A DNA stretch of 64,000 nucleotides from Amylostereum areolatum (lineage: Eukaryota; Basidiomycota; Agaricomycetes; Russulales; Stereaceae): NCBI GenBank assembly GCA_012932865.1, contig SAXG01000007.1, positions 310,001 through 374,000 of the forward strand. Reading direction: 5' to 3'. The position numbers and the translations under genes were made by a program. Positions 1-64,000 of this stretch are shown in pieces (position 1 is the stretch's first letter; the number at the start of each line of letters is the position of its first letter). Below the pieces are notes generated by a model. That model had not been told where the DNA came from. It made no database searches and worked only from the letters and a program-made list of their open reading frames with translations.

Positions 1-556
1 GCAGCGGTATTGGCAAGCTCGTAGGCGAGAGACTTGGGCTCTACTCCGATCCAAATAAGGAGCCTTCTGCATCCCCGCCTGCGAAAGCTAGGGGGTCCAT
101 CGATGTCCAAAGAACATTATTGTCGTCGAGCAAGTTACAAACGCGCCTGCCGAGTTCATGCCAGATAGCTTGCATAGGATGACCATGAACGCCGCGAGCC
201 TCTCTAATGATCCGCTGGGAGTCAGGGCCAGTGCATACGGGCCAGGCCTCCCCTGTCTTGTAGACGCACAGAGCGCCGCTGGGGGTGCCGCAGAAGTCGT
301 ATCCGGCGTTAGGGTAAAAGGCGGAGAGGCGTTCGCCGGAGTCTGAGACGGGCTCCTTGTCGTCGTCGAGGCTGAGCTCGGCAAATTTGTAGGCAGTGGA
401 AGAGGCGACGAGGGTGATGGTAGGAGAGAGGGGAGACCGGAGGTTCATCGAATTTGAGACATCTTTGCAAGAGTCGAGGAAGACCTCGTCGACTCCGAAG
501 GGGGTGCCAGACGGCACTAGAGAACGAACGGTCAACAACGAGAAGAGGGACCACAA
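1..556 (-). CDS. Lineage-specific hypothetical protein, partial at left edge, with an apparent 1-base frameshift
   Basis: A minus-strand frame is open from 556 down to a stop at 41-43 (171 codons) and reads like a real protein, with a hydrophobic start and motifs such as FYPNAGYDFCGTP and WHELGRRVCNLLDDNNVLW. Just before the stop the reading moves to the next frame, which gives LIWIGVEPKSLAYELANTA and runs off the window. That continuation fits a hypothetical family I know from Agaricomycetes, where a WIGVEP-like motif follows this region without a break. One base therefore seems to be missing near 57-63 (the run read as GGCTCCTTATTTGG on the coding strand). The family has no established function. 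The start methionine is the first in frame and could lie in an upstream exon. An unrecognised intron is an alternative to the frameshift. Confidence 0.5.
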
Positions 557-1225
557 AGGTTAAAGGGGCTTACTAGTTGATCTGGGACGCAACTGGGACT
601 GGGACGTTTCCTCAAGATCGGCCAGCCTTTATAGTTATAAGTAGTGATCGCGGGCACGTCACACTAGCTGCGTGGCTGCGTCGTTGCGTCGTTGTGTTTA
701 AGTTTTGAACACGAAGCGGAGTATGTACTGAGTTCCTGGTCTCGAAGAACCAGTTAACCAGGTCTTGTCGGGGCGTCAGAAATGTGAAAATCGCCCCCGG
801 GCCGTCTCGCCGCTTGTCAGCGGCGCAGAGCGAGGCCAACAAGGCCAAAACAAGGCCAACAAGAACAACGCGCGCGTCGCGACGACATGACACAAAATCT
901 GTGTCGTGGCTGCTTCGACATCATGACGTTGTAGGTCCCGTCGTTATGTACATGGTGTAAGTAGTGAGCCAAACTTTTAATGTTCTGAAAACCCTATAGC
1001 CTCGTCGTGTATGGTATCGTGTGTGCAGAGTACTATACAAACCCGTCTGATAAGATGCGCACCCCCGCGCTAAGACAAGTGCGACAGACGCCCTCCCCAC
1101 GTATAAAGACGTACGCCAATCCAGCCCCCTCATACATAGATCTGATCCAACAACGAGAAAATGCCCGCGACCAGAAGCCTAGGGAGAACTGAGATCTGAG
1201 AAGGAACCGCCCCCAGCCTCCAGCA
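557..1225. other. Intergenic region, no supportable gene
   Basis: Only short open frames on both strands (93, 70 and 102 codons) with no recognisable motif, no conserved splice pattern and no sequence repeat. It lies between two genes that are both on the minus strand, so it should hold the promoter of the edge gene and the 3' end of the next one. Confidence 0.5.
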
Positions 1226-2094
1226 CTACTCTCTCCTTCTCGCGCCGTCGTCGCCTTCATCCAGATCCTCAACCTCCCTGACATCGCCCTTTTCCTTCCC
1301 TTCCCTCTCCATCTCGATCCGAACGCCGTAAACAAACTCATTGCTCTCGTCCGTAGGCGTTGGCGGGCCTACCGAGGACCTAGTTGACGTCGCCGAAGCG
1401 GGCGAGACCAGATCGGGCATCACAAGGGCAGAAGTGGAAAGGACAGGCGGAAGAATAGGCGCAAGAGTGCTGTTGCCACGGCGTGAGAGCAGATCTCCAG
1501 AGGGACCAAGTGTGAACGAAGTCGCGGCGGTGTTGATACCGAGAGGCGAGTGCATCAAGGCGGGTACGCGGGTTGTTGTGAGGTAGTCGGCGTGAGAGGG
1601 GCCGCCGTTCGGAACAGATAGCATTAGATATGGCGGTAGATTCGTCGGTGCGATAGACATCTCCAGTGTTGATGTGCGTGCGCGGGACACGGGGAGAGCC
1701 GAGAGAGTGATCGAGCGTGGTTGAACCTGTGGATGGGGACCCTTCGTCATCCGGGCTAGTCGTATTCGCCACAGTCGGGAGAGATTCCGTTTCGGGTTTC
1801 AGACGCGTTCGAAGACGAGAAAGACGGTTGAGCACAAATCGACATGCACTTCGGGAGTAGAACCCGAGGACAGTGAAGATGACAACGCCAGTGACAGAGA
1901 TGACGATAACTGGCACACAACGATCGGTCAATTCTGTGAGTAGGTGGACTAGAATAAAACTCACTGTTGAGGGGCATGGCGGGGTTGAGGGGTGCATACA
2001 CGATTTGACCGTCGGCGGTCGGCCCAACCGGATACGAGTTTGGCGAGATCTTGGCCGCATCCTTAGCCGGCTGGAGACCATCGATGTTCGTCAT
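1226..2094 (-). CDS. Hypothetical single-pass membrane protein with disordered acidic tail
   Basis: The start is set at 2094, where MTNIDGLQPAKDAAK begins. An intron with GTGAGT donor and CACAG-type acceptor follows the NPAMPLNS segment. The second exon opens with a clear membrane helix (CVPVIVISVTGVVIFTVLGF) followed by basic residues. The tail is proline/serine-rich and ends in an acidic stretch (EVEDLDEGDDG) with the stop at 1226. Joining the membrane exon to the tail needs a frame change near 1740-1790. A 46-base GT..AG intron beginning at LPT|GTGGCG would do it, but that donor is weak and an indel is possible. No family recognised; likely a fungus-specific surface or endomembrane protein (inference). 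Confidence 0.5.
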
Positions 2095-2434
2095 TGCTGC
2101 TGAGACAAGGTGTAAAGAGCGGCGTAATAGGGATATGTGAGAGTCGAACGAGCGGCGGGGTAGTGGACTGGAAGCGCGGTGGTGGCCGTGAGGGAAGAGG
2201 AGCCCACCGGGGAAAGTTGAAGCTGGCCGCGGGTTATGTAATGTGAGGAATGAAGCTGTCAATCGAACTCAACGTGGGTGGGATTAGCCAAGGCTTAGCG
2301 GAGTTAGTTCGGTATAGTAGTCAAGCTTCTTGGAGATCTAAGGGTAATAGATAAGAGTATGAGGTGCACGTACAATAAAGATACACTCGAAATCCTAATG
2401 ATACAAGAGTCTGGTAGTGTCTGACTCCCCGCCA
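2095..2434. other. Intergenic region
   Basis: Sequence between the start of the membrane-protein gene and the stop codon of the first Stealth-domain gene. No open frame of note and no repeat seen. It should contain the promoter of the membrane-protein gene. Confidence 0.5.
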
Positions 2435-5111
2435 TCATGGCGGCGATCGACGATGGTCGCCCTCCCACCCCGCTGGCTCGGGAAATCGGCCCTCTTGCCA
2501 ATCATGCAAGATATGTAGCACATTCTCGGTGTTTGCCCATGAGTTCAGATCATCGTTCATGCACAGTAACGATGGCTTGCCCTCCTCCACCTCGGCTACT
2601 GCCTTTTTCGCCTGCCGCTCGCTGGTCAGGAACTGGAACTGGGACGAGCTTTCGCCTGGTATTCAAATTAGCACGCGAGGTCACTGTCGATCTATTTGGA
2701 ACTTACCAAGGACAAAGCGATAACGATCCAGAACGCGCAACGTCCATTCACGGAGGTTGAAAGGCTTGCGCCCGTACGCGAATACGCCGTACAACGAAAA
2801 ATCGACGTCTTTCCACTCCGAAACAAGCGGGAGGGTTCTTGCAGTATCCCCGATGGCACTGGGGTATACAGTCCTTTCCGGCGGGGGTAAGAAAGCCGAC
2901 AAACCGAGCTTCCCGCTCATCCGAACCAAGCTGTCGACAACTGCCAGTAGAAGTTGAGATTTCCAGGTGTACACACACCGTGATACGCCACTCACTGCAG
3001 TCACCACAAGTCGGATTCGCGAAGGCGACGTGCTTGAAGATCTCGCTTGCACTTGCCATCGCAGGCGGGAAACACTCCTTCCGTCGCATCGAACACATCT
3101 CCCCTGTCTCCGGATGTGTCGTCGGCCAGTCCTTCTGTCCCTTCCTAAACCCTCCATATGGATATCCGTCGCCCGACGCTGCATGTTTAACACCCCTTCG
3201 TCAGCCAGGATTCATGGTACCACCTCGAACAACTCACCAAACTTGTAATGTGTGTCGCCTGCATAGTCGTATCCCGCCTGGTCAAACGTGTTCAGGACAC
3301 CGTGAAGATCCAAGGTCGCTCGCTCAGACGAGGGCACATGCATGATATCCGGCTCCTCCGCCCCGCCCAACGCATTCCACGCTCCGTCCGCATCGAATAC
3401 ATCATCGTCCGTCCCTATCCTTCCCACGACCCACGACCATAGAAGTGCTTCGCGCCACCGTTCTACCAGGAAATGTCCAAAGAGGAACACGGTGTGTACG
3501 TCGCCCAGCTCGTTGCGGTAGACGTCCCGCATCTGGCGCTCGCTTGTACGGAGGAATGCCTCGGGCCAAATAGCAGTCATCTCACGGAGGACAGGGATGG
3601 AGAAGGACTTCGCGATGTGGCCGAGATAGGGGCGGGCAGACACCCTGAAAGAGAACAAGACGTAGTGTGAGCAGAAGGAGATATACAATTGGGATGGTGA
3701 CGGGCGCACCCGAAACGTTCCGAGAGCATGACGTTGCTTTCGCGTAGAGGTTGCCATTCGCCTTCGGTCCGTAAGCAAGGCAGGTCATTATATGGGTAGC
3801 TCCGAGATACATACCTCTGACCGGACGGGGATCGCGGGTGGGCGGGACTACAATCCATGGCTGCACGCGGAGCACAAATCCATAGGCTGGAAAAAATCTC
3901 AGGTCTGGTGTTGATGGGCGGAAAGAGGTGACCTCACCTGAGGTGTAAAAATCTGCAGGGTGTAGATCACGCAGGAGGTACATGTCGTCATTTCTGCCGT
4001 CCCAAGTCAACGATTTCCCAGGCGAACCATGGACAGTCAACTCACAAATAGATGCTGCATGAGAAAGTATCCCCGTCAGCATGCGAAGGCGATCATATGA
4101 CATTTAGAAAACTTACAAGATATCAGACATCCCTTTGAGATTCGGCAACTGCGACTCTATGCCAAAGCTATCCCGACGAGAAAATCAGGAATTAAGATAT
4201 CTGTACAAAACACTGGCCAGACGCACCTACTGAACGTCGTGTCCAGATATGGCTCGAAATATGCGCTATGGTGGTGTATCCTCAGCTGGACTTCACCATC
4301 CATCAGGTCTAACTGGTGCACGCTCTTTATCAATCCACTGCGGGGCCTGCCCGAGCCTGTACTCCATGGGATAGGATGATGCGTTCGGGAATGCTTCCGG
4401 TATCGCGAAGTCTCTGGGAATGCAGTCATTTTTCGTGTCATCTTCGAATAACCATGTCCACATACGATGCAAGCAGGTTAAATGTTCGTGCGTGCGGACG
4501 GAAGTGTTTCAAAACGCTGCGCATTGAGTACCGCAGCTCGTCGAAGTTTCTGTAGACCCGCCGACTCAGCGGCACGTGGTGACAAAGAAATGGAAGAGGA
4601 CACACCGAAGATGAACGATGGGGACGCTGTAGTCGAAGTCGGGCTCGCCATCCTCCCCGCTAAGGTCATGCTCGATGAGCGTATGTGTGTATCTCCAAAC
4701 TGGATCCGAGCTATTGACCCAGGACCATACGACGTCCATGCTCTTATCATCCTCAGGCGTCCCGCACGGAGTCCCAGCTGCAATGATATTTTCTAGGCAT
4801 TCCGGCGATGGCTCCGACCTGTGGATTGGTGGGGTATCGAGAATAGGATGTGTGGCGGGGTCAAACAGGAGATAGAACTCTACGAGTCCGCACATTTAAT
4901 TTCTGGGGAAACGATCGAGATAAAATAAACGAGACATACCCGTAACCTCCGAAATGTTTAAACCCACGGTACCCTCGAGTCCCAGCAGCGGCAGCACATC
5001 GTACACGAACGAGGTCACAGATGTGAAGGTGTGTAGGTTCGCGAGAACGAGTAAGGCGAGCACGACCGCGGCTGCCAGACGTAGGGCAGACCACTGCACT
5101 CGCGGAAACAT
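2435..5111 (-). CDS. Stealth-domain glycosyl phosphotransferase (Xpt1-like), copy A
   Basis: Multi-exon gene for a type II Golgi-style membrane protein. The N-terminal anchor (LRLAAAVVLALLVLANL) is followed by Stealth CR1 (MDVVWSWVNSSDPVWRYTHT), CR2 (FDELRYSMRSVLKHFRPH), CR3 (NDDMYLLRDLHPADFYTSG) and CR4 (MAT..WPEAFLRTSERQMRDVYRNELG). The last exon ends with SLLCMNDDLNSW and a stop at 2435-2437. Stealth proteins transfer sugar-1-phosphate groups to glycans; Cryptococcus Xpt1 is a xylosylphosphotransferase, so this enzyme probably modifies secreted or wall glycans (inference). The paralog at 8644-11473 aligns along the whole length. Compared with it, this copy has one extra base near 4296-4312, between the APQWIDKERAP and MDGEVQLRIHHHSAYF segments, so the frame breaks in CR2. 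It may be a pseudogene or a variant allele. Confidence 0.8.
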
Positions 5112-6531
5112 CGTCGTCGTCGTCAGGAAAGAAGGGTATCGTGTGCACAGGTAATGGCATGGTCCCGTCACCCCGAGGTTTACTTTTGTGTGGGCTTGGT
5201 TCACAGGCACTATCACCTCGGTCCGCGCCAAGCACTTCTTCTGTGGAGCGGGTAATTTCAGGTAAGTGCTCAAATATGGAAGGTTCGTATCAGGTCCATG
5301 TGGCGAGCACCAATCGGCAAAGGATGCCGAACCGCGGCAGAGAGCTGGCATGACGTTTGAGAGGTCTTGCCGAACCGCGGCACTGTGCTGCGGCAAGGGT
5401 TCTCAGCCTCGATACGTTGAAGTCAATAGGTATCGTCAAGCCCGGTCCTATTGTCATCATGATAGGCAGCAACACCCACCCTTGCCCGGGTCTTCCGTCA
5501 GTACCAGTGGGAGACCAGACGCGTGTCCGGTGGACCTTACGTAGTACCATCGGTATATGACTCTGTCAGCCTCACCGACATTCCCGTCCTCGTGCCGGTG
5601 TCCGCAGTACTCGCAGTCGCCTAATATACCGTTGTAAGTACCACGGACGGACATGTTCATCATTACAGAAGTCATTAATCAGACCTCACCGAAAAAATAG
5701 GTCGGAGAACAGGTCTGCTCCTCGGAAGAGATAGAACGCCCGGTGAAAGTCCACTCAGCGTCCCCAGGGTGAAGTGACCGTGACTGGAACGGGAGTGAGA
5801 ATATCGGAGCGAAAACGGAATGAGCGGGGCACAAAAGATCGAAGACTGAACGGATCGGATGAGTAAAAATACCAGAAAGGTCGACGCTCAGCGATAGAAC
5901 ACACCTGCTGACTTGGCCAGTGACTAGTGACGCCCGAGACATCCCGCTCTCAGCCTGAAATCCAACAGCGGGTGGGGCTACGTACAGATGGTGTTTCAGG
6001 CGTGTAGGATCAGGCAAGAAAACCCTGTCGACCGGATACGATAAGTGATCCTGACTGCGCCTCAGAAGGTTAAACGAAGGATCTCACGATCACCTGCATC
6101 TGAGAAACTATCGGAGGTGGGACGCAGATATTCCACCAACGGAGCGCCATGGTCGTCTGGAAAGCCCTACAAAGGCGTATTCGGAGTTCAGCGAGTTCCC
6201 ACTCATGGCACTGAGAAGGTGCGCCAAACAATCGCTGACAGCCTTCATACCGAGAAGGAAAGATGTCGGACGAGACTGGGGGATCTGGGCCAATGACCAT
6301 TGACAGTGCCCGCCGCCCAGCTTTGAAAATACAAGCCGTCAGTCCTGCGTCGGGTCGTACAAAGATCAGTACCGCATCAATGTCACAGAATTTCAAAACC
6401 AATGGGATATAATGCACCGACGACAAAGGGTCCAGCACTGCAGACATGTAAGTATACGAGCGCCGCGTTCGTTCGAACTGCGATGCGCGCCTGCGTTGTA
6501 AGAGAACCTGTCATAACTTAGCAAAGACAGG
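5112..6531. other. Gene-poor stretch with unresolved minus-strand open frames
   Basis: Three modest minus-strand open frames occur: 5457-5675 with a CEYCGH motif, 5679-6017, and 6070-6447. They could be exons of one hypothetical gene, but I could not join them with convincing splice sites and recognise no domain. The region upstream of 5111 should contain the promoter of Stealth copy A. Confidence 0.35.
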
Positions 6532-7845
6532 CTACTCCGAGTCATCTTCCGAGTTCCCCTCCATGTCGTCCACACCGATCTCCTTCCCATCGGCACCCTT
6601 GCGCGCTCGAATGGCCCAAAATGCAAACGTATAGCTCAGGTCCGGTCCGTTATGGTCTTTGCCCTTGCCCATGTAGAACCGGTGGCGGGACATCTGACTG
6701 AGCTCGATCCCGAAGTTGAAGTAGCCTTCGAAAACCTCCTTCAACTCACCGTTACTCTCACGAGCCCACAGGCGACGCATCCTCAGGTATCCTCGACCAC
6801 TGTTGACCCCACAGTCCCTTTCTGGGTATTCCAGAACAGCGTTTACGCCTGGTCCAGCGCGGGTATCCCACTCCTCGTACGAATCTAGGCCAAACGGGGA
6901 CTCGCATACGTCCATCTCTGGCTTTTCCAGCTTCCAGGGATCCATGTTGCATATGTTAACGGCGGCAAGGGTCCCCGAGTATCCCTCTTCAGGCTTGTCC
7001 GCTTCTTCGTCGATATGATTTCCTTTGAAGATGCCGTCAAGACCACTTTTGCACGACGGAAGATTAACACGGCCAGTGCACTGGTTTTCCTCTTGGCGGC
7101 GAATGAGATCCTCGTAGAGCTCCGCGGGGGATGGGATGCCCGAGTATCGGGGAAGATAGACTTTGAGAACCTTTTTCTTGTCGAACGACGCGGCATAAAT
7201 GTCGAAGGTTCCCTCGTATACGGGTGGTCCCAGCTTTACGCCGCGCGATTCGTGTGAGACACACGAGATACGGATACAACGTCATGTACACACGCCTCTG
7301 CTTCATTAGAGTGCTCTGAGCGAGCGGAATCGGAAGCTTCTGCTTCTACTTCACCGTCGTCCTACATGACATGAGGATAACGCATCTCGTCGTTACAAGT
7401 CTATAACTCACCTCGTCACTCGTGTACACCGGAACAGGTTTCGAGACTGGCTTTCTTGACTGGTTTCTTTGGGGCTTTCGGGGCAGCTTTCCTCACCGGC
7501 GCCTTAGGGGCAACCTTCGACTTTTTCTTGGGCACAGGCTCCTCTTCTTCATCCGAACTGGGCGTGGGGGACCTAGCGCGTTTAGCAGGCGCCTATGCCA
7601 CATACTAAACGTCAGCGCGCAATTTCAATAGAAAAGGATGGTAGTGTTTACACGAGCAGGTTTTGCCTTCGCCTTGTCGCCCTTCTTTGAGGCAGCACTT
7701 GACGCGTTCTGGTGACGAGATGAGAAATCCAGACAGTACTACAAGGTACGAGCACCGACGGCTCGAGCAGTCGACCGTGTAGAAATCAGAGCTACAGCTG
7801 GAAGAATTTCTCACCTTTCCTGCCGCTTGAGCTCGTTGTGCCCAT
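6532..7845 (-). CDS. Hypothetical nuclear-type protein with lysine/proline-rich N-terminus
   Basis: Several exons can be read on the minus strand. A short first exon starts at 7845 (MGTTSSSGRK). A basic low-complexity segment follows (SKKGDKAKAKPAR, PVPKKKSKVAPKAPVRKAAPKAPKKP), then an acidic segment (DDGEVEAEASDSARSEH). The rest is an ordered C-terminal domain with GPPVYEGTFDIYAAS, PAELYEDLIRRQEENQ, DSYEEWDTRAGPG and RHRFYMGKGKDHNGPDLSYTFAFW, ending in acidic residues with the stop at 6532. The lysine-rich stretch suggests nuclear or nucleic-acid contact, but no domain is recognised. Splicing at 7450-7466 is uncertain: the frame leading into the acidic exon needs either a weak GTCAAG donor or removal of one base in the CAAGAAAG run. 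The junction after the first exon is also unsettled. Confidence 0.5.
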
Positions 7846-8643
7846 GGTTGCGGAAACGAGGTCGTGAACCGTTGGGTCACGTTACCGTGCCTCAATGATG
7901 CATGAAGTATGAGTCATGCCCATCGAGCTCGGCCAGCTGGTGTGGCTACGGGCCACGGCTGGCTACGGTGCTGAATATGTACATAACGGTCTACTCTCCA
8001 GACGAGGACGTCCGAGCTCTTAGATGGAGCAGACAGTACCGGACCGTCAGCCATATAAAACAATTCAAAAGCAAAGCGTCCCTGATATGTATATCGAGCA
8101 AAGTCCACGCCGAGTAAAAATACATTACAGATGGTACATGAGTAACTTCAGTAGATGCAAAGATGGTAAGCAATAATGGATTGAACACAGCGACACAACA
8201 ACTCCTCATCGATCATCGCTCGCATCCGAGCAACTATCACCACAGCCGCTGAAAACACCGAACAAAGGGATCAGGTCACAACTTGAGAGGGAGTACGTCT
8301 ATTTGATCGTAATCCCACAGTCAGATAGAGAGATGATCGTCAGGGTGCGGGAGCAGATCCTGTGTCACAATAAGATCGAACCAGTCGCGGATTGTGAGAG
8401 TAGAGACATACGAAGCGATAGGTGATCCTGGCCGCGTCACCAACTTGAGCGATATAAAAATGTGAAAGAGTGTGTTAAGCCTGCAGAACACCCGAGTAGA
8501 GCGGCAGCTTCAGAACCGTGCGACACCAGCGCAAGCTATAGACCGAGGTCAGTCCCACGTCCGAATCTATAAGATATCGACATACCGGTAGTTTCTCATC
8601 GAACTTCACTCTTCGCATGTGCCCATCTTGTTCCACCTCTGCT
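7846..8643. other. Intergenic region, no supportable gene
   Basis: About 800 bases with only open frames of 64-96 codons that lack motifs. It separates the start of the hypothetical gene from the 3' end of the second Stealth gene and probably carries promoter and 3' untranslated sequence. Confidence 0.5.
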
Positions 8644-11473
8644 TCACCTTGCCTCCTCCCCCTCCTCCTTGGTAGCGTTTACCATGTGCACATCCCCCTC
8701 CCACGCTGCCGCATTCGGGAAGCGGCTCGACTGCCACTTGCGCACGATGTCCACAACACTTGCCGTGTTCTCCGCTGCCGGCAGGTCGTCGTTCAAGCAT
8801 AGCAATGACGGACGTTTCCTCTCGATGTCGTCGATCGTTTTCTGTGCTGTGCGTGCGGTCTTCAGGAAAAGGAATTCAGACCTGTTATTGCCTGTGCGCC
8901 CGTCAGACAGGCACAGAATGAGGAAGGAAAAGAGGAACATACCGACTACGAAACGGTAGCGGTCCATAACGCGGGTTATCCACTGACGGACGTTGACAGG
9001 TCCAGGGGCGCGGGAAAACACTACCTCCAGCGAAAAGTCTGTGTCCTCCCATTTAGCTGCGAGAGGTAGCGTGGTCGGGGCCTCCCCGCGTATGATGGGG
9101 GTTATGTTCCGGTCTGGTGGAGGCAAGAACGCCGACAGCCCTAGTGCGCCACTCTGACGAACGAGTTCGTGAATAACTTCGTCATAAGGTCCAGTCAGCT
9201 ATCTGATAGAAAGAGTCGGAAGTGAACGCGTACTGCAGTCACCGCAAGACGGTTCGTCGAATGCAACATGCGCGAAGACATCGCTCGCGCCGGTGAGTTC
9301 GGGTGGGAAGCATTCCGTACGGGACATCGAGCACATCTTGCCTGATGACGGACGGATAGTAGGCCACACATCCTTCCTGCCTTTACGATAGTCGGTGTAA
9401 GGATAACCATCGGCAGATGCTACACAGACGCCTTCATTAGCCGCAGGACGAGGAAGTGAAAAACACCACCTCCAACTCACAAAAGATGTACGTCGTATCT
9501 CCAGGACGAGCATAGCCCGCTTTGTCGAAAGTGTCCTTCACCTGGTTGGCCCTGAGGCTCTGCCTGTCGCGGAGCGAGGGGACATCCATCATCTCCTCAT
9601 CGTCAAGACCCCCGAGCGCTGCCCACGCGTCCTCCACATCAAACCAGTCGTCATCCGCGCCCATCTTTCCTACGACCCATGACCACAACAGGGCCTCGCG
9701 CCAGCGCTCGACAATAAAATGCCCAAACAAAAATGCGGTGTGCACGTCGCCCAGCTCGTTCCTATAAACCTCGCGCAGCTGACGCGAGACCGTTCTTCGG
9801 AAGGCTTCAGGCCACATCGCCACCATCTCACTGAGAATGGGGATTGAGAAAGTTTTCGCTAGGTGACCTAGGTACGGCCGCGGCGACACGCTGGAAAACA
9901 CGAAGTGATGTGAGCGATAAAGTGCGTGGGCAAAGAAGTGTAAGGCGAACCCGAAGCGCTCTGACAGCATCACGTTGCTCTCACGCAAAGGTTGCCATTC
10001 GCCTGCTTCGCGATCAGCACAGAGACTCGAGTGGAGTGGGATTTCTTACCTCGTGTGGGATGGGGATCGCGGGTAGGCGGGACTATGAGCCAAGACTGAA
10101 CTCGTATAACGAAACCGTAGGCTATCGGCCAAGGTTAACGAAGGCACGCGACCACATAACGCCAGTTTTAGAACAACGTACCTGAGGTATAAAAGTCCGC
10201 TGGATGCAGATCGCGGAGGAAATACATATCGTCGTTGCTGCGGGGCAAGATTAGACTGTTTCGACCACGACTCGCGGGGATTGACTCACAGGTAGATGCT
10301 AAAAGTATCAAGGGCAAGGGCAAGGTCAGCCACCCTTTTCTTCCGAATATACATTCCTACGTACAAAACTTCGGACACGCCCTTGAGATGGGGCAACTGG
10401 GACTCGATAGCAAAGCTGCCCGATACATGGGTTCAGCGACGGTTGACAGGGAGAACCAAGCTCGATCGTACCTGCTGAATGATGTCCCCACGTACGGGTC
10501 AAAATACGCGCTGTGATGATGAATTGCAAGTTCGACATCGCCGTCTCTGAGCTGAGCGGGAGCGACCCGTTTGTCAACCCATTGGGGCACCTGGCCCAAC
10601 CTGTACTCCTCTTGGATACCTCTCCGGGAAAGTTTCCGGGACAATAAAATCACTGGCGCCGGGTTAGTCGCCGCTACCTCAGGCTGTCAAAAGAAGGAAG
10701 GAAAACGCACGATGCGAGGATGTTGAGTCGACGTGTGTGGCGACGGAAATGTTGGAGAATGCTTCGCATCGAGTACCTCAGTTCATCATAATTCCTGGCC
10801 ATCCCGCGGAGTTAAACGTCTGTAACTCGACAGAGAGAAAAAGAGACATACCTGAGATGTTCCAGGGGAATGTTGTAATCGAACTTGGGCACGCCCGGTT
10901 TTCCGCTGAGCTGATGCTCGATAACGGTATGCGTATACCTCCATACCGGGTCCGTGCTGTTGACCCACGTCCACACCAGATCCATCGTCGTATCCTCGTC
11001 CCGCACTCCGCACGGCAGCCCATCCGCAATCACATTCTCCAAACATTCCGTCGAGCGAGCTTGTCTGCGTTTCGGCACGATGTCGAGCACGGGATGTTGC
11101 GCGGGGTCAAAGGGAGATAGAATTCCGCTAATAATAGCGCGAGCGCGTCAGCTATTTCGAGCACCAAGGGGGAGTTGGATGGATGGAAAGGCGCACCAGT
11201 GGCATCCGATATGTTCCACTTCCGACGACTAGCGTCGGTCCCAGTCCAATTATATGTGATACGGACAGCGTCGGCGAACTGTGGCATCACCTCGTAGACC
11301 GTCACCCATAGCGTTGACACCGATGTGAACGCGTAAAGATTGACGAGCACGACCAGTACAAGGACGGCCGCGCCGGCCGAGCGCAACGTCGACCATTGAG
11401 GAAATCGTAAGGACAGCGGGTGTGACACCGGGACCGACGAATAAAGCCCGCCGAAGCCTTGTTTGGAGGCCAT
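8644..11473 (-). CDS. Stealth-domain glycosyl phosphotransferase (Xpt1-like), copy B
   Basis: Start at 11473 (MASKQGFGGLYSSVPV), then a membrane anchor (LRSAGAAVLVLVVLVNLYAF). The four Stealth blocks follow: CR1 DLVWTWVNSTDPVWRYTHT, CR2 NYDELRYSMRSILQHFRRH with VELAIHHHSAYFDPY, CR3 NDDMYFLRDLHPADFYTS, and CR4 WPEAFRRTVSRQLREVYRNELGDVHTAF. A conserved tail carries SLLCLNDDL and the stop at 8644-8646. The role is inferred as for copy A: Golgi sugar-phosphate transfer to glycans. Relative to copy A one base is missing at 11108-11116: the coding strand reads TCTCCCTTTGACC here and TCTCCTGTTTGACC there. The first exons therefore do not stay in frame with CR1 using the phase-1 donor both genes share. 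Apart from this the segments I compared are intact. Confidence 0.82.
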
Positions 11474-15401
<3,928 letters not shown>

Positions 15402-18400
15402 GGCGACAGGGCAGGAGGGAGACGGGGCACGATGAGGTCGGGGATGGGCGTGGTCGTCGACAGTCACGACGAGCGGACACGTCGCGCATCGCTTGTACAA
15501 ACATATGCAAATAGCCGCATCATCCCGACATCCCTTCAACGTAGCTCAACACCGACCGTCGTCGACATCTTTCCACCGTCGTCGTCGTCGACCGCCGTTG
15601 CCCCCCAATACCATCGCCTTGGGTTTACTCATCCGTAGATGCGATTTCGGACCGCGCAAGTCCTGCTCCACCCCCCAGCTCATTCCCACCGCTCCTCAAA
15701 CCGCATATTTGCACCGGCCCCTACGGATTGACCTTCCTATCGATCATGACAAGGACTCTCACAAGGATATCCGGAACGCGCACGATTAGAGTGCACTCTC
15801 TGCAATATGATAACGACGAGCATGTCGGGCGAGCCACCCATTCTGGTCAAACCGTCCCCATCTCGAGGCTGCCGCCATTCAACGCTGTACCCCATGTCTC
15901 CGCGGACCCGTCCTTGCGCACAGCGGCAATCTGTTGGCGGTCGTCTGACCTTGCCTCACCGTCGTTTCATCCGTTGATGCCCCATCGCCCTGGCAGCATC
16001 AGGCCGTACCACGAAGACTGAAGGCTCCCGCTGTACGTAACCCCGCCATGAAACCGTCCCTTCCCCTCTGCCCACGTTCGTGCGCCGTGCGCCATTTGCC
16101 TTTCTTCCATGGCTTGTGGCTTCTGTCGCCAAATAGTTGGGTTGTCCTATGGAGCGGTCGGAATCTCCCAGAGGGGTCGCCCTGAAGACTGCATACGTCG
16201 GTGGGGTATGCGGCCGCCGCCTGTTGCCCCACACGGCCACAAGGCTTCTGCTTTCCGCCTCCGCCTGATGGGAAACGGGTTTATGTATACGCCATGGCCC
16301 GTAAGTTTTCATGAGCTTTGGTTGAATGCGTCGCTCAACGGTGTGCAGTCGCGCAAATTGCAACGCTGACCGAGGTCATTCCAGAATAAAGGGGTGCATA
16401 CTGATGTCATAGGTGTTTAGCTTCGCGAAGTCCAAGCATTTTTAGGCTGTATTGCCTCAAAGCGTTGAGAGGCGCTTCTTAGCCTCTCTTCACTCTCAGG
16501 GGCCGACGGCAACAATTCCATCTATGAACGCATCCCTCAAGGCCGCCGTACCGATTGTTCCTCGCCTATGCGTATTCGGTATACCTCGGTATACGCTTTG
16601 GTACCCACGGCTCCACGGGACGCACCTTAGCAAGCCATACATACATTGCCGTAAACAGCCCAACGATCCTCCGGAAATTCGACCCCAAGATTCAGGACTC
16701 CCGAAGAACTAATCTGATCCGTTATGCTACTCCACCTACTTAGGTGTGTGCCTTTGGTTCGTCCTTGCAGCTGACCAACGGAGTGACAGATACGACGCCT
16801 TCTTCCGCGTCCCCGACTCCCCGAACCCCCTATGTCCGTCCAGCGCCCCCCCTCTGCCAGGAACCGCCTGTCCTAGGATTACGCACATTCCTTCCTGTTG
16901 GTGCACAAATGCTCGATGCTCGAGAATAATAATCCTCGGGATATGCTGCCCCCCTCATCGGCGGTTTCATGCCTGCTTTTACATCACGCTTGTCTTGTTG
17001 TGGAGTGTGCGATCGAAACGCGTTGCACGATACTCCCTCCCCCTGCCCACTAGTTCGGTCCTGTCCGCCAAGTTTATGAACGCGAGTTCGGGTATGCACA
17101 GCGTGCACGGATAGACCTGCAAAGAACAAGGTTGCGCCCCGTGGCGTTCGGGGGACGACGTCCATCGCCATCGCCAACCCCGAGAGCTTCTCATACTTAG
17201 TACGCGACTGGTCACGCTTCGAGTAAGGACCGCTCTTTCCTCTTGTCAGCTTTTGATACTAATCTTAAACCTTATCATCTAGATGTCAGACTCCCTGTCT
17301 TCCTGCGGCCACGTTGTGCGTATGGTCCTGAGTACGGTTTGATCGTACAAAGAAGGCAGTCGTTGTCCACCATCTTTACTTTGCTAATAAACGAACCTTG
17401 GCCGACGTGTCCACACTTCAACCCTTGCTGCGGCGAAGTAAGTCTACATCAGATCTGTTGGCACTTTGCAAGGTCACTTGTATCACCGTTCAATGAAAGG
17501 TTTGTCAGAGAAGAAAGGACCTTGATCGTCGCAAGTCCGATCAGCGAACGTCACTGCGACCCGGGCACTTACCGAGAAGTCATCCTAGTATATCTGTCGG
17601 CCCTTGTACTAGCAAGCAAAACGCGGCCGCACCGCGGGGCCCCTCGTTCTCTCCTTGAAACCGTTTGGAAGAGGATGGCGCGATATCGATGCCATGCGCG
17701 GTGGAGTACCGAGCAGCGCGACAAGCTGGCGGCGCCGAAACCAGCCGCACAAGCCGGTGCCACCTCAATAAACCAAGAGAACTCAAGATCGCATGATTTT
17801 TGGGAGTGTGGGCCCATCGCGCGGGGTCTGCGCATTATGAGAGACACCTCGCAGAGTCGCACCATCCCTACAGCATCTAATACATAGTGCACATGCGCTC
17901 GGTGTACTGCGGTGGGCGCGCGCAGGCGGAGCTGGCATGCCCTCGGCGTGCGCGGACGAGCGAGCGTCACCTGGCCTTATAACGCTTATCTCGACGGGAA
18001 GGCATGCTGTCTCCGTGTACACGAAGCCCGCGAGTTGGGTGAATTGGGCGGGGTGAAACGGCTGCAGAACTTGAACATATTCAAATATGAGCGGAACCAG
18101 AATGACGGTGCGAATTGTGCGGGGGGTTCCGTGGGCGTCTGCTTAGCCACGGCAGCGGCCAGCCTGTGAGGCAACGGCACACGGCGTGCGTGCCACGACG
18201 CGGTCTCGCGACTCCGCGTGCGGGCGACGACCATCCAGTTTGCTATTCTTCGCCATCGCATCGCCCTCTTCCATTTCCTGACCCCGTCCTCTCGTGATTG
18301 GTTGCGATTTTTGACACCGGCGCCGACGAAGGCAAGCTCAGCTGGACGGAAATGCATCAATCCTGGTCTTCCCCTGAAGCCTGAGGCTTGGTGGCGATTG

Positions 18401-18868
18401 CCGCCGTGCTAAGGGAAAGGTGCGCAGATTGGGGACTTGGGGGGTTTCTCCAGAGGCTTCGGGTTGTTTCGATTCCTCCACTCCACGCCCGCCTTGCAAT
18501 TCAGAGCAGCGTGCTCCGTGCGGGTGCCTCGTCGACGACGAGTCACCCCAGCCGGCCGGGGCAGCAGGAGCCGGCGACGGAGAGACGGAGGAATCGGTGA
18601 TCGCATCTCATATATGGGACCGAGGCGGACGAAACAAGCGCCCATAGATGAGTGTAGTTTAAATACAGAAACTCGCGTCGGTACGTGTTCTCTCTTACCC
18701 CCTCCTTTGCCCCTTCCCCTCCCTCGGGTTTCCCGCCTAATGCCATCCTTCCAGCTCCCATTCTCCATCATCTTCGCCTTCTAGCCGAGCGTTCCTCAAG
18801 TGCATCTACGAACAACTTCCTGGCTCGCCTCCTTCGTCCCATGGGCACAGCCCGCATCGCTCAGCACC
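15402..18868. other. Long gene-poor region
   Basis: About 3.5 kb with no recognisable gene. The longest frame (17243-17887, plus, 214 codons) lacks an ATG at its start and has no domain. The frames at 15956-16363 and 16746-17114 are likewise motif-free. The sequence just upstream of 18869 is pyrimidine-rich (18680-18780), as is common in front of fungal genes. The upstream SEC23 promoter should lie in the first few hundred bases. Confidence 0.45.
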
Positions 18869-19796
18869 ATGTCCTCCACCTCCTTTGACCTTCCAAACCT
18901 CCTCGATCCTCTCGCAGACTTTCCCCTGTTTTCTCCCTTCCCGGACGATATCGATTTCTCCGGGTGCGTTCTGGCCCCCCTCCATATCCAGCTCCACCTG
19001 ACAGTCCCCCTCCTCCTCCCCTCCAGAGCACCGCTCCTTGGCCTCTATAATGACCCCATCAATGCCCCAGCGCCCGAATTGGGCCGTTTTCTCGCCCCCC
19101 TTCCTTCTCTCTTTCCTGAGCAAGACCTGTACGTCCTCCTCCATCCTCCCTCTCCTCGCCCCCGTGACCCTTTCCCCCTCCCAGCTCCTTCTCGGATGTC
19201 CACCCACCGCTCGGCGTCAGCGGTGCGGCCGATCTTGTCGTCGGAGACGATACCCTGATACCGCCCCCCGCTCCTCGTCTGAAGGACCTCGACTCATTCT
19301 CCGACGGCACTGCCTTAGGCAGCTTCAACTATTCCCTCGCGTCCGAGCACGACATACCCATGTCCGTCGCGTTCTCACCCGCAAATCCCATGCGGTCCAT
19401 CGAGACATGGCGGACAGACGTCCAGCGCTGCCTGCGCGAGGAAGAAGAGCAAGCACGCTACTGCGTAGCGCAAGCGCTCAGCGGCAGACGTCGTCTGCCC
19501 ACGCCCGAGGTGGGGAACTTAGTTTTGTCTCGAATGTTACCTCTGAGGCGTCCTCGTCCAAGGAACCGGCGACCAAGCGTCGTCGTGTCTCTGAGCTCCC
19601 GTTCGTCCATGCCGTCATCGAGCCCTTTTTGCGCGCCGTCGCGGAGCGCGTCGCGTCGGCGCGCGCGGATGGCGTGGACGATGGCGGAGCCCACCATGAG
19701 CAGGGCGGCCGCGTCGAGCAGGGCCCGCGCGCGGCGCCGTCTGCCATGGCCATTGTCCGTCCGTCGTCTGCCCCTCCCGGTACAGACGTGGGGTAG
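18869..19796 (+). CDS. Hypothetical protein with basic KRRR segment, possible frameshift
   Basis: Three exons join cleanly. MSSTSFDLPNLLDPLADFPLF begins at 18869 and uses a GTGCGT donor at 18964. GAPLLGLYNDPINAPAPELGRF follows, then an exon starting SFSDVHPPLGVSGAADLVVG and running to REEEEQARYCVAQALSG. Between 19466 and 19500 the sensible reading moves by one base to a frame carrying ELSFVSNVTSEASSSKEP, ATKRRRVSELPFVHAVIEPF and a stop at 19796. Without the shift the frame gives an arginine/serine-rich tail ending at 19824, which looks like out-of-frame GC-rich sequence. The KRRR cluster may be a nuclear signal. No family recognised, so function is unknown. Confidence 0.5.
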
Positions 19797-20388
19797 CTGC
19801 GCGCTACCCCACCCCCAACTTTGAGAGCTGTGGTGAGCGTGGGTTTTGTTCATGCCTCTTTTGTTAGCCTTTCTGACGGTGACTCATTCCAGCAGATTTA
19901 GAAGTTGATCTTTAAAGGGCTATCATCAGGCTGTACAAGTATTCCTACAAACATAATTCAGAGCCGGCGGACTCTCAGTGTGACGCTGTATAGTAGATCT
20001 TCATGCCTCCGCCACCCCACCCACCCTCCCCCCTCCCTACGTAGGCCCTTCATGTATACTATGTATCTACTCTACTGGATCAACGACGGATTTTTTGGAA
20101 CCTGTGGCATTGTGGGTCCGTGTGTGCTCGGGTGTGTGCTAGGATGTGCGGACAATGAGGGCGTCGTCACCGTCTTGCCTCGTTTGGAAGGGGCAATGGC
20201 AATGGCACATCGGCATGACCCAATGACGGTGAGGGTAGATAAGATTAGATGGACAATGTTATCTAATCTTGACTCGGTCGTGAATTTTAGTAAGGCGTAG
20301 TAAGGCGCGGTCTTCAGTCAGCGATCTCTCCCTCCCTCCCTCCATTTCCTTCTCTTCATCACCCGGGTCCACATCGTGTAGCATAGAC
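19797..20388. other. Intergenic region upstream of NMD3
   Basis: No gene seen. It holds a perfect 10-bp inverted repeat (listed separately) and a pyrimidine-rich stretch (CTCCCTCCCTCC near 20330) just before the NMD3 start, which may be part of its promoter or leader. Confidence 0.45.
20241..20270. repeat. Perfect 10-bp inverted repeat with 10-base spacer
   Basis: AAGATTAGAT, spacer GGACAATGTT, then ATCTAATCTT. The arms are exactly complementary and could form a hairpin in DNA or RNA. It lies about 120 bp upstream of NMD3. It is AT-rich and lacks the length or flanking duplication of a transposon, so a chance or regulatory palindrome is more likely. Confidence 0.6.
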
Positions 20389-22349
20389 ATGGAATTTGTA
20401 CCAGCACCGGCGGTGCATCGCGTCCTTTGCGCGGATTGTGGTGCGTAGATCGAGAATCTAGGTGTAAGCTGTACTGATCATTTTCGGCAGGGACACCCAT
20501 CGTACCCAACTCGGCCAATCTTTGTGTGAACTGTCTGCGAAATACGTCCGTGGTTTTTCCTCTCCATCTCGACCCTTGTCCTGATCGGTATGCAGCGTCG
20601 ACATCACCGAAGGCATCCCAAAACAATGTGCGTTCTATCTGCCGCGAGGATGTTCGTTGGACTGACGATCTGACCGCCAGCATCTGTATCTTTTTGTCGT
20701 AATTGCGACAGATTCATGGCACCCCCAGCGCAATGGGTAATCGCAAAACCAGAGTCGCAAGAGCTCTTGGCCATCTGCTTGAAGAAGCTTAAAGGTCTCA
20801 GCAAAGTCCGATTGACGGAGGCGCACTTCATCTGGACGGAGCCCCATTCGAAACGTCTCCGGGTATCGTTGACGATCCAAAAAGAGGTGCGTGTCCTCCG
20901 TCTGTTTGGGACTATCGAGGCTGACGACGACGAAAGGTATTGACCTCCACCATCCTTGAACAAATTTTCGAGATCGAGTATCTGGTCCAACACGGCCAAT
21001 GTCCGGACTGCACCAAGCTCGCTGCGAAGAATACGTGGAAGGCGTTGGTCCAGGTCCGACAAAAAGTACCGCACAAGCGGACCTTCCTGTTCCTCGAGCA
21101 GCTCATCCTCAAGCACGGCGCGCAGAAGGACACAATATCCGTGAAGGAGGTCCGGGACGGTCTTGATTTCTTCTACAGCTCGCGGAGTCATGCACTCAAA
21201 ATGGTGGAGTTCTTGAACGGCGTGGTGCCTATACGGTAATCCCCTCGTATTCTTACATTCGTCGTTCCATGTCTGATAGAAGATATGTTGTACAGAACAA
21301 AGACTTCGGAGCGGTTGCTCTCGTCCGACACGCACTCCGGCACGGCGAATTACAAGTTCACCTACTCCGTGGAGATCGTGCCTATCTGCAAAGACGACCT
21401 CGTCGTCGTGCCGCCCAAACTCGCCCGGCAACTGGGCAACATCAACCCGTTGACCGTCGCGACGCGCGTCGGCAACTCCCTGCACCTCCTCGACCCGAAC
21501 ACGCTCCAATACTGCGAGCTCACGGCGCCGATCTACTGGCGCGCGCCGCTCGAGGCGCTCGCGCGCGTATCGGACCTCGTCGAGTTCACCGTGCTCGATA
21601 TCGAGCCCTCGGGCACGACGCGCGGGAAGTGGGTGCTCGCGGACGCGCAGGTGGCGATGTCCGGCGCGTTCCGCTCGACTGGAACGTACGAGGACGACGG
21701 GATGATGGACTACGAGAGCGCGGCGGCCGCGAGCCAGATCTACCACACGCGCACGCACCTCGGGGGGATTCTCCAGCCCGGGGACACCGTGATGGGATTC
21801 CACCTCAGCATCACCAACTTCAACTCGGACGACTTCGCCGCGCTGCCGCAGGACCGCCTCCCCGACGTCGTGCTGGTGAAGAAGGCGTACCCGAACAGGC
21901 GGAAGAAGACGCGGACGAGGAACTGGAAGCTGAGGAGTATCGGGATGGAGGCAGGGGAGGAGGGCGAGACGGGGGCCGCGCGCGGAGTCGTGGGGCGCGG
22001 GGGCGGGCGCGAAAAGCGGAAGGTGGAGGAGGACTACGAGCTGTTCCTGCGCGATCTGGAGGAGGATCCCGAGATGCGTTCGGCGGTCAACTTGTACAAG
22101 GCGGAGGCGGCGATGAAGAGCGAGAAGGCGGGCTCGGGGCTTGCGGGCGGGAAGACGAGGCGAAAGGCGCAGTTCGCGATGGACGTGGACGACAGTGCTC
22201 CCGAGGGGCAGATGGCGGTGGAGGAGGGCGGCGACGAGGAGGAAGAGGAAGAGGAGGCGGCGGAAGCGGATTTCCCGGAGGTCAAGTTGGACGAACTGTT
22301 GGACAACTTCGACGAGATGACGCTTGGGGACAACGTCGAGGAGGAGTAG
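20389..22349 (+). CDS. NMD3: Nmd3, nuclear export adaptor of the 60S ribosomal subunit
   Basis: Nmd3 binds pre-60S subunits in the nucleus and links them to the Crm1/exportin pathway. Exon 1 (20389-20440) begins MEFVPAPAVHRVLCADC, and the following exons give the CxxC zinc pairs CADC, CVNC, CRNC and CPDC. The family motif RNTVDITEGIPKQ is recovered using a GTCCGT donor. Downstream are MAPPAQWVIAKPESQELL, the YLVQHGQCPDCTKLA segment, the central domain (HTGTANYKFTYSVEIVPICKDDL-like region) and the eIF5A/SH3-like domains. The tail contains a run of glutamates and ends MTLGDNVEEE at 22349. Length is about 530 residues, close to the yeast protein. I see no frame break. A long antisense frame over this gene is a shadow caused by high GC. 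Confidence 0.93.
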
Positions 22350-22560
22350 TGTCGATATGCGTACCACATAGTAAACATATTTTTCAACTTATTCACCTTT
22401 GGCCCTTCATCGTAACCGGTGGCCCTGTGGCAAATGCGAGCAACGATCACATGACCTTACGCGAACAAAGGCGAACGCGTTTTGACCGGGCTTCGAATTT
22501 GAACCTGAACTTCATCCACACCTTCTCGCTTCCTCTCACGACCTCATCTACCCACGAATC
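22350..22560. promoter_or_regulatory. NMD3-separase intergenic region
   Basis: Only 211 bases separate the NMD3 stop from the separase start, and both genes point the same way. The separase promoter and the NMD3 3' end must share this space or overlap the neighbouring genes. No specific factor site can be assigned by eye. Confidence 0.4.
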
Positions 22561-25500
22561 ATGCCTGTCGCTTCATCGTCCAAAACTAAGGCCTTGCCGA
22601 CGCGCAAGCCAACCAGGAAGCCCCTTCCAGCGGCCGCCCAAATCACAACCGACGAGCTTGCGGACAAGCTCGCCACCGGGCTCACCCTCACTGCCAAAGG
22701 CAAAGCGAAGAAAGATGCGCCACCTGCGAAGAATGCGAAAGAGCAGACTCTGTCTGCTATGCGCGCCGTCAATTCCGCGTCGCAAGCCCTTACGGGCCTT
22801 GTGCAGAAGGGACGGGCGGATGGAGGGGCCGCGTTGGCTACCTCGGCGAGAAATGCGCTGGCGGAGCTGAGGGCGTTGAGTCCGGGAGAGGTCGACACGG
22901 AGAGGGCTGCGTCGAGTGTGGCTAGCAAGCTCGTCACTCTGGAGATGGTGCGTTCCGTTGTCGTCGAAGCTTGCTGTCTCTGACGCACCGGTCGTATAGC
23001 ATGTGCATGCGCTGGATATACTTTCAGACATGCATCCTACGCTCGTGGCCTTTTCGCAAGGTCATGCACCTCCCAAAGCCATCCCCCAAATGAAAGGCCG
23101 GGCGGCCGGCAATCAGCGAACCCCGCCGTTGACAGAACGGCTGAACCTGCTTTCCATCCCAGTTCCACCTTCAACATCTATCCTCGACGTGACACTGCTA
23201 TCTCTCATCTCAACGTTCCTATCCAATGTTATCGTTTCTGTATCCCATCTTCTCGCCGGACAACCCGCCAATGCACCCCTCGCCCAGCTTGCAACCATCT
23301 TACAGACCTCACCTTCGATCATGACTTGGGTACCCATCTGCGCTCAGCTCCCAGAGAAACACCGCGATACCCTCTTGACACGCATCTACAGCGCCCTCAC
23401 CAAATCCATAGGACACGCTGACGCCGATCCATCCACCATGTTCCGTATCCGCCATTACGCGTTGTCGTGTCTGCTGCTGACAAGCCCGATGATGATCCAA
23501 CCCGATATGTTTTGGGACCAAGCTATCAAGTTTGCGGTCACGTACGCGCGAGCGACGCCTGCGCTCTGGTTTAACGGCGAAAAGACACCTGACGCGGAGA
23601 GGGACGCGACGGCGCTTGTCATATCAGTTTTTTCCGACTTGCATGGTCGCGCGGAGGAAAGGGGGGACAAGGACGTGTTTCTTGATGGGAAGTCGTACCT
23701 TGCGTTTTGCGAGTACTGGTTAGGCTATGCTAAAAAGGTACGCGTCCTCGTACAGCAGCTGGGGGATCCATCCTGATATATGCTATATGTGCAGTCGGGA
23801 GAAATGCGCGCGCTCGACTATGTCGCGAGCCTTGTTCATTCCGTACAGCTGTCTTCGTCGCAACATTCGTCTTCCACGGATGTCCCGAGGCCAGACCCGT
23901 CGCCAATGCAAGTGGACGAGCCTGCTCCCTCGGTGCCTAGTCGATCCAGATCCGTCTCTCCGCACAAGAGGTCGCAATCCACTATGGTAGTATCGTTGGC
24001 CAAGATCTGTACGTCGTTCGTGCAAGGAACAGCCTTCTTTGAGGGGCTAGCCACCTTCGACGGTAATGCATTTTTAGCCGGGACTGTCCGAGTTCTGACG
24101 GTGCTTCTCGTGTAGGCTCGGAAACGGAACTGAAGACACGCTTTAATGAGATTTCGTCGGCTGTCCAGGCGTTCAAGCTGATCCTACCCCCACAAGAGTC
24201 GGAAGACGATGATCGCCCACGAGCATATAGCAAGACGCGTCGGGCTCAAGAAAGGTTGCGGCGTGCCGTTGTGCGATACCTCGGCACCCCATCCTTGTCA
24301 TCCGACCGTACGAAACCTACCAGAGCCTTCCTCACCGAGCTGGTGTCTGGGATGGAGCAGTCCCTAGATAAGGTATGGGAACATACATCCAACTGGATCC
24401 ATGACAAAGTATGCTAAATGCACTTTATCAGGAATCCACCTCGGACGACTTTACAGCTGTGCTGGATACCCTTTTCCTCCTCGCACGTACAACATTAGTG
24501 CCGAGCGATCCAGTGTCCAATGATACGGCATACGCTTTCCTATCTCGGGCCTGCGCCATCCTAGGATTGGAGCTGGACAACGCCCACGAGTACAAAAGCA
24601 AGATCAATCGTCCCACCAATGTCCCGGAGGACGTCTATGCCAACTATATTCGCTGTGTATCTGGCGCCTTCCACAACCTCGCTGGCGCGTTGTACCAGGC
24701 CGATCGTTACGGTTATGCTACCCGGTTCCTTCGACACGGATGTGTGTTGGGAAGTTTGGCCTTGCGCCTGGGGAGGGCATGCGGACTTTTCGTTGGCGAC
24801 GTGGAGGACCAGTCGAGTGCGAAGCAGATGGAAGCATGGAGGCAGCTGGAAGATCAGCTTACTCGTCGATGGGAGCTTCTCGGCGTTTGTTACTCAAAGA
24901 TTGGAGATCGCAAGGTAAGACTATATACCGTTGTACACCGGCTGGCGCTCATGCGAATCGCTTCAGCTTGCATACGAGGCGTTCGCCTTGTGCATAGCTT
25001 CCTATGCCTTTCCACGTTCGGTCGGGGAGTCCATCAGGACGGCGGGACCTAGTCAAGTTTTTTCGTCCTCGAGTTCGCTCAAGCAGCTCGCCGTCATCAT
25101 CGACAGGGTCACATACATGGCCGCATGCGAGCTCGGACGCGATCCCACGGAGGTTTCTCTGAAGCGAATGGTCGGCGACATCACCCTGGAGGACGAACAT
25201 GATCGTCTCTGCGTTGGCGGTGCAATCCTGGAACGCCAGCTGCAAAGCCTCGAGGGGAGCCAGTGGAAAGAGAGCGTTGAGAAGGTCGTCTCAGCACTGC
25301 TGTTCGACCTACTCTCCCTCTACGACCCGAAAACCCGTCCGATGAGGAGGGCCGCCGTTGTACTCAAGTGCCTCGAGTTTACGTACTACTCAGCCAAGGC
25401 CGAAGGATGCATGCGTGGTTACGTTGCCTTGCATTGGAGCGAGCTTGCCGAGGAGATTGAATCCTTACTGGCGACACAGGTACGTCGTTCACCTCCGCTG

Positions 25501-25670
25501 AATAAAACATGCATTGACGTTGGGGCGTAGAAATACGGCGAAGACGCGCAACTGGCCCGCTTCCAGCCGCATTATCAAGCCATCTCCCACCTGTGGTTGG
25601 CCTTGCATGCCCACCGTCGACAGGATCCAAGTCAGTCCGACGTAGCTATCAAACACGTTCAGGAGGCCTG
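22561..25670 (+). CDS. ESP1: Separase (Esp1/Cut1), 5' half, cut by a retrotransposon
   Basis: N-terminal helical-repeat part of separase, the protease that cleaves cohesin at anaphase. The start is MPVASSSKTKALPTRKPTRK at 22561. Exons continue through HALDILSDMHPTLVAFSQGH, FRIRHYALSCLLLTSPMM, TAYAFLSRACAILGLELDN, YVALHWSELAEEIESLL and an exon starting KYGEDAQLARFQPHYQ at 25531. That exon ends abruptly at GTTCAGGAGGCCTG, where the retrotransposon begins. Reading on into the element reaches a stop at 25837-25839, so the allele as sequenced can encode only the N-terminal half, without the catalytic domain. The 3' half resumes at 30698. Assignment to separase rests on the downstream C50 domain and the unbroken exon logic across the insertion. 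Confidence 0.85.
25666..25670. repeat. Target site duplication (left copy)
   Basis: GCCTG immediately before the left LTR, repeated at 30698-30702 just after the right LTR. A 5-bp duplication is the usual signature of Ty1/copia integrase. Confidence 0.92.
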
Positions 25671-25983
25671 TGTCGAACTGTACGCAGTAGTAGGAGACCC
25701 GAGAACTAAGAACCAAATGAGTGTGTATTCTCCACAGGCAGCAATAGTGCCGGTGGAGTGCATACCTAAGAACCAAATGAGTGTGTATCTAAGGTATGTG
25801 GTTAGTGACTGTGGTAGTGGGTATAGGAGCGTAGGATAACTCACTCTCCACAGGCAGCAATAGTGCCGGTGGAGAGGAGGAGACGCGACGACGCGCAAAG
25901 AGAACGAGTGCTAACGTAATCTAGTATTATGTAATGTATGTACAGTACGGCAGTCTAAGGTCGAATAGAATCTCATGTCGACA
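25671..25983 (-). repeat. LTR (3' LTR of the element)
   Basis: 313 bp, read as identical base for base to 30385-30697. It contains two copies each of a 23-bp motif beginning CTAAGAACCAAATGAG and of a 29-bp hairpin motif (25730-25758 and 25846-25874). Read in the separase direction it supplies an in-frame stop at 25837-25839. Confidence 0.96.
25730..25874. repeat. Duplicated 29-bp hairpin motif inside the LTR
   Basis: The motif starts CTCCACAGGCA, ends TGCCGGTGGAG and occurs at 25730-25758 and 25846-25874. Its ends pair as CTCCAC/GTGGAG and, after one mismatch, GGCA/TGCC around a short loop. The same pair is present in the other LTR at 30444-30472 and 30560-30588. It could be an enhancer-like or RNA-structure element; the function is unknown. 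Confidence 0.7.
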
Positions 25984-25995
25984 CCCTCCCTCGAG
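25984..25995 (-). other. Polypurine tract of the retrotransposon
   Basis: On the element strand, CTCGAGGGAGGG directly abuts the 3' LTR. Its position and purine content fit the plus-strand primer of LTR elements. Confidence 0.6.
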
Positions 25996-26027
25996 CTGAC
26001 TGCTCGTCTGAATGAAAGAGTCCTACC

Positions 26028-29000
26028 TCAACCCGAATCAGGATCAAGTACGCCCAGCAACACCCTAAACTTCTCCACCTTCACACGACCCAAGGCCTTC
26101 GTGAACGCGTCAGCAATCATCTCGTCCGTCGGACAGTAGATCAAAGTGGCATCTCCAGTTTCGACCGTTTGGCGAATGAAGTGGTAGCGGATGTGAATGT
26201 GCTTCGTGAGGGAATGAAATGAACCGTTCTTGGCCATGGAGATTGCGCTCTGGTTGTCCGCAAACAAAGTGGTGGGTTCCTGCTTGAACAGGAGAGGAAA
26301 GAGCTCCGAAATGAGAAAACGGAGCCAGATAAGCTCCTTCGCGGCGTGCGTCATCGCGACGTACTCTGCCTCCGTAGATGAAAGTGTGATAACTTTCTGC
26401 TTCTTCGAGCTCCATGAGACGGCACCGTTCCCGATGAAGAACGCAAATCCCGAAAAGGAATAGCGATGCTTTTGGCTGGAGTAGTCGGAATCTGAGAACC
26501 CGATAAGCTGATTGACGTGCTCTGTTCCACCGAGAACCAGACGAAGGTTGAAGGTGTACTTGAGATATCGAAACACACGTTGAAGTGCCCGCATATGCGT
26601 TGTGTGCGGCTTCTCGAGGAATTGGGAAAGAGTGGTGACTGCGTGGGTGATGTCGGGACGTGAGCCAACAGAGACGTACATGAGTGCGCCGACGCCTTGG
26701 CGATATTTGGCATGCTCGTAAGAGTTCAGGACCTTTGGCGACACTGCATGTGAGCTGTAGCTGAGATCGACACCGGGTTCCATAGGTGTCACAAGTGGAC
26801 TTGCATCCTCTAGTCCCATGCGTCCGAGGATGTCCTTGATATATGCCTGCTGCCCGATCGAGACCGTTCTGCGCTGCAAGTCGCGGGTGATGTGGAATCC
26901 GAGGAGCCAGTTAACTGGTCCAAGGTCCTTGACCTCAAAGTGAGTGTTGAGGTCCGCAAGTAGCGCGTCGACAAGTTCGTCGCGCGGTGCAACAATGGTG
27001 AAGTCATCGGTGGCTGCGGCAACAATGACGTACTCGGTCTTGTCCTCGCTCTGCCAGTAGAACACGGCCTGGTCGGCGTTGCACACACTATACCCAATCT
27101 CGATGAACACAGAGCGCAGGAATTGGTACCATGCGCGCCCTCCCTGCTTGGTGCCATACAGGCCCTTGCGGAGCTTTGCAACGAGGCGGTGGCCTTTGCG
27201 GTCAGAGCCTTGGAGAGCGAAGTCGGGTCGGAAGTCCTCGTACTTCGGTGGAAGCTGCATGTAGATGTCGTCGTAGATGGGTGCATCGAGATAGGCATTC
27301 TTGACGTCGGCCTGGCGAATGACGTCGCCTTGGATAGCGGCAGTAGCGATGATGGTGCGGAGGGATTGAAGTCGGACGACTGGCGCGTACGTCTCATCGA
27401 AGTCGACAAGTTTCCGTTGACCGTTTCCGCCTGCGACAAGCCTCGTCTTGTAGTCGCTGATATCGCCGTGCTCGTCCCGCTTGTACTTGAAGACAAAGTG
27501 GCAGGGTATGACATTGGCGTCGGGGGGTGCCTCGACGATCTCCCACGTCTCGAGTTTCTCGATCTGGGCAATTTCGCGCTCAATCGAGCTCCACCAGAGC
27601 TCATTCTCTCCTGTACGCGATAATGCCTCGCTAAGCGAGCGTGGCTCGCCGCTTTGGCTGACGGCGAGGGCGTAGATAGCGGGAATGTCCGCCTCGTCAA
27701 CACTGAACCCGGCAGGGTCCAGATCCGTCGTGTCCGACTCAAGGACGGCTACTGCTCCGGTGCGTCGTCCTTCCTTGTATGAGCCCAGCGGCGGCGCAGC
27801 GTTGCGCTTTCCACGGCCGTAGTTCTCGTCCGCTGGTATGAGGCCGGCATCTATGCGTGTTCGGCGCTCGGGTGCTGGCTCTGGACCTGGTTCGGGACTG
27901 GAAGTTCGTGTCGGCGGCAGGTCGGTGAGTGGTGACAGCGGAGGTGATTCGTCGTCTTTTGTGAACTGCTTGGCCTCGACAGGCTTCGATGCGGGAGCGG
28001 GAGCGTGCGGAGCGCTATCCTCGATCTCCACGGTCCCTCCCTCGGTCTGCACGGTCTCGGGTTTGACCGCATCGGCATACGAACGGTAGACGTCGCGCTC
28101 GACCGAGATTCGATTCTTCCCGGGCCAGTAGATCCGGTAGCCTTTGGATTCCTTGTCGCGGCCAACAAAACGGGCCTCGACAGCGCGCGGATCGAGCTTC
28201 TTCGCTTTGAGAATCTTGACCCAAACTTTATCACCCCAGGTCATCAGCCCCGAAAGGTCAGGCTTCTTCCCCGTCGCGACCTCGTGTGGGGTCCGCCCGT
28301 CAGGTAGTGCGCGCGTGGGTGTGCGATTGCGCATGTAGCCGGCGTAGCGTTGTGCTTCGGCCCACAGGAACTTGGGTAACCCGGAGGCGGTGAGCATTGC
28401 TCGCGCGTCATTGACGATCGTGAGGTTGAGCCGCTCGGCAGCGCCGTTGGCTTGCGGGGAGTCGTGCGTGGTGAAGTGGTGGATGGTGCCCTGCTTTGCA
28501 GTGTGCGCCTTCATCCGTTTGTTATTGAACTCGCCGCCGCGGTCGCTTCCAAGGATCTTGATCCCCCTCGGGTTGCGGTGCATTTTCAGCCATGCCTCGT
28601 ACTCAATGTACTTGTCGTAGGTGTCCGACTTCTTCGCTACAAATTCGTCCTCGATCTCGTGACTGCTGAGGTCGAGCAGGCGGAGAGCGTACTTGGCACC
28701 ACCGAGCGAGGTAACCTCGGCCGGTCCCCAGATATCGGTGACCACCTTGTCGCCGTACTCCTTGTATTCCTCCCGTGAGGGGCTCTCCTGGGGGAAAGGT
28801 AGGCGGACAGCCTTGGCCTGGGTGCAGATATCGCACGGCTCGGGTTTTGACTCGAGGTTGAGGTCAATCCCGGTGACAGCTCCGTTAACCACCATCTTGC
28901 GAAGAGCATCGTGGTTGATGTGGTTGGCCTTCCGATGCAGCTCGGAGATGGTCATCTTCGTAGATGCGGCGGCCGCGGATTGAGCGGGTACGCGCCGAGT

Positions 29001-30380
29001 TCCATTCGCAACACGGTAGAGTCCGTTTCGGAGCGGAATGCGCCCAATGACGAGCCGTTCAGGTCGAGGCGTGCGGATGGTGCACTTGCCGTCTTCGGTT
29101 GTCGTCGAGAAACCCTTCTCGTCCATGACCGGAATTGAGATCATGGTGTAGACCGCGCCCGGAATGTAGAGCGCGTTGTGGAGGGTGACCAAGGTAGGGC
29201 TCTTGCCGCTTCCCATCGGGAGCTCGAGCTGAACATTGCCTTGCCCGACGACCTTGAGTGAACCGCCTTGAGCAGTGACGACAAAGTCCGATTCGACGTC
29301 GTGATAGGTCACGAACTTCGAACGGTCGGGGCATATGTGGTCGGTCGCGCCGGAGTCCATGATGACGCCGTAATACGGGGTCGACGTTGCGGCCGCAATA
29401 GCGGCAGGGGGGGCGGCGTCGAACGAGACACCAAGCGCGACGCTTTGCTTCGTCTCAGAGGACGATACCGCGTTCGCTTTTTCCTTCTTGCGCTTCCAAG
29501 GTGCTTGGTCTTGCTTCGGACCACCTTTGGAATAGCAGTCGGCAAGGACGTGGCCGTCGCGGTCGCAGTTTGAGCAGTGCTTGCCATTGGCCTTTGACTT
29601 GCCCTTCGCGCGTCCGCCTCGTCGACCCTTCGCTTCCGCGTTGAGGGCCGCGTTGGCCTGCGTTTCGTCCGCATTCTTGTCCGCCATGCGCGAGTCGTAC
29701 GCTTCGTAGACTTGCGCGACGATAAGATCCGGCGTGATGATGCTGCCAGTCACGCGTGCGACGGTGTCGAGCGTCGTGACGGTTGTCCGGAATGAGTCGG
29801 GGAGTGCGGTGCGGATGTCGGACGCAAAAGTAGCGTCGTCGACGGGGGCTCCCATGAGAGCGAGCTGCTCGCGTAGGTTCGTCATTTGCGCGATGATGGG
29901 ACGGGGGTCGGAGTCTTCAGGGACGCGTAACGCGCGCATGCGGCGTGCGACCTCCTTGTGCATGTCGACACCCTTGTTCTCGTGGAGTTTGCTGAGGGTA
30001 GACCATAGGGCGGCGGCGGTAGGCGCGTTCTTGATTTGCGTGAGAGTGGTGGCACTGACTGACTGGTACACCAACTCGCGAACGGCCGCTTCTTCCGCCT
30101 CGTAGTTCTCCCACTCGTCCTGGATGTCGTCGACCGTGCTCTCGTCCAGCGGTGACACGCTCTGACCTCCTCCCGCATAGAACCAGTCCCCGTTCTCGTC
30201 CTGCATGATCTCCTTCGGTTTTCTGGCTGTCCCGTTGACGTGGCGACGGAGCTTCCGTTTTGCGAACGCGTTGAGCATGACATCCTTGTACGTGTTCCAG
30301 TTGGAACCATCGTCTCGGAGCTTCTCAACCTTGAAGCCTTTGTAGTTGTCTGTTGCCATGTCGTACGGTCCAGGGCCCAT
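26028..30380 (-). CDS. Copia gag-pol polyprotein (1,450 codons, intact)
   Basis: A single frame encodes Gag (N-terminal ~260 residues) with a CCHC knuckle (CSNCDRDGHVLADC), then an aspartic protease (GVIMDSGATDHICP). The integrase has a zinc finger (HRKANHINHDAL .. CDICTQAK) and the catalytic D..D..E region (VVTDIWGP, GSDRGGEFNN, SPQANGAAERLN). Reverse transcriptase contains FVFKYKRDEHGDISDYKTRLV, QADVKNAYLDAPIYDDIY and a catalytic ATDD in place of the usual YVDD. RNase H contains GFSDSDYSSQ, SSTEAEYVAMTHAAKELIWL and LFADNQSAISMAKN. No stops or frameshifts. The first ATG lies within 5 bases of the LTR and overlaps the primer site; a second ATG (MATDNYKGF) at 30359 may be the true start. Confidence 0.96.
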   Translation of the reverse strand: MGPGPYDMATDNYKGFKVEKLRDDGSNWNTYKDVMLNAFAKRKLRRHVNGTARKPKEIMQDENGDWFYAGGGQSVSPLDESTVDDIQDEWENYEAEEAAVRELVYQSVSATTLTQIKNAPTAAALWSTLSKLHENKGVDMHKEVARRMRALRVPEDSDPRPIIAQMTNLREQLALMGAPVDDATFASDIRTALPDSFRTTVTTLDTVARVTGSIITPDLIVAQVYEAYDSRMADKNADETQANAALNAEAKGRRGGRAKGKSKANGKHCSNCDRDGHVLADCYSKGGPKQDQAPWKRKKEKANAVSSSETKQSVALGVSFDAAPPAAIAAATSTPYYGVIMDSGATDHICPDRSKFVTYHDVESDFVVTAQGGSLKVVGQGNVQLELPMGSGKSPTLVTLHNALYIPGAVYTMISIPVMDEKGFSTTTEDGKCTIRTPRPERLVIGRIPLRNGLYRVANGTRRVPAQSAAAASTKMTISELHRKANHINHDALRKMVVNGAVTGIDLNLESKPEPCDICTQAKAVRLPFPQESPSREEYKEYGDKVVTDIWGPAEVTSLGGAKYALRLLDLSSHEIEDEFVAKKSDTYDKYIEYEAWLKMHRNPRGIKILGSDRGGEFNNKRMKAHTAKQGTIHHFTTHDSPQANGAAERLNLTIVNDARAMLTASGLPKFLWAEAQRYAGYMRNRTPTRALPDGRTPHEVATGKKPDLSGLMTWGDKVWVKILKAKKLDPRAVEARFVGRDKESKGYRIYWPGKNRISVERDVYRSYADAVKPETVQTEGGTVEIEDSAPHAPAPASKPVEAKQFTKDDESPPLSPLTDLPPTRTSSPEPGPEPAPERRTRIDAGLIPADENYGRGKRNAAPPLGSYKEGRRTGAVAVLESDTTDLDPAGFSVDEADIPAIYALAVSQSGEPRSLSEALSRTGENELWWSSIEREIAQIEKLETWEIVEAPPDANVIPCHFVFKYKRDEHGDISDYKTRLVAGGNGQRKLVDFDETYAPVVRLQSLRTIIATAAIQGDVIRQADVKNAYLDAPIYDDIYMQLPPKYEDFRPDFALQGSDRKGHRLVAKLRKGLYGTKQGGRAWYQFLRSVFIEIGYSVCNADQAVFYWQSEDKTEYVIVAAATDDFTIVAPRDELVDALLADLNTHFEVKDLGPVNWLLGFHITRDLQRRTVSIGQQAYIKDILGRMGLEDASPLVTPMEPGVDLSYSSHAVSPKVLNSYEHAKYRQGVGALMYVSVGSRPDITHAVTTLSQFLEKPHTTHMRALQRVFRYLKYTFNLRLVLGGTEHVNQLIGFSDSDYSSQKHRYSFSGFAFFIGNGAVSWSSKKQKVITLSSTEAEYVAMTHAAKELIWLRFLISELFPLLFKQEPTTLFADNQSAISMAKNGSFHSLTKHIHIRYHFIRQTVETGDATLIYCPTDEMIADAFTKALGRVKVEKFRVLLGVLDPDSG

Positions 30381-30384
30381 AACC
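30370..30384 (-). other. Primer binding site of the retrotransposon
   Basis: GGTTATGGGCCCTGG on the element strand, directly after the 5' LTR. The position is right for tRNA priming. Which tRNA it matches, or whether it is an internal fragment, cannot be settled by eye. Confidence 0.5.
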
Positions 30385-30697
30385 TGTCGAACTGTACGCA
30401 GTAGTAGGAGACCCGAGAACTAAGAACCAAATGAGTGTGTATTCTCCACAGGCAGCAATAGTGCCGGTGGAGTGCATACCTAAGAACCAAATGAGTGTGT
30501 ATCTAAGGTATGTGGTTAGTGACTGTGGTAGTGGGTATAGGAGCGTAGGATAACTCACTCTCCACAGGCAGCAATAGTGCCGGTGGAGAGGAGGAGACGC
30601 GACGACGCGCAAAGAGAACGAGTGCTAACGTAATCTAGTATTATGTAATGTATGTACAGTACGGCAGTCTAAGGTCGAATAGAATCTCATGTCGACA
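30385..30697 (-). repeat. LTR (5' LTR of the element)
   Basis: 313 bp, the same as the left copy with no difference that I can find. As the 5' LTR it should hold the element promoter, which reads leftwards. Confidence 0.96.
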
Positions 30698-30702
30698 GCC
30701 TG
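30698..30702. repeat. Target site duplication (right copy)
   Basis: GCCTG, matching 25666-25670. After it the separase exon continues TCGCATCCTGAAGCCATTG. Confidence 0.92.
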
Positions 30703-33700
30703 TCGCATCCTGAAGCCATTGGTGGCCGCCTCCGGTGCACCACCGAGTCCGACCGCAGTCAGGAAGTCACCCATTGCTCCAAAGAAGGGAAAAGGCCGTG
30801 CAGTGCCCACCCGACCGGCGAAGACGCCTGCTCGTAGGCCACCTCCGAAGACCCCGAGGAAGGCTTCTGCTGCTAAACAACCGCTGGGTACGTATAACCT
30901 CCCGACATCACGCTTTCGTCGTGGCTGACCCTTGGTTCCTATAGAATCTGATTTGATCCAACAACCTCGCGCATCGAGGCCAGAAACCGACGGACACGAC
31001 TTTTACGATTTCAGACATCTTTTTGATTTATTGCGTAGGTGGTACTTTCCATCTGCAATGCGCATTCTCACGCCTTCTCCCAGGGATGAATATTGATCTC
31101 ATGGGATTCCTAGGCCACGTACTGGCCAAAGTACAGCTACTACACATAACACGCTACTTATGTGAACGCCATACACCGCACGCACACGACGGTGAGCTCC
31201 TGGAATCGTGGCGTCAAAATGTAACATGCTGACCGCTCGTTCAGAATATATGGTGTCCTCCATTGACCTCGCTTACGAATATTTAAAATTGGGCAAACTC
31301 AGGAAGGCTGGCAGCATCTTCAATCGTACGCTGGCACTGTTTAGGAGCGGCGTGTCTTCTGATGAGTCGCGCATTTTATTCTTGCTACGACACACGGAAT
31401 CGTTGGCGGTAATGGGTGATGTGCAACAAAGGTTGGTTCCAAGGCATCTCTACCGTGACAGTAGCTGACAGGGTTTCATATGCAGTACCAATATGTATTC
31501 CGAGGCAGCCGCGTTATCGGACACGCTGCTAAATGACGACAAAGATTTGTCTACCACAGACCGTATCCGGTCCCGTGTTGGACGTCTAGAGCGCGCAGCC
31601 CTTGCTGCAAGCGTCTTCGCAGAAGTTCAGCTGACCAAGGTGGGTTACTTTTCGTCGGCAGAAACGCCGCATGTTCTCACCAATCCTGCCAATAATTTTG
31701 GTATACTTAGGATGAACCTACGGCCGCTCTCACTTGTTTACTTCAATCCCTTCGATTATGGAACAGGGCCATATCCACTTTGGCTCGTCTCACCACACCA
31801 CCGGCGAGCATTCCGGAAGAGTCAAACCCATTTCAGACATCTGGAGCAGCTTCTCCCACCAAGGAAAGCATTTCCGTCATACCAGATTCAGGATCCGTAC
31901 GCCCAAAAGCAACGTTCAAAGGGCTGGAATGGCAAGTTTCGATGGGTCTCCTCAGCACCCTGCTCTCGCTCTCTCAACTTTATTTCGCCCGGGGATCCGC
32001 ACGAGAGGCCGAATACTTTGCTCAACAGGCGGAGGAGCTGGCTGAGTCCCTTAACGCACCAGCGATGCTTGGCTGCGCCCTGGCGCGGAAGGGCGAAATC
32101 CAGCTTCATCTTGGTCAGTTGGAGCAGGCATACCAAAGTCTGGCGAAAGCTTCGGAGGCGCTTGACGAGGTCGTGGGGCCGGAGATGGCGGATGTGCAGC
32201 GATTGTTTGCGGATTATCATGCACGGAGCATGAAGGAAGGGGATGCTCAGCAGATGTATGTTGAGGCGGCCGCGTTGTTGGAGGACCTTGGAAAGAGACT
32301 ATCGTCGGTTGATGGGTTGGGACTAAGGTATGTGCATCTCTTGGACAAACTTTACTTGATTCTAACTTTCGTTTGGTAGACGCTCGAGTGTGCCCATGCA
32401 GAACGCGATATACGCGCAGGCTAGTGATATGCTAGCGCCGAAGCTCCTGTCTTCGGTCCTGCGTCGACATAGTGAGTGTTCGTTGACGAAGGGTAGATGA
32501 ACGCTGACATCTGGGGGCTAGTTTGGCTTCTAAGGGACGACCTTGGGGATGAGTATCAGACGCTCCTTAAGAAATTATCCGACCTGCCGCCATCTGCAGA
32601 CATGAAGGTGAGGACTGAGGTGGCTGGCGATTAGTACTATTACATGGCAACTCATTCTCTACTTTCAGGCCGAAGAATACTCTCTGATTGCAAGACTGAC
32701 TCTGCACGATGCCTTTGACCATCTCCGTGAAGATATCTTCCTTGGCAGTGTATCTGACTCTGGTAGGTCTGGCAATTTTGATCACGTACAACCCCGTCTC
32801 ATGGTTGGGTGTAGTAATCACGTTGCCTATGGGCATCTCGGGCGAGAAGACGTCCGCGACTGCCACAAGCCAGGAGATAGGCCGTCTGCTCGGCGAAGCG
32901 GATTCTCTCTTTTGGTCCAATCTTGCAGCCATCGCACGTCGTGGCAAAGTGAACGATGTAAGGGACGCTGCCGTGTCATTGGCATATGTCAGATCCCTGC
33001 AGACGTCGTTGGGAAGGGACAATGCCGATGGTCCCGTCCTTGTTGCGAACCTTCTTGGTGGGTGTTCCCGCGTTGGTTCTAAAGCCTTGAAGTTTACTTT
33101 ATGTTCAGATGCCAGTGTGGCCATAACACTACAGCGAGAGATGCTAGAGGTCATCCAGAACAAGTTCCCAGCTTTCGCGGCGATGGACGACCTTCGCTGG
33201 CCGTCTTCTGACCCTCCCACACTTCATCCTAAACGTCGTCTCCCGGTCACATCACAGGCCGACTCGCCGTTTGGCTCCTCTGATAGTGACGATGAGCCCG
33301 ATGTAGAGGCATCTTCGCTTCGTGAGTACTGGGAGGCCGTTCGAACCAAGTATGCCTCGCAGGTCTTTGGCTCGAGCGATCTCTCTTCTTCTCGAGTGGA
33401 TTCTCTTCCCGAAAACTGGACCGTTATCCACATATGCCTAACCGAGGACAAGAACTCCATGTTCGTCGCACGTCAGCGGGCAGGACAAAGCCCACTCGTA
33501 TTCTGTGTCCCGCTCAAAGAAAGCCGAAGGGAGGGTGAAGGGGAAGAGCATCTTACCGTCCAAGACGCCATCAACGAGATGAAGGAGATTGTACGACTGA
33601 ATGACGAAACAACCAAGCAGGCCGTCCATGTGAAGACGCAGGATAAGGACGCGAGGGCAGCGTGGTGGGCGGAACGGATGGCGCTGGATAACCGCCTTCA

Positions 33701-35019
33701 AGAGCTCCTGGAGAACATCGAGTTCTGCTGGCTAGGCGCATTCAAGGTGGGTTTAACCCTCGCTTACATGCACCGTCGCTCACTCTACGCCTAGACCATT
33801 CTTAGCGAACCAGCCGATGTTCCTTTGGACGTCGTTGCTGACCTTCGCACACGACTGGATAAAGTCTTCAAACGTGGATTAGGTGCTCAAGAAAAGAAGC
33901 TAAAATCAAAGATCCACTTGGACGACGCGCTCCTCAGATGTTTCTCTACCTTGCCTCCCAAGTGTCGCGACGAAGAGCTCGAGGATCTTGTCTACTTCAT
34001 CCTTGACATTTACCAACTCCATGGCACGGCAGTCGCTATATCTGAGGTCGATGTAGATCATGTCGTGGTCGACCTTCGCAACGCTCTCGAGGAGCACAGG
34101 GCGAAGACAAAAGCTCGAGTAGTACCTCAGAAGGATAGTCACACATTCCTGATCCTGGACAAGAACATACAAGGTTTACCCTGGGAATCTATCCCTATCC
34201 TTCGCGGCCGGAGCGTCAGTCGTATCCCAAGCCTTCAATTCCTGATCGACCGCCTTGACATGGTCAAATGGAAGCATCGCAACTCAACACCTGCAACAAA
34301 TGTCAGCTCGCCCATAGACCGCGCGCATATCGACGCTTCGAATGCGTTTTACGTTCTCAATCCTAGCGGCGACCTTACAGCGACCGAGAAACGGTTCTCC
34401 GGATGGTTGAAGAGGATGGATGCTGTGGGCTGGGAAGGTTTAGTCGGCAAGGTACCCAGCGAACAACAGATGGTAGATGCCCTGTCCAGGAAAGACCTAT
34501 TTATGTAAGTACCTTTGGTTGTTTTCCTCGACTAGATACTTACACTATCTTGTAGTTACTTTGGCCACGGCGGGGCGGAACAATATGTGCGGTCCCACAA
34601 AGTTCGACATCTCCCTCAGTGCGCCGCTACAATGCTTTGGGGATGTTCGTCTGGGCTCCTGAAGGAGATGGGCGAGTTCGACCGCATGGGGACTCCGTAT
34701 AGCTACATGCTAGGAGGATGGTGAGCATACTTTTATACCCACCATTCATCACTTGCTCACCTTCGCATATGATGCCGACAGCCCAACATTGGTAGCAAAT
34801 CTCTGGGACGTGACGGACCGGGACATCGACAAGTTCTCCCAAGCTGTATTCGACAAAATGGATCTGACACCAGAGAGCGTACACCGACAGGCACAAAACC
34901 CTCGACGTCGAGGTGGGACGTCCATCGTTGAAGCTGTTGCGCAATCCCGCGACGCCTGCAAATTGAAGTACCTTACGGGGGCATCACCCATAATCTACGG
35001 TATCCCTTTTTACTTGTGA
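30698..35019 (+). CDS. ESP1: Separase (Esp1/Cut1), 3' half with C50 protease domain
   Basis: If the element and one GCCTG are ignored, the split exon reads EACRILKPLVAASGAPP across the junction in frame, followed by a basic proline-rich linker (RPAKTPARRPPPKTPRKAS). Helical repeats follow (SLSQLYFARGSAREAEYFAQ, YQSLAKASEALDEVVG). The C-terminal peptidase C50 domain contains the catalytic histidine in FIYFGHGGAEQY (codon 34566-34568) and the catalytic cysteine in MLWGCSSG (codon 34644-34646). It ends with YLTGASPIIYGIPFYL at 35019. The whole protein would be about 1,900-2,000 residues (estimate), normal for fungal separase. Both catalytic residues are intact. Detached from its own promoter and N-terminus, this half is probably not expressed properly, although transcription from the element has not been excluded. 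Confidence 0.9.
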
Positions 35020-35426
35020 TATTCTATACTTACGAATGTCATGTCGAATGTGAATTATTCGGCTTCGCCTTATATCAGACAATGTTCCGTGCTCTCCCGT
35101 ATATGTTGTTGCAGGTGATCCAATGTCATCCCCCGACCAGACTCCTTCCCGCCGCTTCTTCAAACACCGCCAATCCCCCCTCACCACCTAGTGCTCGAAG
35201 GGTTAGGTGGGAGGACGCTGGCAGTGCTCGAAGCGGCGGAAAGGAATCTGGATGTAACCGAGCCTGAGTTGATGCTTGTAGTCTGACTACACAAGGTTCA
35301 CGTGTTCACGTGTTCACATGTTCAGCGCTTCAAGCTTCAAGTCTTGTTCATCTTCAAAGCCGTCATAAGTAGTCTTGTTACCCAGTAATACTCCTCCCCC
35401 GCCGGTCCGAAAATCTGAAGCTCTCC
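35020..35426. other. Intergenic region between separase and the first APH gene
   Basis: No gene. An alternative separase end, by splicing from ATCTACG at 34999 to an acceptor near 35115, would add about 28 residues but is less like the family C-terminus. The region holds a short GTTCA/TTCAAG repeat cluster, listed separately. Confidence 0.4.
35296..35346. repeat. GTGTTCAC tandem repeat and TTCAAGC repeats
   Basis: GTTCACGTGTTCACGTG is followed by TTCACATGTTCA and by CTTCAAGCTTCAAG. Similar TTCAAG or GTTCAACG runs recur near 43160, 43612, 50605 and 55770, always between genes. Confidence 0.5.
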
Positions 35427-37012
35427 ATGTCTCCCGTGACCTACTTGTTTCACTTTCGATTACCCGGACGTCAAGTGTATCGGGGCATCGAGATCATTAA
35501 CACACCCATATCACCATGGGCCACAAGCCACGCGGAGACGAACAAAACGATGAATGACACCGTCAAAGCGATTTCCGACTCAAGGACGCGTCTGGTCGAT
35601 TTCGGGGCGCTCAAGAATGCGGTGGAAGAGCATATGAAAGAAGGCTGCGTCTCGATGGAGTGGGTTGTAGAGGGTGGTGCCAATCAGGTCTTCCTTCTCG
35701 TCTCGTCTTTTCGGTTTACCTCTTTCTAACTGATGCCTTCAGATATATCTCGTCCAACTGGAAAGTGGACGAAATATTCTTGCGCGACTTTCCTTTTCCT
35801 ACCCCTATGCAGCCAACTTTGGCGAGCAGTTTAAGATCCAGGAAGAATATGACCGCGAGCGGCTGCCAGCCCGTGCGCTCGGAGAGGTACGATAGATGAC
35901 GGCAGAACATCCTGTGATTACTGTCATAACTGATACGGGCTTTAGGTAGCTGCTATCCTCTATGTCAAGCAAAACACGAATGTTCCCGTGGCTGCCATCT
36001 ACGGGTACAATCTCAGCCCTAAGAACCCTGTCGGGACCACGTATATATTACAAGAACGCGTAAGCTACACGGTGGCGATCGTGCTATACCTGGCTTCTAA
36101 CGATCTCCAAAGATAAAAGGCGATGTCCTGTCGCAACGCTGGTTTACCATGAGCTTCGAGCAACGTTCAAGAGCTGTTGCTTCGTTCACAGATCACCTGG
36201 GCCAGATTTTGTCTCTTAGGTTCTCGGCGTTTGGCTCGCTTGTCCTCGAAGACGGGGAAATCGTCGTCGGTCGTCAGATCCCTCACCTGGACACACTATC
36301 CCGCTACTATCCCGTAACGGATTCTGGGCCATGGCCAGCCGATCAGCCTTTGGCATTTCTAGAGGCACGAGCAATCAGAGAATATCTTTGGCTCAACAGT
36401 CATGGCGGCCATCAGCTCTTCACAACTCATCGTAATGAATCATACCCGTCGGAAGACCAAAGCAAGACGCTGCCGGCATTCATCGACTTCTCATACCGTA
36501 TTTTTCGTCTGGTTCAGGATGCCCACACGCTGTACCCCCTTCCCAATCACTTGCACAGGCCGACTCTGATGCATGGTGATCTTCATTTCACCAATGTCTT
36601 GGTCTCCCAGGAGGACCCCGGTGTGGTCTCCGGTATCGTCGACTGGGAACATTCGTCCGTTGTTCCACTTTGGGTGGCTTATAATGTTCCAGAAATGATA
36701 TTGGACACGCCCTACACTCCTGAGGAACGGAAAGCCGATAACGGCAAACTTCGCGCTGTGTTTTGGGAAAGTTTGTCCGCTGCTTGTCCGGACCTCGACT
36801 CCGTAATCCACCCCGGGGACAGCGCCATGGCCTCAAACTTTCAAGCCCTTCGCCTTTTGACGAGGTTCACGACCAGCGGAGTTGCGTTATTTTACTCATG
36901 TGACGGGATGACGCAGATGCTTTCTGATCTGCAACAATATACTCGGGAGAATGGGACGAACGCACAATGGGCGATTGACTACATCGACGAACTCATTGCT
37001 CTCTTTAACTGA
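35427..37012 (+). CDS. APH-like phosphotransferase (kinase-fold), copy 1
   Basis: Four exons (35427-35687, 35743-35886, 35946-36059, 36113-37012) give 472 residues. The fold is the aminoglycoside-phosphotransferase/choline-kinase type. An N-terminal lobe with SMEWVVEGGANQIYLVQL and NTNVPVAAIYGYN precedes the catalytic loop MHGDLHFTNVLV and the metal-binding GIVDWEHSSVVPLW. This family phosphorylates small hydroxyl compounds or acts as a pseudo-kinase; the substrate cannot be told from sequence. Three related copies lie at 45161-50436 with the same exon lengths (144 and 114 for exons 2 and 3), so the family spread by duplication after these introns were in place. No defects. The HxDxxxxN and D of the GIVDW motif are present, so catalysis is plausible. 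Confidence 0.88.
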
Positions 37013-37607
37013 GCTATTACGATAGTATTCACACCGCTGTCCCCTACTTTGCGCTCAGGTAGATTTTGTATCCTAGTTAAGGTTATGGCACTATTTTCCT
37101 CGATACACGTGTACTATAATGAATCGGAGGCTCACTGAGGGAATTATGCGCGCGTTCCAACGCTGTCAATACTGTCTATTCAATATTCACCGTTTACCAT
37201 CAATACCAATGTGAGCGTGTTCGGGAACGAGTCGTTGCGGACACGTGATCACTGATCGCGACCATACCGACTGGACAAAACTCGATTTTGTTCTGCCTCC
37301 TCTCCGACTTTTTCCTCGATCTTTCCTTACATAACCGCCAAAGCGTGCATATCATCCACCTCACACATGAACGGACGAAATGGGCCAATGTGACCCCATA
37401 GAAGAGTCGGGATCCAGACTGACGCGTACAATTCGGATCTCCTCATCATGAAATCCGACGACCACGGTGTCACGGACTATCAAACTTCAAGCGCCCTGAT
37501 TTCTCGCCTGGTATGTAAACCTCTAAGCTGTTAGAAAGGACCCATGCTCTGACGTGCTCACAGCTGCCCTCCCTCTGCTCCCCTACCACCGCTAAGAGCC
37601 TATCACA
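37013..37607. other. Intergenic region between APH copy 1 and the P450
   Basis: No gene seen. It presumably carries the 3' end of the kinase gene and the promoter of the P450. Confidence 0.4.
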
Positions 37608-39943
37608 ATGTTCGCGTATGGCCTCGTCGCGGTCTTCACAGTGCTTGCAACCACACTTTTCCGTCGTAGCAAGGCCGATTGTCTCCATGGGCCCGTCTTC
37701 ATTGATGACGTGCCAACCACCCTCAAGCACGCGGCAGTGCAGAAACGCCCTCTATGGGAGGTCTTCGACGCCTTGGCGAAGCGATATGGTGAGTGCGTTG
37801 CTCGGGTTTTGGGCTCTTCAAGGCGAAGGCAGGTTATCTGATCATCCTGGGCTTGCCAGGATCAATATACTCTTTCCGCTTGAGAGGCAAACCTGTCGTA
37901 GGTAGGGTATATACTCTCAAACCAAAGCGGCTGTCACATATTGCTGATTCTACTCTTAGTGCTAAATTCGGCAATGCTCGGGCGGGATCTCCTGGAGAAA
38001 AAAGGAGACATTTATTCTGGTCGACCCCGTATGGTCATCGCGTACGTCTTTGCTTATTTGGTTTGTTCTAGACAGCGCTCAGTCGCGCACTTCCAGCCAT
38101 GAAATTCTCTCTGGTGGTATGCGTGGCCTCAGCTCACCGTACAATAGTTTTTGGAAGAAATGGCGCAAGGTCCGGCTTTCTTTTTCTTCGGTTGTTTTAC
38201 CCTGATAAAACGCCGTGATATAGATCCAATATATTGGTATGAGTGGACGAGCATGTCTGGCGTACCGTGAACATCAAACACTAGAAGCCGCGGTCCTCGT
38301 TCGCGATATATACAGAAACGCCGACGAGTATCGGAATATCATTTAACGGTGCGTCCCATCTTACTCCTTCACCTGAGATCGGGATGCTCGTCTTATACAT
38401 TGGTATGCCACAACTCAGCTTTGCGGCTTCGATTGTTCTCTCCATTAGCTATGGTCGTCGGGTTATAAGCCTACAAGACAAGGCTGTCGTGTCCAACGTA
38501 CATGCAATCGAAGGTGTTTAACCTAGAAGCTCTGAGTCCAGTCTGAATGGGTTCTGATCAAGAAGCACATTCTAGAGCTTCAACGGTACGCGTCTCTTGT
38601 CCTGTTAAGCTCGCGCTTCTTATAGGTGTTGAGTTTAGGGCAACGTATGTTATATCTGGCTACCCTAGGGCGGCATATCGTTGACCTTTAACTTACGCAG
38701 CACGCCAGGGAAATACCTGGTTGACGCCGTGAGTGTCGATTTAGCCTATCAGAAGCCTTCGAGTGCTGACGCTTTGGCAGTGGCCCATCCTTCTGTGGCT
38801 TCCGGTGAGGCAGAGATTACTTTTGCATGACAACATATTCTCAAACAACTACAGCGGCCCTTGCAATGGTTTCGTCGCGAGACCGATCGACAACGCGCTA
38901 GCGACAGCAAATTCTACATGTCTCTTGTTCAAGAAGTTCGCCAGCGTATGGATGCAGGAAGGCAGAAGGAGTGTCTGACATCCCGGGCTTTGAAGTCTGG
39001 GTATGAAGACCTTACTGACCTTGAACTTGCTTACTGCGTGGCGGCGCCGTTTGGAGGGGGTGTTGACACGGTACATATCCTCTCTCAACGCTTCGCTTAG
39101 TACATGGATTGTGACGCCTTTCAGACCTCCTCCAGTATTGAATATGCCATTCGTGCGTAGCTTCCCCGGTTCTTGTCGAATGCAAACCAATCGTTCATTT
39201 TACCACAGTCTCCGCGATGCTATTTCCTTTGCAAGCGCAGAAGGCACAGGCCGAATTGGATAGAATTGTTGGAAGGGACAGGTTACCCACGTTTGAAGAC
39301 CAGGCTGCCCTCCCGTACGTGGGCGCATACATCAAGGAGCTTGAACGTTGGCGTCCGATCGTGCCACTAGCAGTTCCGCATGCTGTTACCCGCGACGACA
39401 ATTTTGAAGGCAACTGGATCCCCAAGGGCACAACGGTGTACGCCAATATATAGCACGTCAATCCCGTCCATCGACATGGATACCGAATGTACTGACCGTT
39501 CCTCCAGTACCATGATGCAGGACCCGGAACTGTTTTCCGACCCGGTGGAATTTCGCCCTGAGCGTTTCCTTCCGCGCGAAGATGGGACGCTAGACGCACG
39601 ATTCCGTGACTTCACGCTCCCGTTCGGGTTTGGACGACGTCAATGTCCAGGTATGCATGTGGCGTCACAATCGCTCTACATTCTCGTCGCCCGGTACGAC
39701 CTCAGCTCACATCTTCGCGTATACCTCCTAATCCTAGACTCTGTTTTCAGACTCCTTTGGTCATTTGACGTTGTTCCGGCACCCAGCTCACCAATGCCCA
39801 ATCCCGACGCAAACATCAACCACGGCCTCGTTAGAGGGCCTGCACCATTCCGATTTGTGTTGCATCCTCGAAGCCCTGATGCGCTCAAGAACCTCGAGCT
39901 GGAAGCAGCAGAAGCAGACATTCGGTTGAAGGAGTGGGACTGA
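37608..39943 (+). pseudogene. Cytochrome P450, probably damaged
   Basis: Many short exons trace a membrane-anchored monooxygenase. The anchor is MFAYGLVAVFTVLATTLF. Further segments are SIYSFRLRGKPVV, LLEKKGDIYSGRPRMVIA, GGMRGLSSPYNSFWKKWRK, REHQTLEAAVLVRDIYRN and FAASIVLSISYGRRVI. The I-helix region is AAPFGGGVDT, the ExxR helix is AYIKELERWRPIVPL and the heme loop is LPFGFGRRQCPGMHVA, with the cysteine ligand present. The stop is at 39943. Two problems appear. An in-frame TAA at 38344-38346 lies between DEYRNII and the next conserved exon. The junctions near 39070-39215 and 39452 lack good GT donors; GCACGT after ANIY would be a GC donor. Either the gene is decaying or my splicing is wrong at those points. 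The substrate is unknown. Confidence 0.65.
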
Positions 39944-40268
39944 TATTTACTGTAATCACGACGACTGCCTTGAGAGTCGAGTTTGCTGTTTTCAATGTAA
40001 CTGTAGCGTCTTATCGTTGCCACCTTACCTTTGCATTGGAGGGACTCCTCGTAAAGTCCTGATTGATCCTCAGTCTTCTGCCTTTGTCTTTCGATGCGAC
40101 ATGGATTAGTTCATAGCGATGAGAGGACTTAGTTTGCACGTTACGATCTGCCATTGGGCTTGCAAAACAAAATGATACAAGAGTAGCGATACATATTGGA
40201 AGACAGCAGGGAGAACAGACCATGGGAAAGATTGTCCTTGACGAAGGGCAAGGTGAATGATTACACAA
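39944..40268. other. Convergent 3' ends of the P450 and kinesin genes
   Basis: 325 bases between two converging genes. Nothing else seen; expected to hold both 3' untranslated regions. Confidence 0.5.
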
Positions 40269-42644
40269 TTACAACTCGGTCTCCACATACTCCACCCACT
40301 CTCCTGGCCAGTTCGCTTCAAGCAAATCCTTCTGTCTCTGCATGTCGGCTTCCTCCGCATTGACCTTCTCAAATCTAGCCAGAGCTTCTGCCATCACCAA
40401 TTGACCCGCTTTCTTCAAGTCCATACCCGCGTTGAACCTCTTCATCGTCTCCGCTTCTAGCGATTCTGAAGGGAAAAGCTGGAAGAAGTGTTGTGTTTGC
40501 TCGAATGGAAGATCCCATGGCGAAGGCTGCCGATCTTCGCGACCTTCTGGTTCTGATAATAACAAAAACATCTGAATAAAAGTGCGTAATCGAACAGCGG
40601 CGACAACACCTACCCGAGGGCGGTTCAACCCGCCTGCTAGTCATGACTGCGTTACGCGTTCGAGTCCTCGCACGCATCAGCATCTGACTAAGTGACAGAT
40701 ATACCGACAATGCGTCAGCCTTGATTGTCTCGATGACGGCTTGGGGATCCACATGCTCAGAAGTTGGAAGCGCACTTGCGAGACATGTCTGCACCCACTC
40801 TACAGAGTACATGCGACTGAGGTAGCGTCCACCATGCGGGGAAGGGCAGAGGCTTTCTAAACCCACGAGAAGGGGTGTGCCTCCGGGAAGAGCAGGAAGA
40901 ACATTAGGTCTAATGCGCTTGTTCTGTTCACGCGCATCGGCATCCTGTTTGTTCCAGCTGGCCTGACGTCGTGCAGCTCGCTCTGCAGCGAACGCTTGCG
41001 AGAGCCATTCGAGCGTGGCATCGTGATCCCAAGTTCGGGGGTCTTCGGGGTGGTAAGGGGCCGGTTGTCGACGCGGCGGCATGATTCTGAACGGCGCGGC
41101 GTAGGATAGAGTGTTCATACTATGAGATGCGTCTTGAATGTGTGGAGAGACATGCGCAATAACCAGGGTCTTCGTGAGACGTGTGCTCTCTATATCGAAA
41201 ATGGGCTACAGTGTGTTGACTGTGAGCTATGACTGGGCAACGGTGATATAAAGTAAGTATTACCTTCAGAATCCATGTCAACCGCGTCGTGCGATACGGG
41301 ATATGCACGAATCCACCTTCCGACTCGGCACGAGCCCGAGCGCGGACACACTCCTTCAGCGCCAGCAAGCTCTTATTGTTCTCCTTAGATTCGTCCATGA
41401 GTTGCTTTGTATGAGCCTTCCTGTCCTCATACCGCTCAGAACCAGCTAGACTAGGATCATGCAGCCGAAGTATTAGTACTTATAGACGACGAAAAATAGA
41501 AAAACTAGGCCTACGCACTCAACCAAGATAAACTCTCCCCTATCCATGGCTGGTACTGTCTTGTTTCTGACGTAGATGGTCATTATGGCATGAGAGCGGG
41601 ACGAGGTGGCATTCCGAGCAGTTGTGGACGTTCGACGATAGGCAAGACAGCGAGAGATAATGGCTTGTAGTTCTTCCTCCGTTGCAACGACTGTCACCGT
41701 AGCATTACAGGAGACGGAGCCGAGCTTTGCAATCGCATTGAGCACATAAGCTCGATCTTCGATCTCTGAAAAAGACGAACCTTGTCTTCGGAGACAGCAA
41801 GGGAGTGTTGGTGATCGAAATCTGCATCGGCGGCGGCGAGGTCGTAGACAGACTTGCCCATTATTTCGACGAATGAAACCGATACTTCATATTCGATGGT
41901 AACGTTTCCTGCGTGGGTAACTGCGTTAGAAGTCGGTGATTGCATACTCACGAGACACGAACGTACTCGACACCTGCTGGAACAAATCTGAAACAAGCAT
42001 TTGTTGGACACTCGTCATAGAATGCGTCTTGCCAGTGCCAGTCTGACCATATGCAAGAACACATGCCACTCCCCCACCAAGAACCAGAGACACCATCTGC
42101 TTGCCCGTGAATAATCGGTTAACACAGAGAAAGCTAAGCATACGTCGTGAGTCAGGACTGTTCTCCTGTAGAGGTCCTCGTTGGATGCTGATGGTCCAAA
42201 CGCCACGTCGGAGTCGAAGGCTTTATGACTGATCGTAAGGCCGTTCCACTGGGAGAGACGAAAATCTCATCAGTTTTGTCGCATCAGTGAGAGTGTATTT
42301 CGCACCTTCTGAACTGGCGTATGAATCACCGTACGTCCAGGTTCAGTCTGAGCTACGGATATTCCCTCGCAGAAAAGGGGTTTCGCAGCATCAGTATATA
42401 CGGTGTTTGTGTTGTCATCGGAAGGATCTGAAAATTTGACAGCGTCGATGGGGAGTATAGGGCGTATACGAAATGCAACCATGATGTCCTTGCTCTCTCT
42501 CGCCGACTTTCGGCAGTCAATACCGGTGGTTGATGTGGCAGGGTGGCCGCTTATCGTTTGTGGCGGCAATGCTTTCCGCCATGCACCAACCAGTTCGCGT
42601 AAATGAGGAATGGAGGAAGTGACTTTTTCAGAGGTCAGTGACAT
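40269..42644 (-). CDS. Divergent kinesin-like motor protein
   Basis: Start MSLTSEKVTSSIPHLRELVG at 42644. The motor begins with IMVAFRIRPILP. It has a P-loop (AYGQTGTGKTHSM), switch I (RNATSSRSHAIMTI), a DLAGSERYEDRK-like switch II and the microtubule-binding NKSLLALKECVRARA .. HIPYRTTRLTWILK. After the motor a short helical tail (WDHDATLEWLSQAFAAERAARRQ) and a glutamate-rich end (NAEEADMQRQKDLLEANWPG) lead to the stop at 40269. The KSLLALKEC segment and the motor near the N-terminus resemble kinesin-13/KIF24-type proteins, but the class is uncertain. The motor has the ATPase residues, so it is probably functional. About eight exons, all open. It could act in microtubule dynamics or transport (inference). 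Confidence 0.82.
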
Positions 42645-44193
42645 AGTGGTGACTTGAGCAAGAGAAGACGAGGTGAGAGCCCGGTGTTCAGCGCTTCAGC
42701 GCGAGAGTTTCTGCCCTGAACTCTGGGTCAGACTTGATGCGATTTCGCGTGAGACGAGACGTGGGGAGGTCTGACTCGAATGTGAACGCTCTGAGATAGC
42801 TGTGGGATAAAGTGGTCGGTTAGAAGGTTTCACTCCTCAACAGAGCTTAGCACCGCCGACTGGAAAGAAGCGATGTCGGCCTTGGCAAGGTAAAAAAATG
42901 AGGAGATTATCCGTATCGATGGAGGGGAAGATTTTGTTTCTGCGTGTCCTTGCACGTCTGGGAGGAACCGTCCTTGTAAGTTAAAGAGACGATAGACCTC
43001 AGGAGGAATTCGAAGTTGTACGTTTACACGTAGTTTCAAATTTTCATGTAGTAGTAGTGTTCCTCAGAGCCTCGGCGTGACCGCGGTCCGGCGGAACGGC
43101 GCCGGCGCCGACGCCGCGCGCCTTGCTCCCGCTTTTCGAATTCGTTCCAACCGAGACTCGACTTCAAGCTTCAAGCCTCTTTGGCAGGAGACTGAGTACT
43201 GAGTATTTCATACCTCGAAAGCTCGAGCCTCAAGCTTCCGTTGCTCCTTCAAATCTCCAGCAACAAGCAGCCGGGAACGTAGTACCGGGAATAACATTTT
43301 TCTGCCGTTATCTGCAAATAAGTATCCTCTCTCACTGGCAGTGTCATTGGAATGTTACGCTGTTCGATTTGCACAACTAGTACTGACTAGTACCCCTCAG
43401 GAAGCCCGTACCCCGACTCGGAGCCTCCCACCAGGGCGGCATCTGATTTCAGTGACAGACCGTTCGTGCGGGCCCACGGAACATCGTCTAGTATCGGCTG
43501 CCTCTCTCATGGGACTCGAATTGTGTGCAAAGGTTCCCAGGCCTGGGTTTACGCCCCGTGAACCGGGTGATGGTTTGTGATGGTTTCTGGGGTATTTCTG
43601 CAGCGCGTGGAAACTTGAAGCTTGAAGCTTAAGTGTCCTAAGTATATATCCAGATTTCACGGTGCGTCCAAGCCTATCTGATGACTTCATACGACAACCG
43701 GTTTACTGTAGTGCGCATTGTAGGAATCTCAGTCATGGCGGCATGTCTCTGTCTCATGCCGCCAAGCTTGCTTCTTTTTGGGCTGTGTGCTACATCACAC
43801 CCTTTTCTTTTGTTCCAACCCCGAATGATCTTCTGCGATGGTGAAGAAGCAGCGGTGAATGAAAAAAGGGCAGCATGAGTCCAATCCAACAATCCAAGTA
43901 CACCAGCGCTCGTTCCGCTAAGTCAACATCGGTCCCCGTGCTTGGAGTTCGATGCGCAATTTTCTTATCGCTTTATTCTGTGGGTTCGACAAAAAATCTA
44001 GGTTTTCGGTCCACGAACAGCACGCGCCGTTGGAAATTGACAGGTATAAAGGTCATGGAGGACTACGGTCATCCAGCAGCTCTTCATCCACTTCGTCTTC
44101 TACTCACCTTGCATCACCGCGTACAGCGTCGTGCACCAACCCATCCTTCGCCCTGCAAACTTCGACGTCTACACACCACCATATACGCTCGAT
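42645..44193. other. Intergenic region with short open frames
   Basis: No clear gene. Frames at 43123-43380, 43681-43878 and 43875-44240 lack motifs. CTTGAAGCTTGAAGCTT at about 43612 and TTCAAGCTTCAAGCCTC near 43160 are short palindromic repeats. Sequence at 44074-44193 is open in the frame of the next gene, which may therefore start further upstream than I placed it. Confidence 0.35.
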
Positions 44194-44367
44194 ATGGCTG
44201 TCTTTTCTATGAGTCTTTCATCCTGCGACGTTCCCCGTAAGACGCCACAGATGGTCGTTCACAGGTTGATTTCATGTGTTGACTTACACCTCCTGTAGTC
44301 AACTTCACCAAATGTACAAACTCCGGCTGCCAATACAACAACACTTACAAGAGGGCTGGTTACTCAT

Positions 44368-44655
44368 CAGGAAAAACCTCCCTTACTAAAAATCTACTAA
44401 TTAGAGGGGGACCTTCCTAATTCCCTGTTCCCGCTGCCAACCTGCAAGGCACTACGTCAACGTAGGTCCCTGTCACCCTTCTGGCCTCAACTATGTATTT
44501 GAAGTGCAAATATGAGGTCAATGTCGACGACGGTGCATCGAAATGTGTACGGGGTTTTGTGAGAATAGAGCCCGTTAGTTCACTTTAGGAAGGTCCCCCT
44601 CTAACTAGCGCTAATTTGCTGGATTTGTTGATTTTAGTAAGGGAGGTTTTTCCTG
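44368..44655. mobile_element. hAT-like MITE, 288 bp
   Basis: The left end starts CAGGAAAAACCTCCCTTAC and the right end is its reverse complement. Further in, AGAGGGGGACCTTCCTAA on the left is matched by TTAGGAAGGTCCCCCTCT on the right, so the inverted repeats are long and bipartite. The flanks TTACTCAT and ATGCTCAT agree at 6 of 8 bases and fit the 8-bp duplication of hAT elements, whose ends are typically CA(G)..(C)TG. It has no coding capacity, so movement would need a transposase elsewhere. Confidence 0.75.
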
Positions 44656-44743
44656 ATGCTCATGCGGAGACCCAAGGTGTTGGGGACTTGTCAATAGCCA
44701 GCCGTCGGGAACCGGCACCTCTACCTCGACCGCACAAGATAAC

Positions 44744-44790
44744 AGCCAAGGTGTCTACGCTGGTCAAGGTCAAGGTCAAGGTCAAGGACA
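44744..44790 (+). repeat. GGTCAA tandem repeat coding for Gly-Gln
   Basis: Several consecutive GGTCAA units give the GQGQGQ tail of the split gene. Such repeats change length easily between strains. Confidence 0.6.
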
Positions 44791-44806
44791 GGGCCGAGGC
44801 AACTAA

Positions 44807-45160
44807 TAAATATCATGTTCGCCGTCGTCCATAACCCCTTGGTATTTTCCTAGACTCACTTTTGGCCAGGTCGAAGACCCTGCCATGCTTCGAGACTCAT
44901 GAATGCTCAGCAGTCCTCTGATTATATTCCCAGTCTACAAATGTACAGTACAATGTAAACCAGCGTGTTGGCTATGTCTATCGTTTGCCTTTTCATTGTG
45001 GGTGTGCAAAAGAGGAGAGGTTGAACGTCACTGGTAGTGGACGGGACAAACGTCAAATTTCAATATGCGTCTGAAGAAGATACATAAGTATACAGAACCA
45101 ACGACAATGTGACACTTTATCGTCCTGATTACGACGTACTAGACACCGCGACAACGCCGG
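44807..45160. other. Convergent intergenic region
   Basis: 354 bases between the end of the split gene and the stop of APH copy 2. No open frame or repeat of note. Confidence 0.5.
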
Positions 45161-46734
45161 TCACGCAAAGAGGGTCATAAGGTCACTCAGCACACCTATT
45201 GCCCACTTCCCCTCCGCACCGGTATTCTGCGTGTATGCGCGCAACGACGAGAGTTCATTATACATCACCCCGCGCGCGTAGAATAACGCCGCGCCATTCA
45301 AGACGAGATTCAGGAGTTTTAGATGCGCGTTTGCGTTGTCGACTGTCATCCTATCCGCCTGAGGGTGGACGATAGTCCCAAGGTCTGGGAAGGCAGCTAT
45401 TAGGGCGCCGCCAAACCTGACTTGTACTTTGTGATTTTCCACGCGTTGCTCGTCGGTAAAGCCCTCGTGGTGCTGTAACCCCTCAGGCAATTGGGACAAT
45501 ACCCAGAGCGGTACCACCCTAGAGAACTCCCAGTCAACGACACCAGATATGGTGGCATGATTCTCCGCCGATACGATGATGTTGTTCATGTGTAGGTCGC
45601 CATGCATCAAGGCTGGCCTGTAGAGGTGGGGGGGAAGGGGATAAACTGCATGCGCACGGTGAATAAGTTCTATGAGGCGGTTGAAAAGCTCCGTGAAGGC
45701 CGGAAGGGTTTTCGAGCGATCTTCCGCTACGAACATTTCTGAGCGTAGAGTTTCAAAAAGCCTCTTCCCATCGGGAGATTCCAGCCAAAGCTTTTCCCGC
45801 GTGGCCATCGATAGCATGAATGCGTAGGGCTGGTCTACTGGCCATGGTCCTGCATCAGGAAGAGGGAAATCGCGGGAAAGCGATTCAGACGGATGGACTT
45901 GGGGACCAACGACGATGTCGAGCTGTTTCATGGCTAGAGAACCAAAGGAGGAGAATGGGAGAGAAGCGAGTGTTCCTATGCAACGTGCCCAGGACGCCGC
46001 TGCCGCTGCTCTTTGGTCAGGCGCCATCTCGAACCAAACTCTTGCAAGGACTTCGCCCGGAACCTATCGAGCAAAAAGTGTGGGTAAGAAACACGGTTCA
46101 GACGGTCGATAACATACCAGTTCTTGGAGCATATATGCTGTCCCTACGGGGTTTGATACATTGTTATCATATGCATACACCTGCGCAACGGGCACATTTG
46201 TTTCATGTTTGACATGACGGAGGGTTGCAACCTGATAATTGTAAACATAGAGCATAGTGTGCAGAGGTTGTGCTAACGCACCTCGCTGTGAAGGCGAGCC
46301 GGAACTCGCTCACGATCATGTTCATCCTGATGCGCAAAATCCACTCCCATGTTCATCGTATAAGAGTACCAGAACGTCAGTCTTGCGATGATCTGTTTGC
46401 CATTCCCCAGAGTGACCAAGTATATCTAGTAGTATGCGACATCAAGGTCAGCTCGTAATGCTCATGATAAGTGTCTGGCACTCGCCTGACTCGCGCCACC
46501 GTCAATATACCATTCGATCAAGAGGCATTGCTGAGCCATATTCAATTCTACGGCATCTTTCAACGCGCGGAAATCGACCAGCCTCGTCCGTTCCTCCATG
46601 AGCTTCAAGTCCTCCTGTGTTTTAAGGAGGGCATATTCTGCATGTGGTGCGAGCCACGGGGTAGCGGGGGTATCCAGCAGTTCGAAATCCTGCGCATTCA
46701 CGAGAGAGGCCTTCAGAGGGTGAAAAAGACGCAT
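45161..46734 (-). CDS. APH-like phosphotransferase, copy 2 (GC-AG first intron)
   Basis: Start at 46734 (MRLFHPLKASLVNAQDFELL). Exon 1 is 46486-46734 (249 bases) and exon 2 is 46282-46425 (144 bases); exon 4 is 45161-46063. The first intron begins with GCGAGT after CAG, where copies 1, 3 and 4 have GT. All other positions fit, so this is very probably a functional GC-AG intron. Kinase-fold motifs are IEWYIDGGASQIYLVTL, NVPVAQVYAYDN, the catalytic loop MHGDLHMNNIIV and GVVDWEFSRVVPLW. No frame break. It is transcribed away from copy 3 with about 250 bases between the starts. The substrate is unknown. Confidence 0.86.
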
Positions 46735-46984
46735 GACGATTGAATGTTGACGTGGGGGGGGGGGATGCGCGGTTAACGGTTGGTTTACCTCTACAAGTTA
46801 CAACCAGTGTGCGGTGCCACTGTGGCCCTCGCGATCGACTAGTCTCTCGTAGCCAGACTTAAAACAGAAGACAATCGTACGATCGACCAGCAAAACGCCG
46901 ACGCCGAACGATCATGTGACCGGTCGAGAATCGAACGTACTCAGCCGCTCTCCCTTCCTTCTGTTCCACACGATGCCCGATAAA
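46735..46984. promoter_or_regulatory. Shared divergent promoter of APH copies 2 and 3
   Basis: 250 bases lie between the two opposite starts. It contains a run of ten G (about 46756-46765). Both promoters must lie here or reach into the genes, so the two copies may be co-regulated (inference). Confidence 0.5.
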
Positions 46985-48579
46985 ATGCGCCTGTTCAATC
47001 TGTTCCTGCATTCTGGCTCCCAAATGGAAGGTATCCAGCTCGCCACGACGCCAGTATCGTCCTGGGCCACACACCACGCAGACTGGGTGGAACACACACT
47101 AGAAGATCTTCGAAAGATAATGAAACGGCGGACACTCTTGGTAAACTTTGTGGCCCTGAAGGAGGTCGTGGAGTCGCACTTTGGACTTGTATGCCGATCG
47201 ATGGACTGGGTCGCAGAAGGAGGTGCCAGTCAGGTAAGTACTTGGTCAACTATCATGCACCATACACTGCGGCCTGCCTTCACAGTGACTGACACGTTCA
47301 TCAAATATAGTTATACTTAACAACCTTGAAAGATGGACGCCAAGTGCTTACAAGGTTGACGTTTCCCTTTCCCTACGCAGAAAACATGGGCCCGAAATTT
47401 GCATACCAGGAAGAATACGATCGAGCTCGGCTACCAGATCGTCTTACCACCGAAGTAAAATGGCTATTGACTCTGTATCGCGTTGTTTCTTATTATACCA
47501 TTTTTGTCGTAGATTGCGACGATTCGTTTTGTTCGGCGTAATACTCGGATCCCTGTCGCCGAAGTTTATACCTTTGACGCCAGCCTGCCCAACCCAGTCG
47601 GGACTGTGTACATGGTACAGGAACTGGTGGGTACCATTGCCGTCGAATAGGCATTATAACGCTCACACGAATCACGAAGATGCCTGGCAATGTTCTCTCT
47701 ACTCGCTGGCGTGAAATGACTATAGATCAGCAGTCGGAAGCTGTAGTCTCACTCGTCCGTCACATTGGCGACCTTCTCGCTCTCCCATTCACGCGTTTCG
47801 GTTCACTTGTGTCGCGCGGATCGGAAACTGTTGTCGGACCCCAGCAGCTGCCCTGCCGCGCGATAGCTCGCAATCATCCTCTACCCGACGTTGGCCCTTG
47901 GCCTGCAGAGGAACCCTATGCCTTCATGCTGTCTCTAGCCATTCGAGAGAAGCTCTGGCTTGAAAGTTCCGCAGGCCCGGAGCTCTTCCGGACCATCCGA
48001 TCAGAGTCTTTTCCTCTAGAAGATCAAGAGAAAACCCTACCTGCCTTCATTGAATGCTTGCAGGTAGTGGTCGACCTCGTTCGGAACATTCATACCATAT
48101 ACCCCCTTCCTTCTCAAGTTCACAGGCCTTCCCTGATGCACGGTGATCTGCATTTCAGCAATGTTTTGGTCTCGCGCGAAAACCCCGGCGTGATAACGGC
48201 CATCGTCGACTGGGATTTTTCCTCGGTCATGCCCCTTTGGGCTACCTACTCCATTCCTGGCATGCTTCGCGATCTTCCTACCCTCCCTTCCCAGCGTAGG
48301 GAGAATAATTCGCGTTTGAGAGAGGTTTTCCGGTTGGCGATGATTGAGGCATGCCCGGACCTCAAAGTCCTTATTTCCCCTGCAGACTCCATGACCGCGG
48401 ACAGTTACAATGCGCACTGCATCCTAATGGGATTTTTGGACGAAGGTTGCGCGCTTCATTATTCGCGGGAGGTCATGCAATCGGAATTGTCGAGTTTATT
48501 GTCTTGTACATCGAGAACGACGCCCGAAGGAAAGCGGGCTGCCGAGCTTATCGAAGCAATGATGGCGCATTGTACGTGA
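46985..48579 (+). CDS. APH-like phosphotransferase, copy 3
   Basis: Exons 46985-47233, 47311-47454, 47513-47626 and 47680-48579 total 468 residues. The start MRLFNLFLHSGSQ is chosen by comparison with copies 2 and 4; an ATG 12 bases upstream (MPDKM) is an alternative. Motifs: SMDWVAEGGASQ, TRIPVAEVYTFDAS, catalytic loop MHGDLHFSNVLV and AIVDWDFSSVMPLW. Exon lengths 2-4 (144, 114, 900) equal those of copy 1 exactly. No damage seen. Predicted soluble kinase-fold enzyme; the substrate cannot be inferred. Confidence 0.88.
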
Positions 48580-48851
48580 CTGTAGCACCATCCATGTCTC
48601 AAGTCGTTGTACATATTGTTGCTCTTTTGTTGCTCCTTTATTGAACGATCAGACACCACATTTCTCCAGAACGAGAGGACCCAGTACTCAGGTCACTGGT
48701 CAGAGACCGCTGCATGACATTTTTTTGTGAAAAAAATGCACGTGATACATATTACCGTGGCACTGGCGTCAGATTGGACAATGGACATTGCAGGTTGATT
48801 CCATCGTATAGTAGGAGACTGTCATCGGCCATCGTTTCCACGACACTTGCT

Positions 48852-50436
48852 ATGCGCTTATTTCACTCCCGCCTCCAAACAACGACAAGACTTCGAGATA
48901 TACAAATACTCGACAAGCCAATATCGTCTTGGGCCACACGCCATGCAGAATTATTTGAAAATATGAATGATGACCTCAAGGCGATCTCCGACTCACGAAC
49001 CTGCCTAGTCAACTTCGAAGAGTTGAGAGATGCGGTGGAAAAGTGCATGCAGGAGGACTGCATCTCCGTAGAATGGGTGGCAGAGGGCGGTGCTAACCAG
49101 GTCTTCTTCTTTACGTCTATCCCTTCGCATCTCACTAATGAAAGTTTCCTCTTCTTACAGATATACTCTATAGGACTCGCAAGTGGCCGTGATATACTTG
49201 CACGCCTTTCATTTTGCTATCCGTATGGGACGAACCTAGGGGTTTCGTTCAAGCATCAAGAAGAATATGACCGCGAGCGACTCTCGGCCCGTGCCCTTGT
49301 GGAAGTGCGTTGTACAACCAGTCTATGTACATTATTTCAGTCACTGACAGTTCAAATACAGATAGCCACAATTCGCTTTATCAAGAATAACACCAATGTG
49401 CCCGTAGCTGAGATCTACGGATACGACGTCAGCGCGTACAACCCCGTTGGGACGACGTACACGTTGCAGGAACGTGTGAGTTGTGAAGCGTCGAAATCTC
49501 CTTATCTTTCTTAACAATTTCCGTTCATAGATACAATGGCGATGTCATGTCGGAACGATGGTTCACCATGACCTTAGAGCAGCAATCAAGGGCCATCACC
49601 TCCTTCAGCTACTCATCTCGGCCAGATTCCTATCGCTGTCTTTCGACTCGTTTGGGTCTCTCGTTCATCGCTGGCACAGAAACGGTTGTCGGTTGCCAGC
49701 CCCCTCCTCTGGAAACCCTATCCCGCTACTATCCCGCGACAGAATCGGGACCCTGGCCCACCGACCGACCTCTGGCATTCATAGAGGCACAGGCAATCCG
49801 GGAATATCTGTGGTTGAGCAGCAGCTCCGGCCTGTCAGCTTTTTGCTTCTTGGCGTAGCAAGATGTACCCTTCCGAAGACCAGAGCAAGTCGTTACCAGC
49901 TTTTATCGAATTTTCCTATCGTCTTATTCAGCTCGTCCGGAACGCATACATATCGTATCCTCTCCCCGACCGGCTACATAAACCAACTCTGATGCACGGC
50001 GACCTCCATCTCAGCAACGTTCTTGTTTCCGAGGATGACCCTGGTGTCATCTCCGGTATTGTCGACTGGGATTTCTCCCGCATTGTCCCTCTTTGGGCTG
50101 CGTATGATGTCCCAGGGCATGATCACAGACTCGCCATTCATCTCCGAAGAAAGGAGGTCCGACAACACCAAACTGCGTCATGTATTTTGGGAAACTCTGG
50201 CGGCTGCTTGCCCCGATCTTGAGCCTGTCATTCATCCGCAGGACAATGTCGTTGCCTGGAACTCCCAGTGCTTACGCATTTTGAAGTACCTGGCGACAGA
50301 GGGTGTTGCGTTATTCTCCTCGTGCGTCGAGGTAAAGGCAGAGCTTTCGAGTTTGCAGGAGTACTCTCGAGTAACCGGGCCAGATGCGCAATGGGCTATC
50401 GATTACATTTCCGAGATGATTTCTCTCTTCCCTTGA
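48852..50436 (+). pseudogene. APH-like phosphotransferase, copy 4, six single-base insertions
   Basis: Exons 1-3 (48852-49100, 49161-49304, 49362-49475) are intact with the family lengths 249/144/114. Exon 4 (49531-50436) is 906 bases against 900 in copies 1 and 3. Aligning by eye places one extra base at each of about 49535, 49612, 49640, 49675, 49840 and 50116. Conserved blocks therefore fall in different frames: LSLSFDSFGSLV, AGTETVVG, MYPSEDQSK, MHGDLHLSNVLV, GIVDWDFSRIVPLWAAYDVPG and ITDSPFISEERRSDNTKLR. Three of the insertions lie close together and cancel out, leaving a scrambled patch of about 25 residues. The gene cannot encode a normal kinase. Sequence similarity is closest to copy 1. 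Confidence 0.85.
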
Positions 50437-51302
50437 TTATTTATTATATCATTGTCATCATGCCCTGCTTTGTATCCATCTTGCTTTCAACTTGCCCAAA
50501 ACTGGCATTGTGGATCGTTACCTCTGCAGTGGTAGTCTTTCCGTTCTCCAAGCGACATCCACAAGTAAGCGGTGCACGCGAAGCAATGACGAGCGGTCGC
50601 GCGCATTGAACGTGAACATTGAACGACCGTGTAAACGGTGTAGTTAACCAGCCGCGGCGCCCCAACTCATGCACTCATGCCCAGTGCCCACAAGGTGTTC
50701 GATCTTCTCCGATGTATGGTTCACGGACCTGACCGGACGTGCGAATGGGACAACAACAATAATCAAGAGAACATCAAAGAGCACTGGGAGGCACAGATGT
50801 ACAAGGATACGTAGTATATATAGTGGTGACAAACCTACAGGAAGATGTGAATCGGAGCCAAAAGAGAGGTCAAAGATCTACCCCGCAGGACACCCAACGC
50901 GCACTGCTACTCGTCAGTGCTATTCGCATGTCCATGTGCTGTCGGGTTTTGTGTTTGTAATTAACTCTGCCCCCTCGTCGAGCGGGTGGTGAGGTGAGTA
51001 TGGTGGCTGTAAACGAGCGAGGCATTCTGAGGGAATGCGTTGCGTGCAGAGGCGGGTTGGGTATAGCAGTGGGAAAGATTCGAGGACAAAGGTCTGGACG
51101 TGGAAGGATAATTGGGAGACCATGAGTTGGAGGTGGGGCTATTTATCGGTGTCGGTAAACAAAACCTGATACCTATAGTGGAAAATGCGACGTACGAATT
51201 GAGTTTGAAGACGGAGATATACTCATGGAGATGACCAGGCTTTTCAGAGACCCACCTCTCGCTAAGAAGTTTGGTCAGAAATGGGGTGTAGGCAAGAGAT
51301 GC
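50437..51302. other. Intergenic region
   Basis: No convincing gene. A minus-strand frame at 50644-50832 is hydrophobic but has no partner exons. Repeats of the GTTCAA/TTGAAC type occur near 50605. Confidence 0.4.
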
Positions 51303-52054
51303 CTAGAGTACGTACAGAGCTGGAAGTCGGACATCCGCACTGGCATGATGCATCGGATCTGGAGCCTTTTCATGGTGATGTTCTGAAAGTGAGGTATTGT
51401 TCTTCGCGTTGCCCTTCGCCTTTCCCCTTGTCGAGCGTTCTGGCGTGGCATTTGACTGATTGATTGTGTTCAGATCCTGTGTTTCCGCAACCATAACACT
51501 GTGGGTGCGCTTTCCCCCTCTTCCAACAGGGACACGGGCCTGTTCGTGGGGGCCTGGAGGAGCAGGCGGACTCGTTGTCGCTTCTTGCCGTTGGATGTTT
51601 AATCTACGTTGTAGGTGAATACCGGATCTCAAGATCAATAGAGTATACGCACTCGATGCTCTCGCACAACTCATCTAACTTCGACTGGGATATAGCGCCA
51701 CCGCTTTCACGCAGGCGTCCACTAAATTCAACGGATGACGTTAGTACTGGAGCAGGAGAGCCGCTGATGCGAGGTAGTCACCTTGGCTCGTACAGTATCG
51801 CGTCGAAACCTCGAAGTGTGAGGAGAAGGACGTCGGGGCCAGAAAAAGTATGGCCAGTACCGACCAACGTCAAGGCGTTGCATTTCGTTCATACTCCTCA
51901 TGAGACGTGCTGCTCCGAATGCGAGCGTCGAATTCCCTGCCCCGAATGTTAGCTCTGCGTTAAATTTACTAGTCGAGGTAAAAAGAATGCTCACATATGT
52001 CGAACGCCGAGAAGGAGCCAAAAAAGTTCGCGCACAAAGGTTGTTTCAGCCATG
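51303..52054 (-). CDS. Hypothetical protein, weakly supported, possible frameshift
   Basis: A minus-strand model starts at 52054 (MAETTFVRELFWLLLGVRH), with an intron (GTGAGC..GCAG) before ANIRGREFDARIRSSTSHEE. It continues as ALTLVGTGHTFSGPDVLLL and, after another intron (GTGACT..TTTAG), GRLRESGGAISQSKLDELCE and CVYSIDLEIRYSPTT. The last part is proline-rich and basic (PPAPPGPHEQARVPVGRGG), ending at 51303. The pieces read like protein and the splice phases mostly work, but one base must be gained or lost near 51874-51884. A pyrimidine-rich stretch precedes the start (52060-52260). No family recognised. Confidence 0.35.
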
Positions 52055-55000
52055 AGAAATCAGTGCGACGAGAGCGCGAAGGAGGGGGGAAAGGGGGACC
52101 AAGACGAGATGACAATAAGACGAGAGGGAAGGTGAAGGGTATGAATAAGGGGGGTGATGGAGTATAGGTAGGGACTGGGCAGGCTGGGAATTGGCAGACA
52201 AGCCGCGTTATTATATACCAAGGAAACGGCGACGAGCAATGGTGGATGGGCCATCTAGTAAACCCGTTGCTTTGCTTTGGAAAATGATCGGAGCGGTCGG
52301 GATATGAAGCTCGGGAGGCGGCCATTGTTCCTCCAATTGTGGCACACGCGTGAGATCATGATCGGGAACTACACGGTTGGAGCGAAAGACATTTAGAGTC
52401 TCTAGACGATGTCAGCAGAGCAAGCAGAGAGAAAACGTGCGACCTACCTAGCATTGCTTGTCGCTCAGATCACCAGGATTCGGTTTCCGATACACGAGTC
52501 AGTGAGTGGCACAATAGTACTTGACGACAATGGATCGCCTCCAAGGTCAAAAACTGCTATTGTTTGAGCGTCCTCGTGGTTTTGGATCAAGGGGCATCCC
52601 GATCATATTCGAGCCACGCCGACGCTTGCCGACGTAGTGGGGACACGACCCACTCAAGGGTAAAGATTGTAGGGAATGGCACAAGCTCTGGGGCGGGCGC
52701 ACTGTCGATCGGCGTACTTGGTGAGTGTTGGATTATCGACATGTCTAAAAGATAATCAAGGAAGGCTCAAGCCGGGCTCAGGACAAAGAAGGATGACACT
52801 CACGTTGTGATCCAATTTGGAACATATCAGCCCGCCGGTCCCTCCTGCGTTCAATGATGTACAGCTGACCGCCATCGCCATCGTCGAGAAACTTGGAGTG
52901 AGTCTATGCGGTCCAAATGCCAGTGCAAGGCATCCAGAGCTTGCGTTTTGCATAATCCCTGTGTCGACGATGGATATTACCGTGCTATAAACCGCTTGTC
53001 GGTGATCGGGTGCACGCAATTGTCACTTTAGTCTGGTTGGCTTCGGTCCTATCGCATCTCTAGCTCGTTTCGAAGGCGGATAGAAGGAGGGGAAAACAAA
53101 GGGAAAGTCTCAATGTCGTTTCGATGTGCGGACAATGGTGTCGAGTTGGAAGAAGACGCGGAAGATGCCGATGACTTTCAATGTCGCGGTTATTGGAGGA
53201 TTTGGATCGACGCTCTGTCTACCGGGCCTAAGGCACACGGAGAGTGGGCATTTCAGATGGTCAAAAGTGAAGATGCTATACATATATACATGAAGAAATT
53301 CTGATCCTCGGGAGAAACATACGTAAGCTAAGGTGGCTAGATTCCGGGACGCGTTCGGAGACTAACTCCTGGACTCTAGAGCTTCCGGTGCTGGGAGCCT
53401 AGTGAGAAGGAATCATACACCCGAGTTCAACGTTCACCTCAGACCTTCTCGTATGTTCATTGTGCCCCTAACCGTCCTTTATACACGGCCATTTGTTAAC
53501 ATTATAACGGAGCCGACAAGGATATAAACGCACGCTAGCGACTCATGCAACGTCTGCAAACTCTTGTCAATCTTCGCCTGGTCCTCTGCGTTTATAGGTA
53601 CACGTGCCTGGCCACTGGTGAAGATCGAGTGGATGAACTTTTGGAGTGTTGATCCCGGTGGCTGTTGAAGGCATTCTCAGGTAAGAAATGAAACTTGGCG
53701 TGTTCGATAGCGCGAGGAAAGGCGAGAGAGTTGAGAGAACTGAGAGATCGAGACCCGGCTTCTTAGACTGTCAGCACTCGTTTCGAACTAGGAAAGGTCG
53801 TCGTTTCTCTTGACGATGTATGGAGAGGGTGGGCGGAAATTCGACTCCGTTTTGGAAGCGTGAGCGACGTTGAGTAACGGCGACAGGAGACGACGCGCTT
53901 GTACACCATAGATTTCTTCAAATAGTCGTGTAGCTTAGTCGATCAGGTCGCAGAGGTGTTTACGTACACGAAGGTTCTAAGGCTTTATGAGGCTTATATC
54001 AAGCTGATCCTAAATCGAATGGACGAACCTCGTCGTCGCTCAAAGAGCGTAGGAGTCCCTCCATACAAGAGCGCTTTGCTGCGCGGCACAAGCTCCCGAG
54101 TTCATAGGGTTGGAGGAAAATCGACAATCGGCTGGTATTTTGGGCATGGGATCCAAAGTCTCCGCGGAGTGGCCAGTGCATCAAAACCCAGTCATCGGCT
54201 GAGATGACGGCGACAAGTTCCAGTAGATAAAGCCCCCGCGGAAGAGAGAATCTTGAGAGTCGAGGAGTATTCCCCAAAGACGGAGAGCAGAGGATGGGGC
54301 TAAAGCCTAAAGGTAGGATTGGAACTTGGAAGGAGAGACTCATCTGACGAGCGAGCGGCAATGATTGGACACCGGCAAATGCCGATCCCGATCCGGCAAA
54401 GATGCCAAAGTCCATAAAATTCATCTGCAAATTTATATCCGGGAACCACGGCTTGGAGCTACAATGATCACGCAGTATCACGCGGCGTCTGTGAGCTTGC
54501 AGGATGTCTTGACACACACTGCCGTTGCCCATTCTTTCTCTGCTGACCGACCCTTCCTCGTCGGACCATGACCATTCAAACGCATGGTATAGAAGGAACT
54601 ATGAAAACTTTTCTGGCGATGGGAACATGGAAGGAAGCCTTGGCGCTTTCACCCATAACTTCTGTTCACATCCCCGTGAAGCAACTTGCTCGGTCACTCC
54701 GACTCGCATCGTTCTGCACTCATTCGTCTGCTAAATATCTCAGATTCTCAACCTTAATCAATGCCTATATAGCCTGTTCAAACTTCCAGGCGATCCTACC
54801 ACGGAATAACAGTGGATAACTATCCAGATATCCAACATCAACGTTTGCCGCCGGGTGGCCCCTCACCAAAGTCCGAGAACCCTCCCATGACTTTCGCCTG
54901 TGCATGGCACCACTATCTAGCTTTCAGGTCTGTGTTTAACTTACGGTCACTGTAGTCACGATAACCTACACAGACGCATGGACAGGTCAGAGACGAACTT

Positions 55001-56055
55001 TCTAGAGGCGGCACCCCCTCTTTGCCGAACCCGTCACGATCACCCGACAAGTTTCCACCTTCCCGTTTCCTCCTATCCGGCTGCAGCATCGGCAGGGTAT
55101 ACTGCTTTCGAACGCCTCGCTGTTGCGTCGTGTTGTGGAAGACGCATTTTTATCCGCGGGCGCGGGCTCGGACGCCCTCGGGGAAAGTCATCCTGCCTAC
55201 TTACGCCTTCCCTACGCCTTCCCGCGCAACATACTGTACGTCCCATGATGACAGCCCTCGCCCCTTTTGTATCGCCTCCACCCTGTAGAACACTCCCGAT
55301 GCAGCCTGCTGACATACATCCCGTGCGCCCTTTGTCAGTGTTCGCAGTTCTCCCGGTCAGCGCGCACGCGCCTTGACTCTCAGATCGCAGGCCGTTCCCA
55401 GCGTCTAATACTTATCGTGTCCGAGGTCAGTGTGGCTCTTACCTTGAGCTTGATGGCTGCTGACGATGTTGGCGTGGCAGCCGCGGTCGTTGGAAAGTGG
55501 CCAAGACGGTAGTCATGGACACTAGTGCACTTAGTGCGTGAGGTCAGTGATACGTTCTCTGCTCTTCCTCGGTTTCGAGGATGGTCACGACGGCGATGGC
55601 ATTATGTGCGCGGATTCCTCGTGGCCTTGGCCTCCCTTTTCATTTCGGGCGGGCTGGTTTGTTTGCGACCTGGCGTGGGTTTGGCTCAGGCTTCAGCCTC
55701 CCCCGGCGCCGTGAGGATCGCCGCATTCCTACTCATACTGTAATCATTCTAGAACGCCAGCACAAACTCAGGCTCAAAGTTCAACGTTCAACGTTCAAGT
55801 GCCTACTTATTCCCGTCCCTTCCACATGTCGCGACACCGTTTGTTTCTGTTGTTTTCTCGCTCGATCCGTCATTCCAATCCATCTCTCACCATCTTCCAT
55901 CTCTCCCTACGTCACCGCGTTCCCATCCAGTCGCACGACGCCCGCGGGGCGCAGGGAACTTGGCAAGTGATCTTGTGCTTGGGTAAGTATGTTCGCTCTG
56001 ATGCGATAAGCTGTTCACGGGTTCTGACTGGACATGGCAAAGTCAGTCCGCTGAT
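52055..56055. other. Gene-poor region, no firm gene
   Basis: A minus-strand frame at 52807-53019 (YSTVISIVDTGIMQNASSG) ends at a good GTGAGT donor. It may join an exon starting near 52761 (MSIIQHSPSTPIDSAPAPEL), so a small unrecognised gene is possible here. The 177-codon minus frame at 53999-54532 and plus frames at 54978-55376 and 55581-55970 show no motif. GTTCAACGTTCAACGTTCAAG lies near 55772. Nothing else could be supported. Confidence 0.35.
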
Positions 56056-57013
56056 TCAATTGCGGCAGCGCAGTGTACGATCTCTGCCCACCATGAAGAT
56101 CTGAGTCTCGTGCTCCTCCTCGTCATCTCTGTGAGTTTGGCGAGGACGGGATTCCGAATTGAGGAGGTGGGGTACGCTCTTGCACTCGTGATCATACTCA
56201 GAGGAGGTTCGGGGGCGATACGATGGCGACCCGGGGGTTGTCGGACGGGACGAAGGAGCTAAGTTACATCTTTTGGACTGAGACACCGAGGCGATGGCGT
56301 TGTGCTCGTCGACGCCGAGAGAGTCTCGAGACCACGGCTTGGCTTTGGTGGACCTATCCCAACCGCCCATTGTTGATACAATTTCATAATAGGCATCACT
56401 ATTTGCGTGTAGGGCGTACCAACCAATAAGACATGTCTTGACTGGGATCGTGACGCTCCGTGATAGGAATCAAAACCCTCCTTGATCCTCTCTGTTTGAA
56501 ATGCACGCGATCTCAAGTATGTGTATTCGTCTTCCACCTATGGGCGGGCAGTGACCTTGAGTCTTGGAAGTATCCTATGCATAGGTTTGGGACGAAACGC
56601 CCGTCTCGCCCGATCGACGCGCAAAACCAGCATGTAGTCCTCACTACTGCCGCCGTTACTTGAACGCGTAGTAGGGGATTCGCTGTGTCTCCGTGCCAGT
56701 TCAATATCACCGAGATTTGGCCAGGGATTAGCGCAATACCCCCCTTCGTACTGTGCGGCTCCCACAGTGGTCGAATCACTGTCATAACAATGCTGGACCA
56801 GATACGAGGTATCGGAGAAGGGCGGGATAAGAGTGCGGCGTAGGGCGTTGATGACGCAATGTGTTCTTCATTGAGTAGCATGGGGTGAGCTGTAGGAGGT
56901 CTGCGGGATGTATCGGTATTGTATCGGCTATGAAAGCTGCGAGGGCGTTGATGGATCCCTGGGTATGGGGTTATTGTTTCCTGGATCCTAGCTCTCCGTG
57001 ATGTGCCGCTCAT
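56056..57013 (-). CDS. Hypothetical protein, low support
   Basis: A 166-codon minus frame from 57013 (MSGTSRRARIQETITPYPG) to 56513 includes HPMLLNEEHIASSTPYAALL and GQISVILNWHGDTANPLL. Frames at 56259-56537 and 56056-56370 (SSEYDHECKSVPHLLNSES) could be later exons, but the joins are not established. No domain is recognised, and it may be a chance open frame. Confidence 0.22.
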
Positions 57014-58740
57014 ATGCGTACACGGTTTAACTTGCTAGCACGAGGCTTCTATGTGGCTTGATCATCATGCGTCGATGCCGCATGCGTGGTTAAACGCGCG
57101 CGCAGAATGCAGCGGGATCATCATTGGCCAGCCGAGGGCGTGTGCATGCCATTGGTCCTCCGATAATACCGCCGCCGTACATGCGGAAAGGAAGGGACTC
57201 ACGATGGACCGAGGAGGACATAATGCGGGGTCGCGACGGTCGCGTCGAGCACGCGTCGGATGAAGGAGTCTTCGAGATTTCCCAATCGACAAGAACAGGT
57301 AAAAAGAAAGTTCGTTATTGGGACGGTGTGAAGACCAAGAGGAGCGGGACGGGTTAGCCGGTCGCACATGCCGAGCAATACACAAGGAAGAAGGAGGGAA
57401 CATCGTCGCGCCGCGGAGGCGTACACCAAGACGACGTGGGAACATCGTGTTGTAAGGTTGCGAAACAGCACGGGCGTTTTCGCTACAGTGTGCATTGTGC
57501 ACTGTGCAGGATGACGCCGGGAGCATTGGGCGGTGGGAAGCGGGTACCTCCGCACGCCGGTCGGAGCAGCGAGGAAGGGTCGGGCGTCAGCAGCATGCGA
57601 CGACCGCGCGGGTTCTGATGGGCGCAGCGTGACCGCGTCCGCCAACGGAAGGAACAGGTCGGACATCCTCGCTCGAAACCACCCAGTCCCAAGCGGCAAA
57701 TTTGACCCGCAGGGGTGAGGGAGGGAGGATCGGCCCTGGGTGGTCCGTGCGCACTGACCTGCCATTGGCTCGTCGCATCGTCGACCGACGCACGATTCGA
57801 CGGATAAGGAAAAATATTTCGACGTCTTTATTTTGGGAGGGCTGGCCTGTGCGGGATATAATGCGCGGTGTGTCAACCTGCGACGGAGGAAATGGCTCGG
57901 AGTGTCGGAACCGGCGCTTGACGGGTCGGAGAGCTGGATCGTTCGCGCTGTCTCAGAGTAAGAGACCGGTAAGGGGTCCCGGAGTGAGCCCCTTGCCTGC
58001 CAATCTGAACTTGTGGAGGACGGGGCCGATGGGGCCTAACAGGCGGGATAATTTTTGCAGCATGAGGACTCTTCGCGTTTATCGATCCGAGTGGGGCGCT
58101 GTCAGTCTTCAGAGGTGTGTACGCAGGTGTGTACGCGGATGGCGCAGGGGGCGGACATCGTCGGGTGTCGGGGACGGATGATCAGTGTCCGAGATCGAGT
58201 TGCCGTGGATGCGCTTACTTCTGCGGACTGATTCGACGACGAGCGAGAGAGTTGACTGTTGAACGTTGCATGAACGTTGATCTCAGGCCGTGGGGTTAGC
58301 GCAGGCCAAGCCAAAGGAATGCGAGAGGCGTTCTTCGAAGACGACGTCGACCCCCGCGCAGAAATCGGGGGAAGAAGCGGCGAAGACGGCTGTAACTGCG
58401 CGGCTGATGTGAAGTGCTCAAGCCTGAATTGATAATTGATATTGATGGAGATAGAGAAGCTGCGATGAAACACGAGTACATCGGGAGTGTAGTAAGTAAG
58501 TAATGCGTATTTTATCGACGAGAGGTAGGAGGAGGAGGAGAATACAACCACGATTGAAGTCGAGGATGGCCGCGAAGGATTGGAAGGCTGCCCTGTTTTG
58601 TTGCGGAGGCGACGTCATGCCGAGGGACGGGTAAGAGGTTATCGCGAGAGAAAATAAACAAAGCTTTATTTGGGGATGTTTGTCGTTCTGATCATGGCGG
58701 TCGAACATTGGAGATTAAAAAGGTCAACCCGGTCGCGTTC
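57014..58740. other. Gene-poor GC-rich region upstream of the H+-ATPase gene
   Basis: Several overlapping frames on both strands, the longest 225 codons at 57199-57876 on minus, appear to result from high GC content. None has a motif. It probably contains distant promoter elements of the ATPase gene. Confidence 0.4.
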
Positions 58741-58870
58741 GTCTTCGTCCTCCTCTTCCCCCCCGCCACCACTACACCGCCCTCCTTCCCGCCCTCCCTC
58801 GCTCCAAGCGAACAGGCTATCCCCCTTCAGGGTTTTCCCTGCGCGTTCCCCGCCCCCTCCCCCCGCATCT
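58741..58870 (+). promoter_or_regulatory. CT-rich block before the H+-ATPase start
   Basis: A nearly pure pyrimidine stretch (TCCTCCTCTTCCCCCCCGCC and similar) ends about 30 bases before the start codon at 58898. CT-rich blocks next to the transcription start are typical of strongly expressed fungal genes. Confidence 0.5.
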
Positions 58871-58897
58871 CGCCGGACCAAGCACACCTCGGTAGCC

Positions 58898-61800
58898 ATG
58901 TCAGAACCAAAGGTCGAAAAGGAAGCCGGCCCCCCCGCCGACGCCGTAGAGAAGACCGATGTCCAAGAGCCCGAGAAGAGAAAGCGCGAGTACAAGGAGT
59001 TCGGTCATGAGACGGAGAAGGTGACCCGTACGTGTCTTCGTCGTTGATGTCTTCGTCCCGCCGCCCACATTTTTCCTTAGATGCCAACGTCGACATGTCT
59101 CAAATCGAGCTCAAGGCGGAGGACCTGTACGACAAGGAGAAAGTCGACCTCGAGACCGTCGGTATTGAGGACGTGTTCACCCTCCTTCAGTGCAACGGCG
59201 AAGGTCTTACATCCGAAGAAGCCGCCCGCCGCCTAGGAATCTTTGGCCCCAACAAGCTCGAGAGTGAAGAGCAGAACGCCATCCTGCAGGTGAGCTTTCT
59301 TCCCTTGCAACATTTAGGCTATTGTCTGACGATTTCGACGCTCAGTTCCTCGGTTTCATGTGGAACCCTTTGTCCTGGGTGATGGAGGCCGCCGCCCTCG
59401 TCGCTATTGCCCTGTCGAATGGCGAGCACCGCGCGCCTGATTGGCAAGATTTCGTCGGTATCGTCACCCTTCTCCTCATCAACTCGGCCATCGGTTTCTA
59501 CGAAGAGCGTGGTGCTGGTAATGCTGTCAAGGCCCTCATGGACTCCCTCGCTCCCAAGGCGAAGGTTAGACGTGGCGCGTCGTGGTCCGAGATCGAGTCG
59601 TCCATCCTCGTCCCCGGTGACATGATTTCCTTCAAGATTGGTGACATCGTTCCTGCCGACTGCCGTCTCACCGAGGCGATCAACGTTTCTATCGACCAGG
59701 CCGCTCTTACCGGCGAGTCCCTCCCGGTCTCGAAGAAGGACGGTGATCAGTGCTTCTCGTAAGTGGTCACTTTGTGGATCGCGTGCTGCAGGTTCTGATC
59801 GTTTGTGCAGTGGTTCAACTTGCAAGCAGGGTGAAGCTGAGGGTGTCGTCATCTCCACCGGTGCCAACACTTTCTTCGGTCGTGCCGCTTCCCTCGTCGG
59901 TCAAGAGGACGATAGCACCGGTCACTTGCAGAAGATTCTCGCTCAAATCGGTTCCTTCTGCTTGGTGGTCATCGGCATCTTCGTCGTTGTCGAAATCCTC
60001 GTCCTCTACGCAGGCTTCCGTTGGAGCTACCGTCGTGGCCTCGACAACATCCTCGTCCTCCTGATCGGTGGTATTCCCATTGCCATGCCCACCGTCCTAT
60101 CCGTCACTCTCGCTGTCGGTGCCCAGCAGCTTGCCAAGCACAAGGCTATCGTCACACGTATCACGGCCATCGAGGAGTTGGCGGGTGTCACCATCCTGTG
60201 CTCAGACAAGACGGGAACTCTCACCACGAACAAACTCACCATCGACCGCTCGACGATCAAGACCTACGGCCCCTTCTCTGCAGACGATGTCATCCTTCTC
60301 GCCGCGTATGCTTCCCGCACGGAGAACCAAGACGCCATCGACTCCTCAGTGGTTGGCGCTCTCGGCGATACCGCTCGCGCTCGGGCAGGCATCAAGCTCC
60401 TCGATTTCAAGCCCTTCAACCCCGTCGACAAGCGTACCGAGATCACTTACCGCGAGGAGTCTTCTGGCAAGCTCAAGCGCGTCACCAAGGGTATGACCGG
60501 TATCATCATCGAGCTTTGCACGCGCAACAAGAACGACGAAGTCGAGAACCGTCTCGAGGCCGACGTCGAGGAATTCGCTACCCGTGGTCTCCGTGCCCTC
60601 GCTGTTGCTTACGAAGAGCTCGACGGGGACGACCCTGAGGGTGAAGGCAACGGCTTCGAGCTCATCGGTCTCCTCGCCATCTTCGACCCTCCCCGTGAGG
60701 ACACCAAGCAGACGATCGACGATGCTATGGCCCTCGGTGTCAAGGTCAAAATGGTCACCGGTGATCAGCTCGCCATCGCGAAGGAGACTGGCCGTCGTCT
60801 TGGTCTGGGCGACCACATGTACCCTGCCAAAGTTCTCAAGGACGGTCCTCCCCCCGGCGGTCGCTTCGCTTCCCTCGACGCGATGATCATGGACGCAGAC
60901 GGGTTCGCTGGTGTCTTCCCGGAGCACAAGTTCGAGATCGTCAAGCGCCTTCAAGGTCTTGGTCACCTTTGTGCCATGACCGGTGACGGTGCCAACGACG
61001 CTCCTGCTCTCTCCCGTGCCAACGTCGGTATCGCCGTCGAAGGTGCCACTGACGCCGCTCGTGGTGCCGCAGACATCGTCCTTACTGAACCTGGTCTCTC
61101 CACCATCGTCCATGCCATCCGCGGTTCCCGTATCATCTTCCAGCGCATGAGGAACTACGCCATCTACGCGTGCGCCGTCACCATCCGTATCGTCGTTTGC
61201 TTCGCCATCCTCGCGTTCTGCTATAAGTTCGAGTTCCCTCCGTTCATGGTCCTTATCATTGCTCTTCTCAACGACGGCACCATCATGACCCTGTCGGTTG
61301 ACCGCGTCCTCCCTTCAAGCACGCCGGATAGCTGGGATCTCGCGGAAATCTTCGCTTACGCTATTGCGTACGGTCTCTACTTGACCGTGTCCACGTAAGT
61401 TTCGTTGTCTTTTTTCAACAGTCAGTTAGCTTACAAACCCCCATAGAATCATTCTTGTTGTTGTCATCCTGGAGACCTCGTTCTTCCAAGACAAGTTCGG
61501 TGTTTCACTGGAGAACGTGCCTGGTCAGATCGACCACAACGACCCTCAGCTCCACATGATTGTCTACCTTCAAGTTGCCATCATCTCGCAAGCTCTCATC
61601 TTCGTCACGCGCTCGCACGGGTTCTTCTTCATGGAGCGTCCGTCGTACGCTCTGATGGGCGCATTCTGCATTGCTCAACTCGTTTCTTCAATCATCGCCG
61701 GGTTTGCCGACTGGGGCTTCACCAAGATTCACTCGATCTCGGGAGGCTGGATTGGCATCGTTTGGGTCTGGGTACGTCTAGTTGGTTTCGTCTTACCGAC

Positions 61801-62155
61801 AGTTGCTGATGTGTTCGTTTAGGACATTGTCTGGTTCATCCCTCTCGACTTGATCAAGTTTGCCATGAAGGCTACCATCATCAAGTGGCTCCGCGAACGT
61901 CACGAAAAGGCTGCCGCTGCTGCCACCATGGCCTCCTCCGACGGTGTTCCCATCACCCGCACTCAGTCGCGCGTTGCGTCCATCCACGAGTCCTTGTACT
62001 CCAACCGTACCTCCTTCATCCGCCGTGCCGCGCGCAAGGTTGGCTTCGGCCAGCGCATCCGCGTCAAGCCAGAAGAGCTCCAGCGCTTCAGCAGCATCCA
62101 GGCGCACCAGGCCGGTGCTACCCTTGCCCGCCACCCCTCGCGCCCCACAGCATAG
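58898..62155 (+). CDS. PMA1: Plasma-membrane H+-ATPase (P3A-type, PMA)
   Basis: Pumps protons out of the cell and drives nutrient uptake. Six exons (58898-59027, 59081-59289, 59346-59758, 59811-61394, 61447-61771, 61823-62155) give 997 residues. Key motifs: the actuator loop [14 protein letters not shown], the phosphorylation site [14 protein letters not shown], the nucleotide-binding region [32 protein letters not shown] and the hinge [13 protein letters not shown]4 is [16 protein letters not shown], with further helices up to the C-terminus. The tail has [11 protein letters not shown], a possible phosphoregulatory segment. The motif usually KGAPE reads KGMTG here. Several features resemble the plant-like branch of fungal pumps. 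The gene is intact, and the leader is CT-rich, fitting high expression. Confidence 0.96.
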
Positions 62156-62740
62156 ACGACGCTCCCCTCATGACGAAAGTAGAGCCGCATCCATCTCTGT
62201 ACTTTATGCGTCGAGTTTCATCCACGACCGTCTGGTGTCCTTTTCCTCTATCCCTTTTGTTATACCCCCGCATCCCTCCTATCGCTCCCCCTTCCCATTC
62301 CTTTGACATCAGATGCCTCTTCTCGTGGGCTTGTTTCTTGGTGCGTTGAGCCGCAGGGCCATGCGCGTTTTTACGGATGCCGTAGGTGGTTACGTTCATT
62401 ATATCCGACGCTTGCACGACCATACAGATTAGTTTCGCGCATACATTTTCTCCTTCCCGTGTCTCGTTTACGACCTTAGTGTTTGTGGCGCCGCGTCCCG
62501 TTGGTACTGCGGGCGATGAGCGAGTATATATATCACGTTAATCAGTGCATTACTTGGTCGACCCTCAACGGAAGTGACTTGAGCTGAGTGAACCTCGTTA
62601 CGTTGTGGTCCATGTGGAAGGGCCGTGTTATGATCATTTTGTAGGGTGTTCTCGCTAGGGCGTCACGACGAAGCTTAGACTGGTTTATACGACCATCTAA
62701 GTATGAATGCCTCAATTGAGGAAACTACGCATAGTAACTA
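62156..62740. other. 3' region of the H+-ATPase gene
   Basis: No open frame of note. Probably the 3' untranslated region and terminator of the ATPase gene. TATATATATC near 62525 is AT-rich. Confidence 0.45.
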
Positions 62741-63253
62741 GTGCAAGTGCTGAAAAGTGTCTCCTCTTCTGTTGAAACCATCTTCGGGTGGGCGCGAATG
62801 GAAGGGATACGCGACCCTGACTTCGACAATATTGCCGTTGGAGTCAACTTGGACCTTGGCAATGCCTTGCACGATGCACTGTCAGACCTACGGCACGCGA
62901 GCCTTACTACCCACCAACCCTTCTCGATCGACCTCGGGAGTATACATGGCTTGTGTTTCGACAAAACGCACGTCAAGCCTCGAGACCAAGACGTTGACGA
63001 AGTTGGACGTCTTCCCCGTGCCATCTTCCATGGCGAGTTGTCTTATCGACAATGCTTTGTGACCCCGATCCCGTCCACGGAGTATGGCTTCCTGCGTCCT
63101 CACCGGACCAAGCGACTCGCGGAACGGTTTCGGAAGCTCGTGGTCGTCGTCGACGACGGAACAATGTCAACGATGTCAGTTTGGTTGAGGGCTTCCCTCG
63201 GAACGGAGCCTTGGGCGGGTGGACCGCTGATCACGGCGGCGCTTGCAAGATGA
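62741..63253 (+). CDS. Doubtful hypothetical open frame
   Basis: 170 codons open on plus, starting from GTG rather than ATG, with protein-like segments (DPDFDNIAVGVNLDLGNALH, LGSIHGLCFDKTHVKPRDQD, STEYGFLRPHRTKRLAERF) and a stop at 63253. The opposite strand is also partly open (63100-63606, with ASAAVISGPPAQGSVP), so the coding strand is uncertain. A true gene would need an upstream exon with an ATG. No family recognised. Confidence 0.25.
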   Translation: MQVLKSVSSSVETIFGWARMEGIRDPDFDNIAVGVNLDLGNALHDALSDLRHASLTTHQPFSIDLGSIHGLCFDKTHVKPRDQDVDEVGRLPRAIFHGELSYRQCFVTPIPSTEYGFLRPHRTKRLAERFRKLVVVVDDGTMSTMSVWLRASLGTEPWAGGPLITAALAR

Positions 63254-64000
63254 CTCTCCTTGCTGACTTTGAGGCGGTTTGTTGCATGATTTACGTTGAA
63301 TCGGACTTCGCCATCTTCCTTCTGCTGAATAGGAGTTGCGGGCTTGACATCGACGCACATCGTGGTGCAGAAGATTGCACCCAGAACATGATCAGATCGT
63401 AATCTAGCTAGGCTGAGCACTGGCGCGTTCGGTGGTCGAGGTTCGAGGTCGGGTCGGGTGCAGTGCTCATTGTGGTTGCCCAGAAGAGATGTGGGTGTGG
63501 ACTTCTTCTGCCCCACAGAGAGGCCTCGGGGGACCGAGGACTGTGTATGCAAGCTTCTCAGACGGACGTCGTTCGAGGCTATTGAGCAATTGTTGCCCTC
63601 GATCACTCGATGATGGTAGGCAATCGCGGTGGGGAAGGCCAGGGTACTGGGACTCGGATATGCTACCTTGCGTAGTGGTTCGATAACTCGATAGTTTTCA
63701 GAACATCCTCGTGTCTAGGGTGATGAAAGGAGGGTATAACAGGTTCTTCGTGTTGGAACGCTCCATAAGTACTAGTCCATGCAATAAGAATAGATACACT
63801 GTTGCAGAAAGCAAAATGACAGGGAGGCACGAGGGAAGAGGATTAGTTACAGTGGTCCGTTGTACCGTATGTATGCAAAGATGCGAGGATATATGCAGGG
63901 TGTGTAGAATAATACAAGGAAAACGATATAATTGATGAGGATGCGGAAGTGGCCTGAGAAGTGCAAGTGCCGAAGTGGGCAGACGGACAAGAAAAGCTAG
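63254..64000. other. Right-edge region, no firm gene
   Basis: Short frames on both strands without motifs. A gene on minus entering from 63606 is possible but unproven. The window ends here. Confidence 0.35.

Follow-up and report, generated by a model that had tools for sequence, protein, structure and literature searches.

Within the window, the whole stretch of 64,000 nucleotides of Amylostereum areolatum DNA that was analysed, the plus strand carries a separase gene of 2,130 codons (22561–35019). A Ty1/copia element of 5,027 bp that codes on the minus strand lies inside this gene and interrupts codon 929. Separase is the enzyme that allows chromosomes to separate when a cell divides; in model organisms it cuts cohesin and is required for the chromatids to come apart, and its gene is essential. 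The features of the locus are collected in Table 1. No Rfam match was found within the 64-kb window.

Table 1. Positions of the separase gene and of the inserted element in the window
Feature	Position	Strand	Basis or remark
Separase N-terminal part	22561..25670	+	Hand model, GT-AG introns
Separase N-terminal exons	22561-22947, 23000-23737, 23795-24062, 24116-24372, 24432-24914, 24967-25479, 25531-25670	+	
Target duplication GCCTG, left	25666..25670	.	
Complete Ty1/copia LTR retrotransposon	25671..30697	-	LTRs, target duplication, gag-pol frame
Left LTR (3′ LTR in the sense of the element)	25671..25983	-	313/313 identical to right LTR
TAA in left LTR closing the sense frame after 984 residues	25837..25839	+	
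Polypurine tract GAGGGAGGG	25984..25992	-	Seen in sequence
gag-pol open frame, 1,463 codons stop to stop	26028..30419	-	gag, Pol_BBD, gag_pre-integrs, rve, SH3, RVT_2
Primer binding site GGTTATGGGCCC	30373..30384	-	Complementary to anticodon arm of initiator-type tRNA-Met
Right LTR (5′ LTR in the sense of the element)	30385..30697	-	100% end-to-end match to 313-base query
ATG at end of right LTR, in frame with downstream separase exons, 1,206 residues	30689..30691	+	Start use hypothetical
Target duplication GCCTG, right	30698..30702	.	
Separase C-terminal part	30703..35019 (TGA 35017-35019)	+	Hand model
Separase C-terminal exons, first half	30703-30887, 30945-31034, 31084-31191, 31245-31431, 31486-31639, 31711-32327, 32380-32471	+	
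Separase C-terminal exons, second half	32522-32607, 32669-32762, 32815-33057, 33109-33746, 33795-34504, 34556-34720, 34782-35019	+	
Peptidase_C50 domain of separase	33444..34827	+	Pfam
His codon (FGHGG, residue 2001 of full count)	34566..34568	+	
Cys codon (LWGCSSG, residue 2027 of full count)	34644..34646	+	

The separase gene and its interruption

The hand model of the gene contains 19 introns, all GT–AG and 48–71 nt in length. Its product shares with the separases (peptidase C50; ESP1, cut1, bimB) the C50 domain, the His of FGHGG and Cys of LWGCSSG that we take to be the catalytic residues, a long helical N-terminal part and a length of ~2,130 residues; it differs from them in that the present allele is broken in codon 929. 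PF03568 (C50) is matched at 1.8e-27 and 6.6e-62 on two exons, and at 1.6e-113 over the whole locus. A model of the last exon with an intron at 35000–35114 was dropped because IIYGIPFYL forms the C-terminus of the protein in A. chailletii as well as in Artomyces pyxidatus.

A preliminary description had stated that the element cuts a separase exon that is in frame once the element and one GCCTG are removed, and this is borne out over the full gene. The exons sum to 2,786 nt through the left GCCTG and 3,607 nt after the right one, so that the frame closes at 6,393 nt, or 2,131 codons including the stop. In the interrupted allele the sense frame passes from codon 928 through a further 56 residues to the TAA in the left LTR, which lies, as had also been stated, before the protease domain (starting near 33444). 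One continuous frame of N-terminal part and protease is not found in this allele. Since the sense message stops inside the first LTR, the allele would make at most an N-terminal piece of 984 residues lacking the protease, and is a probable null. The other exons, the introns and the His and Cys codons are all in order, ruling out an old pseudogene.

The site is uninterrupted in A. chailletii, where protein P0121 reads HVQKACRILKPL across it. The two separases are identical at 580 of 595 residues before the site and 1166 of 1199 after it, ~97% where they can be compared; P0121 lacks the first 336 residues of the separase model, and three internal exon boundaries differ. For 112 of the 119 other relatives listed (the list being the best 120 of 522) the alignment likewise runs through the site without a break. 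These proteins contradict a natural end of the separase cDNA at this point, which the preliminary description had allowed for, and such an end is ruled out.

The copia element, its copies and its age

The element starts with TG and finishes with CA, its two LTRs match a single 313-base query at 100%, and GCCTG stands at both ends. With the uninterrupted gag-pol frame and the order of its domains these features confirm the earlier assignment as a complete copia element with identical LTRs. Its antisense orientation relative to separase is a point that the preliminary description did not make. The tRNA primer site adjoins the 5′ LTR and the polypurine tract adjoins the 3′ LTR, as for a Ty1/copia LTR retrotransposon. 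The word complementary to the primer binding site occurs at 18 places in the assembly, and tRNA-Met was called at two of the four loci examined.

In the gag-pol frame Pfam places Retrotran_gag_2 at residues 74–247 and the integrase upstream of the reverse transcriptase, with rve at 557–653 (25.1 bits, under its cut-off of 32.6) followed by RVT_2 at 957–1214 (147.7 bits). A CCHC knuckle at 282 and the DSG of an aspartic protease at 355 were recognized by motif only, and the scan of the frame gave no separate Pfam match for RNase H. RVT_2 itself is matched, while the active-site motif of the reverse transcriptase is ATDD, not of the YVDD type; when words of this type are counted over whole proteins, ATDD is also the most frequent one in 60 of 120 listed relatives. 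Among the best 120 of 3,041 matches to the reverse transcriptase region the top one is a metagenome protein (58% identical), and the nearest with fungal names are entries from Hypsizygus marmoreus, Mycena sanguinolenta and Mycena venus; these three species' entries carry the name 'Pol polyprotein from transposon TNT 1-94'. The element is like the Ty1/copia elements of Agaricomycetes in its Gag, its integrase before the reverse transcriptase, its one frame of ~1,460 residues and the TG..CA ends of its LTRs. Only ordinary family divergence is seen by way of difference, ATDD being frequent in near relatives as well.

Three other complete copies are present in the assembly, on contigs C1, C2 and C56; their target duplications are GAAGA, at the C2 copy, and GGGTG and TTTCT, at the other two. 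The copy on C2 has no difference from the separase copy in 5,027 bp. Contig C114 is colinear with C2 but lacks the element at the corresponding site, where GAAGA stands only once; the flanks of the two differ at 29 of 8,998 bp over three stretches. On these counts the separase and C2 copies appear to postdate the divergence of C2 from C114. An allelic counterpart could be examined in the assembly only for C2 among the three copies; no second place was found there for the flank of the C1 copy. The flank of the C56 copy is repetitive.

Dating assumes 1.3e-8 and 1e-9 substitutions per site and year. At these rates the absence of differences between the LTRs (0/313) gives a 95% upper age of ~0.4 to 4.8 My, and that between the separase and C2 copies (0/5,027) gives ~0.02 to 0.3 My. 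The earlier view that the element is very young is thus supported, better by the comparison with the C2 copy than by the LTR pair, which bounds the age loosely.

A probable intact allele in the other nucleus

With good confidence we regard the locus as a recent copia insertion that has created a probable null allele of separase, a normally essential gene, in one nucleus of a heterokaryon that spreads clonally, the other nucleus having an intact copy. Most likely the insertion is confined to one of the two kinds of nuclei, and the cell lives on the other. The Ty1/copia element, which has few copies in this woodwasp symbiont and was active recently, would have been reverse-transcribed from an initiator-type tRNA-Met primer. 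It would have integrated by a 5-bp staggered cut, antisense, within an exon of separase, of which the assembly shows a single gene. The truncated sense message would then give no protease, and the fungus would survive as a heterokaryon because its other nucleus carries intact separase; that allele would have gone with the heterozygous contigs taken out of the assembly. The intact allele in this isolate, the recessiveness of the broken one and its lethality for a nucleus living alone are what we infer. The private 5-bp duplication, the uninterrupted site in the sister species and the lack of decay elsewhere in the gene all favour this explanation. By analogy, the filled and empty sites on C2 and C114 support the heterozygous reading, although C114 could be a recent segmental duplication rather than the other haplotype.

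Against it stands the absence of an intact separase allele from the assembly. The search for a second separase locus that the preliminary description had advised was run, and none was found in the assembly; nor was an allelic contig found there for two other stretches of the window. Such absences are not exhaustive, since a genome search with positions 12500–22500 of the window failed to list its own place. According to the description of the A. areolatum assembly (PMC7227769) heterozygous contigs were removed by its authors, with 37 of 290 BUSCO genes still duplicated. Absence of the intact allele is therefore expected and does not show that the organism is without one.

Also in favour of the heterokaryon explanation, the heterogeneous IGS-BD was the sole genotype found with S. 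noctilio in north-east China, where reproduction is predominantly or exclusively vegetative (PMC8704056). In the account of Marasmius oreades transposition occurred in monokaryons and not during dikaryotic growth (PMC9674265). If that pattern held here the lethal insertion would have arisen in an unsheltered stage, which counts against the heterokaryon explanation. In both fungi transposon insertions would tell apart the nuclei of a basidiomycete; the families described as active in M. oreades are hAT, Mariner and LINE, moving in monokaryons (PMC9674265), whereas in A. areolatum the insertion is of a copia element and has hit a gene on which model organisms depend for life.

There is a small chance that the insertion is present in a minority of nuclei only, as a somatic or culture event kept by the assembler. 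The copy is indistinguishable from that on C2, so the separase insertion could be very recent. However, assemblers usually keep the majority sequence, and the C2 site shows heterozygous copies of the same element in the assembly.

It is unlikely that all nuclei carry the insertion and that separase works in two pieces, paired like Drosophila SSE and THR. The N piece would end in the left LTR, and the catalytic C piece would require a new transcript of the plus strand and begin at the in-frame ATG that the end of the right LTR provides (30689) or at the next natural ATG (31086), which would give 1,109 residues. Use of the LTR-donated ATG would make the locus a gene fission in progress that replays the Drosophila split, for which the chance is equally slim. 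The failure to find a second separase in the non-exhaustive search fits such an arrangement, as do descriptions of Drosophila separase as split into the complex-forming SSE and THR (PMC4847790, PMC4626109) and of an interaction, in the human and yeast enzymes, between the N-terminal and C-terminal regions (PMC4626109). The break falls between the N-terminal and catalytic parts as in Drosophila, but there two working genes are described (PMC4847790), while here there is one gene with a young insertion, and expression of the C piece is hypothetical. Moreover, catalysis by the yeast enzyme seems, from the same literature, to need the whole N-terminal region (PMC4626109), the element is antisense to separase so that its own promoter would point away, and the ATG at 30689 has C at −3. 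The single allele in the assembly is already explained by the removal of heterozygous contigs (PMC7227769).

A false join of the separase halves is very unlikely, because they stand on either side of the element in the right order and orientation, and the 5-bp duplication at its ends is perfect. Identical 5-kb repeats do exist elsewhere in the assembly, and gap closing was used in making it, but GCCTG differs from the duplications of the three other complete copies, and this private duplication speaks against a chimeric join. It is scarcely credible that the element is spliced out as one large intron, leaving an allele that can still produce separase: the plus strand of the LTR does contain donor-like GTATGT and acceptor-like CACAG words, but ~5 kb would have to be removed in frame from a gene with introns no longer than 71 nt.

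A probable sheltered null allele

Recessive lethal mutations are expected to find shelter in dikaryons, and the separase insertion would be a useful, concrete example, open to PCR typing at a single site. In this symbiont, which is passed on vertically and is mostly asexual, one nucleus appears to have a null allele of a cell-cycle gene that is normally essential. Among the papers listed from the literature searched, none was found to describe the insertion. IGS-BD is described as widely distributed across five continents (PMC8704056). If the allele is common to the whole clone, the affected nucleus would be unable to survive by itself, the fungus would always need both nuclei, and every second spore of any sexual cycle should fail; sheltered load in clonal heterokaryons could then be tested directly. 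The locus also warns that a haplotype-purged assembly can present a broken allele as the sole copy of an essential gene. The C2 copy may itself lie in a gene, the first exon of a carboxylesterase (PF00135, a weak match under the cut-off, E 0.035).

Separase and the inserted element

The plus-strand gene surrounding the element is separase. The model was built by hand from GT-AG introns, with the last exon corrected by two relatives, and has 21 exon pieces (the interrupted exon counting as two), 19 introns of 48-71 nt and 2,130 codons. Two of its exons match Pfam C50, the separase protease domain (1.8e-27 and 6.6e-62), and the codons of the histidine and cysteine that we take to be catalytic are both kept. 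The insertion point lies at codon 929, past which the sense frame continues for 56 further residues before TAA at 25837-25839. The predicted product of the interrupted allele has 984 residues, without the protease.

The element runs antisense to separase, and is directly abutted on either side by the 5-bp target duplication GCCTG. Its minus-strand ORF of 1,463 codons contains, in the order given by a Pfam scan, Retrotran_gag_2, Pol_BBD, gag_pre-integrs, rve (scored under its curated cut-off), SH3_retrovirus and RVT_2. Adjoining the 5′ LTR, which is the right-hand one, is GGTTATGGGCCC, which complements the anticodon arm of an initiator-type tRNA-Met; the assembly has 18 places with the complementary word, and of the four loci examined among these ARAGORN annotates two as tRNA-Met. 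A polypurine tract, GAGGGAGGG, adjoins the 3′ LTR. By its LTRs, target duplication, domain order, primer site and polypurine tract this is a Ty1/copia element. The reverse transcriptase motif is ATDD instead of YVDD, and ATDD is the commonest word of its kind in the 60 relatives scanned out of 120 listed, counted anywhere in the protein. The preliminary description gave the LTRs, target duplication, ORF and stop correctly, leaving the antisense orientation unmentioned. Each LTR contains a 30-base segment twice (CTCCACAGGCAGCAATAGTGCCGGTGGAG, given with its neighbouring base), which could form a hairpin through its CTCCAC and GTGGAG ends.

Coordinates of the element, the separase stop and other features of the window
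Feature	Position	Strand	Remarks
NMD3 gene	20380-22349		immediately upstream of separase
Copia element	25671-30697	minus	5,027 bp, TG start, CA end
LTR pair	25671-25983, 30385-30697	minus	313 bp each, identical
Separase stop TGA	35017-35019	plus	hand-built model
Phosphotransferase ORFs	36101-37012, 45161-46063, 47578-48579		APH-type, PF01636
Short repeat	44362-44677		~295-315 bp, inverted-repeat arms
P-type ATPase ORF	59626-61398		590 codons; E1-E2 ATPase and HAD hydrolase matches

Other copies, an empty site and relative age

Searching the assembly with the LTR gives 11 matches on five contigs. Three further copies are complete: compared with the window copy over 5,027 positions, the one on contig C2 has 0 differences, that on C1 has 7 and that on C56 has 15. 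The LTR pair is identical within each, the ORF is open to its end, and the target duplications are private (GAAGA, GGGTG and TTTCT respectively). Where the LTRs of different copies differ, both LTRs of a given copy are always changed, the expected product of reverse transcription from one template. A fifth copy (C134:243570-257245) is older, ~1% diverged and broken up by other inserted sequence, including within an LTR. The C2 copy (junction C2:1101087) may interrupt the first exon of a carboxylesterase, for which the PF00135 match is weak (E 0.035).

A second match to the flank left of the C2 copy lies on contig C114. There this flank (2 mismatches in 279 bp) abuts the right flank (16 mismatches in 5,937 bp) with no element between, and GAAGA is present once, compared with twice around the C2 copy. 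The regions C2:1095000-1114309 and C114:56122-76760 are colinear, with six stretches aligning at 95.6-100% identity and other length differences between them; ~7.2 kb (61122-68325) is specific to C114 and the copia element to C2. C2 and C114 probably represent two haplotypes differing by several insertions. The simplest reading of C114 is a remnant of the other haplotype, the alternative being a recent segmental duplication. Since C114 reads as the other haplotype, the C2 copy, identical to that in separase, is probably confined to one haplotype in this isolate. Of the three complete copies outside the window, the C2 copy is the one with an empty counterpart; the flank of the C1 copy matched no second place, and that of the C56 copy is repetitive.

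Over three of the six stretches the C2 and C114 flanks differ at 29 of 8,998 positions; this leaves out stretches of 1,788 bp (many gaps, 34 mismatches), 470 bp (3) and 2,265 bp (0), and all six together give 66 differences in 13,521 alignment columns. At the lower rate (29/8,998) ~16 differences are expected between two 5,027-bp copies and 0 are observed, for which the Poisson chance is 9e-8, or 3e-4 if only half of the sites are free to change. This argues that the common ancestor of the separase and C2 copies is probably younger than the C2/C114 split, barring gene conversion.

A proposed second, intact separase allele

Separase is normally essential in fungi (ESP1, cut1, bimB). The interrupted allele, probably a null from its sequence, is most likely sheltered following recent copia insertion in one nucleus. 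A recently active copia family would have inserted into separase in one of the nuclei of a heterokaryon, where asexual multiplication would keep the new copy, and the other nucleus would shelter the probable null allele. The sequenced fungus was isolated from Sirex noctilio females (Heilongjiang, China, 2017; PMC7227769). For S. noctilio in north-east China only IGS genotype BD, which is heterogeneous, is described, and vegetative reproduction is reported as predominant or exclusive in northern China (PMC8704056). The genus Amylostereum is described as heterothallic, and clonality as stronger in A. areolatum than in A. chailletii (PMC6106070). In Marasmius oreades, however, transposons are reported to have moved in monokaryons and none during dikaryotic growth (PMC9674265); this counts against the proposed origin, as a lethal insertion should arise while sheltered.

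The preliminary description had proposed a search for a second separase locus. Only this locus was matched in the assembly (57.13 Mb, 182 contigs) using the C50 family, both flanks as DNA and the exon 6-7 peptide, and no allelic contig was found for two further stretches of the window; these negatives are non-exhaustive, as the genome searches score the best candidates only and a different search did not recover the place of its own query. A single locus is also expected of a heterozygous site, because contigs and scaffolds identified as heterozygous were purged from the published assembly, in which 37 of 290 BUSCOs are complete and duplicated (PMC7227769).

Were the insertion present in every nucleus, a separase working as N- and C-terminal pieces would be the way out, but we consider this very improbable. 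The final bases of the right LTR provide an ATG at 30689 in frame with the remaining separase (1,206 residues), and the next natural ATG, at 31086, would give 1,109 residues. Drosophila separase is split into SSE and THR (PMC4847790), whereas in A. areolatum one gene is interrupted by an element. Against two pieces, catalysis in yeast seems to require the whole N-terminal region (PMC4626109), the element is antisense, the LTR ATG has C at -3, and the purge already accounts for the missing intact allele. Insertion of a young copia element into a host gene is an already known kind of event; the value of this one is as a clean allele, probably lethal, that can be typed by PCR in a symbiotic fungus that spreads clonally.

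Separase relatives and neighbouring features

The uninterrupted separase of the sister species A. chailletii (P0121) spans the insertion site as HVQKACRILKPL. Identity is 580/595 upstream of the site (from residue 337, where P0121 starts) and 1166/1199 downstream, ~97% overall. Among the best 120 of 522 proteins, 119 after setting P0121 aside, the alignment crosses the site in 112, and in 112 of the 114 with at least 1,500 residues. With P0121 and these 112 relatives continuous there, a natural gene end at the insertion point is ruled out, contradicting the separase cDNA ending at this position that the preliminary description had considered; its observation of a copia element cutting a separase exon is confirmed and its interpretation supported.

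The last exon of NMD3 matches its counterpart in A. chailletii at 100% over 350 residues; in A. chailletii, NMD3 and P0121 are presumably on one 27,987 bp contig. At least 39 further near-complete matches to the short repeat, 97-100% identical, are present in the assembly (scoring covered 40 of 98 candidates), and the repeat resembles a short, MITE-like non-autonomous element that has amplified recently. All three phosphotransferase ORFs fall in a stretch of 13 kb; the plus strand carries two of them and the minus strand one.
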